This document shows, one piece after another, positions 1-64,000 of a DNA stretch of 64,000 nt; position 1 is the stretch's first letter, and every line of letters begins with the position of its first letter. The notes under the pieces are model-generated. The model was not told the origin of the DNA. It was given only the letters and a program-made list of their open reading frames with translations, and did not search any database. Both the position numbers and the translations under genes were made by a program. Source of the DNA: Tetraselmis striata (lineage: Eukaryota; Chlorophyta; Chlorodendrophyceae; Chlorodendrales; Chlorodendraceae); NCBI GenBank assembly GCA_006384855.1, contig VCJN01002003.1, forward strand, positions 1-64,000. The letters run 5' to 3'.

Positions 1-1281
1 ATGATAATCTCCGCTCTCATGACCGACGTCCCACCAGCCACAATAAGGTACCACCCGCGAACAGATGTCTACGCCATGCACAAAGCCATGTGGCGCTGGG
101 CTACACAAGGAGCACCGCTCCCCTCGTGGCGGTACCATCGGGAACACGGAACCCGCCCACCTGCACCTAGCGGCGGCCCGCGGTCACATGCCCGGACCGC
201 CGTAATCCCAACCTCACCAACCCGGACCACCACTCGACCGAACAAACGACCCCTGGTGCCCGCTCCCACATCCTCCTCACTAGGCGACTCGGAAGCAACG
301 GTCACACGAAACCGTCCCACGCCCCTTCCAACCCAAATTCCAGTCCGTGCCTCGAAAGCTCCGAAACCCTCCGCGCACCCCCCCACAGTTGCCCACCCTC
401 GACCACACATGTCAGCCCCCGCCCGTGTCCGCCGCCCGAACAAACGCCTCCTTGACCCCACAGACACAGTAAACCCGCCCCCTCACACGGGAGCCCTGCC
501 CCACACCTCCAACTCGCAACCGCAGCCCTCACACCCCCTTGACGGCCCCTCCGTCCCGCCGGGGTTCGCACGTCGGCCCATCGCACACCACAAAAGCAAC
601 ACACGGCCTGCGGCTCCCGCCTCGGTCTGCCAAAGGATCAAAAAACCGACCCGCCGCAGTATCCACGCCCGCCCCCTCCGGAACCGGAACGCAACCGACC
701 AATACTCCACCCGTGCTGACCTCAGCCCGCTCCGGGCCCTGCTAACCTTGAGAGCGAAAGCCGCAGCTAAGTCCCACATCCTTGACCTCCAATTTTACCC
801 GACGGCTACCACCAGGTCCCACTGCCGCTATACCACCCACGCCCCCGCCTCGGACTCGGTAAATGCCCTCACATGCCCATCTTTACTCCGACTCATGGCC
901 GCCTTGGCCCCCACTCTCAGCGGAGCACTGTGCAAGACGTCCAGGACACTCCGCGCGAAGACCGTCGAACGCAGAGACAGATTACACCTCAGAGCTAGAC
1001 TTCGCCCACACGCCACCGAGCCGACCCCTGAATGGCACCGCCTGCCTATCTACCCGCCCCAGGCCCCGCCACCCTCCAACCCAACTGACCCCGACCCCGG
1101 ACTACCATCCACTCCCCGCCTCCCCCCCACATCTGCACATCCCACACCCCCGACCCCCCGGCGACCCTCACAACCTTCAACCTCAGAGGCTCGAAATTTA
1201 CCCTCTATGACGTGCACACATATCTACTCACATAAACAAAACGTCCGAACAACGGCAGAGATTGGCGCCTCCTACTTCTAG
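1..1281 (+). CDS. Pro/Arg-rich leader of the LINE (ORF1-like or linker), partial
   Basis: An open frame enters from the left edge and runs to a TAG at 1279. The translation is extremely rich in Pro, Arg, Thr and Ser and has no recognisable domain or zinc knuckle. It lies directly upstream of the endonuclease region on the same strand. It may be a nucleic-acid-binding ORF1 product or only the disordered N-terminus of the polyprotein. Its openness could be partly a by-product of C-rich composition, because several other frames here are also open. The start is not in the window. Confidence 0.35.
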   Translation: MIISALMTDVPPATIRYHPRTDVYAMHKAMWRWATQGAPLPSWRYHREHGTRPPAPSGGPRSHARTAVIPTSPTRTTTRPNKRPLVPAPTSSSLGDSEATVTRNRPTPLPTQIPVRASKAPKPSAHPPTVAHPRPHMSAPARVRRPNKRLLDPTDTVNPPPHTGALPHTSNSQPQPSHPLDGPSVPPGFARRPIAHHKSNTRPAAPASVCQRIKKPTRRSIHARPLRNRNATDQYSTRADLSPLRALLTLRAKAAAKSHILDLQFYPTATTRSHCRYTTHAPASDSVNALTCPSLLRLMAALAPTLSGALCKTSRTLRAKTVERRDRLHLRARLRPHATEPTPEWHRLPIYPPQAPPPSNPTDPDPGLPSTPRLPPTSAHPTPPTPRRPSQPSTSEARNLPSMTCTHIYSHKQNVRTTAEIGASYF

Positions 1282-1800
1282 GATACAAAATATTCATGGG
1301 ACCATGCCTCGTCTCGCAGGGAGGCCATAGGACGGCAGGACTCATGATAGCGGTCCGCAAAGGTGCCTACGCCAGCACGGAGGCGCTTCCAATCCCTGCC
1401 CACCTTACCCCATACGTCCTTGTCCTTCGTCTAACTGCCCCAAACAACCGGACCACATACTTGACGGGCACCTACCTCCCGCAGCTCCGCACAACGCCCG
1501 AGAAATCCAAATACGATGAAGTAATCCGTTACATCGTCTCCACTTAAAATTGACCAACGAGACTGCCACGAAGGATGGCTCCCCACACGTCGTAGGAGGA
1601 GACTTCCAACTCCCGATCACAGCCACGCACCCCAACAAAAAACATATACAGCCCCCTGGCGGACGCCGGCATGATGCAATGGCACCACGAAGTGCCCACG
1701 TTCATTCCAGCGAACACGTCCATCGACCACTTGCTCATTGGGGGCGCGCCCCCGCCCCCCACCCGCCTCACAACAGAAACCTTTGAACCGGACTTCTGCT
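1170..1800 (+). pseudogene. LINE apurinic-like endonuclease domain (decayed)
   Basis: Three frames together give the landmarks of an exonuclease/endonuclease/phosphatase domain: an N-terminal strand around 1180-1230, a GYKIF-type stretch at 1278, GLMIAVRK near 1340, GGDFQLP near 1590 (the GDFN-like motif) and SIDHLL near 1718 (the Ser-Asp-His motif). These match target-site nicking endonucleases of APE-type LINEs. A TAA at 1545 and further frame changes separate the motifs, so no intact domain is encoded. The motif spacing is compressed, suggesting small deletions. Confidence 0.6.
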
Positions 1801-2699
1801 CCGACCACAGATAGAGGCCTGACAATCAAGCCTCCGAGCGCCCTTCTTCATCTTGAGCCGCCCGCGGCACCCCCGCCACGGGGACAGATCACACGCAAAT
1901 ATCAATTTACGCTCCCAATCACCCCCGAGGTAGCAGCGGCGTACCAACATGGCACTGCCGAAACCGAACAACTCGCCCAACAATTCACGAAATCTTGGTC
2001 GGGAGCCTCAACGGAATACACCACAACAGATATCGACGACATGGCGGCCGACCTCATGGCCCTCCTCAATCTACACCTCGACCACGCAGCAACAATCTGG
2101 CCCACAAAGCCATCCCCGGACCCCTCCACCTCCCATAAACCGCGCCTCCCCGGCGGACACCTCCCCATCTATCTCCCCGTCAAACACAAACGCGTCATCC
2201 GGCACCTCCGCAGACTCACCCGAGACACGCGACGCCTCACGGCTCCGAAACCAGGCACCCCGGACGCCGTAATCAACGCAAGAAGAGCTTCGGTGCGCGA
2301 CAGAGCTCGGACATTCTCAAGCCCGACAGCGGAGACACACCCCTCACGCCGGACGCCATACTTACCGAGTGTCGCAAATAACGCACGAACCACGAGATAA
2401 AAATCGCCACAAGAAAGTACGACGCGTACCGGAAAGATAACAACAACAAATCATACGACGCTAACCCCCGTACGTTCCACAGCCGCCTCGGTGCTCGAGC
2501 GCAAGGACAGAAGAGCACCACCCGCCGAATGACGCATGTAAACACCGCAAAAGCCAAAGGCCTCACAGGCGACCCGGCGAGGGCTGCCATAGAAAGCCAT
2601 TACGCCGCACAACTCGCCAAAGCCACCCTGACATCCTAGGGACACCCCCTTGGGAACTTCCGACCAACCCCGACCCATTCAAGATCGAACCAAAGGGCG

Positions 2700-4740
2700 A
2701 TCCCAACGTCCGTCTCTCCTCCCAATACTCCCGCACCCTTCTACACGAGACCAAACGTTTCCTTAGTACCAGAAAATCACCAGGTCCAGACTCAATCCCG
2801 AACGAAATCCTGAAGTGGCTGCCGGAAAGCACCACTTCAGCCCTCCATGCCCTCTTCCAACACATGGCTAGCCACCTGTACACCCCCTCAACATGGTGCA
2901 CTAGCGTCACATGTCTGCTATACAAACGGGGCTCCCCGGCTGAATGCGGCAACTATCGACCCATTGCCCTCATGAACTGCGTGCTGAAGCTGTGGACAGC
3001 CTGCCTACACAAGATTGGGGCTGCGTACGCCGGGGGACACGGCGTTCGATGCGGCACGAACGATAGCTTCGTCCCAGGTATGCAGCTGCACGATGGTCTC
3101 ACCACAATCATGACCGCATTATATGCGGACGCAAAGGAACACCACAGACATATACACGGTATATGTTGACTTCAATGGCGCCTTTGACTCCACCGACCAC
3201 GAGATACTCTTCAAAACCATGACGAACATGGGAATGCCCACGGAGTACATCGCTGTGTGTAGGGACATATATTCCAAAAGGACCACCTCATATCACACCC
3301 CATGGGGGGAAACAGCAAAGGTCCAAGTGAATAGAGGCACCCTACAAGGAGACTCTCTATCCCCCTTCCTGTTCACCCTCTTCCTGGAACCCCTCCTGCA
3401 ATGGCTCCATGTCGGTAGCCGGGGCTACCCTCTCCACTGCATGCGGGAGGACACCCACCCCAATCGACGAATATATGCCGGCCACGGCTTTGCGGACGAC
3501 ATAAGCATTACCACTTCCACAATAGCGGACATGAAACTCCAACTCACCAAACTCTCCGAATTCAGCGAATACAACAAAATGTCGGTAGAAGCCTCCAAAT
3601 GCAAGGCCACTGGAGCCCTATGGAGTAGACCAAAACCCCTCTCCCCCGCGAACCGGGCGGCCCTCTCCCAACAACTTTCCCACCTGCGCCTCCTCGGAGT
3701 ATCGGGCCATCTCGAACCCATAGACCGCCTCCCCCCGGACCAACCGTATAAAATCCTTGGGGTCCCCACCACAATGACACTTAACTTTACGGCGCACCAC
3801 TCCGATCTGCTCCGTGAACTCCGACCCATAGGCCGGGCTATCTCCGCACTGCGCCTCTCCTCCACCAAGAAGACCCGTATAGTCGAGTCCCTCATGAAGG
3901 GGAAGCTCTTCTCACTACAACTAGGCCTCTTCTCCACGGAACAACTCCGCCAATTCGATGCCGCCCTCGGCACGGGTTACCGCAAAGCTGTGTCCGTCAC
4001 AAAGTCCCTTCCGCGACAAGCCTTGCAGCACCCCCTAGACCAACTTGGCCCCGGCTTCCCCTCCATCCGGGCCAAAGCAGCCTCAATGGTAGCGGAACAC
4101 GTAAGGAACAGACTAACCGTACCCGGCCTAAGGGGGGACATGTACATGGCCCACATCAAAGACACGGTCGCTAGATACGCCAAGTGGCCGGAGGAATGCA
4201 CAGCATCCTCCCACTCCTACCCGGCACTGCGAAGCCTCACGCACATTCACGGCGACCTGCACCTCCACGTCACGGGGTACTCGTACGCCTTCGCCGACGA
4301 CGCACACCTCGCCACCTCCATCCGCGTGGCCTTCAACTACCGGCACGAGGCCACAAAGGCAGCAGCACGGACCAAACTCTCGGAACACCTACCCCCCGCT
4401 GATAGGACCGCCACGTACAAGCAAAACAAAGCCAAACGTAAAACCACGGCAATAATGCGCAGGATGACCCCGCTTTGGGCACTCGGCCTTGAGACCTGGG
4501 GGGACGCCCTGGCAACCCACCGACGAAACGACCCCCCCATACACCGCCTCAAAACGGTCGCAGAGATTACCAGAGCCGCCCCCACCCACACCCCAGCCGC
4601 CATCAGATCCGCCCTCCTGAAGGCATTACATACCCTATCGCAAATCCTCACCCTACCAAAAGGTACCGTACCCCCGCCGCGCTACCATTCCCGCGAGACG
4701 CGTCGGCTCCCCGTGCACAACACATGGTTATCTGTCCTTC
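2700..4740 (+). pseudogene. LINE reverse transcriptase
   Basis: The fingers begin near 2760 with KSPGPDSIPNEILK, continue with NYRPIALMN at about 2950, and after a frameshift near 3150 resume as VYVDFNGAFDSTDHE. Next come GTLQGDSLSPFLFTLFLEPL (about 3331) and the catalytic GFADDISI (about 3487; the F/YxDD box). A long thumb region follows to roughly 4700, after which the frame shifts again. These are the canonical motifs of LINE reverse transcriptases that prime on nicked target DNA. The catalytic Asp pair is intact, but the frameshift between fingers and palm means this copy cannot make the enzyme in one frame. Confidence 0.9.
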
Positions 4741-4878
4741 CGCGCACCGCATGCCGCCCACAACTCGGCCCGCCGGTCCTACACACCCCCAGCGCGCCCC
4801 AGCCCAGGCCCGCACGGCCCAATTCCGCACGCAACCCCTCACAGTCCACGCAACCCCCCCTGCCAGCCAGCGACGCAC

Positions 4879-5607
4879 GTGACCCGCATCACCTCCACAG
4901 CCCGAGGACCATATGGCGTCAACCAATACCTCGTCCACTGGGCCCCGGAAATCCTCAACCTGGCGGAAATCAACGCCCAAAAGCACATGGGCTTCATCCC
5001 GGCCTCGTGCACACCCATCACACAAGACTGCCTTCCGCCACGAGAAGTAAAAAACGCCGGTCGGCGTCACTGTACCCACTGCCACCTCCCAGCTGCAGGC
5101 ATTGTCTGGAACTGCCCAGTCACAGGGTGCCATAACGTGGTCCACCCCGCTTGCGTCCTCGCCACGGATGCCAGATGTGCCAAATGCGTCCTTAAAAGCA
5201 ACCACAACGACACCACCCACCTTTTCGAGGTCCAATGGGAACCAACATGGCAACTAGCCAAATCCATTATGGATACAAAATCCGGACCGCGCGCACTCAA
5301 TGCAAGCCATCGCATTCGAAACAGACTCGAAACCCCGGAATTCCCCCCCGCTCAACCGGCCGCGTGGCACCCCCCCAAACACAAAGTGGAAATCAGATTC
5401 GCCACCATCAATCCGGACCTGGACTCCTTGCCTACGGGGGAATTCTACTTCAGCGTCCGGGACACACACCAACTAGTGCTCCACAAGCCGGTCGGCACAG
5501 CCTCCCATACCCTCGACCGCCGAAGGGTCGAACACCTCCACTTTCTCTTCAGACCGGACCGAACAAACAAGACGTTTGCAGAGGAGGTTTATGCTCTTTT
5601 GGGCTGA
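4879..5607 (+). pseudogene. LINE PHD-type finger segment with chromodomain-like flanks
   Basis: This 242-codon block contains a Cys4-His-Cys3 array starting CTHC (about 5071), then C-x4-C, H-x2-C and a final CAKC (about 5177), the spacing of a PHD finger. On either side lie QYLVHWAP and LFEVQWEPTW, which resemble the V-x-W core of chromodomains; that second match is weak. PHD and chromodomains read histone tails and could guide the element to chromatin; this role is inference. The block ends at TGA (5605-5607), and the same frame continues immediately in the next block, so the stop looks like a single lesion. Confidence 0.55.
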
Positions 5608-6225
5608 GTGGGTACCCTTACGAGTGCCGACGACAATTCCAAACACCAAATCCGAAGAAACAGATGGGCCACGGATGACCGCTTTACACTGGCAATCATG
5701 ACTGCCCTCCATGTCCGCACAGAACTTTTCAGCGACCCCCTCAACAAGTCGATCTACACCTCCCAATACCATAGTCTGTACCCCGAAGATGTAGTTTTGG
5801 CGCTAGACCCCCCAACGACCTGTACTTTGTGGGCTGAAACGTCCCTCGCCAACCATGAATCCGATGACAAATGTATGCTGAAAGCGGTGCAACACGCTCT
5901 CCGTAGCGTGCACGCTCAAAGGCACGAGTCTACAGCTACGGTGCTCATCCTCCCCGAGTGGGTAGACGCATCCTACAAGAAAGCTCATCTCCTCAACCAC
6001 CCCTACATGCAGAAATTATGCGAGCTCCCCGCGGACCTCACCAAATTCCGGTCCCCAGACCAACACACCGAGACAGCCCCGAACAAGGACCTCGGCACCA
6101 AATGGCCGGTGGGAGTGTACTTGGTGGCTTCCGCCCCCTACCTCGCAAACGTCAACGCAGCGGAAGCTTCGACCAAGATGTCGGCTGCCCTCCGGGTCTT
6201 GTCGCACGCCGCACTTCCACCTTAA
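5608..6225 (+). pseudogene. LINE methyltransferase-like (Dam-related) module
   Basis: In frame with the PHD block after one TGA. Features are ELFSDPLNKS, a WAETSLANHESDD stretch, KAVQHAL, and then VLILPEW followed about 60 residues later by KWPVGVYLVAS. The order (PLN box, acidic helix, LP-x-W strand, W-x-V-x-x-Y strand) matches the Dam-like module in the LTR retrotransposon at 51362-52238, which has LDACAS, NPPYDES, IILPRW and QWIVDVYL. The NPPY catalytic box is not preserved here (LANHES occupies its place), so even an intact protein may lack methylation activity. The relationship rests on motif order read by eye and is an inference. Confidence 0.4.
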
Positions 6226-6340
6226 CACCACCCAACGACCAATAGGCTCGGACGCAGCAAGAGCAGCAACATCATGCCCCCGTCTTCCGAGACCGCCTCG
6301 CGACTGGCGGATACCACCCGCCGCACAGGAACTCCGCCCA

Positions 6341-7530
6341 TTGACGTCACCAATCCCGTCCATACAACTCCTACAACGACGGCACGACCTGAAACGCTTT
6401 ACATACACCGATGGCTCCCGCATCCACCGCGGCGGAGCAGTGGGAATCGGTGCCGGGGTTTACACGCCTGGCAATAAACCCATCGCAGTGGGAGTGGACG
6501 CGGACAATATTCGCCGCACCATCACCAGAGCTGAACTGGCCGCCATATCGGTGGCACTCGAGTCTGACCTACCGAAGCACATCCTCTCAGATAGCGCAGC
6601 CTCCCTTCACCTAATAGAGCGCATGATGTACCGGCCGGTCGCCTTACGACGCCACGCTCACAAAATACTACTCGAACATATAGTACGCCAACTCCGACAC
6701 CGAGCGGATTTGGGACTCCGAACCATCCTCCAGAAAGTCAAAGCCCATATTGGGGTCGAAGGCAACGAACAAGCCGACACCACCGCCGGCGAAGTAGCCA
6801 ACGGGACAATCCCACCTGACACTATCGTAACCGTAGGCGCGACTCCCGAACCAACCGATCACGTGTGGCTGAACCCATGCCAAGGCGCGCCGACCACCAC
6901 TCACACCTCCCACAACTTGAAAGACGCCCTTCGGAAACACGCCAACGCTACAGTAGGCTGCGACGCCTCCGACGAAACCCTGCACTCCCACCTCATAGAC
7001 AAGGCGTTGGCCACAGGTGTAATGCCGGACCTCGTCACCCCCTCGGACATCACCACCTCGGAAAGAATCCACAGACTGGAATTCATGTGGGGAACACACT
7101 CAAGCCGAATGAGACGCAAAGGCCAGCCGTCCTTCACATGCGGGAAATGCGGACAACACCTCAGCAATGGTCACATGGCAGGCAATTGCCCCTCCATGGC
7201 AGGCCTAAAGACATACCGAGACAATAGCACGCTTAAACTCCTCCTCAACGAGCTGGAAGTCCTAAACGGCGGTCGCTGGCACGTACTATCCACGGACGCG
7301 GGCAACAAACATGTGGCTGACTTCTCCTCCCCCACCAGAGACTCCCTGATCTCCGACCTATCCGACCGAATCACGCACAGAGTCCCGTGCATCAGCATCC
7401 CCGACCGCCTAGCGGACGCCCAAAAAGGGGAACCGAAGGTCCCAGTGCCGCCCAAGCACCCACCCTGCTCCCCACGACTATGCTATCCCCTCACCTCCGC
7501 CCTAAACACTGCAAGCCGGACGCAAAACGC
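6341..7530 (+). pseudogene. LINE RNase H domain and CCHC zinc knuckle
   Basis: RNase HI landmarks are present in order: RFTYTDGSRIHRGGAVGIG (first Asp, about 6395), RAELAAISVAL (Glu, about 6530), HILSDSAASLHLI (second Asp, about 6580) and KVKAHIGVEGNEQADTTAG (His and final Asp, about 6737). Downstream is CGKCGQHLSNGHMAGNCP (about 7140), a CxxCx(n)HxxxxC zinc-binding motif. RNase H removes template RNA during target-primed reverse transcription. This block keeps a long open frame, but it is out of frame with the preceding module (6225) and with the C-terminal domain (after about 7530). Confidence 0.85.
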
Positions 7531-7797
7531 ATCGTCGGATTCGACTGGGACCCGGCCACCGAAACCATATCTCTCAGCACCGATCCCAGAGCAGTCCAAA
7601 AAAAACATATAATCGAATTCAAATACTGTACTAGTCTCAATTATGCTACCGTGCACGCTCTCATCCGCGAAAAATACCAACACATGGTGAGCGCCCTACG
7701 TCAACAAGAATGGCAGTGTCCGATTGAAATCATTCTCGTCACCCTCACTCGCCGCGGCACCATGCATGCACAAACTCACACTAGAAGCCATCCATAG
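7510..7797 (+). pseudogene. LINE C-terminal domain
   Basis: The frame holds a KRIVGFDWDP stretch, then HIIEFKYCTSLNY and EKYQHMVSALRQQEW. This resembles the acidic-basic C-terminal domain seen after RNase H or the thumb in several LINE and R2-like proteins (IE-x-KYC followed by a helix with Y-x-x-L). It is shifted relative to the RNase H frame. 7798-8218 appears to be the 3' untranslated region; nothing else was recognised there. Confidence 0.45.
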
Positions 7798-8218
7798 CCT
7801 CACGGTCCTCCGCCCCAAGAAGCACCCCCCGGACAAACCCCCTCCGCATCCCAGCGCCGCTGCTATCCACCTCTGTAGGAAACTCCAACGACACTCAATG
7901 GATGGCTACATACTCTCCTCCGCATATCCCGACAGTCCCTCAAACCTGCCATGTCCAACCTCAGTACCTCCCACACACCCCGCACGCACACTCACCGTTA
8001 ACATACACGCTTTCCGCAGACCACCGTACACGACACCCCCGCCACGGCAGGGGGGGACAATACCAAGCGGCATGGAAGGAGGAGGGGCGCGGGCGATAAG
8101 GAGGAAGGCCGGAAGTTGCATCCGTAATCCCTAGGGTTCCCACAGCGGTTGGATAAAGCAGGTCCTAAAAGCAACTCGGCTTGGGCTGTGGAGAGCGGCA
8201 AGTCAGCACGTTGTAAAT

Positions 8219-8248
8219 CAATTTCAATTTCAATTTCAATTTCAATTT
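8219..8248 (+). repeat. (CAATTT)5 3' tail of the LINE
   Basis: Five perfect 6-bp units abut the virus-like sequence that begins about 8250. Such tails are made by template slippage at the 3' end of LINEs lacking poly(A), so this marks the 3' boundary and confirms the + orientation. Confidence 0.8.
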
Positions 8249-8249
8249 C

Positions 8250-9003
8250 TGGAGCGGAAATTCGAGCTGCGCGCTAACCCTCCTTCAGAATTACGCCACC
8301 GCGGGCGTGTACGGCCTCGCACACGACGCACCGTACGTGCGTCGCAAGCACCTTGGCGTCGAGGTGGACTTTGACTTTCTGAAGCGTCTCGGGAGCATGA
8401 GCTTCCAGCTGCGCCGATGCGCCTCTGAGTTTGGGGCCGTCGACGACTTCTCCCTCGTCAGCGAAAGCGACGATTTGGAGGCATGGGCGTTCCAGCTTGT
8501 GTTTTGGGAGCCTTGCAAGTGCATGCTCATGCAACCGTTTGCATACGATTTCTTCCGAGCGTGGGTATGGTCGGAGCAGGGGCGAGGGTCTATCGTGGAT
8601 TGTCGCATACCGGTGATGCTGAACACGAGCCGTTCGGTGGACACCTCGGAGGGCAAGTGGATGGCGGCGCTAGAGTTTTACACGCCCCTCCTCTGCACAA
8701 AGGATCCCGCCGATCAGCCGCATTCCGTCGTGCTCGCTTGTCCCACACTCATCGACTCCGACGATCGCAACATTCTAGGCCACCTCGGCAAATTTTACAG
8801 AACGGGCGAGGAGTCCATGTACGGACATCGTTTTTCCATAAAGCCGGGCAGCCGGGACGTCGCGGGGCACGAGCTTCGCGTTAGCATCGACTCGCTCACG
8901 GATTCACCTGCAATTGCGAGACGCCGTTAGCCTCGCGTTGCTTGATCCGCTCGAGTTCCAGCCAGGCTATGTGATGTCGTTAGTTTTCTACATAACCAAT
9001 TAA
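8250..9003 (+). pseudogene. Virus-like gene 1, 5'-truncated and frameshifted, unknown function
   Basis: An intron-free frame is open from the LINE tail (8250) to 8930, and a second frame carries the same coding quality from about 8905 to the TAA at 9001-9003, so one small indel near 8890-8910 breaks it. The protein is about 245 residues, slightly acidic, with a C-terminus of beta-strand character (FQPGYVMSLVFYITN). No family was recognised. The stop codon is followed directly by the ATG of the next gene (TAAATG at 9001-9006), a compactness typical of large DNA viruses and unlike the intron-rich transposons around it. Viral origin is inferred from this and from the block at 43.6-49.2 kb. Confidence 0.5.
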
Positions 9004-9043
9004 ATGTCCCATCGCGCATTCGCCAGCTCCATCGGCTCGTCGG
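9004..9043 (+). pseudogene. Virus-like gene 2, first 13 codons, split by MULE1
   Basis: ATG at 9004 abuts the TAA of gene 1. The frame (MSHRAFASSIGSS) continues precisely at 18001 when MULE1 and one copy of its 11-bp target duplication are removed. The transposon therefore landed 30-40 bp inside this gene. Confidence 0.55.
9033..9043. repeat. Target-site duplication, left copy (MULE1)
   Basis: CGGCTCGTCGG, identical to 17990-18000. Eleven bp is within the 8-11 bp range typical of Mutator-like elements. Confidence 0.9.
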
Positions 9044-9104
9044 GGTAAAAGGGCAAATATCGAGTCAAAATGGGGACATTTACGGACTCGAAAATGTGCC
9101 CCCC
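9044..9104 (+). repeat. MULE1 left terminal inverted repeat
   Basis: Aligns with the reverse complement of 17928-17989 with few mismatches and one or two 1-bp gaps near the tip; the inner 45 bp are nearly identical. Confidence 0.9.
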
Positions 9105-9106
9105 TT

Positions 9107-9149
9107 AACTCGGTTTTTGCACCCCCCACGGGGGGTGCAAAAACTGAGT
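9107..9149. repeat. Subterminal perfect hairpin next to the MULE1 left end
   Basis: ACTCGGTTTTTGCACCCCC pairs with GGGGGTGCAAAAACTGAGT across a 4-nt loop, allowing one G-T mismatch. It sits immediately inside the terminal repeat. A shorter hairpin (ATGTACCCA / TGGGTACAT, 17883-17905) lies inside the right end. Candidates are transposase-binding or regulatory structures. Confidence 0.6.
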
Positions 9150-9406
9150 AACGCTCAATACCGTACGAATGTACTGTGAAACTGACCTTTCACACATTCT
9201 TGCCAACACTGTACTTCACCCACACTGCACTATGTACTACACATCTGTCCACCGCCCCTTGACGAGATGCGTCGCTACCAGCCCATGGTAACCGTTTTTG
9301 CCTCGAATGCTACTCCGCCGCTGTGCTTTTCACTCCTCTATCACTCGCAAGCACCCTCGCGCTTTTGTTCAGGGAGGCATCTTCACGCATCTTGGTTCAC
9401 AAAAGC

Positions 9407-12330
9407 ATGGCAGACCGTCCTCGCAAAGGAAAACGCACCTCTGCCCGGTTGAAGACTCCGGTGGCGGGGGCATCTGCAGCTGCGCTTGGCTTTGACCCAA
9501 CGAGCAGGGCTCTCGACACAATGCTAGTGACCCCCATGGCGCAAGATTCTCCGCAGATGCACTTGCGTTCGGGCAGGAGGGCGTCTCAGGCTCCAATACC
9601 CACGATTCAGCCCATAAGGGCCATGCAACCGAGCGGTGGGCAACATCGAAGCGGACCGCCATGGCCTTGGTACGGAGATTCGCAGCCTTTGGCTGAGCCG
9701 GGGCCTCAGCCTAACCCCCAGCCTCAAGGCGTGCCACCTTTGGACCCACTCCCCGGAGCGACTCCAACGGTACGCGGACTCGCATCTTCGTTAGCGTCAC
9801 TCATCTCCGCGCCGTGGGCTGCGTTAAGCGCATCTCGCCATCGCGCATCTCAGGGTCTCAACTCACCCAGACCGATGTCGAACAGTCTGGAGCCGGTCAA
9901 GGTCAACCTTTGGCCATGATTCATGAGGATAAGCACGGACAGGAAGAGGAGGAGGAGGAGGAGGAGGAGGAGGGGCCCAATACTGTCGGAGGGTGTCCGC
10001 CTGGACAAACGAGCCCCGCCACAAGCGCCACAAGTGGGAGCAAAGTGGTAACCCCTGCGAGCGGGACTTCCCTGCGTACTTCGCCACCTGGCCCGAACCA
10101 CAGGACGGGCATCCCGACGACTACAAGGAGCATCACAAGCTCTTGACAAGAGTCATTCGCAACGTGGTCAACGTGTCGCCCAACTCGAACTTCTTCTTCA
10201 TGCCTTGCCTCCACGCCATCGTGGACCTCTTCCCTTGCCCTGAAGGTATGGAGCTCCGGGTGCCCATCTCGGTCTTTGACAAGCGCCACGTTGGCCAAGA
10301 CGCCGCGAAGACGTGGGAGTTCACATTCGTCAGGTTTCAAAGAAAGACATACCGCGTTCCCGAGAAGGGCAAGCTCGTCGTGTGGCTAGACATCGTCACG
10401 ACTCCAGGGCACTTCGCGTTTGCTGTCTGGCAGTCGCGAGATGGTGCCTTGGTCGCCCGTGTCTTCATCTACGACTCCTGCGTCTCAGTCAAGGTACCCA
10501 CCCGCGCCATCCCCTACTCCGGTTGGCAAGCTGTTTGGCTGGAGATTTCTAGGCCTCCCTCCCTGGGGGGGTGGAACCCCCCACCCCCTGGCCACGGCTT
10601 CCTCCACGGGGTCGTCACGCAACAAAGAGACGCCAGCACCTGCTGGGCGAGATGCGTGCTTGCTGCCAGAGCCATCGCCACGTTCTTCTTGTGGAAGTTC
10701 TTCGTGAAGATGCCTGTTCCAGGCCACAGCGGTGTGACCGAACCCCCCCCCCAGCTCCTCGTTGGCGACGACAATGTCGACACATTGGCCAAGGTTTGGG
10801 CACCCTTCTTCGAGTGTGCGCACATCTCCGAGAACCCCTCCTTCAACACCAAGGACCGTCTGGAGGTTGTTTACCCGCATCTCCACGGCAAGCTCACGGG
10901 ATTCCCCATCGAGTTCTTCCCCTTGGCCACAAATTCACCCTGCTTCTCGGTGGGCAACTTGCCGCAAACTGTGAGGCACTTTGGCTTCTCCGACACAGCC
11001 GCGAATAAGATTGCGCTGACTCTCGACATGGTACCGACCAAAGTGTTCACGAGCACTGCTGCAAGTGGAGTACGGAAGCTGTGGGTGCGTGCGCTCCCTG
11101 AGCCTCATAACGAGCACGCCTACGCCGACCGCAAGAGGGCACTCCAAGAAACCAATGGCAGCCAGGGAGCATGGCCGGAGACATCTTGGCAAGATGCCGT
11201 GGAGTCTGTCCTCTTCGTTGAGTGCCAGAGTAGAACTGTGAAACACTGTGGCTACTCGATTCGCAGCGTGCGCGAATGGCACAACGACTACGAGATGCGG
11301 CGCGGCATTCAACATATCAAGAACAAATGCTTCACGAAGTCAACCAACACCTACCAGCCCTGCCGAGGCAGCTCGGCACCCCGCACCGTCTTGGTCGACA
11401 ATCGCTACTACCAGGTCGTAGCGGCGCCTCGTCAAGCTGGCGGGTCCTCCAAGCCCGCATCTCAACCACCGCCAGCGGGGTCCGGTGGAGATGGTTCCCA
11501 AAACGGCGCTGCAGCAGGTCTCCTCGAGCTTCGAGCAGCTCTGCCGCCTCCCCCCAGCAGGCTTGGTCCCTCGGTGACTGCCAAGCCGCCGAGTGAGCCT
11601 CAGCCTTCGAGAGCGACGAAGCGCTCGCACGGTGCGTTGAGCACAGGAGGCAAGACCACCTTGTCGCCCATGAAGCTGCGTAGGAAGCATTCCGAGAAGC
11701 GCGGGCCGAGTCCTCCTTTGAAGATGGCGACAGAATTGGAGGACGACGACCCCTTCCAGGCGCCTAAGCCGAAACGCGAAACCCGGTCAAGCCGTCAGGC
11801 GCCTTCGGGTGCCGCTGCTGGAAGTCTCCTTGCCACATCTTCCCAAGGCGGTGCCCCATCTCTGCGTCCCCGACCCACATCTCCGCCCAAAAAGCCCTCA
11901 TCTCGGGACGCAAAGCCCGTAACGCCGCCTGCACGGACATCTCGGCCTCCTACTCTCGCACCGACAGTCTTCCGCCGGCCTAGGACAGGGAGCACTCCAA
12001 GTGCACCCAGGCTCGGCTTCCAGCGGTATGCTCCTCTCCCTCCCCTTCGTGGGCAGCCTGCACCCACGCCCCTCGCTGAGCGACTTGTCGCGCCTCGCCT
12101 TGTCGGGGAATCTCCGCCAATCACCGACCCCACCGTCGCCACTCTTGTCGGCAACCAAGACTTCCTTCAAACACGCGTCCGCTCGTTTTTTGGGTCCCAA
12201 GACCTTTGCGACCGCGTCGCTGACCTAGGGGACAGGCTGGTCGCTGCACGTCTTGCCGGTTCCCTTGGTGAGGAAAAGGCGTGGACCTTCATTGGAGGCG
12301 GCAGGAAGCAGCTGCATCTCGACATGAGTG
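9407..12330 (+). CDS. MULE1 Ulp1-like (C48-type) cysteine protease region
   Basis: ATG at 9407 opens a basic, Pro-rich N-terminus (to about 9890); an intron or frame change around the GAGGAG tract (about 9890-9990) joins it to a long frame ending at the donor at 12331. The protease core is visible: TPGHFAFAVWQ (catalytic His, about 10411), VFIYDSC (Asp, about 10465), then GVVTQQRDASTCWARC (oxyanion Gln and nucleophilic Cys, about 10609). This His-Asp-Gln-Cys order is that of Ulp1/SENP-type SUMO proteases. After a second conserved region with AVESVLFVEC (about 11200), a long disordered basic tail follows, then a short conserved C-terminal block. The MULE2 homologue keeps the regions I can compare. 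The action on SUMO-like conjugates is inferred from the family. Confidence 0.75.
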
Positions 12331-12406
12331 GTGACACCAACCCCCTTTCCCATCCCTTATTTACGTCCTTGTTCACCAACGACCTCTAACACCTCACGAC
12401 CCGCAG
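12331..12406 (+). other. Intron (MULE1 cargo gene)
   Basis: GTGACACC...CCCGCAG. Splicing joins ...SG to PDD... in phase 1. The MULE2 homologue has a phase-1 intron at the same protein position (60063-59965, GTAAGTG...CTGCAG), which supports both introns and shows that the protease region continues into the downstream segment as one gene. Confidence 0.65.
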
Positions 12407-13506
12407 GCCCCGATGACCTGAGACTGCGGGGGAGGGGCGGGGACGACAGCACGGTGAACATGCGAGCCTTCCTAGCCTCCGATGAACACCGGCTCGTGTA
12501 CAACGAGTTGCGGGGGATTTGCAACGAGTATGTCCAAGAAGCTCACCGGCAGCTACGAATCTCGTCCCCTGGTTACATTGCCCGGCACAAGGCCCTCGTC
12601 ATGGCAGACCCGGACTGCGGCTCGGGTCCTGCCCATGCAGATGGCGTGGCGGGGGGGCTCCTCCTCATCATCTTTCTCAATTGTTGTGCGCCACTGACTG
12701 CCGTCCGGAGGGGGAGAGATGTGACTATCGTCGACGCCTTGAAGTGGGCTGCACCTGGAATCGTGAGCCTCCCCCCCTTCCCCAACACCCCTTTTCGCCT
12801 TCCACAGTGCCATTGTGTTTTAGACACCAGTAGGGTGGAATCTCACCCTCGCGTGTGACTCTCACTACATCTTGGCTCAGTGGGAAGTGGCTGCAGCCTC
12901 GTCGCTTGGCGTCGTGCCGTGGCTGGAGCAGAATCGGCCGGAGGTCCTTGCCGAGCTCCGGAAGGTTCGGAATCTCTGCACTGGGCGCCTCGCTCAGAGC
13001 AAATCTCTCGTTCCCCTCGGCGTCGTGGACGACCGGTACCGCATGGACGTCTGCGATGGAAACGAGGACGCTGCGACATACTCGCGCCCTGGTCTTGCGT
13101 TTCTCGTGCCTGCACAAGATGTCCACGCCAGCCCACCCAAGGGAGGCGTCAACCCTGCGTTCGCAACAAGATGCCCGAGATGCAAGGAAGTTGCGGGTGT
13201 CAGCCCTTGCTTCCGCATCTTCCTGAGCTTGCACCCCAACACATGCGCCATGATGCCAGGACCGGAGTGGCAAATTCTGTCCTACCACGTCCCCGGCATG
13301 GCTGCCTTCCTGCCTGAAGTCGACCACAAGGACGAGGCCTACCGTCGCATGCACGAGACAGCGAGAACCATGGCGGCGGCGAAAGAGATGCGGCACTGGA
13401 GCCCGGAGGCCCACATTGGGGACGACGACTACATCCTCGAGGACGTCAAAGCAGCGGTGGGTGAGGCCACCGCACAGGCAAGACTGACGAGCAAGAGATG
13501 CGGAGG
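12407..13506 (+). CDS. MULE1 Cys-rich middle segment of the cargo gene
   Basis: Continues from the protease region across the intron ending at 12406. A first exon (12407 to about 12765) includes DALKWAAPGI. After an intron with a C-rich tract (from about 12768; acceptor about 12827 or 12880) comes a second exon with RNLCTGRLAQSK, a CPRCKEVAGVSPC zinc-ribbon-like pair (about 13168) and an acidic tail. The MULE2 counterpart (59964-58625) aligns along its length: RNLCQDRVITRK, VTRCRDC, DAVKWACPLF. No known family was recognised. A donor at 13507 and acceptor at 13674 would link it in phase 2 to the methyltransferase-like exon. Confidence 0.55.
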
Positions 13507-13674
13507 GTGGAGAGAATTAACCGAGAGGGATGGGATTACCCGCATCTCCGCAGTGGGGGCAGGAGAACGCCCGCATCTCTCGCGTACAAACCCGTGTACT
13601 ATAACTCCGACCTCTTGTAACCACGAGACGCTTACCGTACCCGACTTCCCTGCGTGGTGGAACCTTTGAAACAG

Positions 13675-14368
13675 GCTGTTGCGCCGGATTTTTCCGGAGA
13701 TTGGTGGTACGCTGTCAACGTACGCAGCTCGCTTGACTGCGGGGATGCCTGGCGCGTGGTCTAAGCACACGCTGAAACGCGGGCACGCTATTTACCGCAA
13801 GATGTTGGGCAACAACCCACCGTGCATCTACACATCTCCGTGGGAGTATCCCTGCTTGACGGCCTGCGTTAAGACCTGGCGACAGGTCTGCGTGTGGGAT
13901 CCCTGCAGCGGCTTCGCCGGCACGGCACACGCTCTGTTCGGGAGGGCCAGGAGGGTGATATTGAGCGACATCAACCCGTGTCGCGTGTCCCACTTCGTCG
14001 CCGACGCTTTGCCGCCGGAAACACACGACAAGGCCACTGCCCTGTGCAACGAGCCCTTTGTCGTCGTGACGTCGCCTTGGTTCAGTCACTTGGACTTTCT
14101 CCTACCGCTGCTGGCGGCCTCCAAGGCGGATATCCGCTGCGTGCAGATTCCGAGCACCTACTTGACGCAAGGCCCCCTCCCGCGAATGGACTACCTCGAC
14201 AGTCTGTTGACAGCGGGTCGTGTACTCATCATCGCGTCGAAGCACCCAAGAAACCCCGACACCAACAAACGCGCCTTGTGGTTGGTCGTCGGAAGAGATT
14301 CGGCGACTTTAACGGCGCATCTCTCGGAGCACCTCGCCAAGCAACGTGGGTTCGTGTATGGTCCGTGA
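13675..14368 (+). CDS. MULE1 SAM-dependent methyltransferase-like domain
   Basis: An acceptor (TTTGAAACAG, 13674) opens an exon that runs to TGA at 14366. It shows VWDPCSGFAGT (SAM-binding motif I, about 13896), VILSDINP (acidic end of strand 2, about 13956), then VVVTSPWFSHLD (motif IV position, about 14064) and a Q-x-P-x-x-YLTQGPLP loop (about 14142). This layout fits class I methyltransferases of the DNA adenine type, but the usual (D/N)PP(Y/F) is replaced by TSPWF. The MULE2 copy (58315-57617) conserves DPWAGKGGT, VLLSDV, IVTSPWFSLLD and YLTQGPPP, so the variant motif is a family trait. Whether it methylates DNA, RNA or nothing is unknown. It is probably the last exon(s) of the protease gene; a separate gene is the alternative. 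Confidence 0.6.
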
Positions 14369-14486
14369 CAGGGGAATCAACATTAGTCATAATCGACGAT
14401 CATTAGAAACTGTTTTCGACAGCAGATTAGAGTTTAATCGTCTCTCGTCCGTCGATTTCACAAACCGCATTTCCTTTATTATTGCG

Positions 14487-14598
14487 CCCGGGGCAGCGGG
14501 GCGCCAACGAGCCGCGGCCCGGGGCAGCGGGGCGCCAACGCGCCGCCGCCCGGGGCAGCGGGGCGCCAACGCGCCGCCGCCCGGGGCAGCGGGGCTCA
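14487..14598. repeat. 31-bp GC-rich minisatellite, about 3.5 copies
   Basis: The unit starts GCCCGGGGCAGCGGGGCGCC and is followed by AACGCGCCGCC. It lies between the two convergent MULE1 genes. A closely related 30-bp unit occurs in the opposite orientation at 25052-25160 in CACTA unit 1. Confidence 0.8.
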
Positions 14599-14599
14599 T

Positions 14600-15109
14600 C
14601 ATAGTGTTCGCCAAAATCAGTATGTACCTGCAGATCATCTAACTTTCTTTGTGTTGTCTGGGTACTAATAGTCTTCTTTCAGAGTGGCTATAAAGAATGA
14701 TGCTGCCTCTGCACTTTTAACTGGTCCAGCAGAGATATGTAGCAGCTTAGCCATCTGGTTTGCTGAGAAGATGCTCACCACTGCTGGTATGGGTTCGATC
14801 TCACAGCCAAACAGTGTTGCATCTGGCTGTCTCTCGTGCATGGTTCCATCAGCCCAGTGCATATCCGGATAAAATTCTTTGACCTATGGAAACGCATAAT
14901 ATCACATCGCAGTTATTGGAGACACTGGGGAGGCAAACAGAAAATAGCCTCTGTGGTATAACCATCTTCAAAGTGATGCGTTATTGTCACATAGTGTCAA
15001 GAGAGTTTATACGTTGTACCGTCTGCGAATTCTCCTCGCAGAAGTGAGACTCGCACGTCGGATCGCGGAGTGCCATTACAAACTTACGCCTTTTACATAA
15101 GCCATACTG
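14600..15109. other. Convergent intergenic region of MULE1, with a possible small minus-strand exon
   Basis: AT-richer than its surroundings. A 65-codon minus-strand frame (14862-14665) reads like coding sequence (DMHWADGTMHERQPDATLFG), but no family, splice context or homologue in MULE2 was found. Both gene 3' ends face this region. Confidence 0.3.
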
Positions 15110-17659
15110 TTACGATCTGCGGGCACTTTTCCTTGATTTACGCCTCGCCCTGCGTCCACTGCCGCCCGCGGCAGGGGAGGCGGAAGGAGATGGAGCCCCC
15201 GTACCCGTTGCCGCCCGGAGATTCCCGCGCTGCGGCACCGCGTTTCCGCGACGGCGCTGCGACGCGTTCCCGCCGTCTTGGGGCTGCCGCACTAGAGCCC
15301 CAGTAGGACCGCGAGGCCGATGCATGCCTGGACGGTCGCTCATGTCGCCTGCCAGCCTCTCAAGTCGCATCTTCTCCGTAGGGTCTCGTAGGGCACCCCA
15401 CAGAAGCTGGTGGGAGCAGATGCCGTAAAGCCAGAAGCGCTCGCAGTCGCATCTTGGCTGGCCGTTTTGAAGGGTCACTCGATTAAGGAAGAGGAAGTCC
15501 CGCTCAATCGCCTGAATCGTCCAACGCGGCATGCTTCCCACATTTCCGGCCAAGCTGTTGCGGTGCTTCAGCACCGCTGCTCTAGTGACGCTACGAGTGC
15601 CAATCTTGAAGGGGTCGCCCACGACATACAACGCCTCGTCGACCTCCATATGGCTTCCCTCTGCCTGCAGGTAGTCAACCGCGAAGTGGACGTCCGTCGA
15701 GAGCTCCATGCGGAAGGCAGGGTTGATAGACTTGGTGCCGTGCTTCTACGTCTCGTCCTCCAGCCACTTTGGGAAGTGCTTCTCCATTAGGGAGTCGGTG
15801 GGGTTGCGCAATCCCTTGGGAAAGGCGTTCTTGGCAGCATTGTGCCACCCCTCCATGCTGTTATTCTTGGCGGGAACTCCCACGAAGGTGGAGGCGCTCG
15901 ACCACCAGTCGAGGTTGGCGCCCAAATAATTGTCCTTGAACCACCGGGCGACTGGCCTGGGAGCTGACCTGGCCATCACTTGCAACAACTTGGTCCCAAC
16001 TGCCTGTGCCTGTTCCTCGGAGCGGCAAGAGTGAATCACCTTCACACACAATTCGCACACCTTCCACTCGTGCTCCCCTCGGCATACATGGACACGTCGA
16101 CCGTTGACGCTCGTCGTGCCCTTCTTGAACTGGAACTTGTGAAGGACATGTATCCAACACCCAATGGTCTGCAAGAGATGCACAGCGTGACCGCCTCAGC
16201 GGGGGAGATTCGTACCTATTGTCACGAGATTCCACCGAGAAGCGTCAAACGGGGGGAGGGGCGGGAGGCGGGGGGGGAGAACCCTCGCAGTAGGGAAAAC
16301 GTTTCTTTTGGCGACGCGAATTCCGCCCCCTTTGTCGCTCAAGAGCCCGCGCACATTGGGCGAACTGCCATACAACGTCTTGTGCGTGTCCATCGTCGTC
16401 TGGAACAAGAGGGTCATCGCTGCCCCATCCTACTCTTGCGCGAAGCAGAACGAGATTGGGCGGAAGCTGTGAACGAGGGCGTACTTCTCCATGTCATACT
16501 CGATTGAGTGGGTGCCCAGGGTCAACAGGACCCACTTACCGTAATGAATCTTGTGCGTGCCGTCCGTGACGAGGCAGAGTGGGAGACTTCCCGTTTCGGC
16601 GAGGCGCAAGGTCCTAAAAAGGCCCATCGTTGTGAACACCACTCCTTTAGCCTCCTCGCTGAACTGTAGGACAACCAACTTGTCGTCTTCCAACTGCGCG
16701 TCGCTGTCACCGGAGTTCGGAGGTGGCATCTCGTTGCGACGAGCCCAATCTCTGAGATCGGCAATAGACTCGTAAGCCCGGGGCCCCTTCTCTGCGCGGG
16801 TGAGGCTCTTTTTCCAGGCTTTAAACGCCACTCGCCACGCCCTCGCGTCCGCAATCTTCCTGTCTTCTTTGTTAAGTTTCTCCACAAGTCGCATTGGCGC
16901 GTCGTCGATGTGCTCCTTCATCTGGGCTTTAACTCGCTGAGGAATGCGAACTTTGCCGTCCACGACGACGTCAACCTCCTGCTGCGAGTGGAGGCGGTGG
17001 TCGCGCTGCATTTGCCAACGCTTGCTCGCCGAATCATGACAGATGCGGAGATGCGCGGGGCAATTAACGTGGGAGGCGCAGTTATACACCTGCCGATAGC
17101 CAAGCCTTGTTAGTGAATACAATCGTGGAACATGCCAAGATACTGGTACAATATGCCTATGCTTCAGACAACACGAGTGAGGAGCGCTCACATACGCGCC
17201 CTTGCTGGTGTATTGGTGCCTCCATTCGTCCATCATCCAGGTCAACTCCTTCACTGCGGCTTGCCTTGTGAGAAAGGTTGCATCGCCAACCTTCCTCCAG
17301 TCGAATCTCACACGCTTTTCCGCCCCTTCACAAGAAGCGCTCCCCCGCCCGCGGGAGCTTGGCGAGGGTGTTGGGCGCTTGCTTTGCTGGCTTTGCGGGC
17401 CGGTACCGGCCCGTTCCGGACCCGTACCGCATGGAGGCGCGGTGTACAACGGTCCACCTACCTCCGAAGGCAGACACGGAGAAGGGGCGAGCCCATGTAG
17501 CAACTGTCCAGCAACGGCATTCACACCCTCTTTGAAAAGCTTGTCTCTGTGATCCGGTTGAAGGGGCAAACTGTCTAGGAAGGAGATGTAAGGCTGAATT
17601 TGCTCTTGGGCCTGGCGAAAGGCTTCGCTGGCTTGCGGGGCAGAAGAACGGTCGGCCAT
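15110..17659 (-). pseudogene. MULE1 MULE-type transposase with SWIM finger, one nonsense codon
   Basis: ATG at 17659. In order: a coiled N-terminus, a Cys/His-rich DNA-binding region (CCLKHRHI...CASHVNCPAHLRIC, about 17180-17030), LCLVTDGTHK (first catalytic Asp, about 16570), GLLSDKGGG (second Asp, about 16350), then after an intron a CELC stretch, KNNSMEGWHNAAK (Glu, about 15860), and the SWIM finger CDCERFWLYGICSH (C-x-C-x(n)-C-x-H, about 15440). The C-terminus is Arg/Ser rich. A TAG at 16430-16432 lies in frame where MULE2 encodes Ser (..ESEG..), so the protein is cut just before the second Asp. The exon boundary near 15710-15745 also shifts frame. Confidence 0.82.
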
Positions 17660-17927
17660 GACGGCAACACAAGTACGTTAAAGAGAGTGGAGTGCAACAC
17701 AGTGGTGTGGACTCGAGAGTGGGGCGAGGAGTGAAATCTCCAACGGGGTGAGTCACCACGGGGCGCAAAAGAGCGCCGCCACCTAGGTTGAGGCGGTAGT
17801 ACGTTACGCTAAAGAGGGCGCGAAGAGGACACGGAGAATTGTCATTGTTAGTACTCTCGTATAGTTATAAATTGCACCTGAAATGTACCCAAAAAGTGGG
17901 TACATATACGAGTCTATGCGATCACTT

Positions 17928-17989
17928 GGGGGGGGCACATTTTCGAATCCGTAAATGTGCCCATTTTGACTCGATATTGCCCCATGTAC
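17928..17989 (-). repeat. MULE1 right terminal inverted repeat
   Basis: Reverse complement of 9044-9104 with few differences; it ends at the right copy of the 11-bp target duplication. Confidence 0.9.
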
Positions 17990-18000
17990 CGGCTCGTCGG
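17990..18000. repeat. Target-site duplication, right copy (MULE1)
   Basis: CGGCTCGTCGG, identical to 9033-9043. Confidence 0.9.
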
Positions 18001-18283
18001 ACAAGAGCGCCGTCCAAGCGGCCTTTGACGGCGCCTTGCTGAGCACCCACTTCCCCCACAGGGGGGAGGGCGTAGCCCAATCCGCCGCGGCCCGATCGAG
18101 GTGTTCCTCGAAAACGTTAACGCTATCCATCGCGACTCGAAAGGGTCCCCGATAGGGCGCCGGGTGCTAGAAAATTCGTGGATAGACTTCGCGGGCGTGG
18201 AAACGGGCACCGACGCGGAGCTACAAGCTTTATCTCCGTGTTAATCAAACCCGAAATGACGATATCCTCGGCGCTGATGTTGG
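18001..18283 (+). pseudogene. Virus-like gene 2, continuation after MULE1
   Basis: Continues the 9004 frame (DKSAVQAAFDGALL), then shifts at a G6 tract (18061-18066) into a frame encoding VFLENVNAIHRDSKGSP and WIDFAGVETG. It shifts again near 18220 and is lost at the poly-G tract (about 18283), where the CACTA-like mosaic begins. Two shifts and truncation make it a remnant. Function is unknown. Confidence 0.5.
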
Positions 18284-18317
18284 GTGGGGGGGGGGGGGGG
18301 GGGGGGGCGGAGGGGGG

Positions 18318-19430
18318 CTACTGCTTGTTCTTGCGTGCCCGGGGGACCCGCCGCTTCGACGACCTCGCTGCCTCCGCCTCCGACTCCGACTCCGACTCCG
18401 CCTCCGACTCCGCGACCGTCAGTTTCTCACCTCGGCGCTTCTTCACTGGCCTCTTCCGCTTCTTGTCGGCGTCCGACTGCTTCTTGTCGGCGGCGTTCAT
18501 CCAGCACAGCTCCTTCTCAGTTAGGGGTGGGCGGGGCAGCGGCGCGTCCGGAGGGAGAACGGCGGCCGTCAGTGTCTTCACCACCCCGGGAGGCTGTGCC
18601 GTCGATGACGCCGCCATGAGCTTCCTTGTCTTGGCGTCGGGATGCCCCCTGTGCCCAGACGCCCACAACAAGCCACAATCGTTTCGCCTCCAAGCGGCTG
18701 AGGCTGCGGCCTCCTCGGCCACAACGAGTTGCGCCGCTGGCACTGTGGAAGCTTTGGCGCTAAGGTGGGCCTTACGGCGCTCCCGGACGAACCTGCGCGC
18801 GGCACAAGTTAGCCACGAGTGTGGGTGCGTGCTAATGTGGAGGGTGGAGTGCTTTGTTGCGTGCCCACCTTGTCACGCGTTTCCTCATGTCTTTCTCGTC
18901 CTCCTCGATGCCGGCGGCGCGGACACGCGAGACAACAAGGCCCACCGCCCACTCAGGGGCAACAACCTCGCCCAACGCACCTTGCACCGGCAAGTACACG
19001 TCGTCATCATCTCGCGGCCATACGGCCTAGATCTCTGCACGCATGACAGTGATGGTGTCGGTGCTGGCGCGCGACCTTGTTGAGGAGGACGAGGCAGCCC
19101 CAGCAGCGCTGGAGGGGTCCGTGATGCCGGTGCGATCTGCGGGCGTGACATAGAAGGCGAGCACCCCCTCTGGCAGCGTGTAGTGCGCGGCCTCGAGTTG
19201 TTGTCGCAGCGCCCCCCCGCCGGATTGGTTCCTGAGCCGGGCTGCAAACTCATGCAGAGGTGCGCCCCAAGAACCCTTCCTGGCGTCGTCTTCATCGGCT
19301 GGTTGCGACTTTGCCGCGCGGGCAACCATGGTCTCCACGGACTGCGCCGCGAACACCAGGCATAAGGGCACCTCTGCACGGGTTTTCTTTGTGACGACGA
19401 TGGATTTGCCCGGGAGACGAGGTCTGCCAT
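18318..19430 (-). CDS. CACTA-like family gene a: basic, Ser/Glu-tailed nuclear-type protein
   Basis: ATG at 19430 (MADLVSRAN). Readable exons include one with APLHEFAARLRN and LPEGVLAFYVTPADRTG (about 19280-19120), one with DDDVYLPVQGALGEVVAPEW (about 19010-18950) and GIEEDEKDMRKRVT, then an intron 18868-18794 (GTGGGCAC...GCGCGCAG) joining to RFVRERRKAHL. The C-terminus is KKRKRPVKKRRGEK followed by a Ser/Glu run and KRRVPRARKNKQ, which suggests nuclear localisation and nucleic-acid binding. Unit 2 has an internally deleted copy (41694-42251) and unit 1 a truncated one (21291-20820). The family is not recognised; exon limits upstream of 18869 are uncertain. Confidence 0.5.
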
Positions 19431-19550
19431 GGCGCTGTGGGCCCGGTGAAAGGGGGGGAGGTGAGTGGAGAAACTAACACCAAGTCGACGACCGCTTGCG
19501 CTTCCGGAGCAGTCAACGACACAGCGGAGGCGAAGAGCAGCGCGCCACTA

Positions 19551-19560
19551 CTATTTATAG
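19551..19560 (-). promoter_or_regulatory. TATA-like box upstream of gene a
   Basis: CTATAAATAG on the minus strand about 120 bp before the gene a ATG. The same box occurs at the matching place in unit 1 (21421-21430) and unit 2 (41563-41572), which supports a core promoter. The Ulp1-like gene starts in the opposite direction at 19876, so 19431-19875 is a divergent promoter region. Confidence 0.5.
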
Positions 19561-19699
19561 GCACGTATTGTGAAGGGCTAATCGGTGCGGCATTGTGTCG
19601 GCGTAATATCGCAATGTTTATTGTTGAAGTAGCATGGCGTAATGAACACGTGGTCTCGCTGAGTTAATCCGGGATAATATATGCGGCAGGGCGCGCGTA

Positions 19700-19792
19700 T
19701 ATGTGCGCGACGAATGTGCGCGGATGTGCAGCAACGTACTGCGGCGGTGTGCACGAGGATGTGCACCAATGTGCACGAAGATGTGCACGACA
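19700..19792. repeat. GATGTGCAC-type short repeat array in the divergent promoter
   Basis: Repeats of (G)ATGTGCRC with 1-7 bp spacing. Related arrays occur at 21560-21640, 26935-26990, 33905-33935, 34095-34175 and 41335-41425, always near gene starts or element ends of this family. Possible transposase- or repressor-binding repeats, as subterminal repeats are in CACTA elements; function is inferred. Confidence 0.55.
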
Positions 19793-19875
19793 AGTAGGGG
19801 CGGCGCGGGTGAGTGTGCGCCGCAAATCCCCGTGCATGGCACCCAGCCCCACCCCCCCCCTTTAAACCTGCCGCC

Positions 19876-20224
19876 ATGTCAAACAATGTTGAATCCCCCG
19901 AGCTCCTCGCGGAGGAAGATGCGACGACGAGGTTGCAAGCCTACCTCGAGCGGTGGCTACATGCTGGTGGTACCTCTGACCCCGTACTACACCTAGAGCT
20001 GTGGAGGCTTCTCGGACACGACGCCGCGCAGGACTTGCTGAGAAAGTTCCCTAATGCGGTCCCGCATCTGAACGCTCCCGGGCTGCTACAGGTGGGTTTG
20101 TTGTCGCACATCGCACAAGACCTGGTTGGTTTCAGCGAAGGATGCGGCGGAGCGGAAGGGAGTACAAACGTCGTGGTTCTGAGCATGGTGTCCGGGAACG
20201 AGGCCAATCTGCGCAGCAAGCTGT
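19876..20224 (+). CDS. CACTA-like family Ulp1-like protease, 5' part (gene split by unit 1)
   Basis: ATG at 19876. The N-terminal helical region (RLQAYLERWLHAGG, LELWRLLGHDAA, LSHIAQDLVGF) runs to codon ...AAG CTG T at 20224, where unit 1 begins; its TIR supplies an immediate TGA. Removing 20225-27234 plus one TGT restores the frame into 27238 and the catalytic region. Unit 2 holds a second copy of this 5' part on the minus strand (41245 to about 40915), fused to gene e sequence. Confidence 0.75.
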
Positions 20225-20249
20225 CACTGTGAGATTCAGATGTGACATA
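20225..20249 (+). repeat. Unit 1 left TIR
   Basis: CACTGTGAGATTCAGATG...; matches the reverse complement of 27210-27234 at 24 of 25 positions and resembles the unit 2 ends. Confidence 0.88.
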
Positions 20250-20815
20250 CGGGTGACGAAGCACTACTACTAGCGACTATTATTTATCCGTGAAGGCTGC
20301 TGCTGGTGGCGGCACGTCCATCCAGTTACGTGCGAGTACATCCGGCGTTATTGCCGGCGGGCGATAAATCCTTTTTGTCATCATTCTGGTAGTCGTACTA
20401 GCCCGGTGAATTGTTACATGGCACTGACGTATAAGGTACAAGGTTGTCCGTGTGGTACCGGGTAGTACGCGATATATCTATTAAGCCGGTACCGGGTATC
20501 TAGTACGAACCCGGGCGCGATGACGAGTGGTCCTGTGGATAACTACGACTATTAGTACATGGGAGCGCAAATCGCAGCCGTACTATTCGGCCAAAGTGGG
20601 GAATTTTGTGTACATTATAGCTAGGACTGCTTAACGGGCCTGCCAGCCGTCCGATCAAAGGTCACCAGATGGGCGGTTTGGCTGCCATGTTTTGCCAAAG
20701 AGTGCTCACGTTACATAAATATTCGCGAGGGGGAGGGCGGGGGCAGGCAGCGGTTTGCCGAAGAATGTTTGAATTACAATATTCGCGACAGCTGCCATCG
20801 GGGAATGTGGCCTCC
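20250..20815. other. Unit 1 left subterminal region, no gene seen
   Basis: Non-coding. It is nearly the reverse complement of the unit 2 right subterminal region (42380-42950), including ACCCGGTACCGGCTTAATAG-like palindromic stretches. Confidence 0.5.
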
Positions 20816-20819
20816 GACT

Positions 20820-21291
20820 CCGCGACCGTCAGTTTCTTACCTCGGCGTTTCTTCACTGGCCTCTTCCGCTTCTTGTCATCCGTCAGTGTCTTCACCACCC
20901 CGGGAGGCTGTGCCGTCGACGACGCCGCCATGAACTTCCTTACCTTCGCGTCGGGACGCCCCCTGTGCCCAGACGCCCACAACAAGCCACAATCGTTTCG
21001 CCTTTAAGCGGCTGAGGATGCGGCCTCCTCGGCCACCACGAGTTGCGCCGCTGGCACTGTGGAAGCCTTGGCGTTGAGGTGGGCCTTACGGCGCTCCCGG
21101 ACGAACCTGCGCGCGGCACAAGTTAGCCACGAGTGGGTGCGTGCTAATGTGGAGGATGGAGTGTTTTGTTGCGCGCCCACCTTGTCACGCGTTTCCTCAT
21201 GTCTTTCTCGTCCTCCTCGATGCCGGCGGCGCGGACACGCGAGACAACAAGGCTCGCCGCCCACTTTTGCCCGGGGGACGAGGTCTGCCAT
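20820..21291 (-). pseudogene. Truncated gene a copy (unit 1)
   Basis: Starts MADLVPRA at 21291, keeps the FVRERRKAHLNAKAS exon and the KKRKRPVKKRRGKK basic motif, then loses the Ser/Glu tail. The central exons present at 19370-18950 are missing. A TATA-like box is at 21421-21430. Confidence 0.5.
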
Positions 21292-21729
21292 GGCGCTGTG
21301 AGCGGTGAAGGGGGGGGGGGGGGGGGGGGGGCGGCCGAGGTGGAGAAACTAACACCCAGTCGACGACCGCCTTCCGCAGCAGTCAACGACACATTGGAGG
21401 CGAGGAGCAGCCCGCCACTACTATTTATATGCACGTATTGTCAAGAGCTAGTCGGAGCGGCATTGTGTCGGTGTAATTTCGCAATGTTTATTGTTGAAGC
21501 AGCACGGCGTAATGGATACGGCGAGTGAATCCGGGATAATGTGTGCGGTAGGGCGCGCGTATATGTGCGCGACGAATGTGCGCGCGCAGCGTTGTGCGGC
21601 GGTGTGCGGCGGTGTGCGGCGGTGTGCACCGATGTTAATATAGTGTGAATATTATATCGGCCGTAGACGATCAGGTCTGGCAGCACTGCCCGTGCTTGTA
21701 AATAAGCGACAATGGATCTAGTCTCCCGC

Positions 21730-22480
21730 TAGTCTGTGCACCGCAAGTGCACTCCGCAAGCCTCGCCTCCATCCGCGTCGGAACCGGTAGTAAGTGTTGT
21801 TGTGTGCGCACATCGTGACAACATTACACGGTGGCAATTGCAATTATTAGCGGTGGATAATGTGAAGGCGTTTTCGAAATCGACAGAGAATGAGGCGGTG
21901 CCGGCGGAGTGCATTGGCGGTGCATAGAATAGCGTGTTGCTGGGGTTTTGGCTGCATCGGACGCCGTATTCCCACCCATCCGGCACGGAATGTCCGGTTT
22001 TCACACATATGTGTGTGAATATAGTGTGAATATTACGCGTCTTTTACGCCGGGTGGATGGGCATCCGGCGTCCGATGCACCCCAAGTATTTGCAGCACGC
22101 TACTCTACGCACCCCCAACGCACTCCGCAAGCCTCGCCTCCATCCGCGTCGGAACCGGTAGTAAGTGTTGTTGTGTGCGCACATCGTGACAACATTACAC
22201 GGTGGCAATTGCAATTAGCGGTGGATAATGTGAAGGCGTTTTCGAAATCGACAGAGAATGAGGCGGTGCTGGCGGAGTGCATTGGCGGTGCATAGAATAG
22301 CGTGTTGCTGGGGTTTTGGCTGCATCGGACGCCGTATTCCCACCCATCCGGCACGGAATGTCCGGTTTTCACACATTTGCGTGTGAATATATAGAGTGTG
22401 AATATTACGTACGCGTCTTTTACGCTGGGTGGATGGGCATCCGGCGTCCGATGCACCCCGAATCTCACCAACACGCTACT
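21730..22480. repeat. 372-bp tandem repeat, two copies (unit 1)
   Basis: Copies start about 371 bp apart. Each contains a long imperfect palindrome: GCATCGGACGCCG...CCCATCC and its inverse around a GTGTGAATAT core. Further copies are at 30220-30500 (partial) and 37910-39270 (about four). The short frames it carries are identical in all copies and look non-coding. Confidence 0.8.
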
Positions 22481-22868
22481 CTACGGACCCCCAACGCACT
22501 CCGTCAGCCCCGCCTCTTTCAGCGCAGGTCCTACGTTCCATTGTATGTATATACATACGTACATGTACTGCTCCGAAACCAGCCCAAACTTAATGAGTGC
22601 ACAAGTGTAAATGGGGGGGGGGGGGGGGATGTGGCGGCGGGGCATCCACTCACACATACCCCGGCGATGCATGACAGATATTACATGCCGTGGCGGGTCG
22701 GCGGGCCGACCCGGCGGGGGGGGGGGGGGGGGGGGGGGGGTCTATTCAACTACACGTGCGACAGTGTCGTTTCGTGGAGCAGTATATGTGCCCGGCCTCA
22801 TTTATACCGCCCCCTACCTGCGCTGGATGGTCCACCCCTACGAATTACTTAGCACAAACCGCCATTAC

Positions 22869-23171
22869 TTAATAGGAACCTAGCACAGTCAGGCTTATAT
22901 GCCCGCTTTGCCGATCAACTTCTACGCACTTTCCGTCCCTCAACCGCCGGACATGGGGGTTAAGCCGCCAGCCTCGGCAGTTGCTTAGCCAGACTTGGCA
23001 TCCCGTACCGTGTCCATGGCTTCGCAGCTCTGCCGCCGGGACACGCCGAGTCCGGCGCTTGCTGCCGCGGGGTTGCGCACGCATGCACGCACGGTAATAC
23101 GCCGCCGACGCCGCCACGCTTACTTCCACCACCTTCGCCAGCCGCAGCTTCGCACGCCTTTCCGCCGACAT
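22869..23171 (-). CDS. CACTA-like family gene g: 100-aa basic protein (unit 1 copy)
   Basis: MSAERRAKLRLAKVVEVS start, Arg-rich middle, then CQVWLSNCRGW and a VDRQSGHI tail. It is identical to the unit 2 copy (37244-37546) except for one Thr/Ala difference, while flanking non-coding DNA differs more, which hints at constraint or recent duplication. Too short and basic to assign; nucleic-acid binding is a guess. Confidence 0.45.
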   Translation of the reverse strand: MSAERRAKLRLAKVVEVSVAASAAYYRACMRAQPRGSKRRTRRVPAAELRSHGHGTGCQVWLSNCRGWRLNPHVRRLRDGKCVEVDRQSGHISLTVLGSY

Positions 23172-23469
23172 ACGAAACGCACGAATCCCCCCCCCCCTGT
23201 CCCCGCGTCATGTATATTATTTTCGAGGCGACTATGCGGGGCGCAGCACACGCCGCGGCGTGGGTCGGCGGAGCGGCAGGCGGCGGGAGCCCTAATGGCC
23301 GGGCAGTATCCACACCCACACAGGCACCGCCGCTCACCTCCGACGCGGATGAACCGCCTCCCAAAGGAAACATGCCGGTTGGTGGTAAGCCCAGCAGGCG
23401 TGGGGTGCCGGCGCCGGTACTGGTGCGACGGAGCTGTCGCGTCAGGAACCGCACCGCATGTGGAGCAAC

Positions 23470-24103
23470 ACATGGCGGTGCCGGCCCCACCTATGTCTAG
23501 GGCCACCTCCTCACAACACCCCGCCACGACGGCGTCGGCCACCGCCGACGGCGCCGTTGCGGGGGGGGACGCCCTGCCAGGTGACGATGATGCGCCTGGT
23601 GCGCCGCGTCAGGAGGCGGAGGAGGCCGTGGTCGAGGCGACTGATCGGGCTGAGGGGGTTGTCGAGGCGAGCGAGGCTGCGCTCGCGCCACCCGCCCCGC
23701 AGCCACCTGCGGGACATGCCGACTTGCTCGTCGCCATGTTGACCACGGAGCACTACGAGCAGTGGCGGGAGGCGGCCACATGCACTATCATGTGCGTGTC
23801 CTGGCCGGACGCCCGTCATGCGTGCACTGCGGCCAACGGACGGACTGGGAGTGTTGCTGCGACGGCACCCCGGCTTTGTGCGGCCCCAAGTACCCATGCA
23901 TGGCGACCCATCAGCGGGCAGTCCCCTGCCCGACCACGGCCACGGTGAGGGCGGAGTTCCGCCATGTCAGGGACGCGTTCCACGACGCGACTCGCGCCGC
24001 CGTGTGTGAGGCTTCCGAGAAGGCACGCGCAGCTGGTAGGGTGCGCAGGGTGAGGCGGCGGACGGCCCAGGAGCTGAAGGAGAGCGAGACATGCCGTCAG
24101 TGA
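23470..24103 (+). pseudogene. CACTA-like family gene h: piggyBac-type Cys-rich protein, frameshifted copy (unit 1)
   Basis: Same protein as the intact minus-strand copy at 36933-36304, but a frame change near 23740-23765 separates the acidic N-terminus from the Cys-rich half (CVHCGQRTDWECCCDGTPALC). It ends in a basic helix (ARAAGRVRRVRRRTAQELKE). Confidence 0.5.
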
Positions 24104-24139
24104 GGTCGGGCGCAATGTCATTGGGTGGGGCACACGGAC

Positions 24140-24280
24140 GTGTAACACTTGCACTTTGCGCGTACTGCTGGGTTACATCCAAGCGGTGTCACACTATGCA
24201 ACCGGAAAGGCTGCGTTGCTACTGCAAACGATGCTACGCCTCACTCGGTAGCAACCGCTGCCCCGCCTATCCCACAACCG

Positions 24281-24311
<31 letters not shown>

Positions 24312-24460
24312 GCGCGCGGGATCCCCGCCATCAGCAGCTTGCACTTGCACTTTGCGCGTACTGCTGGGTTACATCCAGGCGGCGTCACACCGGAAAGGCT
24401 GCGTTGCTACTGCAAACGATGCTACGCCTCACTCGGTAGCAACCGCTGCCCCGCCCATCC
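24140..24460. repeat. Duplicated ~120-bp segment 3' of gene h
   Basis: CTTTGCGCGTACTGCTGGGT...CCGGAAAGGCTGCGTTGCTA occurs at about 24150-24262 and 24345-24455, at 31350-31466, and inverted at 36140-36260. A poly-C tract (about 24286-24310) separates the first two. It probably marks the 3' junction between genes h and the transposase. Confidence 0.6.
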
Positions 24461-24699
24461 CACTCGGGATGCTGAGAGCAGCTAAAGGGCACCGGGGGCG
24501 GGGCAAGAGGGAGCAGGGCCATTGATTGTGGAAGAGCGGGGACCCGCTTGCATGCCATCGTATTATATCTTGCACAATATCTGTTGCTGCACTCATATCT
24601 CACATCACTAACTTAGCTATAGTGATCCCCCCCCCCCCCCCCCCGCACCGCGTACGCACAAGCCTGGGTATACGCATCAACTGCCCGCCGGGATGAGAA

Positions 24700-26746
24700 A
24701 CTGGTATTGGTAGTGTGTTTGTGGGGTGGAGGGGGGGCAAAAGAGCTGCCAATTGCTGCCAAGCAGGTGCGTTACATTGGGGCAGGCGCTGGGCAGGCAA
24801 TTGGGGCTCTCTTCAGAGCATTGTCTAGTGCCTATGCGGCTGCGCCGCCTCCGCCGCATGCAGACTCTCCGGGCTCACCAGCACCGCCACCTCAGTCATG
24901 CGGCCCTGCATCCCGCAGCCCGCCGCCGCCAGCCGGATCAGAGGTATCCAGAAGCCAGTGCTGGGGTTGTTGCGGCATGACCGCATAGTTTTCAGCGGCT
25001 GCCGTCCACAGCTTGTAATGCATCCCTTTCCGCCGATTCCGTTGTATGCGCTGTCTTGGCGCCGCGCTGCCCCGGCCGCCGCGCCTTGGCGCCGCGCTGC
25101 CCCGGCCGCCGCGCCTTGGCGCCGCGCTGCCCCGGCCGCCGCGCCTTGGCGCCGCGCTGGGTATCGAGTCCTCCCCTCCCTAGTGAGCGCGTCCACCTGC
25201 GCCTTCCGCTCGGGGCCGTCCTCCTCCGTCACCACATTCTGCAACCCCCACCGCGTGACGAACCACGCAGCTCCTTGCATGCGCTTGTACATGTGCCCAA
25301 GCACCGCCTGGGGACGCGAAGCTCCTTCTCGGTCATGATCGCCTTCACCCGGGCCTCCTCGAGCAGCGGACCGGCGTTAAGAATGGAAAACGTTTCCATG
25401 TGGTGCAAGCAGTCCTCCATGACCCAGCCGGACTGCACCGTCACCTTGCCTGACCCTGCAGTCATGGAGGGGAATGCCGTCACGCCCACGCCCACGCCCA
25501 CGCCCGGGGGGGGGGGGGGGGTTACCTTTCGATTCTTGGACACTGCAAACGAAGGGCGCAACCCGCGTTCAAAGTTGCTGGGTATCGGGACTAAAGCCTT
25601 GCGCCGGTCTTCCTGCTTCATAGCTCGGAATCCAATGTGGCCCTGCACGGTGACAAATTTCCTCCAGAAGTCCCTTCCCAAGCCAAAAAAAAACAGGTGG
25701 AACGGCGCGAGGGGGAAGAGGTTGACCATGCTGACATAGCCCAGGACCACATGCACATGGCACACGCCATGGCAGCCAGTGTTCTGCTTGGCCTCCGCCA
25801 GCCGGGTAGTGTTGAACGCACGCCGGGCAAGGTGCGTGATTCACTGGACAAGTCATCGCCTTCATGGACGGTTACCAAGCGAGCCTCCCCGTCCGCATCC
25901 ACAGGGGGGTGCTCCTGGGCAGCCGCCATAGCCTCCACAACCTGCCACGCCGACCGGGCGGGTGCGTGTGATTCCATACAACCGCAGTTGAGTGGTGCCA
26001 CCAGCACGCAGGCCGGGCCCACTCACCTCTGAACGCAGAAGGCCCACAATGTCCCCGTCCTCGAAAACAGCGCGCCACTGGGTCGCCCCGCCGTAGTCCT
26101 CCAACACCCACTCGGTAACGACGCCGGTTATCACGCCGTAGTGCCATACTCCCCGGAACTTCTTGGCGATGACCTTCATGTAGAAGTCGCCGGGATCGCC
26201 TTTCCATATCACGCCCTCATCGGCGGCTTCCACGCCCGCCGGCGGCCACGCAGGCGCGTCGATGTCCATACCGTCTTCGCCAACGGGGTCCTCCCCCACG
26301 CCCATCACATCGTCCTCCTTCGAGCCGCCGTCGTCCGAGACCGGCGCCGGCGGGCCGTTTCCGACGGCTGCAGCTACTCCTGCTGCCGCCCCTGTTGTTG
26401 TTGCTGCTGCTGCTGCCGCCCCTGTTGCTGCTGCTTGTGATAAGGCGGCCTTGCGGCGCAACTTAGCCGCACGCTTCAACGAGTGGCTACAGTTCGGGAA
26501 TTTTAGGAAGTGCCGCTCTCGCGCCATCTTATCACATGTGCCCGTCACGTTGCCCCGGCAGTGCTTGCATGTGTACACGCCATCCTTCGACACACTCGCT
26601 ATCCATCCCTTTGCCGGCATGCCTGCTGCCGCGCGCGGGGGGCGGGGGCGGGGGGGGGGGGGGGGGGGTTGAGAGTTGGGGTGGATGTAGCCCACCACCG
26701 GCAGGCAACACAGATGCGAGTGCGCGGCTGTCCGCGCTTGATTCAA
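24700..26746 (-). pseudogene. CACTA-like TNP2-type transposase with BED-like finger (unit 1, deleted)
   Basis: The N-terminal exon has a single zinc finger YTCKHCRGNVTGTCDKMARE ending in a His/Cys pair (about 26590-26490; BED-like), an Ala-rich linker and a DFYMKVIAKKF...GVWHYGVITG segment. An intron starts GTGAGTGGG (about 26030). The core follows: FPLAPFHLFFFGLGRDFWRK (about 25710) and, past a second intron with poly-G/C, GKVTVQSGWVMEDCLHH. The later SNLHSAV...WMENLMGFLK block found at 32700-32580 is missing, so the gene is truncated. 25052-25160 holds a 30-bp minisatellite within it. Confidence 0.65.
25052..25160. repeat. 30-bp GC-rich minisatellite (unit 1)
   Basis: Unit CTTGGCGCCGCGCTGCCCCG plus GCCGCCGCGC, about 3.6 copies. 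In reverse complement it is close to the 31-bp unit in MULE1 at 14487-14598. Confidence 0.75.
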
Positions 26747-27209
26747 CGGTGAGCGGCGGTGACCGTGAGGCGACCCCGTACTTCATGCGCGTGCTGGGGC
26801 GTTACACAATCAGCAGCAGTTAGGGCGGCTGCATTAAAACGCGCACCTACGAACACCACCTACCGCCTACCACCTACCGTACCACCTACATCCGCCCACA
26901 CCTCCGCCCGTCGTGCCGCACATCGCCGCACACCGCGGGGTCAGCGGTCAGCGATGTGCGGTCAGCGATGTGCGGCGATGTGCAATGAGTGCGTACATCC
27001 GCCTGTACTTAGCCCGGGTGCTCCGCGTCGGCGGGCGACACGCGAGCCCGCATGCGCATATCAATTTGATGAAATTATGGAAACGAGAAATTCATATAGT
27101 ACTTTACAGGTCGCGCGCGATAGTCGTCGCTACTGGGTATGAAATCCACGTCCCTCGTCCGTCCCGTATCGTCCCCGTATGTCGTCGTTCGTCACCAGTA
27201 GGGCACATT

Positions 27210-27234
27210 TACGTCACATCTGAATCTCACAGTG
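27210..27234 (-). repeat. Unit 1 right TIR
   Basis: Reverse complement begins CACTGTGAGATTCAGATG. Followed by TGT (27235-27237), which duplicates 20222-20224. Confidence 0.88.
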
Positions 27235-27237
27235 TGT

Positions 27238-28207
27238 TGGGAGAGGGCGATAGCATTAGGCAATGGGAGATGGACGTGCGAGCACAACAGGCAGCCTTCC
27301 GGCGGGCCCATTGCTATCAGGACCCTCCCCCGGCGGCCCAGCCCTTATCGCACGTGCGCACCTTCGTGATTCCGGTCTGTGTCGCCATTCACTTCACTGC
27401 CTTGGTGGTGGACGCGGAGGTTTTGGAGCCCCTAGTCTTCGACTCGATGAGTAAAGCAACCAACTCGCAGCACACACTGATCCTGCCCATGTTCCGTGAG
27501 TTCGTGACCCGGATGATGATGAAGTCGTCTGATCCGGGGGTGCATGTCGGCTTGTGCTGGGAGAACGTGAACCGCCTCCTAGACGTAGCGGACGCGAAGG
27601 CTCGCACTATCCCCGTGGCGGAGGAGCAGCTTCAGGATGACATTTGGACCTGCGGGTGGCGGGTGCTGTTCTTCATCTACTGCTTGCTGAAGTTGGAGCC
27701 CAAGGAAGTGCGTCGCTCTGAACTGTTGAGCGCGGGGACGTGCAGGGAATTCAGCACGAAAGCCCTGGAAAGCTTTCGCAACAACGTTGTGCAGCAACGG
27801 AGTGCCCAGGTTGGCGTCATCGAGGCTCCTACTGACACGGACATCGTCCCCATTGACTTGTGTGCGCGGGTGGACAAGCCCAAGGATGGCCTGCGACCGT
27901 TCACGCCTTGGGCTGCAAGACGCATTGCCCAGGTCCCCCCCCCCCCCCCCTTGGCATGCAGCACTTGGCAAGTAGCATGCAGCGCTGACACAGAGTGGGG
28001 GCTGAGTACGTGCGTGGGCCATGCAACCCGCAGGTGCGAGGCTTGAAGGCTGTCACAAGCAGGGCGACCGAGGCGCTAGTGGAAACAGTCCCGAAACAGG
28101 AACCGTCAGGCATGAAGGGATGCACGGGCATCCTCCATGCTCTAGATGGTGTGTTCTTTGCAGCGGCCGCGTTCAATACCGCCAGCGGCAACCGGCGTAC
28201 CGCGTAG
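27238..28207 (+). CDS. CACTA-like family Ulp1-like protease, catalytic part
   Basis: Continues the 19876 frame after unit 1. Residues visible: VCVAIHFTALVVD (catalytic His, about 27382), LVFDSM (Asp, about 27433), EEQLQDDIWTCGWR (Gln and Cys, about 27620), giving the His-Asp-Gln-Cys order of C48/Ulp1 peptidases. An intron 27933-28033 (GTCCCCCC...CCGCAG) is in phase 0 and joins RRIAQ to VRGLKAV; the stop is TAG 28205-28207. With the 5' part the product would be about 405 aa. The protein is clearly distinct from the MULE1 protease. In unit 2 the catalytic part is deleted. Confidence 0.78.
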
Positions 28208-28246
28208 TGCAAACGGTGCGTGGCGGCTGAGGGTGAACAGCGGCGC

Positions 28247-29811
28247 ATGTCTGCCAAGAGGCTGAAAGGAGCGGGAGGTTCTTCGAGCGTGCCACCCGCC
28301 GTGCATGAAGGCGGCACCCCGGCTGACGTCTCTCAGACAGTGGAGCTGATATCTCCCAGCCAAGCCCTGCGGGCGCGTTTCATCGGCAACAAGCAGTTGC
28401 AATCGGGCCAGCCCACGCCGTTTAAGTTGGACCCGAGTGACGCCCAGAAGACCTTGCTGAAGATGGCGATGGAGTGTCTGGTCGACATGTCAAGCAAGCA
28501 ATGGAACGAAATGGGCTTTGGCATTCAGGGCGGGCGCATCCAGGTGCACCCCCCCCCCCTATAAACATGATGCCTTGCTGCTGCCGATGCCCGCCTTGGC
28601 TTGACGTGTGTGTGCCCCTGACACCAACATGACATCCTGCCCCCGGAAGACATGTTGGACATTGCGGACCACACGCAGGTGAAGCCGTATGACGGTGAAA
28701 AGGAGGGCAAAGTCGACCCGTGGAAGCTGTGGCATTGGGCAAGGAGTGCGCCAGAGACCTGGGTCGGCAAAAAGCAGAGTCAAATGAAGAGGTGCCCCCC
28801 TCCCGCCCCCCTTCAACCCCTGACCCGTGCGTTGCTTATTATGAGCCTGTGCCTTGCAGGAAGGCCTTGTTTGCCGCCTTGCTGGAATTGCGGCGCGCTT
28901 TCGTGGCTGGTGCCGAGAAGGCCGGCGAGCTAGCACCAAAGTTTTGGTCGTGGCCGGTGATCGCGTTGCTGTTCACCCCGGCGGATGCCCCCGCTCAGAT
29001 CACCTATATTGATGGGCAGGCTCCAAATCTGCAGGCCATCCTTGCATGCACGTGCCACTGCCGCCCCACTGAGGTGTACCGCGGGCCAGAAGTGAGCTTC
29101 ACAGATGCCGTGAAGCACATTCGGTACCCGGTGCGCCCCCCCCCCCCCCCCCCCCCAGGCCGGTGGCGGGGGCGGGGGCGGGGGCGGGGATTGAGTGCCA
29201 TCCATGTGTTGACATGAAAAGGGCCTCGAGGACCACCGCCTCACGGAGAGGACGCTGGCGGAGACAGATCCGGGAGCTGCCCACTTCATCACGAGCCACA
29301 AGAACTTGATGCAGCCCCTGGAGGACTTGGAGCGTGGCATGGGTGTCCCCGAGGAGAACAAGCCCTACATGGAACAATACCATGGGTACATGTTTGGGTC
29401 GGACACGACGCACCGCGGGCCCGCGGGCGCCCCAGTTGAGCTGCCCGGCGGTAAACCCTGTCCCAAGTGTCGCGGGCGTGGCAATGTCCGCTTGTACGGG
29501 CAGGGGCACCTTCTGGGACTGCATGGCTGCGGCCGTGCGGACGACCCTACCCAGTACACGCCGCTCCTGGCAGCCTACAACGAGGCACTCTACCCACACA
29601 TCACCCCACCCCCCGCAGTGATGCTGCGGAGAAACGCAATCACGACTTGGCGGCGCAGCATGTGGCCCGCTTTGGGGATCATGCTGTGTTGCCAAACCAT
29701 TTGTACAGTGACGAGGACTACGCCAGCATCCATGCCAGAGCGAAGGAGCTGCGGCTTGTTGTTGAGGCTGCGGCTCCTGCTCCTGCCGCTGCCGCGTCCA
29801 TCCCGCCGTAG
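28247..29811 (+). pseudogene. CACTA-like family gene e: multi-exon CxxC protein (outer copy)
   Basis: ATG 28247 (MSAKRLKG). Exon 1 ends at the donor 28554 (CAG|GTGCACCCCC); exon 2 runs to 28791 (GTGCCCCCC donor); exon 3 from 28860 (after TTGCAG) to 29130 (GTGCGCCCCC donor) with PVIALLFTPADAP; the last exon has MQPLEDLERGMGVPEE, CPKCRGRGNVRLYGQGHLLG (about 29457) and RNHDLAAQHVARFGD. In this copy the exon 2 acceptor reads CAACATG, where unit 2 has CAACAG, and five extra bases near 29605 shift the frame, so it looks inactive. The family is not recognised; the CxxCxGxG motif suggests zinc binding. Confidence 0.55.
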
Positions 29812-30560
29812 ACAGACGATCGGGTATGGCAGCACCGCCCGTGCTTGTAAATAAGCGACAATGGATCACGTCATGCTCCGGTTGTACTCCTACACTTCCT
29901 CCGCTTTGGCGGTTGGGGAAGGGGAGGGGTCCTGTCCTTATTACTTGCATTGGTGGACGTGCTGGATATGGAGGTCACCGGGCACATCGCGTGGTTTCGG
30001 AGCAGTTCATTCGCGCCTCCTCGTCTTGTTTGCAATCGTCGCCCTAATCCAATGCAGGGTGAGTAGCGGGACACTGTGCCCCCCCCCCCCCCCCCCCCGG
30101 GGTATATGTAAAGAAATATCCAGCCGTGCATGCGCCGCAATCGGTACCCAATGAGCGGGGTACGGGACAGTGGTTTCGGAGCAGAGCAAGCATTCCGTGC
30201 GTGTGCACAAGCACGTACGACTGGGAATGAGGCGGTGCTGGCGGAGTGCATTGGCGGTGCATAGAATAGCGTGTTCCTGGGGTTTTGGCTGCATCGGGCG
30301 CCGTATTCCCATCCATCCGGCACGGAATGTCCGGTTTTCACACATATGTGTGTGAATATAGTGTGAATATTACGCGTCTTTTACGCCGGGTGGATGGGCA
30401 TCCAGCGTCCGATGCACCCCGAATCTCACCAACACGCTACTCTACGCACCCCCAATGCACTCCGCCAGCCCCGCCTCTTTCCGCGCAAGTCCTACATACG
30501 TTCCATTGTATGCGTACATGTACTGCTCCGAAACCAGCCCAAACTTAATGAGTGCACAGG
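29812..30560. other. Non-coding stretch with gene e 3' end and a partial 372-bp repeat
   Basis: 29812-29870 holds a conserved 3' segment (GCTTGTAAATAAGCGACAATGG), also found at 21680-21715 and inverted at 39640-39690; it contains TGTAA, the usual polyadenylation signal in green algae. A poly-C tract is at 30079-30098, and part of the 372-bp repeat with its palindrome is at 30220-30500. Confidence 0.5.
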
Positions 30561-30835
30561 TGTAAATGGTGGGGGGGGGGGGGGGGGTGGAAGCGGGGCA
30601 TCCACTCACACATACCCCGGCGATGCATGACAGATATTTCATGCCGTGGCGGTTCGGCGGGCCGACCCGGCGGGGGGGGGGGGGGGGGGGGGGTCTATTC
30701 AACTACACGTGCGATAGTGTCGTTTCGTGGAGCAGTATATGTGCCCGGCCTCATTTATACCGCCCCCTACCTGGGCTGCATGGTCCACCCCTACGAATCA
30801 CTTAGCACAAACCACCATTACTTCATAGGAACCTA

Positions 30836-31180
30836 GCACAGCCATGCTTATATGCCCGCTTTGCCGATCAACTTCTACGCACTTCCCGTCCCTCAACCGC
30901 CGGACATGGGGGGAAAGCCGCCAGCCTCGGCAGTTGCTTAGCCAGACTTGGCATCCCGGCCGTACCGTGTCCATGGCTTCGCAGCGGTGCCGCCGGCACA
31001 CGCCGAGTCCGGCGCCTGCTGCCGCCGGGTTGCGCACGCATGCACGCACGGTAATACGCCGCCGACGCCGCCACGCTGACTTCCACCACGTTCGCCAGCT
31101 GCAGCTTCGCACGCCGTTCCGCCGACCTACGAAACGCACGATTCCCCCTCCCCCCCCCCCCCGTCCCCGCGTCATGTATA
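30836..31180 (-). pseudogene. Gene g copy with disrupted start (outer element)
   Basis: Encodes CQVWLSNCRGWRL and VDRQSGHISMAVLGSY like the intact copies, but indels around 30950-31110 alter the N-terminal half and no matching ATG start is kept. Confidence 0.4.
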
Positions 31181-31194
31181 ATAAATTCGAGGCG

Positions 31195-31299
31195 ACTGTG
31201 TGTGAGGCTTCCGAGAAGGCACGCGCGGCTGGTAGGGTGCGCAGGGTGAGGCGGCGGACGGCCCGGGAGATGAAGGAGAGCGAGACATGCCGTCAGTGA
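31195..31299 (+). pseudogene. Gene h remnant (outer element)
   Basis: Only the last 35 codons of gene h remain (VCEASEKARAAGRVRRVRRR), preceded directly by gene g 5' flank. The deletion corresponds to 23220-24000 in unit 1. Confidence 0.5.
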
Positions 31300-31499
31300 G
31301 GTCGGGCGCAATGTTATTGGGTGGGGCACACGGGCGTGTAACACTTGCACTTTGCGCGTACTGCTGGGTTACATCCATGCGGCGTCACACAATGCAACCG
31401 GAAAGGCTGCGTTGCTACTGCAAACGATGCTAAGCCTCACTCGGTAGCAACCGCTGCCCCGCCTATCCCACAGCCGCTGCCCCCCCCCCCCCCCCCCCC

Positions 31500-32350
31500 C
31501 CCCTCGCGCACCGTCATGCGACCTTGCGTGGATCCCCGCCACCAGCAGCTCCCCGGCGTCGACGCCCAAGTCGGCAGCCTTCGCGGAGGACATGTCGGCA
31601 GGGGCCATGAGAACAGCCACCTTGCGGATGCCCGGACCATCTAGTAGGACAAGGGCCTCCTCCCCGCCGGAACCACCGCCGCCGCCCGGAATTCTCTCCA
31701 CAAGTCCAAGCCCACGGCAGTGTGGGCTCGTTCCGGCGTCCACACCGTACACAATGCAGCCCGAATGGGCCGCGTCTGGCACGGCTGTCGTCCGAGTCAG
31801 CCCCTGGCGGGGGCGGTGGCGTGGCAAGGTAGAAGTGTTGAGCTCGCGCGACCATGGTGGTGTACTTGGCGTCTTCGCGCTCCGCCAGCAGGTTTCTCGG
31901 CAGCTCCTCCTCGCTCTCCAGCTCCTCGGTGGTGTAGGGGGGTGGATCGGCGTCGGGGACTTGCTTCAACATCTTGTACACAAAGAAGGAGTTGTCTCTC
32001 GACGTCTCCGCGTCTTACCCCCCCCCCCCCCCCCGGTGAAGCCGGGGCTTGTCGCCGTTGCGAAGCGACGCCGCCTTGTAGGCCAGGAGCCCCCCATCGC
32101 CAGCGCTGGGGGTGGTCCAGCCCGGCAGGACCGCACCCCACCCCACGAGTATGGGTGCATACGAGTGCGAGCCCTGCACCGTACGTCGGACGTCGTCCAG
32201 CAGCTTCTCCAAATGGTCCTTGAAGTCCACCGCGTCCTCCCACGCAGCGGATGCGCTCCCAACCAACCGGATGGGCGTCTCCACGGCGCCGGGGCCTGCG
32301 TCGTCTGAGGCAATGTAGCCCTCTGTGTGTGGGTGGGTCGCTGTGAGTGC

Positions 32351-32393
<43 letters not shown>

Positions 32394-33560
32394 GGTGGGT
32401 ATGGGTGCACGTGGCTGAGGAGGCAGCAAGAGGCGGGGGGGGGGGGGGGGAAGAGACCTTCTTGTTGGGGTTGGGTTCCTAGTAGAGGCGATGCGCCTTC
32501 AGGCGGTTGATCTGCTGCGCGAAAAGGAGGTCCCTCATCATGGTCTCGCAGACATTCTTCGGCAGCACGCGCTTGGCGCCCGCCTTCAAGAAGCCCATGA
32601 GGTTCTCCATCCACAGCTCCGCAAGCGGGTGCCCGCAAGCCATCATCTGGTGGATCATGCGGCACACCGCCGAGTGCAAGTTAGAGACGAGGAGCGACAC
32701 GAAGCCGTTTTCCTCAGATAGGCGGGCATACACGGTGATGTCCGCTAGGTATCGAGTCCTCCCCTCCCTGGTGAGCGCGTCTACCTGCGCCTTGCGCTCA
32801 GTGCCGTCCTCCTCCGTCACCACGTTCTGCAACCCCCACCGCGTGACGAACCACATAGCTCCTTGCAAGCGCTTGTACATGTGCCCAAGCACCCCGAGCT
32901 GCGACACCGCACGCATCACCGCTGGGGACGCGAGCTCCTTCTCGGTCATGATCGCCTTCACCCGGGCCTCCTCAAACAGCGGACCGGCGGTAAGAAGGGA
33001 AAACGATTCCGTGTGGTGCCAGCAGTCCTCTATGACCCAGCCGGACTGCACCGTCACCTTGCCATACCCTGCAGCCATGAAGGGGAATGTTGTCACGCCC
33101 ACGCCCCCGCCCCCGCCCCCGCCCCCGCCCACGCCCAAGGGGGGGGGGGGGTGGGGGGGGCTTACCTTTCGACTTCTTGGACACCGCAAACGAAGGGCGC
33201 AACCCGCGTCCAAAGTTGCTGGGTATCAGGACTAAAGCCTTGCGCCGGTCTTCCTGCTTCATAGCCCGAAGTCCAACGTGGCCCAGCACATCGAGGAATT
33301 TCCTCCAAAAGTCCTTTCCCAAGCCCAAAAAGCACATGTGGTCCGGCGCGAGGGGGAAGAGGTTGACCATGCTGACATAGGCCAGGACCACATGCACCCG
33401 GCACACGCCATGGCAGCCGGTGGTATGCTTGGCCTGCTATAGCCGGTTTGTGTTGAACGCACGCCGGGCAGCGGGGCTCAGTTCGCCGTCCTCATCCCCA
33501 TCAAGGTCCGACTTGGCCAAGTCCTCCTCTATCTGGCCGATGACGCCCATCTGCTCCAGC
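31500..33560 (-). pseudogene. CACTA-like TNP2-type transposase core and C-terminus (outer copy)
   Basis: Reading leftward: EQMGVIGQIEEDLAKSDLDG (about 33555), FNTNRL followed by TAG, HGVCRVHVVLAYVSMVNLFP, then APDHMCFLGLGKDFW (about 33350; P-x-D-x-M-x-x-LGxxK as in TNP2). A second exon has GKVTVQSGWVIEDCWHH and a full SNLHSAVCRMIHQMMACGHP...WMENLMGFLK (about 32690-32580), the NLH...GP...WxExxxGxLK signature of TNP2/DUF4218-type transposases. A third exon after a GT-rich intron has EDAVDFKDHLEKLLDDVRR (about 32240). The TAG and the lack of the BED exon make it non-functional. Confidence 0.68.
32345..32400. repeat. (GT)n microsatellite inside a transposase intron
   Basis: GTGTGTG...GGGTGGGTGGG; the coding strand reads ACACAC and ends in CACACAG, acting as the pyrimidine/acceptor end of the intron. 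Equivalent tracts are at 35250-35310 and 43556-43625. Confidence 0.7.
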
Positions 33561-33755
33561 ATCGTGTAGGACAAGGGCCTCCTCCCCGCCGGAATTACCG
33601 CCGCCGCCCGGCACTCTCCACAACTCCAAGCCCACGGCAGCGTGGGCTCGTTCCGGCGTCCACCACTGTGAGATTGAGATATGACATAAATGTGCCCTAC
33701 TGGTGACGAACTACGACATACGGGGACGATACGGGACGGACGAGGAACGTGGATT

Positions 33756-34108
33756 TATTACCGAGTAGCGACGACTATCGCGCGCGACCTGTAAAGTACT
33801 ATATGAATTTCTCGTTTCCATAATTTCATCAAATTGATATGCGCACGCGGGCTCGCGTGTCGCGCGCCGACGCGGAGCACCCGGGCTAAGTACAGGCAGC
33901 TGCACGTACTCGCTGCACATCGCCGCACATCGCTGCTGTGAGATTTCATACCGAGTAGCGACGACTATCTCGCGCGACCTGTAAAGTACTATCTGAATTT
34001 CTCGTTTCCATAGTTTCATCAAATTGATATGCGCACGCGGGCTCGCGTGTCGCGCGCCGACGCGGAGCACCCGGGCTAAGTACAGGCGGCTGCACGTACT
34101 CGCTGCAC
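33756..34108. repeat. Subterminal ~190-bp segment duplicated in tandem (unit 2)
   Basis: CGAGTAGCGACGACTATC...GCGAGCCCGC...CGGGCTAAGTACAG occurs twice in a row here and once, inverted, at 27005-27145 in unit 1. It is followed by a TGCACATCC array (34095-34175). Confidence 0.65.
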
Positions 34109-34362
34109 ATCCCTGCACATCCGTGCACATCCGCTGCACATCCATGCACATACAACGCTGCACATCCATGCACGCGCATAAAGTACGGGGTAGCCTGGCG
34201 GTCACCGCCGCTCACCGCTGAACCAAGCGCGGACAGCCGCGCACTAGCATTTGTGCTCCCTGCCGGTGGTGGGCTACATCCACCCCAACTCTCAACGCCC
34301 CCCCCCCCCCCCCCCCCCCGCCCCCCCCCCCCCCCCCGCGCGTGCGCGCGGCAGCAGGAATG

Positions 34363-36075
34363 CCGGGAGAGGGATGGATATCGAGTGTGTCGAAGGATGG
34401 CGTGTACACATGCAAGCACTGCCAGGGCATCGTAACGGGCAGTAGTGAAAGGACGGCGCGAGAGCGGCACTTCCTAAAATTCCCGAACTGTAGGCACTCG
34501 TTGAAGCGTGCGGGTAAGTTGCGCCGCAAGGCCGCCTTAGTACAAGCAGCAGCAGCAGGGGCGGCAGCAGCAGCAGCAGCAGCGGCAGGGGCGGCAGCAG
34601 GAGTAGCTGCAGCCGTCGGAAACGGCCCGCCGGCGCCGGTCTCGGACGACGGCGGCTCGAAGGAGGACGATGTGATGGGCGTGGGGGAGGACCCCGTTGG
34701 CGAAGACGGTATGGACATCGACGCGCCTGCGTGGCCGCCGGCGGGCGTGGAAGCCGCCGATGAGGGCGTGATAAGGGAAGGCGATCCCGGTGACTTCTAC
34801 ATGAAGGTCATCGCCAAGAAGTTCCGGGGAGTATGGCACTACGGCGTGATAACCGGCGTCGTTATCGAGTGGGTGTTGGAGGACTACGGCGGGGCGACCC
34901 AGTGGCGCGCTGTTTTCGAGGACGGTGACACTGTGGACCTTCTGCGTTCAGAGGTGAGTGGGCCCGGCCTGTGTGCTGGTGGCACCACTCACCTGCGGTT
35001 GTATGGAATCACACGCACCCGCCCGGTCGGCGTGGCAGGTTGTGGAGGCTATGGCGGCTGCCCAGGAGCACCCCCCTGTGGATGCGGACGGGGAGGCTCG
35101 CTTGGTAACCGTCCCTGAAGGCGATGACCTTTTCGCGCAGCAGATCAACCGCATGAAGGCGCATCGCCTCTACAGGGAACCCAACCCCAACAAGAAGGTC
35201 CCCCCCCCCCCTCTTGCTTCCTCCTCCGCCACGTGCACCCATACCCACCCACCCACACACACACACACACACTCACACTCGCACTCACAGCGACCCACCC
35301 ACACACACAGGGGTACATGGCCTCAGAGGACGCTGGCCCCGGCGCCGTGGAGACGCCCATCCGGTTGGTTGGGAGCGCATCCGCTGCGTGGGAGGACGCG
35401 GTGGACTTCAAGGACCATTTGGAGAAGCTGCTGGACGACGTCCGACGTACGGTGCAGGGCTCGCACTCGTATGCACCCATACTCGCGGGGTGGGGTGCGG
35501 TCCTGCCGGGCTGGACCCCCAGCGGTGGCGCTGGGGGGCTCCTGGCCTACAAGGCGGCGTCGCTTCGCAACGGCGACAAGCCCCGGCTTCACCGGGGGGG
35601 GGGGGGGGGGGGAGACGGGGAGACGTCGAGAGACAACTCCTTCTTTGTGTACAAGATGTTGAAGCAAGTCCCCGACGCCGACCCACCCCCCTACACCACC
35701 GAGGAGCTGGAGAGCGAGGAGGAGCTGCCAAGAAACCTGCTGGCGGAGCGCGAAGACGCCAAGTACACCACCATGGTCGCGCGAGCTCAACACTTCTACC
35801 TTGCCACGCCACCGCCCCCGCCAGGGGCTGACTCGGACGACAGCCGTGCCAGCGCGCGGCCCATTCGGGCTGCATTGTGTACGGTGTGGACGCCGGAACG
35901 AGCCCACACTGCCGTGGGCTTGGACGTGTGGAGAGTGCCGGGCGGCGGCGGTGGTTCCGGCGGGGAGGAGGCCCTTGTCCTACTAGATGGTCCGGGCATC
36001 CGCAAGACATGCCGACATGTCCTCCGCGAAGGCTGCCGACTTGGGCGTCGACGCCGGGGAGCTGCTGGTGGCGGG
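34363..36075 (+). pseudogene. CACTA-like transposase gene with the catalytic middle deleted (unit 2)
   Basis: ATG around 34363 (GMPGEGWISS region). BED-like finger VYTCKHCQGIVTGSSERTAR, Ala-rich linker, DFYMKVIAKKF segment, intron from about 34954 (GTGAGTGGG...GGCAG). Then AAAQEHPPVDADGEAR joins straight to FAQQINRMKAHRLY, skipping the whole TNP2 core. An intron 35198-35310 (GTCCCCCC...CACACAG, phase 0) leads to YMASEDAGPGAVETP and the C-terminal exon. It could still encode a DNA-binding protein without catalysis. Confidence 0.6.
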
Positions 36076-36303
36076 GATCCACGCGAGGTCGCAGGACGGT
36101 GCGCGAAGGGGGGGGGGGGGGGGCAGCGGCTGTGGGATAGGCGGGGCAGCGGTTGCTACCGAGTGAGGCTTAGCATCGTTTGCAATAGCAACGCAGCCTT
36201 TCCGGTTGCATAGTGTGACGCCGCCTGGATGTAACCCAGCAGTACGCGCAAAGTGCAAGTGTTACACGCCCGTGAGCCCCACCCAATAACATTGCGCCCG
36301 ACC

Positions 36304-36933
36304 TCACTGACGGCATGTCTCGCTCTCCTTCATCTCCTGGGCCGTCCGCCGCCTCACCCTGCGCACCCTACCAGCCGCGCGTGCCTTCTCGGAAGCCTCA
36401 CACACGGCGGCGCGAGTCGCGTCGTGGAACGCGTCCCTGACATGGCGGAACTCCGCCCTCACCGCGGCCGTGGTCGGGCAGGGGACTGCCCGCTGATGGG
36501 TCGCCATGCATGGGTACTTGGGGCCGCACAAAGCCGGGGTGCCGTCGCAGCAACACTCCCAGTCCGTCCGTTGGCCGCAGTACACGCATGACGGGCGTCC
36601 GGCCAGGACACGCACATGATAGTGCATGTGGCCGCCTCCCGCCACTGCTCGTAGTGCTCCGGTCAACATGGCGACGAGCAAGTCGGCATGTCCCGCAGGT
36701 GGCTGCGGGGCGGGTGGCGCGAGCGCAGCCTCGCTCGCCTCGACAACCCCCTCAGCCCTATCAGTCGCCTCGACCACGGCCTCCTCCGCCTCCTGACGCG
36801 GCGCATCAGGCGCATCATCGTCGCCTGGCAGGGCGTCCCCCCCCGCAACGGCGCCGTCGGCGGTGGCCGACGCCGTCGTGGCGGGGTGCTGTGAGGAGGT
36901 GGCCCTAGACATAGGTGGGGCCGGCACCGCCAT
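36304..36933 (-). CDS. CACTA-like family gene h: piggyBac-type Cys-rich protein, intact copy
   Basis: ATG at 36933 (MAVPAPPMSRATSS) gives about 209 aa; a GTG 12 bases upstream or a 5' exon is possible. After an acidic, Ala/Glu-rich half comes RVLAGRPSCVYCGQRTDWEC, then CCDGTPALC and a final C...H pair, the cross-brace C-x2-C / C-x2-C...LC layout of the piggyBac C-terminal zinc domain. The tail is a basic helix. In piggyBac this domain binds the transposon ends; here it is a separate gene in a CACTA-like element, so an end-binding role is inference. The unit 1 copy is frameshifted and the outer copy deleted. Confidence 0.6.
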   Translation of the reverse strand: MAVPAPPMSRATSSQHPATTASATADGAVAGGDALPGDDDAPDAPRQEAEEAVVEATDRAEGVVEASEAALAPPAPQPPAGHADLLVAMLTGALRAVAGGGHMHYHVRVLAGRPSCVYCGQRTDWECCCDGTPALCGPKYPCMATHQRAVPCPTTAAVRAEFRHVRDAFHDATRAAVCEASEKARAAGRVRRVRRRTAQEMKESETCRQ

Positions 36934-37243
36934 GTGTTGCTCCACATGCGGTGCGGTTCCTGACGCGACAGCTCCGTCGCACCAGGTACCGGCGCCGGCA
37001 CCCCACGCCTGCTGCGCTTACCACCAACCGGCATGTTTCCTTTGGGAGGCGGTTCATCCGCGTCGGAGGTGAGCGGCGGTGCCGGTGTGGGTGTGGATAC
37101 TGCCCGGCCATTAGGGCTCCCGCCGCCTGCCGCTCCGCCGACCCACGCCGCGGCGTGTGCTGCGCCCCGCATAGTCGCCTCGAATATATTATACATGACG
37201 CGGGGACGGGGGGGGGGGGGGGGGGGGGATTCGTGCGTTTCGT

Positions 37244-37546
37244 ATGTCGGCGGAACGGCGTGCGAAGCTGCGGCTGGCGAAGGTGGTGGAAGTAAGCGTG
37301 GCGGCGTCGGCGGCGTATTACCGTGCGTGCATGCGTGCGCAACCCCGCGGCAGCAAGCGCCGGACTCGGCGTGTGCCGGCGGCAGAGCTGCGAAGCCATG
37401 GACACGGTACGGGATGCCAAGTCTGGCTAAGCAACTGCCGAGGCTGGCGGCTTAACCCCCATGTCCGGCGGTTGAGGGACGGAAAGTGCGTAGAAGTTGA
37501 TCGGCAAAGCGGGCATATAAGCCTGGCTGTGCTAGGTTCCTATTAA
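37244..37546 (+). CDS. CACTA-like family gene g: 100-aa basic protein (unit 2 copy)
   Basis: ATG at 37244, TAA at 37544. Predicted helical and Lys/Arg-rich N-terminus (MSAERRAKLRLAKVVEVSVA), then an Arg block and CQVWLSNCRGW. It is transcribed divergently from gene h across a 310-bp gap containing a poly-G tract. It pairs with 23171-22869 in inverted orientation. Confidence 0.45.
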   Translation: MSAERRAKLRLAKVVEVSVAASAAYYRACMRAQPRGSKRRTRRVPAAELRSHGHGTGCQVWLSNCRGWRLNPHVRRLRDGKCVEVDRQSGHISLAVLGSY

Positions 37547-37673
37547 GTAATGGCGGTTTGTGCTAAGTAATTCGTAGGGGTGGACCATGCAGCGCAGGTA
37601 GGGGGCGGTATAAATGAGGCCGGGCACATATACTGCTCCACGAAACGACACTGTCGCACGTGTAGTTGAATAG

Positions 37674-37706
<33 letters not shown>

Positions 37707-37909
37707 CCGGGTCGGCCCGCCGACCCGCCACGGCATGTAATATCTGTCATGCATCGCCGGGGTATGTGTGAGTGGATGCCCCGCCGCCACATCCCCCCCC
37801 CCCCCCCCCCCCCCATTTACACTTGTGCACTCATTAAGTTTGGGCTGGTTTCGGAGCAGTACATGTACGTATGTATATACATACAATGGAACGTAGGACC
37901 TGCGCGGAA

Positions 37910-39270
37910 AGAGGCGGGGCTGGCGGAGTGCGTTGGGGGTGCGTAGAGTAGCGTGTTGGTGAGATTCGGGGTGCATCGGACGCCGGATGCCCATCCACCC
38001 AGCGTAAAAGACGCGTACGTAATATTCACACTATATATATTCACACGCAAATGTGTGAAAACCGGACATTCCGTGCCGGATGGGTGGGAATACGGCGTCC
38101 GATGCAGCCAAAACCCCAGCAACACGCTATTCTATGCACCGCCAATGCACTCCGCCAGCACCGCCTCATTCTTTGTCGATTTCGAAAACGCCTTCACATT
38201 ATCCACCGCTAATTGCAATTGCCACCGTGTAATGTTGTCACGATGTGCGCACACAACAACACTTACTACCGGTTCCGACGCGGATGGAGGCGGGGCTTGC
38301 GGAGTGCATTGGCGGTGCGTAGAGTAGCGTGCTGCAAATACTTGGGGTGCATCGGACGCCGGATGCCCATCCACCCAGCGTAAAAGACGCGTAATATTCA
38401 CACTATATTAACACACAAATGTGTGAAAACCGGACATTCCGTGCCGGATGGGTGGGAATACGGCGTCCGATGCAGCCAAAACCCCAGCAACACGCTATTC
38501 TATGCACCGCCAATGCACTCCGCCAGCACCGCCTCATTCTCTGTCGATTTCGAAAACGCCTTCACATTATCCACCGCTAATTGCAATTGCCACCGTGTAA
38601 TGTTGTCACGATGTGCGCACACAACAACACTTACTACCGGTTCCGACGCGGATGGAGGCGGGGCTTGCGGAGTGCATTGGCGGTGCGTAGAGTAGCGTGC
38701 TGCAAATACTTGGGGTGCATCGGACGCCGGATGCCCATCCACCCGGCGTAAAAGACGCGTACGTAATATTCACACTATATTAACACACAAATGTGTGAAA
38801 ACCGGACATTCCGTGCCGGATGGGTGGGAATACGGCGTCCGATGCAGCCAAAACCCCAGCAACACGCTATTCTATGCACCGCCAATGCACTCCGCCAGCA
38901 CCGCCTCATTCTCTGTCGATTTCGAAAACGCCTTCACATTATCCACCGCTAATTGCAATTGCCACCGTGTAATGTTGTCACGATGTGCGCACACAACAAC
39001 ACTTACTACCGGTTCCGACGCGGATGGAGGCGGGGCTTGCGGAGTGCATTGGCGGTGCGTAGAGTAGCGTGCTGCAAATACTTGGGGTGCATCGGACGCC
39101 GGATGCCCATCCACCCGGCGTAAAAGACGCGTAATATTCACACTATATTCACACACAAATGTGTGAAAACCGGACATTCCGTGCCGGATGGATGGGAATA
39201 CGGCGTCCGATGCAGCCAAAACCCCAGGAACACGCTATTCTATGCACCGCCAATGCACTCCATCCGCAAC
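37910..39270. repeat. 372-bp tandem repeat, about four copies (unit 2)
   Basis: Successive copies begin near 38050, 38423, 38795 and 39165 (372-bp spacing) and are nearly identical. Each holds the CGGCGTCCGATGC / GCATCGGACGCCG palindrome around a TATA-rich GTGTGAATAT core. Compare 21730-22480 and 30220-30500. Confidence 0.85.
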
Positions 39271-39686
39271 CCCCGCCTCATTCCCAGTCGTACGTGCTTG
39301 TGCACACGCACGGAATGCTAACACTGCTCCGAAACCACTGTCACATACCCCGCTCATTGGGTACCGATTGCGGCGCATGCACGGCTAGATATTTGTTTAC
39401 ATAAACCGGGGGGGGGGGGGGGGGCACAGTGTCCCGCTACTCACCCTGCATTGGATTAGGGCGACGATTGCAAACAAGACGAGGAGGCGCGAATGAACTG
39501 CTGCGAAACCACGCGATGTGCCCGGTGACCTCCATATCCAGCACGTCCACCGATGCAAGTAATAAGGACAGGACCCCCCCCCCCCCCCCCCGCCAAAGTG
39601 GAGGAAGTGTAGGAGTACAACCGGAGCATGACGTGATCCATGGTCGCTTATTTACAAGCACGGGCGGTGCTGCCAGACCCGATCGT

Positions 39687-40905
39687 CTACGGCGGGATGG
39701 AGGCGGCAGCGGCAGCAGCAAGAGCCGCAGCCTCAACAACAAGCCGCAGCTCCTTCGCTCTGGCATGGATGCTGGCGTAGTCCTCGTCACTGTACAAATG
39801 GTTTGGCAACACAGCATGATCCCCAAAGTGGGCCACATACTGCGCCGCCAACTCGTGATTGCGTTTCTCCGCAGCATCACTGCGGGGGGTGATGTGTGGG
39901 TAGAGTGCCTCGTTGTAGGCTGCCAGGAGCGGCGTGTACTGGGTAGGGTCGTCCGCACGGCCGCGGCCAGGCAGTCCCAGAAGGTGCCCCTGCCCGTACA
40001 AGCGGACATTGCCACGCCCGTGACACTTGGGACATGGGTTACCGCTGGGCAACTCAACTGGGGCGCCCACGGGCCCGCGGTGCGTCGTGTCCGACCCAAA
40101 CATGTACCCATGGTATTGTTCCATGTAGGGCATGTCCTCCTCGGGGACACCCATGCCACGCTCCAAGTCCTCCAGGGGCTGCATCAAGTTCTTGTGGCTC
40201 ATGATGAAGTCGGCAGCTCCCGGATCTGTCTCCGCCAGCGTCCTCTCCGTAAGGCAGTGATGCTCGTGGCCCTTTTCATGTCACTCAACACATGGATGGC
40301 ACTCAGTCCCCGCCCCCGCCCCCGCCCCCGCCACCGGCCTGGGTGGGGGGGGGGGGGGGGGGGGGGCACCGGGTACCGAATGTGCTTCACGGCATCTGTG
40401 AAGCTCACTTCTGGCCCGCGGTACACCTCAGTGGGGCGGCAGTGGCACGTGCATGCAAGGATGGCCTGCAGATTTGGAGCCTGCCCATCAATGTAGGTGA
40501 TCTGAGCGGGGGCATCCGCCGGGGTGAACAGCAACGCGATCACCGGCCACGACCAAAACCCTGGTGCTAGCTCGCCGGCCTTCTCGGCACCAGCCACGAA
40601 AGTACGCCGCAATTCCAGCAAGGCGGCAAACAAGGCCTTCCTGCAAGGCACACGCTCAGAATAAGCGACGCACGAGTCAGGGGTTGAAGGGGGCGGGGGG
40701 GGGGGGGGGCGGGGGGGGGGGGGGGCACCTCTTCATCTGCCTCTGCTTTTTGCCGACCCAGGTCTCAAGCGCACTCCTTGCCCAATGCCACAGCTTCCAC
40801 GGGTCGACTTTGCCCTCCTTTTCCCCGTCATACGGCTTCACCTGCGTGTGGTCTGCAACGTCCAGGTCTTCCGGGGGCAGGATGACCTGTTGGTGTCAGG
40901 GGCAC
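39687..40905 (-). CDS. CACTA-like family gene e, better-preserved copy lacking exon 1 (unit 2)
   Basis: Exons read leftward: VILPPEDL (acceptor CAACAG, about 40890), VDPWKLWHWA, KALFAALLELRR...PVIALLFTPADAP (about 40640-40380), and the last exon LMQPLEDLERGMGVPEEDMP, CPKCHGRGNVRLYGQGHLLG, RNHELAAQYVAHFGDHAVLP, ending at TAG 39687. Reading frames and splice sites are intact for these exons, unlike the outer copy. The first exon is replaced by the 5' part of the Ulp1-like gene through a deletion, so the unit would make a chimeric transcript. Confidence 0.5.
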
Positions 40906-40914
40906 ACACACCAT

Positions 40915-41245
40915 GCTCAACACCATGCTCATAACCACGACGTTTGTACTCCCTTCCGCTCCGCCGCGTCCTTCGCTGAAACCAACTAGGTCTTGTGCGA
41001 TGTGCGACAACAAACCCACCTCTAGCAGCCCGGGAGCGTTCAGATCCGGGTATGGCGTCGGGACCTCATTAGGGAACCTTCTCAGCAAGGCATGCGCGGC
41101 GTCTTGTCCGAGAAGCCTCCACAGCTCCAGGTGTACGGGGTCATAGGTACCACCATCCTGTAGCCACCGCTCGAGGTAGGCTTGCAACCTCGTCGTCGCA
41201 TCTTTATCAGCGAGGAGCTCGGGGATTTAACATTGTTTGACATGG
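40915..41245 (-). pseudogene. Ulp1-like gene, N-terminal remnant (unit 2)
   Basis: MSNNVKSP start near 41245, then LERWLQDGGTYDP, LELWRLLGQDAAHALL and LSHIAQDLVGFSEG, as in 19876-20224, with small indels near 41220. It runs directly into gene e intron sequence (GTGTGTGTGCCCCTGACACC), so the catalytic part is gone. Confidence 0.55.
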
Positions 41246-41693
41246 CGGCAGGTTTAATGGGGGGGGGGGGGGGTGCCCACGCATGGGGATTTGCGGCGCT
41301 GGGTGGAGCGGCGGACACTCACCCGCTCCGCCCCTACATGTCGTGCACATCTTCGTGCACATCGGTGCACACCGCTGCTGCACACCGGTGCGCACATCCG
41401 CGCACATTCGTCGCGCACATATACACGCGCGCCCTACCGCATATATTATCCCGGATTCACTCGGTGAAACCACGTATTCATTACGCCGTGCTGCTTCAAC
41501 AATAAACATTGCGAAATTACCCCGACACAATGCCGCACCGACTAGCTCTTGACAATACGTGCATATAAATAGTAGTGGCGCGCTGCTCCTCGCCTCCGAT
41601 GTGTCGTTGACTGCTGCGGAAGGCGGTCGTCGACTGGGTGTTAGTTTCTCCACCTCGGCCGCCCCCCCCCCCCCCTTCACCGCTCACAGCGCC

Positions 41694-42251
41694 ATGGCAG
41701 ACCTCGTCCCCCGGGCAAAAGTGGGCGGCGAGCCTTGTTGTCTCGCGTGTCCGCGCCGCCGGCATCGAGGAGGACGAGAAAGACATGAGGAAACGCGTGA
41801 CAAGGTGGGCGCGCAACAAAACACTCCACCCTCCACATTAGCACGCACCCACTCGTGGCTAACTTGTGCCGCGCGCAGGTTCGTCCGGGAGCGCCGTAAG
41901 GCCCACCTCAACGCCAAGGCTTCCACAGTGCCAGCGGCGCAACTCGTGGTGGCCGAGGAGGCCGCATCCTCAGCCGCTTAAAGGCGAAACGATTGTGGCT
42001 TGTTGTGGGCGTCTGGGCACAGGGGGCGTCCCGACGCCAAGGTAAGGAAGCTCATGGCGGCGTCGTCGACGGCACAGCCTCCCGGGGTGGTGAAGACACT
42101 GACGGATGACAAGAAGCGGAAGAGGCCAGTGAAGAAGCGCCGAGGTAAGAAACTGACGGTCGCGGAGTCGGAGGCGGAGGCGGAGGCGGAGGCAGCGAGA
42201 TCGTCGAAGCGGAGGGTCCCCCGGGCACGCAAGAACAAGAACAAGCAGTAG
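41694..42251 (+). pseudogene. Gene a copy with central exons deleted (unit 2)
   Basis: ATG 41694 and the downstream FVRERRKAHLNAKAS exon are kept; a TAA at 41979 falls where the outer copy reads Trp. The C-terminal KKRKRPVKKRRGKK...RVPRARKNKNKQ is intact to TAG 42249. A TATA-like box is at 41563-41572. The poly-G/poly-C stretch 42305-42375 follows. Confidence 0.5.
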
Positions 42252-42976
42252 CCCCCGCCCCCTTACCCCCCTCCCCTCACTCCCCCGGCGGGAGCGGCGG
42301 GCGGCGGGGGGGGGGGGGGGGCGGGGGGGGGGCGGCGGGGGGACCACGCCCGCCCCCCCCCCCCCCCCCCCCCCCGCCCCCCGCCACATGCCCCGACGGC
42401 AGCTGTCGCGAATATTGTAATTCAAACATTCTTCGGCAAACCGCTGCCTGCCCCCGCCCTCCCCCTCGCGAATATTTATGTAACGTGAGCACTCTTTGGC
42501 AAAACATGGCAGCCAAACCGCCCATCTGATGACCTTTGATCGGACGGCTGGAAGGCCCGTTCAGCAGTACTAGCTATAATGTATACATAATTCCCCACTG
42601 TTACCAAATACTGCGGCTGCGATTTGCGCTCCCATGTACTAATAGTCGTAGTTATCCACAGGACGACTCGTCATCGCGCCCGGGTTCGTACTAGATACCC
42701 GGTACCGGCTTAATAGATATATCGCGTACTACCCGGTACTGCACGGACAACCTCGTACCTTACATCAGTTACATTAGTGCCATGTAACACGTCACCGCGC
42801 TAGTACGACTATCACAATGATTACAAAAAGGATTTATCGCCCGCCGGCAATAACGCAGGATGTACTCGCACGTAACTGGATGGATGTGCCGCCACCAGCA
42901 GCAGCCTTCACGGATAAATAATAGTCGCTAGTAGTAGTGCTTCGTCACCCGTATGTCACATCTCATTCTCACAGTG

Positions 42977-43637
42977 CACACCGTACACAATGCAGCCCGA
43001 ATGGGCCGCGCGCTGGCACGGCTGTCGTCCGTCACCCCCTGGCGGGGGCGGCGGCGTGGCAAGGTAGAAGTGTTGAGCTCGCGCGACCATGGTAGTGTAC
43101 TTGGCGTCTTCGCGCTCCGCCAGCAGGTTTCTCGGCAGCTCCTCCTCGCTCTCCAGCTCCTCGGTGGTTTAGGGGGGTGGGTCGGCGTCGGGGGTATTGC
43201 TTCAACATCTTGTACACAAAGAAGGAGTTGTCTCTCGACGTCTCCCCGTCTCCCCCCCCCCCCCCCCCCCCCGGTGAAGCCGGGGCTTGTCGCCGTTGCG
43301 AAGCGACGCCGCCTTGTAGGCCAGGAGCCCCCCATCGCCAGCGCTGGGGGTCCAGCCCGGCAGGACCGCACCCCACCCCGCGAGTATGGGTGCATACGAG
43401 TGCGAGCCCTGCACCGTACGTCGGACGTCGTCCAGCAGCTTCTCCAAATGGTCCTTGAAGTCCACCGCGTCCTCCCACGCAGCGGATGCGCTCCCAACCA
43501 ACCGGATGGGCGTCTCCACGGCGCCGGGGCCTGCGTCGTCTGGGGCCATGTACCCCTGTGTGTGTGGGTGGGTCGCTGTGAGTGCGAGTGTGAGTGTATG
43601 TGTGTGTGTGTGTGTGGGTGGGTATGGGTGCACGTGT
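42977..43637 (-). pseudogene. Transposase C-terminal exon fragment flanking unit 2
   Basis: EDAVDFKDHLEKLLDDVRR (about 43480) and the Pro-rich tail, like 32240-31800. It continues across unit 2 at 33660. It ends at about 43637 within the GT-rich intron, where virus-like sequence begins. Confidence 0.55.
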
Positions 43638-43888
43638 CCCATACCCCTCCCACCTCTCGCGTCGGACTTTGCGTTGCACTCATAGCACCGCTGAAACCGG
43701 CGGTCTGGGTTCAATGCTTTTCCGCAGTCCTTACACTTTCGCACGCAGTCCCAGCATGTCGCGTGTTTCCCGTATATTGTCTTCCCGCATTTTGAGCAAT
43801 CGTGCTTGCTGGCTTCCCGGTGCTCCCAACAGAGCTTGAATCCTTTTGCGACGGCAACCTCACACTTCCAACAGGGGCCACATGCCAT
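43638..43888 (-). pseudogene. Virus-like zinc-ribbon protein, 3' end replaced by transposon
   Basis: ATG at 43888. Paired CxxC motifs: CGPCWKC, CWEH, CSKCGKTIYGKHATCWDC, CKDCGKAL and CYEC. The set resembles the small protein at 47738-48034 (CQVC, CFPC, CKCGKK, CFSC), so they are likely paralogues. The natural stop is missing; the frame runs on by chance through the intron-derived CA repeat into the transposase exon, giving a chimeric 230-codon frame. Confidence 0.5.
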
Positions 43889-43972
43889 TTGCGATTTAGG
43901 TGGTGTAGAGGTGCTGTCGCTAGTGCTAAGCCAGGCGAGATGAAGCAACCGTTCGGATCAAATGCAGGTGGC

Positions 43973-44115
43973 GGACCGCAGGCCGGCGGACCGCGCGGGA
44001 CGCGCTTTTCACGTGGAGCATTTTGTTGACAATTGCATGCATTTTCCGGATCTCTCTATAGTAGTCGTTCGGGATTCTGCATGCATTTGTCAACAACCCC
44101 GGCGGCCTGCGGTCC
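43973..44115. repeat. 143-bp palindromic (MITE-like) element, copy 1
   Basis: Ends GGACCGCAGGCCG / CGGCCTGCGGTCC (13 bp, perfect), with an inner inverted pair TTGTTGACAATTGCATGC / GCATGCATTTGTCAACAA. A second copy lies at 48535-48677 in the same orientation, on the other side of the virus-like gene block. Confidence 0.7.
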
Positions 44116-44163
44116 CCCTCCTGCGGCGGGGAGGGCTACGCCTGATCGGGCTCGTCACTCGGC

Positions 44164-47100
44164 CTAAAAGTCGCACTTCTGCGCTAGGGGGTGGTCTAGG
44201 TAGGGGAACACAAACTTCGTGACCTCTTCCATCGTTTGTGGCGCCTCGAGAAGCTTGAAGCTGCGCATGACGTTGCTCATGAAGCTCGTGTTCGGCACCC
44301 ATGGCGTGCGACAATTCTTGCAGTTGCTCTTGATGATAGACTGCCCAAAGAAATACTTGCTGATGGCATTCAGCCGCATCGAGTTGCCCGATGGCGCAGT
44401 TGGCAAAAAGCACATGAGCTCGGAGTTTTCCTGGAAGATGGCGTGTGCCTCGGCGTTGGTGATGTGAGGGAACTTCGCCGTCTTTGGTTGGTTGCACGCA
44501 TCCTCCATGTAGGCCTCGATCTTTGCGCACAACTTCGGGTGACGCCAACGGGGCGAAAGCTCGCCGGTTACCCTCGTGTAGGCGTACATGGTGCAAACAA
44601 AGCCGACCTTGCCGCCGTCCCAAATCGCGCCCATGCTTTTCTCATCGACATCGGTGAGAAAAGCAAGGAACAAACGCTTGAAGTGGACCTTGTCCCAAAA
44701 CAGCTTGTCCATCGTGGTCGCCGTGCGCCGCCGGATGCGATCGCGAAGGCGAAAGAAATCAAAGATCTCCTCGGCGGATTCAAATTCATGCATGGCAAAA
44801 CCCACGTCGTCGTCGTTGAGCATGGGCATTCTATCGCGATCGCTGGCGTATGCCGATCGCGGGAGGCGGACTTTGTCCCACGCAATGTTTGCATCGGTGT
44901 CGTCCACGACCTTGATCATTGCTGTAAATGGGATTGGCTTATAGAGCGTCTTGAAAAACCGGGAGATACCGAGCGACCCCCTCTCCGCAAAGCCCAGCCC
45001 TTTGTCGCTCGCGCCATCTTCGATGATGTACCCGGCCTTTGCACACAAGTAGCGGAAGCAATCTTCGTCCGTGGCCTTGCACTCGTAGTCGACGAAATCC
45101 ACCAACCTCTTGAACACATGATCACGCTTGTACAACCGCGAGTTGTGGGCAAGATCCGTCGCCCGCCGGTGGCTCGTGTGCCCGCCAAGGTCGTAGACCT
45201 CGATCACGTTGGATCGCAAGTTTCTCGCCCGAAACGTGAACTGCATGACATCGCGGAGATTCATTGCGCGATCCATACATAGCACGACGCGATCAAAGCA
45301 TCGGTCGGTGGGACTGTTTGATATGACAAGGCCTCGCGATGACCACGAAGTGTTGACATCAGCCATAATTTTCGCGCGCTCTGTATCGTCCATATTTGTC
45401 TGCATGACGAGGCAATCCTTCTCGTACGTGAGATCAAAGGAGTCGCTGGTGTTACCCTTTGCGCTCGCGTACGCGCCTTGGGCAAGCTCCTCGATTGTCT
45501 TGCGATTTGGATGCGGCGCGACGTATGTACGGGTAGAACGCCAACACCAGGCGCTTGAGGTAGCGCAGGTATCCGAGTCGAAGCTGAATGGTGTCGTAGA
45601 CGGTTGTATCTTTCAGCGCGTCCATCAACCGGACCTTTCGGGGGACAACAGTGTGTGGAGTCGCGATCACCTTGTAATCGTACCCGAGATCCTTGATGAA
45701 AGCCGTGCCGCTGCGCGAAGGGAAGGCATCCAAGACATACACCGTGTTTGCGTTGCGGATGAGCTAAATGAGTACGTTCCAATTCTTCTCGAGCTTGCCG
45801 TTGTGGTTGTGTGTGTTGGACTTCCACTGGTTGAGATAGGATTGGAACTCGTCGATGATGAGGATGTACATCATTCGGCACCTTGCCGTCCTTCCCGCGA
45901 AGTTTCCAGATGGAATCATGGGACACGATATGATGTTGGGTCTCGAGATACTCTTGCCAGCTATTGGCGTTGTTGTAGTTGTAGTCCATGCATGTGGTTA
46001 GTGATGACAAGCCCTTTGCTCTTGCACTTGGAGTGGATGTCCAACGCAAGAGTTTGGCGACTGACGTTAAAGAGCGACTTCTTGTCTTCTTCCAGCATCG
46101 TCATGCGCTCGAACATCTTTTGAGTCTTGCCGGAATTCATTGGGCAAGCGAGATACACGAACTTTGTCTTCTCAAGCTCGTCGCGCTTTCGCTTGTTTGT
46201 GATCTCCAGTTCGTCGAGCGAATGGCTATGAGAATCGATCGGGACATCGTAATACCACTTGAAACCACGAAGAGTCTTGTTCTCGATATCCGCATCCGGG
46301 AATAGCAACGCCAATATCATCATGATGCGATTGTCGGATGGGCGTTTTGCTGGGTCTAGCCGCTTCCACTCGTCGGCATATCGCTCCACGCGATGCGGTG
46401 TCAACTCGCGGCCTTGCTCAACCCAACGAATGAAGCTGTCGAACGAGACACGGCGGCCACAGCACCAAGACATCACGAGAAAAACGGCATCGGCGCTCAA
46501 GCGGTGTTCGCCCGTGTTGACGTGCTTGATGAGGGAGAGCGTTTCCTCCGGGGGGGAACCCTTGATGCTCGAAGACTCCGGGATATCGATCGGCAGGGGC
46601 CACGCTTTGATGCTCCCGATGTCAACGACGGTGGAAGGTGGGTCGCTCGCGTGCTTGTCGATTATGGACTGCGGGATGGCGTACCCGAAAGTCGCAATGT
46701 GCAGCTTCCTCATGGTGTCGCTGGCTGTGTCGGCAAAGTATGTGACTATGTGGTCCATCGGGTCGAAGTCGTCCATGACGATCTGGACCATGGTGCTCTT
46801 GGCCTTTGCTTGGTTCACAAGCTTGAACTGTTGGTTGCGCCCGTACACCTTGACATCGCAACCGCATTTCAAACCAAGCTTGTCGTTAATGGATCGTATG
46901 AGATTGACAAGAGGGCGCCTCTATTGCACGTTGTCGGTGTACAACTCCGGGAACACGAGATGCATAGAGACCTTGAAATTCTCGTCCACAACACCGACGT
47001 AACCCGATATCATTATCTTTGTGTCTAGTCCAAATCGCTGGCGAATTCGTTCAATAGTTGCGTCTTGTGTACGTCGAGCAACACCTCGGTCTCGGTGACA

Positions 47101-47342
47101 CCCGCGCACGGCACGTACTCTTCGTAGTCGACGTACACCTTGCTCTTCGCGCTGGTCGGAATAATCTCAAAGAGCGACATGTTAGTCTGAATGAGCTCGC
47201 GGAGTTTGTCGGGTGTCACATTGGCGAAACCAAACCATCGCTCAGATAGTTGCTTTGCAACCGTGATGTCGCCGGGACGTCTCGCCTCCACGATACCGGA
47301 CAGCTTTCCCTCCTATGTGATGTTTTGACGAGTGAACGGCAT
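44164..47342 (-). pseudogene. Large-DNA-virus-type primase / origin-binding helicase, decayed
   Basis: Starts MPFTRQ at 47342. The N-terminal archaeo-eukaryotic primase shows VYVDYEEY (metal-binding acidic pair, about 47130), SMHLVFPELYTDN (S-x-H motif, about 46960) and DVKVYGRNQQFKL (about 46845). The helicase follows: LACPMNSGKTQ (Walker A, about 46150), ILIIDEFQSY (Walker B, about 45870), VLDAFPSRSG (about 45735), SWSSRGLVISNSP (about 45345) and a C-terminal QFTFRARNLRSNVIEVY. This fusion is known in giant viruses with the herpes origin-binding (UL9-like) helicase family. In-frame TAGs at 47313, 46921 and 45764 and frame changes near 47040, 45960 and 45525 inactivate it. It is intron-free. 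Confidence 0.72.
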
Positions 47343-47388
47343 GCTGATAGCGGGCTTCGAGTGCGATGCAGTATACGGGGATAATTTC

Positions 47389-47652
47389 TTACAAGGAGAT
47401 ATCCGCGGCCTCCCCCTTAAGCCTGGCAACGCGGCGGCGGTAATACTCGCGTTGGCGCTCGCGCACGTGCTCCGCGTTGGCGCGGTAGTACTCCTTGCGG
47501 TATTCGCGCACGCGCTCGCGGTTGGCGGCGTTGTACCCCGCGCGGTACTCGCGGATACGCTCCCGGTTCTTGTCGCGCCATTTCTTCTGCGAGATCTTCA
47601 TTCGCTCCGCACGCTCCTCGTCGCTGAAAACACGGTACAGTCCGCGCGCCAT
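47389..47652 (-). CDS. Virus-like small basic, Arg/Tyr-repeat protein
   Basis: ATG 47652, 87 aa. A repeat of the type RERVREYRKEYYR recurs about every 14-16 residues, predicted as one long charged helix or coiled coil. Similar short repeat proteins occur in large algal viruses; function is unknown. It lies 46 bp beyond the start of the primase gene on the same strand and is divergent from 47738. The frame is intact. Confidence 0.5.
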   Translation of the reverse strand: MARGLYRVFSDEERAERMKISQKKWRDKNRERIREYRAGYNAANRERVREYRKEYYRANAEHVRERQREYYRRRVARLKGEAADISL

Positions 47653-47737
47653 GGCGTTTCTATATCTAGCGTCCGTTTTTTATCTGCACTTGCATGACTT
47701 AAGCGGGGCGAGACGCGGCGCGGATCAAGAGTGCAAA

Positions 47738-48034
47738 ATGCGATCGTCCGTCTCAGTTACCGTCTCCTTCAGCGGATCCGCCGCCGACAACACCGCGATG
47801 TGCCAAGTCTGTCGCAAGCGCGAGATCAAAGGCGATTTCTCTACGTGCTTCCCGTGTTATCGCAAGCGCGAAGCCGAGAAGACGAACTCGTGCAAGTGCG
47901 GCAAGAAGATCCGCGCGGACTACTTCGAGTGTTTTTCGTGCAACAAGGAGCGAAAGACGCACCAAGCGAGAAGCAACGTTGTTCGCCCATCTGATGCAAA
48001 CGATTTTCCCTTCATTATCGTAAACAATGAGTAG
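47738..48034 (+). CDS. Virus-like small zinc-ribbon protein
   Basis: ATG 47738, 98 aa. Four CxxC-type knuckles: CQVC, CFPC, CKCGKK and CFSC, with KRE repeats between them; C-terminus DFPFIIVNNE. Its stop TAG (48032-48034) overlaps the ATG of the next gene (48027) by 8 bp. Paralogous to the gene at 43888. A DNA or RNA binding role is inferred only from the zinc motifs. Confidence 0.55.
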   Translation: MRSSVSVTVSFSGSAADNTAMCQVCRKREIKGDFSTCFPCYRKREAEKTNSCKCGKKIRADYFECFSCNKERKTHQARSNVVRPSDANDFPFIIVNNE

Positions 48035-48352
48035 CACCTGCGAAACGTCCCTCGGTCGGGCGATGACTCCCGCGGAGCGCAGCTATCTCAACGAAGCGTT
48101 CCTAGACATCGCTGCGTTTGACTATAAGTATCCGCCCGATTCAATCGCGAGTACTTTCGCGCAAAGTACCCGGGCTTCAGCGATGATGTAATCGATATCC
48201 TTGTCCTCTTTGAACGCGGGATCCGCTTCAAGGAATTCAAGTCGCTCCTGAAAAAGGGGCGTGTCCCAAAGCCGGCGCCCGCTTTCGTCGAGATAAAACG
48301 CTATGAGGGCTATTCGCCGTTCGAGGGCGGATTCCAAATGATGGGTTCCTAG
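48027..48352 (+). pseudogene. Virus-like gene, single frameshift, unknown function
   Basis: ATG 48027 gives MTPAERSYLNEAFLDIAAFDY, then a +1 shift near 48136 resumes as FNREYFRAKYPGFSDDVIDI and runs to TAG at 48350. About 105 aa, acidic-aromatic. Without the shift the upstream frame ends at 48189. No family recognised. The overlap with the preceding gene points to a compact virus-like arrangement. Confidence 0.5.
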
Positions 48353-48430
48353 TGCCTCGCGCGGTGCGTTTGAGAGTCTCGGTGCGTTTGAGAGTCTCGC
48401 GCGGTGCGTTTGAGAGTCTCGGTGTGTTCT
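48353..48430. repeat. GCGTTTGAGAGTCTCG tandem repeat
   Basis: Four copies of GTGCGTTTGAGAGTCTCG (last one variant), some separated by CGCG, directly after the virus-like gene. Confidence 0.65.
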
Positions 48431-48534
48431 GCCTAAGTACTGCACCGAGTCACGCGGTCTTCGGCTTAAGTACCGAGGGCGGCGGCGCGGCGAGAGAGCG
48501 AGCGAGAGAGCGATGATTTGGCGGCGGCGGCGGC

Positions 48535-48677
48535 GGACCACAGGCCGGCTGACCGCGCGGGACGCGCTTTTCACGTGGAGAATTTTGTTGACAATTGCAT
48601 GCATTTTCCATATCTCTTTATAGTAGTCGTTCGGGATTTTGCATGCATTTGTCAACAACCGGGCGGCATGCGGTCAG
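48535..48677. repeat. 143-bp palindromic (MITE-like) element, copy 2
   Basis: Same layout as 43973-44115, including TTGTTGACAATTGCATGC and GCATGCATTTGTCAACAA; the outer ends have diverged (GGACCACAGGCCGG / GGCATGCGGTCAGCC). Confidence 0.65.
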
Positions 48678-48750
48678 CCACGTGCAGAGCGCGCGGGGCG
48701 CTTGGGCGAACACCGCGATGATTTGCGGCGGCGAAAAGTGAGCCTCGCGG

Positions 48751-48806
48751 GGGGGGGGGGGGGGGGGGGGGGGGGGTCACGGGGGATTGCTTATCATTCT
48801 CCTACG

Positions 48807-48839
<33 letters not shown>
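48751..48839. repeat. Poly-G / poly-C hairpin
   Basis: A run of roughly 26 G, then 35 nt, then roughly 30 C. The runs can pair into a long GC stem or form quadruplexes; lengths in an assembly are unreliable. Confidence 0.75.
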
Positions 48840-48844
<5 letters not shown>

Positions 48845-48977
48845 GGCTCAATTTTGGGGCGTGTGGAGCGCGCGCAATTCCATAAAAGCCGCGCGGGGAG
48901 CTAGGTGCAGCATCATTTCCACCACACCCACACCAAAGTACTCGCTACAATACCCCAACCGCTTTTGACCAATCGCC

Positions 48978-49190
48978 ATGGCGTGCGTGAAGGCCGATGA
49001 GCTTCCCGAGAAGATGCTGCGCGAGCTTGCACAATACGTCGAGCGGTTCAACCAATGGAAGAAGGTGGGCAACACGATGAGCCGCCTCGATCGGACCATA
49101 AAGGAGTACATGATCAAGAACGAGATCGACTACATCGAAGACGATGGTGTGCAATTGTCCATGTCGCACCTAACGCGATGGATGCTTGAT
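48978..49190 (+). pseudogene. Virus-like or host gene, 3' end lost in an AT microsatellite
   Basis: ATG 48978 (MACVKADELPEKMLRELAQY), helical and charged, good coding quality to about 49185 (QLSMSHLTRWML), then it runs into (AT)n at 49190-49237 and ends by chance at 49286. Family not recognised. Confidence 0.4.
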
Positions 49191-49205
49191 ATATATGTAT
49201 ATATG

Positions 49206-49236
<31 letters not shown>

Positions 49237-49239
49237 CAC

Positions 49240-49735
49240 TCCCTATGCATGTTTGGAGGTCCATGTGTTGTCATGCTTGCCGCTAGGTAGTAGTGACTCA
49301 ATAGGCGCTGACATGCCCACAGCACATACAGCATATATACTGCCCTGAGGGGGGTTCATGCTCGGTATTCAGCCTGAATACCTGAATACATGAACTGAAG
49401 GGTCTTCATGCTGAATTCAGGCAGGCCATAATTCAGCCTGAAGACCCTTGAGCTGAATTCAGCCTAAAGTGCCTGAATTCAGTTCAAGCTGACCTGAGTA
49501 CCTCTTGGGGGGGGGGGGGGGGGGGTGTTCAGGGAAACCCTGGTCAGCACTAATGGTATCGTCAGTAGTAGCGACTACTAGAGCGACTAGTAGCGACTAC
49601 TTGTCATCACGTGATCATCACGTGCAAGCATTATAATGCCCCCAGCGGGCTGACATGCGGTACAATTTCACCACTACGGTACCCGTATCGCCCAAATGGA
49701 GTCACATTACACGGCTTGCCCACCATTGGCGGTAA
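49240..49735. other. Non-coding stretch with CTGAATTCAG-type palindromic repeats
   Basis: 49370-49500 contains many copies of CCTGAATTCAG / CTGAATACC in both orientations; a poly-G tract lies at 49507-49525. No gene seen. Confidence 0.5.
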
Positions 49736-50139
49736 TGCTAGGGCTACACCTAACCCTACACCAAATCCTACACCTTACCCTGCACTTTACCCACATAACC
49801 ACTTATCTCATATTATTATCATTTCCTATATCATATCATTACCTGCCGTACTTCTGTAACTCGTACTGTAACATGTACGCATATCATTTATCATTATCAA
49901 TCCCAATCACCGATGCTACTACTAAAAGTCCCCGATGTTGCTACTGACATTCCCCGATGCTATATGTCCGCAATGCCCAAGGCTGACCGCTGAACTACTC
50001 TGCCGCTGCTCTGCCTCCGTGCTGCTGGCTGCCGCTAAATAGCTGAACTAGCTGATGATCATGTAACATTTCGACACTGTTTCCTCACAACCTTTGCCTT
50101 ATTGCCTCTAATTGCATTAGGGCATTACTGTACCTCACA
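49736..50139 (+). repeat. 5' LTR (404 bp)
   Basis: Begins TGCTAGGGCTACACC, ends TGTACCTCACA. Boundaries follow from alignment with the solo LTR 59395-59795, which has a target duplication. Confidence 0.82.
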
Positions 50140-50140
50140 T

Positions 50141-50158
50141 TGGTTTCGCGAGTCCTGG
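50141..50158 (+). promoter_or_regulatory. Candidate primer-binding site
   Basis: TGGTTTCGCGAGTCCTGG, one base after the LTR. It begins TGG, complementary to a tRNA CCA end; the priming tRNA was not identified. Confidence 0.45.
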
Positions 50159-50195
50159 TCGCCCCCCCCCCTTCCCCCCCCGCGCTTCTCAGCTT

Positions 50196-51259
50196 ATGCC
50201 CGTATCAACCCGCAGCCAAGCTACCGCTCTCTTTGCTCAACCTTCTGCCATGACTCAACCTATGGATATTGACCCGGTCTCTCGTGCTGTCCAAGCTGAG
50301 CTCTCCAAGTTCGCTATTCGCGCCCCTGCCAACGACATCCCTGCCGATCGACGCATCTCTGACCGTCGTGACCTATCTGCTCTCAACCGCTTCCTTTCTA
50401 CCATCGCCGAAACTATCCACGGCCTCTACTGGACACCTGCTCTGGAGCAATGGCTGCTCCGCCAGTTCGACTCCGACAACGAGACCGGCGTCCTCTACCG
50501 TGCCCTCATCGACTCCCTGACTTCTGTCGACCGTGAAGTGACCACCGGCATCACCCTTGCTACCTACTTCGCCGACTTTTCCGACTTCAGGAGCAAGCTT
50601 ATCAAGAAACTGCACGGCTGCGCGACCTTTCACTCCCTCGTCCACAAGCATGTCAAGAACCTCAAGATCGCCCCCAGCAACCCGTCTATGGCGAGCAACT
50701 CGGTCGATCTTGCGTCCAAGATCGTCCGAGCCTTCCAACTGCCCCCCGAGGCGGACCGCCCCAACGAATCTGCTATGGCTGGACTCATCTTGTCTCAGCT
50801 CCCGGAGCAGACCAACGCCCGCGTGGAGGCAGCAGCGATGGTCGCCCGCGAGGAGCTGACAACCCTGGACACCCTTCGTCGCCACCTCGAAGCTGTCGAC
50901 GCTGAGTTCGCCGCTATGGCCGCTGTTGCCAAGCGCCGTGCCAACGGTAATCCTGGTTCTAACCCGCCAAATAAATACATTCGCCCGGTGCTGGCCCTTT
51001 CCCTTCTGTCGTTCTGCCAGGACCGCCCTCTAATCCTCCGCCTAACCCCTCTCAGGCCTCTGGCTCAGGCACTAGGCCGATTCCCGGCTTGGCCGGATAT
51101 GGCCGTTATACTGAAATCTGCTCTGGCTGTGGTAAAGTAGGCCACTCTATTATGGTCTGCCCTGAGACTAGCCTCGCTGACAAAAAGGCTTGGCAAGCTA
51201 AAGTGGCTGCCACCAAAACCTCTAAGGGTCTTAAGGCCATGAACCTGAATGACCAATGA
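50196..51259 (+). pseudogene. LTR retrotransposon gag with CCHC zinc knuckle
   Basis: ATG 50196. Helical capsid-like region (YWTPALEQWLLRQFDSDN, LATYFADFSDFRSKLIKKLH, ILSQLPEQTNARVEAAAMVA), then a Pro/Gly-rich linker where the frame changes (about 50950-51000) into CSGCGKVGHSIMVC (C-x2-C-x4-H-x4-C, about 51120-51165). Stop TGA 51257. The shift is near the end of the capsid domain and is probably a lesion. Confidence 0.7.
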
Positions 51260-51361
51260 CGGGTTGGGGCAGAGTATGCCGTCAGACGTTCGAATTGTAA
51301 TTCAATCGAATTTGTCCCAGCTCCGCCGTGTTATCCCCCGACCTCTGAGGCCCGATCTCCA

Positions 51362-52238
51362 ATGGCACTGCATCCGGACGAGAATAGCCCAGCTACCGCC
51401 GCCATAGTGGCTGATGCGCACGCTGAGGCCTCCTCGGTATTGCCCACCGAGTCGTACGAACCAGTGGCGCTCACCAACGAGCAGGTTCGTAGGTCCCTGT
51501 CTGCCGTTGACTTTGCCATCCCCTGCGGACAATCCAACCGAGGGCCTGTCTCGTACTGGGAAACGTTATGCTATTCGCCGGTCCGTCAACGCCAGCACGC
51601 TAAACAGCGGCATGCTAAAAAGAATATTGACCGACCAACTGCCTGCCCACCTGACTCTATTCGTTTTGATAAAACTGAAATGTCTCGACTAAACTCTGAA
51701 TATGGTCCCATAACTCTGGACGCTTGTGCCTCTGCGTTTGACGTTGTTTGCCCTCAGTACTGCTCTAAGGATAAACCCTTTACCCCCACTTCAGCAATTG
51801 GTCATACTGTACTAATAAATCCACCATACGACGAATCAGTATTGCCAATTCTCGAACATTTTGAGTCTCAACGCTAGGAATCACCTTATGACACTCGTGC
51901 TATAATCATTTTGCCCCGCTGGTCTTATGGCTTAGGGAAATCTTGGACCCCTATACTGAGAAAGTACAAAACGACTCCATTCCTACCCCGCAGGTACCTG
52001 CATGTTCCACACTGCCACATCTGCCACTGAGGACTTGCCGATGGCACCCACACAGTGGATAGTTGACGTATACCTCGCAGATAGCACTGTCGAGGAACGT
52101 GAGGCTGCTGCCATTAATTATGTCATGGTCACTGAGGACTACAAAGCCTCAGCTACGAATCTCAAGGTAAGACACACATCCCGCGTGCCCGGGTCAAGTC
52201 GCACCAACCCCGCTTTGAAACAGAAAAAGCCTTTATAA
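51362..52238 (+). pseudogene. LTR retrotransposon Dam-like adenine methyltransferase domain
   Basis: YGPITLDACASAFDVVCPQY, then SKDKPFTP and VLINPPYDESVLP (motif IV NPPY, about 51811), broken by TAG at 51875. The same frame continues with AIIILPRWSYG; a frame change leads to QWIVDVYLADST (about 52056). LDxCAS...NPPY...LPxW is the signature of the Dam-like domain described in DIRS-type and some algal Ty3 elements. The catalytic NPPY is intact in sequence, but the TAG interrupts the protein. Confidence 0.65.
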
Positions 52239-52243
52239 CGTAT

Positions 52244-52483
52244 GTGAACGACAACGATCTACTATTACTCAATCCAACCCTAACTGAACACCCTGCTTTA
52301 CCGCCTGCTACTATGATGCTCGATAGCGGCGCTGCCCTTTGCTTTATTGATGAACAGTATGTCCGCCTAAACAAATTACCCACTCAACCTCTAAATACTA
52401 AAATACGGATCGTCATGGCTGATGGCCGCCTGTCTCTTGCGGCTAAATCATGCACCCTCAAGTTGAATATAAACGGTTATACG
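52244..52483 (+). CDS. LTR retrotransposon aspartic protease, truncated
   Basis: MMLDSGAALCFIDE (catalytic D-S-G, about 52315), IVMADGRLSLAAK, then LKLNINGY. This is the N-terminal half of a retropepsin; it is cut by the MULE2 terminus, after which a few foreign codons follow to a TGA at 52523. Confidence 0.65.
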
Positions 52484-52750
52484 GGGAGAGGGCAAAAACG
52501 CGAGCAAGAAAGTATTGTATCATGATGCTCGGGTTTTGGCTCTGTTTTTGAGCCCTAATCCGAGCAAAGTGAGCCAAATCTCGTGGTACTGAAAAGGACG
52601 AATTTAGGGTTTCGTACAGTTGCATTAAGTACTGGGATCATCGCGCTGGCACGACCGCGGCTTCTAGATTGTGTCGTCAACGGTTTTCGCAACGGGAGGG
52701 ATCACTCGCCACACCCGTGCCGTGCCCCAAAGGCCTCCTACCTTATAGCC

Positions 52751-55700
52751 ATGTCAAATTCGGCGTGGTCCAATGGCGAGCATATCGACGGCATGTTTCA
52801 GTACATGCAGGTCAATTCTGAGCGCGTGTGGTCGATGTTGCAGAGTCTGGAACCTGCGCTTGGTGCCGATACGGCACGGGGCTTGCTGACTAGATTTGTC
52901 GATCGCTCCTTGGCTGAGGTTCCGGTGGTTCCACGTACTAGTGCGACTCCAACACATGGCACCGCTGGACAGGAGGCAAGCGTCGGGCCTAACGACCGGG
53001 AGTTTCCAGCACCGGCTGAGGCGTCAACCATACGAGGGGGGTGCCCGCAGACCGTGAAGCCCTTGCGTTGCTGGCAAAGTTTCGGCCGGAAGCTGCAACC
53101 CCAACCCGTACCGGGACTCGCTTACCGCCTCGCACGCAGCCTTATACCAGCGTCCCGATCCAAGAACACGAACGTTCCAAGTCAGGAGGACATGATCATG
53201 AGTGGTCAATGCCGGTTGTTGATGAAAGAGAGTGGGAGTCGTACAAGGCCTTGACGATTGATATTCTCGACTTCGGCGAAAAGTGGCGCTACCTCCACCG
53301 ATCTGACGCCGCGAAGGTAAGACTCGCGGGTGCATTTCTTTCCTCAAATGGCCTTTATACAAGCCAAAATAACGGGCGTGTATGGCATGCTTCCTGCGCC
53401 GTCGAAGGTCTACGCTTGCCGGAGTCATGCCGGATGCGCAGCGAGACTACGAGCCGTTCAAACTTCATCTGAAAAGTGGGGCATTGATTACAACAACGTG
53501 TCGCACACGGCGGCGAAGCTAGGCGATGACGACGGCGTGCCACAGGCTCTACGCCCCAAGTTGAAGCCCGTCATCACTGACTGCGGCATGACCCCGAAGA
53601 AGGCGTTGAACCGCTTCACGTCGCAGGAGCTACGGGACGCGGGAGTTCCCGAAGGGGGGCGACCCGAATTGCTTAAAAAGGTTCAGCGATGGAAGAGGGC
53701 ACTCGCGGTGAAAGGGAAGGGAGTTCGTGCGCTATCTTCCTTTGCTGACTTGCAAGAGTGGGTGGATTCCAATCTCCTGCCCGCCCCTCAGAATATCGAT
53801 GACGACCTCGAGTTTGATAAGTTGTTCGTGCTTCGGAATGGCGTGCAAGCTGAAGCCGAGGCAGTGGCGTTCTCCACAATCGAGCTACTGAGGACGGTTC
53901 AGTACGTCCAACTCAGTGGCATGCCGTTACATTTCATGACCGATGGCACGCACAAGGTGTCCTTTAATCGGTGGGTCTTGCTAACGGTGGGAACAACAAC
54001 AATCAGACCCCAGACTAATAGCCACGTCGATCTCGTCAACTCCTTCATACCAATCGCGTTTTGCTTCGCGAGAACGGAGAGCGAAGGGGCTTTCTGCACG
54101 TTATTCAAGGTTGTTGTAGACTCTTGCGAAGAGTTGTTTGGGCAACGACCGTCGCCGCATGCCGTGGTATCGGACAAGGGGGTCGGCGTCCGCGCTACCA
54201 TTTCGGCTGTTTTTCCAAAAATACCAAGTGCGAAGGTATGTCACACAATACTTGAGGGACTGCGCTCGCCCGCGGTTTGTTTTGTATGTATGCCGAAGGC
54301 AACACTATGCGGCGGGGCGCAACAATCTAGGGCTTTCCGTATACAAGTCACCTCCCGCCTACATTGTTATTTCATGCGACGGGGCTTACAACGGTGTCCG
54401 CGTCGCAGAGAGTGAGTTGTTGGGTGCATTTGCACCGCAAGGTCGACAGCCCCAGTTTCCGCATCAAGGAGGACGGGCAGCCATTCCCCATTCTACGCAA
54501 TCGCACCGCCAATGTCGGATTCCTGCGGAGCGTCGTCAACGTCATACATTTGTGTCGGACGACGGAGCAGGCAGTCGCCGTGTCTACAGTCCTCATGGGC
54601 GAGTTGCGGCGAAAAGGCGAGAGCCGGGCTGCAGCTTGGCTGGAGGGCCAGTATCTCGGCGACAATATGGACTGGAACATATCCACTGGTGTTGGGGGAG
54701 TCCCGGCCTCTACAAATCCTCAAGAGAGCTGGCACAAGTCCATGAAGGTCGACCTCGACATGGGGCCACGTCGTCGAGCCACCGCCACCCTATTGGAAAC
54801 AACTTTCCAGGAGATGTGCAAGCTGCAAGGCCGGCAGTTCCGGGAGGATAACGAGCCCTTCAACCACGGCTTGACAAAGGAGTTTTCAACGCTTGTGCAC
54901 GAGGCCATGGACTTTGCGACGCCGGCGCGTACTGGCTTAACCGCGTACAAGTGGAAGAATGGCGACCTTTACGTAAATGATGACCCTCTCGTTGAGGACA
55001 ACGTCACCGACCGACGCGTCACCGATTATGAGAGAAGTCTATGCGGTGACCTGCCTCGGTCTTGCACCACAATCGGAGGCGTCAGACGGACATGCAGGTC
55101 TCTAAACCGCGTTCTGGACCTATCAGGTCTCGGAATATCATGCGACTGCAAGAGTTTCATGTGCCATCCCCAGTGCGGACATATGTACCTGTGGCGAGCA
55201 CTGACAAACGACGTTGTTTCCAGGCGGTTCAGCGGCGGGGTGCGCCCAATGGGGGGTGAGCGCCCCCCGTTTCGGCCTGCGCATGCGACTCCGGCCGTGA
55301 CCGTCCAACCTTTGGAGGGACAAGCCCCCCGGCGTCGGGGGCGCGGCGGCAATCGACGACGGCCAGACGATACTTCTGACCGTCTGAACACTTCAACTCC
55401 CGCGACACCTCCCTCTGACATCCGTCGGAAGCGGACGACCACCGCAAAACGAGTTTTAGACGCACCTCCGGTGGCTCGCGAGACAAAGACGCCAGTTGCC
55501 GCGACTGACAACCACGCGAGGGTTGCGTCCGGTTCCGCTTTGGATCCCGAGACTGCCCTTTCTTCGCCGCAAGGGAATGCCCCAGCCCTGCCTACTAGAG
55601 CACCGGATATCGCCTCGGCGTTAGCCGAACAGGTGGTCTGCCATCCCAAGCGGCCCTCGTCTACGCCAGAACGTGCCCAAGGTCCCGCTACGCGTGCAAG

Positions 55701-56103
55701 GCCGGGCGCGCCGGCTGCAGTCGAAACGGCGAAACGAGATCCCGGTAGAGCCGCGAAAGCCAGCCGTTTGCGGGCCTCAACGAGCGGCAAAGCGCCTTGG
55801 GCGAGAGGCCTTCTCCGGGAGCCTCCTGCTAAACCCGTCGGGTTCCGTGCACGAAGAGCTCTACGCCAGGCTGAAGAGGCCCTGGCGGAGGCGCGGCGGT
55901 TTCGAAGGAATCTGATGGCGCGTGAACGCTACAAGCGAAAAAAATTGGCTGCACGGGTAGTTGGCGATCAGCAGCAGGCGCCTAAAAGGCGCAAACGTGT
56001 TTCAACGCAAGCACCGGAGCCCGCGAAATCCATCAGTGGAATGTCGTGCTCTTCCGGCTCCCTCGAGGATCTTTGGTGGTGTCAGTCGAAGGGGAAGAAG
56101 TAG
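52751..56103 (+). CDS. MULE2 MULE-type transposase with SWIM finger
   Basis: ATG 52751 (MSNSAWSNGEHIDG). Several exons; the second ends at 53316 (GTAAGAC donor). Cys-rich region VYACRSHAGC (about 53410), HFMTDGTHKVSFNRW (first Asp, about 53931), HAVVSDKGVGVRA (second Asp, about 54160), intron 54236-54408 (GTATGTC...CGTCGCAG, phase 0), then NPQESWHKSMK (Glu, about 54718), SWIM finger CDCKSFMCHPQCGH (about 55143), and a long Arg/Pro-rich tail. Stop TAG 56101. Unlike MULE1 no nonsense codon was found in the catalytic region; exon joints near 53030 and 53320-53400 are uncertain. Confidence 0.82.
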
Positions 56104-56159
56104 TAATTTGCAGGTATATAGGGATTGCAGTTTCGCATGTATAGTTCGCCTAGAATGTT

Positions 56160-57500
56160 GCGCTGCACCGCAGATTGTTGCCTTCGGTCAGCGTCAACTG
56201 CCTACAACGCTGTAACACTCTCCTCCTCCGTGCATAGGCGCTCGATGACAAGACACATGTATCAAGTCACACCCCCTTGTACTTCATAATCGCGACGACG
56301 AGGCCTAGATTGTTGCGTCCCGCCGCAGATTGTTGCCTGCGGCCCGCGGTACCTGCCTACACGACAGCAACACTTCCCTTCTCTCAGTGCTAGCTGCAAC
56401 TGTGTTATTTTACCCGCGCATAGGCTCGACGGCACGGCAGGGATTGGATTGCTGTTCGGGTACTCGCCTGACGACTTCACCATGCATTATACGGAACACC
56501 CTAGATTGTTGCTCCCCGCCGCAGATTGTTGCTTGCGGCCCGCGGTACCTGCCTACACGACTGCAACACTTCCCTTCTCTCGGTGCTAGCTGCATACGTG
56601 TTATTTTACCTGCGCATAGGCTCGACGGCACAGCAGGGATTGCTGTTCGGGTACTCGCCTGACGACTTCACCATGCGTTATATGGAACACCCTAGATTGC
56701 TGCGCTACACCGCAGATTGTTGCCTGCGGCCCGCGGTACCTGCCTACACGACTGCAACACTTCCATTTTCTCAGTGCTAGCTGCAACTGTGTTATTTTAC
56801 CAGCGCATAGGCTCGACGGCACAGCAGGGATTGCTGTTCGGGTACTCGCCTGACGACTTCACCATGCGTTATACGGAACACCCTAGATTGTTGTGCCCCG
56901 CCACAGATTGTTGCGTTCGGCATGTACTATAACGGTCAATACACGGCTGCTTACATACCCGGACTATGTGGAGTACGGGTATTATCCATGCATAAGAGCT
57001 CGATGACAAGACACATGTATCTAGCCACACCCCCTTGTACTTCATATTCGCGACGACGCGCCCTAGATTGCTGCACTGCACCGCAGATTGTTGCCTGCGG
57101 CCCGCGGTACCTGCCTACACGACTGCAACACTTCCCTTGTCTCAGTGCTAGCTGCATACCTGTTATTTCACCAGCGCATAGGCTCGACGGCACAGCATGG
57201 ATTGATGTTCGGGTACTCGCCTGACGACTTCACCATGCGTTATATGGCACACCCTAGATTGTTGCTCCCCGCCGCAGATTGTTGCGTTCGGCATGTACTA
57301 TTACGGTCAATACACGGTTGCTTGCACTACCCGGACTATGTGGCGTACGGGTGTCATGCGGACGAATCCGCATGAAGACAAAACATTTGTTTAGGTACGT
57401 CCAGTTTCTGACGTCAAGCCCTAGATTGCTGCGCTGCACTGCAGATTGTTGCCTTCGGCCCGCGGTACATGCCTACATGGCAGGAACACTTTCCCTGCCC
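56160..57500. repeat. ~190-bp tandem repeat array with paired AGATTGTTGC motifs
   Basis: About seven units, each with CCTAGATTGTTGC then CGCAGATTGTTGCC a few bases later, followed by CTGCCTACACGACTGCAACA and a GGCTCGACGGCACAGCAGGG segment. It lies between the convergent MULE2 genes. The same motif pair recurs in the array at 61040-62560. Confidence 0.85.
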
Positions 57501-57616
57501 GAGTAATTGCTGCAAACGTGTATTTTAAAAGGGCCGAGGCTCGACGGCAAAGCATAGATTGCTAGTCATGTACTGGCAAGTCGCAGAATCAATTACATGC
57601 TATCGGACGATACGAT

Positions 57617-58315
57617 TCATGGAACACCTTCAATTATTAGTGGTACGAGGGCGGAGGCCTCCGAACCGCATATATGCCGGTCTACTTCCTCGCCGACCTG
57701 ACAAATCACAATCCATAGCGCGCGCTGTTGTGTCAGGGGGTTTCGGGCTTGAGCAGACATGACAACGCATAGTCTGCGAGATTCAGCGAGACTTCGAAAG
57801 AAAGCAGTTATTGGAGGGGGTCCTTGCGTGAGGTACGTCACTGGTGCCTGCACGCAAGTCATTGTTGTTGCCGACTTCGCCGCCAAAGGAATGAAGAGGT
57901 CGAGAAGACTGAACCAAGGCGACGTCACTATGACATATGGTTCGCCGATTGTTCTTCGAGCTCTTGCGTGTGTATCCGGGCATAGAGCATCCGCAACGAA
58001 GTCGTTGCCCGCGTAGGCTACCACATCGCTAAGCAATACCCTCGTACCTTGCAACGCCGACCTCGTGCCGCCCTTGCCGGCCCACGGATCCCACACATAA
58101 CTCGAAGTCAGGCTTGGAACGGCCCGGATTAGAGGCAAATACTCCCAGGGCGATGTCGGTATGCAGGGAGGTGTCGGTTTCGCCTGTAAATGCGCATACT
58201 TTTTGAAAGCCCGGGAGATGTGGCCATCCGCCCAACTGCCTGGCATGCCCCAGCACAACCGGAGCATAAATTGATGGCGTGTAGCACCCAATTTGGGGAC
58301 TCCTTTTTTGTATCC
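57617..58315 (-). CDS. MULE2 SAM-dependent methyltransferase-like domain
   Basis: The exon begins after the acceptor GCCTCGCAG (58316) as GYKKGVPKLGATRH. VWDPWAGKGGT (motif I), VLLSDVVAYAG, FVADALCPDTHARA, VIVTSPWFSLLDLFIPLA (motif IV position) and YLTQGPPP match MULE1 13675-14368 throughout. Conservation of both the SAM-binding glycine motif and TSPWF between diverged elements implies selection on function. The upstream donor at 58624 (CAG|GTGTCC, phase 0) makes it an exon of the Cys-rich/protease gene; the intron holds a poly-C tract. Confidence 0.62.
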   Translation of the reverse strand, partial: GYKKGVPKLGATRHQFMLRLCWGMPGSWADGHISRAFKKYAHLQAKPTPPCIPTSPWEYLPLIRAVPSLTSSYVWDPWAGKGGTRSALQGTRVLLSDVVAYAGNDFVADALCPDTHARARRTIGEPYVIVTSPWFSLLDLFIPLAAKSATTMTCVQAPVTYLTQGPPPITAFFRSLAESRRLCVVMSAQARNPLTQQRALWIVICQVGEEVDRHICGSEASALVPLIIEGVP

Positions 58316-58624
58316 CTGCGAGGCCATCACGAAATCACACAAGGATTGAGGCTAAACACGTTGTTTACATAGGTTGCGGGAGGCGGGGGGGCGGGGGGGG
58401 GGGCACCGCGCGAACTAACTCGCTAAATGCTAAGTCTTGGGGGAGTTTCACCTCGCGTTGCCCGATTGTGACCCCACGCGGCTGTGAGGGAATATGAAGG
58501 ATGCTTGTTTCAATTGGTCAGGCTCGCCAGCGCTCGCATGGAGCATGAGCGCGAAGTCGATGCTCGGCCTCAGCGGAGACGGTACGCTGTCGTGAACCAA
58601 GACATTCGCCCATTGCGGGGACAC

Positions 58625-59964
58625 CTGCATTGCGCGGCGATGCTGCTCGACCTGTTGGTCGCAAATATCGTTGTACGGCGTAGGGAACAGCTGCCTGTTG
58701 AACGTCATGTCCAATGGCGTGAGATGCATACCAGGCAGACTTGCTCCGTTAGCGGGCGCCAGGACAACTTTGAGGTAGAAATGCCCGTCGATGGCCTGCC
58801 CCGCCGACTGGACACAGTCACGGCACCTCGTCACGGTTGCCGGATGAATGCCCCCGACCGCCGCGTCTGCAATCACTCGCTCGCCTGGAAGCGCGACTAC
58901 AAGACCCATCGTGGAGTATGAAGCGCGGTCGGAGCTACCACCACATCGGTTAAGGTGGTCTTCGTCAAGCAGCCCCCAAGGCACGAGCTCCTTCCGGGTG
59001 ATGACGCGATCTTGGCATAGGTTCCTGGCGCCGCCGGCCATTAGCATATTCAGAGACGGATAGAAGGCTGTAAAGTATGCCTCGGAGCCCAATGGAAAAG
59101 TTGATGCGCGTTCCGCCTGTACGTAAGGTCAAGTGAGGGGGGGGGGGGTTCAGTTCTACGAACTTTCATATATGCCGAGAAGGGCACAACTTGCAAGCAC
59201 GTATAGGCGAAGAGTGGGCAAGCCCACTTGACGGCGTCCCTTATGGGTATGGCAGGCGCGTTTCGCACGAGCATTAGAGGGTTGCAGCACGTGAAGTGGA
59301 CGAGGAGCAAGACTGTTCCGACACCGTTGCTGATAGTCTCCATGCCTGTCGGCGCTCCTGCCGGAGAATACACAAGAGTCCGCTCGACAGGCAGTGTTAG
59401 GACTACACCTGACCCTGCACTATACCCACATAACCACTTATCTCATATTATTATCATTTCCTATATTATATCACTACCTGCCGTACTTCTGTAACTTGTA
59501 CTGTAACATGTACGCATACCATTTATCATTATCAATCCCAATCACCGGTGCTCCTACTAACAGTCCCCAATGCTGCTACTGACATTCCCCGATACTGCTA
59601 CTGACATTCCCCGATGATATATTTCCGCTATGCCCAAGACTGACCGCTGAACTGCTCTGCCGCTGCTCTGCCTATGTGATGCTGAGTGCCGATAAATAGC
59701 TGAACCAGCTTATGATCCTGTAACATTCGATACTGTTTCCTCACAACCTTCGCCTTCTAGCCTCTAATTGCATTAGGGCATTACTGTACCTCACAGGCAG
59801 CATCTTGGCTCGGAACGCTAGTTTTCGCCCCGCTTCGTCTGCGACTTCCGTGACGAAGCCTTGCAAGTCCCTGTATAGCTCCGACCCTCCTGATGAGTTC
59901 CGTAGCCATTCCCCGACTGCAGCCCGCCTTGAGCCCGGCACCAAGCACCGTGGGTCTGTGGGAC
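58625..59964 (-). pseudogene. MULE2 Cys-rich middle segment, exon interrupted by a solo LTR
   Basis: First exon from 59964 (after CTGCAG) with ELYRDLQGFVTEVADEAGRK and FRAKMLP, interrupted by the LTR at 59800, resuming at 59394 with TLVYSPAGAP and DAVKWACPLF. After a C-rich intron comes a second exon with RNLCQDRVITRKELVPWGLL and VTRCRDCVQ, ending at 58625. It aligns with MULE1 12407-13477. Removing the LTR and one 5-bp duplication restores the frame, so only the insertion breaks this part. Confidence 0.6.
59395..59795 (+). mobile_element. Solo LTR (401 bp) of the Ty3-like family
   Basis: TGTTAGGACTACACC...TGTACCTCACA, flanked by GGCAG on both sides (59390-59394, 59796-59800). It matches the 5' LTR at 49736-50139 with scattered substitutions and small indels, and is missing a short repeated segment near its start. 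Confidence 0.9.
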
Positions 59965-60063
59965 CTGCAGATTTGGCCCATTACTACATTCAGAATTAGG
60001 GCATAACTTACCCTAGTAAGGGTTGCACAATCTGGGCAGCCGTGAATGGTGCCACGCACTTAC

Positions 60064-60918
60064 CGTCGCAGTCTAGCAACATCTCTTGGCGCATGCCGGT
60101 GGCGGGCTGAAACGGACAAGTGTCCGTATTGCCTGTCAGTTCGGAGCGCCTACGCATGAGCTCCTCCCCCAGTATGCGACATGTAGTGCGGTCAGTACCC
60201 ACGTAAAATGAAGCGTGGCCTCTCGCGAGGAAGCGCTTGCTTCCTATCGCTTCGTGGCGGAGGGGGTCGACAAGCGGAGGCACTCGAGTCGTCATGAAAC
60301 TATCTTGCGGCTTGTCCGTGGCAGCGGGGAATGGCAAGGGCGCCGCTTGAGGTGAAGGAACCGAAGGAGGCTTATCGGGGACTTGGGCCGGCTTGGGCAA
60401 GGCGCGTGGAGCACTTCCAGAAGTCGTTGCTTTCGCAAGGGCCACCGGATCCGTGGAAGTCCCCACGTCGACGCGTGCACTGGCTACACGCGTGCACTGG
60501 TGCACGCGTGCACCGACGCGTTTCGGCGCTACATCCTTTCGTGCGGCAGCTGGCAACTCTGACCGATGTGGGCCAGAACGAGACCGCTTCGTCACCCACT
60601 TCAATGTACGTTCAGGTTTGACAACCACCGCTGGCGCGGTAGCCGTAGAGTTATCGACAGTTACGACCGCCGACGGCTCGGTAGTCGTTGCCGTATCGAC
60701 CTTTGCGACACGTTGCCGACGTAGAGGATAGACTCGGGGACTAGTGGCGGGGGTGTCGGTGACTCGAGGAGGCCAAGGCGAGATGTTGCCTGTGCTAGCG
60801 CTTCCTGCCTTGAACTTCTTCACGGGTGCCTTACTGCGCGTTGCAGCAGCCTCCGATAGCCGTTTTGAACGGTACCTCTCGGCCATTTTCCATTCCGACT
60901 CGGGCTTTGTCGTTGTCT
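60064..60918 (-). CDS. MULE2 cargo gene: basic tail and C-terminal block of the Ulp1-like region
   Basis: The acceptor CTATCAG (60919) precedes a Lys/Arg/Pro/Ala-rich disordered stretch (ERYRSKRLSEAAATRSKAPV), ending in PPLVDPLRHEAIGSKRFLAR and MRQEMLLDCDG before the donor at 60063. The last 80 residues align with the MULE1 protease C-terminus (PPITDPTVATLVGNQDFLQT...LHLDMSG). Confidence 0.55.
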
Positions 60919-61039
60919 GATAGACGTGATACGTACGGTACGAGGAAGCGGAACGTGTCAGTATGCCTGACCTATTAGGGTTGCACGGCTCTCTGCAGCG
61001 AGGTCTATATTGCTGCAAAGTGCCGCAGATTGCTACCTT

Positions 61040-62560
61040 TGCGCACCCCCCATCGCAGGCAGGCCCTAGATTGTTGCACCGCAGATTGCTACCTACCCGC
61101 CGTAACTGCCTAGATTGTTGTAAAACCTGTCCTCCGTATCACAGAGCATGTAAGATCAAATATTCCGAATACACTTGGCGATGGGAACATGGTCCTAGCA
61201 GGTAATACACGGCCTGCTTTAGATCTGATAACGACAAGGCACAAATAGCTGAGGATTGGTGCCGCAGATTGTTGTCTCCGGGAACACCGTGTCGCCCTAC
61301 ATGAATATACGCGTTAAGTATCTGCATTTGAATGGCATGCAAGTCTCAGTGTGAATGTGCAATACTCTTGACGACAATACATATCAAAAGGCTTCAATAG
61401 AAGGTGTGTCCAGCGGAACGCCCTAGATTGTTGCCCTGCTCCGCAGATTGCTGCCTACCCTCCAAAACTGCCTAGATTGTTGTAAAACCTGTCCTCCTCC
61501 GATTCATAGGACATGAAGGATGAAATGTTTCGAATATACTAGGTGATGGGAACATGTTCCTAGCAGCTACACTACATTGGCTGCTTTAGATCTGATTACG
61601 ACAAGGCAAAGATTGTTGCGGGGTGCCGCAGATTGTATGTTCTCTCTGGGAACACCATATCGCGATACATGAATACACACGTTAAGTATCTGCATTGAAA
61701 TGGCATGCAAGTCTTAGTATGAATGCGCATACGCTTGACGATATTACATATGGAAAGGCTTTTGCTAGCGTGTTTGTCCAGCCGCAGGCCGTAGATTGTT
61801 GCGCAGCACTGCGGATTGCTACCTACCTGCCGTAACTGTCAAGATTGTTAGAAAACCTGTCCTTCTCCGATCCATAGCTCATGACAGATCGAACATTCTA
61901 AATACATATCAAAAGGCTTCACTATCAGGTGCGCCCAGCGGCAGGCCCTAGATTGTTGCCCTTTTCCGCAGATTGCTACCTACCCGCCGTAACTGCCTAG
62001 ATTGTTGGACAACCTGTCTCCTCCAACTCCTAGGACATAACAGACCAAATATCCGAATACACCAGGTGATGGGAACATGTTCATCCTATCAGCTACTACA
62101 CTGGCTGCTTTAGATGTGATTACGACAAGGCATAGATTGCTGCGAGGTGCCGCAGATTGTTGTCTCCCGGTACACCGTATCGCCATACATGGATACGACC
62201 CGTTATGTATATACATTTGTATGGCATTCTCAGTGTGAATGTGCATACTCTTGACGATATTACTTATCAAAAGGCTTCACTCGCAGGTGTGCCCAACGGT
62301 AGGCCCGTAGAATGTTGCGCTGCTCCGCAGATTGTTGCCTACCCTCCGAAACTGCCTAGATTGTTGGAAAACCTGTCCTCCTCCGATTCATAGGACATGA
62401 CAGATGAAATGTTTCGAATATACTAGGTGATGGGAACATGTTCCTAGCAGCTTTACTACACTGACTGCTTTAGATCTGATTACGGCAATGCATAGATTGC
62501 TGCGAGGTGCCGCAGATTGCTATCTCCGGGAACACCGTATCGCCATACATGGATACGAGC
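61040..62560. repeat. ~360-bp tandem repeat array inside an intron of the MULE2 cargo gene
   Basis: About four units (starts near 61066, 61422, 61790/61949 and 62310), each with CCTAGATTGTTG, CGCAGATTGCTACCTACC and a segment GATGGGAACATG...CTGCTTTAGATCTGATTACG. It shares the AGATTGTTGC motif pair with the array at 56160-57500. Confidence 0.8.
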
Positions 62561-62849
62561 CGTTATTTATCTGCATTTATATGGCTGCAAGTCTGCGAGT
62601 GGACCTAGGTTTGACGAAAACAGTGGTAGTACCTAGCTTGTGGCGCCGCACCGCGCCGATTACATGTATATGCCCATGTTGCTACTATATATTTTTTATT
62701 ATGACACGGTTTACTGGTACTTATCCAAACACCTGACACGAATCGGCATGTATGAGCGGGTACGGGTCGGAGAGAGTCCACCTTTGCACCTTCCGCGGCA
62801 GCTTGCTCGGAGATTTTCCTAGCGGCGTCGGCTGCGGCCTTCCTCCCCG

Positions 62850-63140
62850 CCTGTACTTGAGGCGAGTTAAGCGCGTCAGATACATAAATAAAACGCAGAA
62901 TACATGGAGGGCGGCTGGTTGTGCGCCTCACTAGTTTAGCTGCCGACGTTATGCCGACGACGGGCTTGCGATCGACGTCGAGTCGGGGAGTGCGTGCCTC
63001 GGGAAGCTTTGGTTTGCCTTCCTGTAAATAAGAAGATTGCAAGTGCGATCAGTAGAAACTGGTATATCGTGTTGTAGCAAGCAATCAAGTCAGGCCCTTG
63101 CCGTCTATAGCCTGACTGGAGCACTTTAGCTGTCAATAGG
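62850..63140 (-). CDS. MULE2 cargo gene, small internal exon(s)
   Basis: Minus-strand frames with GKPKLPEARTPRLDVDRKPV and flanking splice-like sites (TTACAG / TTACCTG context near 63020). They fall in the disordered linker of the protease gene, so homology cannot confirm them. Confidence 0.3.
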
Positions 63141-63593
63141 TCGCCACTTACCGCGTTCGGCGCTTCGGTGGATGCCACGACACCTTTGCTTGCAGTTTGC
63201 CGCGTCTCCGGAGCCTGAAATCCGACAATGGTGAGCTATACTTCAGTGTGCGACATAGAATCTGCCCAGTACATACTTGCGGATGCATCGAACGTTGGAG
63301 CCATACCTCGTGCGACTTAGCGGGGGAGGTTGTCCCGGGTACGGATGCCTTGTGTGTAGCAGCTGGCACACTGGCCGTGGCACGCGGGCCGGCCAGGGGA
63401 AGTACAGCCTGCTCCGCGGCAATACGAGGAAGTCGTGTTGATGATTAAATATAAAAGAAGCAGTGTGCCGCTGCAAAGGAGGCAATGATAATATACCTTG
63501 ACATCCGACCGGGGCTTGGTGGCGAGGCCCGCCGGCGCGAACGGTGGGATACTCGGCTGCGACGACAAAACATGAGTTTAGCGGCGAGCCTAA

Positions 63594-64000
63594 TCAAGTC
63601 GCGGGGTGGGGGCTGGAGAGGGGGCGGGGGGTTACCGGGAACGTTTCGACTCCAAAGTCGATGTCACCCGTCATATCCACAACCGGTGCAGTAAGAGCTC
63701 TCGAGTCCGGGCCAGTAAGCGGCCGCCTGGAATCTGCGCGGCACTTTTGGCAGCGCCACGACCGAGTGTTCATAAGGAGTTTCCGGTCCCACTGGCTAGA
63801 AATCGGTGTGCCGGAGACGAAATCGCGAACAGGCCGGATCGGATACCCGATGTGCTTCACATAATGCTTGCCGCCATCGCAGAAGATGAGAACGACAGAG
63901 TCCACCGCCGCTTTCCAAGCAGTTTCATCCCACGCCTTGGCGGTTGCTGGTGCATACTTGAGGGCGGAGATAGCGGCTTCGCCGGCACAGCATTTAGGCA
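63594..64000 (-). CDS. MULE2 Ulp1-like protease gene, conserved post-catalytic exon, 5' part outside the window
   Basis: Entering from the right edge: AWDETAWKAAVDSVVLIFCD, HIGYPIRPVRDFVSG and WRCQKC. It aligns with MULE1 ETSWQDAVESVLFVEC...HCGYSIRSVREW (about 11185-11275). The catalytic His/Asp/Cys region must lie beyond 64000. The exon end on the left is probably the donor near 63640 (GGTAACCCC). Confidence 0.55.
   Translation of the reverse strand, partial: PKCCAGEAAISALKYAPATAKAWDETAWKAAVDSVVLIFCDGGKHYVKHIGYPIRPVRDFVSGTPISSQWDRKLLMNTRSWRCQKCRADSRRPLTGPDSRALTAPVVDMTGDIDFGVETFPVTPRPLSSPHPAT

Follow-up and report, generated by a model that had tools for sequence, protein, structure and literature searches.

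Are a protease-like and a methyltransferase-like part joined in one gene of the transposon at this locus, and what might such a gene do for its carrier? The window analyzed here is a stretch of 64,000 nucleotides from contig VCJN01002003.1 of the chlorophyte Tetraselmis striata. An earlier note had read positions 9044..17989 as a complete Mutator-like element (MULE) whose cargo joins a Ulp1-like protease, a Cys-rich segment and a methyltransferase-like domain. We place the whole element at 9044-17990, so that the left end stands as proposed but the right end does not. The terminal inverted repeats described in that note were recovered as 61-nt arms at 9044-9104 and 17930-17990, the right arm 90% complementary to the left. 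The flanking target site duplication is also present (ggctcgtcgg at 9034-9043 and its partner at 17991-18000; like the repeats, without strand), but its length is 10 bp rather than 11 bp, because base 11 is the element's own final C, as shown by copy L067. The length was 10 bp in all three copies examined (the window copy, L067 and L068), and duplications in the Mutator superfamily range from 8 to 11 bp.

The earlier note had also proposed a genome-wide search for the terminal repeat. Using the first 155 nt of the element as query against 224 Mb in 2903 contigs, we found at least 40 near full-length places with 97-100% identity, the window's own included; this is more than chance would give and is a lower bound, since 40 of 582 candidates were scored. 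Four other copies, L066-L069, match the window element over long blocks (about 95-98%). L067, a relative with an internal deletion that joins window position 14274 to 17256, is missing most of the transposase side, and the alignment of L069 reaches 14753 only. An array of a 31-bp unit (14485-14595, no strand) has three units in the window copy and many more in L069. The element also contains 72 aa of a different repeated ORF, on the minus strand at 14668-14883.

The transposase gene occupies the minus strand and is convergent with the cargo gene, an arrangement found in the copies read from all three families that we distinguish, A (that of the window element), B and C. Its N-terminal and catalytic part spans 16430-17677 and its C-terminal exon or exons span 15110-16195, with a weak SWIM zinc-finger match (E 0.1). 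In the window copy the frame is interrupted near 15746, giving 415 + 149 + 211 aa; in L068 and L066 the transposase runs to 481-482 + 361 aa. The family A transposase did not match the Pfam MULE domain. Its relatives matched PF10551, the MULE transposase domain, with E values of 2.9e-4 (family B, L070) and 3.9e-5 (family C, ORF 53321-54415 of the same window), both under the Pfam cut-off of 27.6 bits, and family A shares 34% transposase identity with B and 36% with C. The relatives' PF10551 matches, the terminal repeats and the target duplication together make it likely that the element is a MULE with a MULE-like transposase, and the earlier claim of a complete MULE-type element is supported. 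The best explanation for the family is an autonomous-type Mutator-like DNA transposon of Tetraselmis, of which the window copy is a damaged member. A second, related element, of family C, is present in the same window.

The predicted family A cargo gene has five exons on the plus strand, separated by introns of phases 0, 1, 0 and 2. Exon 0 (9407-10047, with a putative start codon) encodes an N-terminal part of low complexity that includes an acidic run. Exon 1 (10053-12330), whose frame is open over 9933-12389 in the window copy, encodes the protease-like domain, a conserved region downstream of it and then a low-complexity basic region. Intron 1 (12331-12406, phase 1) keeps the coordinates first given for it and is followed by exon 2 (12407-12762), intron 2 (12763-12823, phase 0), exon 3 (12824-13562), intron 3 (13563-13674, phase 2) and exon 4 (13675-14365), which carries the methyltransferase-like domain. 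Intron 3 had been drawn at 13507-13674; its acceptor at 13674 is retained, but the donor is moved to 13563. The "Cys-rich segment" was an overstatement: exon 3 has one CxxC (13172-13183), and public models of other copies have one CxxC in exon 1, where the window copy retains a single Cys. Because exons 0 and 1 of L069 are open for 1000 aa and exons 2-4 of other copies encode 593-595 aa, the cargo product would measure about 1,600 aa.

The window copy itself has lost parts of this gene. It is 0.16-0.17 kb shorter near 10047-10056 than four other copies, which removes the exon 0/exon 1 junction, and it has lost the exon 3 reading frame and the GT donor of intron 3. Other copies with longer open frames exist. 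We tentatively read the locus, at slightly less than an even chance, as a damaged autonomous-type MULE whose two-part cargo is an accessory protein shielding the element against silencing. In such a protein, the methyltransferase-like part would bind, and perhaps modify, the element's DNA or chromatin, and the protease-like part, acting at the same place, may cut a ubiquitin-like mark (SUMO, for example) or another protein off silencing factors or the transposase. VANDAL elements that carry Ulp1, and the DNA methylases of algal transposons, are the analogies that suggest this anti-silencing role.

The methyltransferase motif set seen at first reading is present in exon 4, on the plus strand, as motif I, DPCSGFAGT (13898-13924), and a motif IV variant, TSPWF (14069-14083). 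Profile searches for a class I methyltransferase, also proposed earlier, gave a divided answer: profiles of phage proteins matched, but the domain had no match in Pfam or NCBIfam. Three of 14 members matched phrog_799, "DNA methyltransferase" (best 7.1e-7), and hhalign against four phage proteins returned probabilities of 94-97% with E values of 8.5e-8 to 9.3e-11. The comparison scored 57.7; as controls, 60 column shuffles reached no more than 21.8 and the reversed profile 17.8. The phage proteins (about 195-242 aa) comprise two annotated as DNA methyltransferase, phiLM21 gp27 and RHph_N28_2 EVB88_074, and two hypothetical proteins, and all have sub-threshold Pfam methyltransferase matches only. 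Profile homology extends over motif I, the acidic SD step and motif IV, whereas the N-terminal GMPGxW segment of the transposon proteins was not seen in the phages. DNA amino-methylases carry (D/N/S)PP(Y/F/W) at motif IV, a form absent from the transposon domain. In the four phage relatives the motif reads NPPF or NPPY, and in all 14 transposon rows, three retroelement rows included, it reads SPWF. Homology of the domain to phage methyltransferase-type proteins, with an altered motif IV, is thus supported at the profile level.

The altered motif IV, together with the continued conservation of motif I and the SD step, would also suit a protein that no longer methylates and has kept its SAM-binding fold as a DNA or chromatin reader tethering the protease-like part. 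We consider this possible but doubtful. TSPWF does not vary even among rows with as little as 27% identity, an indication that the motif IV loop retains a function, and N4-cytosine methylases have SPP[YWF] at motif IV, so that a changed base specificity could account for the difference instead.

The same domain occurs outside DNA transposons. A search with the family B domain matched open frames as long as 1771 aa, and the Pol frame of one such locus (L076) encodes reverse transcriptase, RNase H, integrase, a PHD finger and then a methyltransferase-like domain that is 37% identical to that of the window. The domain thus forms the end of Pol in Ty3/gypsy retrotransposons, and three proteins (P0018, P0024 and P0025) contain a C5 cytosine methylase (PF00145) besides the PHD finger and the methyltransferase-like domain. 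A tree of 15 sequences placed the gypsy rows together (98), did not group the transposon families and gave no direction of exchange. That unrelated mobile elements contain this part suggests an exchange among them of tools for handling the cell's silencing marks. By a broader reading, to which we give limited credence, the SPWF domain circulates as a tool specific to transposons, writing or reading a DNA mark of its own while a partner removes or reads the silencing marks of the host, the settings being Mutator elements with a cysteine-protease-like partner and Ty3/gypsy elements in which it follows the PHD finger, some of them with a C5 methylase.

For the protease-like domain, the His-Asp-Gln-Cys pattern noticed earlier is present on the plus strand at 10410-10643 (His 10410-10412, Asp 10473-10475, Gln 10623-10625 and Cys 10641-10643). 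In family A it takes the form H-x20-D-S and Q-x5-C, and in family B (L083) it is similar; in the one family C copy read here, L082, Gly replaces Asp and the frame is broken. A C48 protein of the same genome contains HWCMAVIDLKEKCLRYYDSL and QRNGYDCG, which look similar to the transposon pattern. These look-alike stretches had no significant profile match to the protease-like domain, the hhalign probability with C48 being 0.1-1.4%. The peptidase C48 profile search suggested in the earlier note was negative as well: PF02902 found five places in the genome, none of them in the window. Pfam returned no family at E≤1 for the window's protease-like ORF and none at E≤10 for the family B and C pieces. 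The structure model of the domain had a pLDDT of 45.6, Foldseek gave no match at E≤0.001, and comparison with the PDB gave no support. Of the Ulp1-like protease first proposed, then, the catalytic pattern is borne out but the Pfam, PDB, profile and fold tests lend no support. The putative protease assignment derives solely from the His-Asp-Gln-Cys pattern, and "Ulp1-like" is thus a working name.

If the domain is a peptidase, its target may differ from the one we favor. Gln-x5-Cys fits other CE-clan peptidases too, and the cargo protein is long, with low-complexity linkers separating its parts, as might be expected if the protease-like part were not SUMO-directed and cleaved its own long protein or the transposase in the manner of an adenain-like maturation enzyme. 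We regard this as unlikely, the nearest precedent, in the sections of the literature available to us, being the Ulp1 domains of plant MULEs.

Several comparisons bear on whether both parts are joined in one product. We compared 30 loci around the methyltransferase-like ORF (L036-L065), 16 of which held all anchors. Exons 2, 3 and 4 were open throughout in 10 of the 16 and had broken frames in six. The GT donor of intron 3 was kept in 15, the window copy being the exception, and its AG acceptor in 14, with AT in L043 and L057. Family B, in which the methyltransferase-like part is 41% identical to that of family A, matches family A in the position and phase of introns 1 and 3 (placed by eye), with a GC donor at intron 1, and its joined frame is open for 574 aa when the intron 2 acceptor is chosen to keep it open. 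In family C, the donor and acceptor of intron 3 are visible; the window's second element has no in-frame join, and in copy L078 the acceptor is in phase (by eye). Among the selected rows on which these counts rest, 28 of 41 methyltransferase copies in family A, 14 of 19 in family B and five of six in family C have a protease-like exon upstream in the same orientation, versus 0 of 66 in the opposite-strand control. Order and orientation of the cargo parts are shared by three diverged families. Protein matches were all jgi/Tetstr1 gene models (three for the methyltransferase-like ORF and 14 for the protease-like ORF). Among the public models, P0013, which joins the protease-like, linker and methyltransferase-like parts, most likely represents the window locus, with 100% identity across 63% of the query.

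Substitution patterns bear on the same point. Between family A subfamilies (L037 and L046 vs L052 and L057), dN/dS was 0.10 for exon 2, 0.36-0.38 for exon 3 and 0.17-0.24 for exon 4, and the introns differed at 9-11 of 58-60 sites (intron 2) and 17-19 of 112 (intron 3). Between families, synonymous sites are near saturation and dN/dS was 0.16-0.36 where computable; among young copies, with few changes, values were spread between 0 and roughly 2. The ratios between subfamilies show purifying selection on exons 2-4. Intron position and phase, co-occurrence in three families and selection on exons 2-4 support, at the level of sequence comparison, a single cargo gene joining the two parts, as the earlier note had proposed in describing the methyltransferase-like partner as apparently spliced to the protease.

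The two parts could otherwise be neighboring genes that are not spliced to each other, and the Pol of retroelement L076, where the methyltransferase-like domain is present and no protease-like domain was seen, fits that arrangement. We think this improbable, as the first 25 residues of the exon 4 frame include no ATG, families A and B share the place and phase of introns 1 and 3, and the joined exons are open at most of the anchored loci. Least probable is a cargo of host gene fragments carried as an inert passenger, as in Pack-MULEs: the 72-aa ORF piece and the simple repeat array indicate that the element gathers other sequence, and six of the 16 anchored loci have broken frames, but three families diverged to about 41% carry the same kind of cargo in the same order, and dN/dS is 0.10-0.38 for exons 2-4, so that this conserved, selected cargo differs from captured fragments without selection.

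Several known systems resemble the Tetraselmis element in part. Arabidopsis VANDAL elements, which are non-TIR MULEs, include Ulp1-carrying KIU genes, and VANC proteins cause hypomethylation of related VANDAL elements (PMC13317346, PMC5735166). As described in the available parts of these papers, they resemble the present case in having, beside the transposase of a Mutator-like element, a second gene with a peptidase (of the Ulp1 kind there, putative here); by description, the Tetraselmis element differs in its terminal inverted repeats, its green-algal host and the joining of the peptidase-like part to a methyltransferase-like one. Sola1 of Ectocarpus, as far as the available text describes it, is likewise a DNA transposon of an alga, and its accessory gene, which runs opposite to the transposase, encodes a ParB-like part and a DNA methyltransferase domain, the latter of the N4-cytosine or N6-adenine type (PMC12477816). 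It belongs to another transposon superfamily and its partner is ParB-like, not protease-like; the methyltransferase domains were compared by description. Among retrotransposons, KnitGypsy-Dnmt3 and SymbioLINE-Dnmt code for cytosine methyltransferases (PMC5890265, in the part available), and P0018, P0024 and P0025 resemble them in carrying PF00145 alongside the SPWF domain. The SPWF domain, in contrast, is not C5-type and is a separate C-terminal domain after the PHD finger in Pol; the term "PHD" is absent from the main text of PMC5890265. DIRS retrotransposons, which carry Dam-like adenine methylases according to the same text, are also mobile elements with a DNA methylase, but of another class, again as compared by description.

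A term search of the available text of a Mutator survey (PMC6446971) returned no mention of Ulp, peptidase, methyltransferase or C48, and no protease-methyltransferase transposon cargo is described in the open-licence literature searched. Within that literature, no earlier MULE cargo has a methyltransferase partner, in keeping with the novelty first suggested, but other algal transposons are already known to carry DNA methylases (PMC12477816, in the part available). If the proposed role is true, a protease and a relative of DNA methyltransferases are joined in one transposon protein chain, mobile elements of two unrelated classes make use of that relative in the same alga, and the family provides a testable case of mobile elements managing host silencing in green algae, along with a domain that can be assayed directly for a DNA substrate, if it has one. 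Elsewhere in the window, a Dam-like ORF lies at 51260-51877.

The methyltransferase-like domain of the cargo gene is also found in retroelements. In the Ty3/gypsy-type locus L076 of the T. striata genome (Pol ORF at L076:2063-5899, minus strand) and in the Ty3/gypsy-type public proteins P0018, P0024 and P0025, the C-terminal end of Pol consists of a PHD finger and a cargo-type methyltransferase-like domain, and the three public proteins additionally match a C5 cytosine methylase. Separately, positions 50121-52525 of the window resemble a retroelement, with a Dam-like ORF at 51260-51877 (PF05869 match, 6.2e-4, under the cut-off) and an aspartyl protease-like ORF at 52136-52525 (PF08284 match, 2.6e-5).

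The family A element itself contains a repeat array and a piece of another repeated family. A 31-bp unit, present in three copies in the window element (14485-14595), is far more numerous in another copy of this family, L069; in public gene models, RGANAPRPGQ-type repeats are the translation of such arrays. A 72-aa piece on the minus strand (14668-14883), shared with other family A copies, belongs to a large repeated family whose open frames at other genomic sites reach 1529 aa.

At the right end of the window lies another, diverged element of this type (family C, L082); the part of it that was read, which need not coincide with the element's ends, covers 53020-64000 and continues to contig position 65068. 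Its transposase-like ORFs are on the plus strand, and its methyltransferase-like ORF (57623-58399) and protease-like exons (contig 64002-65068, past the window end) are on the minus strand; the element has broken frames.

At the family A locus L049 (C2208), the place of intron 3, upstream of the methyltransferase-like ORF, is occupied by other sequence, including a stretch resembling the element's terminal repeat. Upstream of exon 2 in the family B copy L070 (L070:100-2010), visual inspection shows a unit of ~200 bp, resembling one exon plus one intron, repeated many times head-to-tail.
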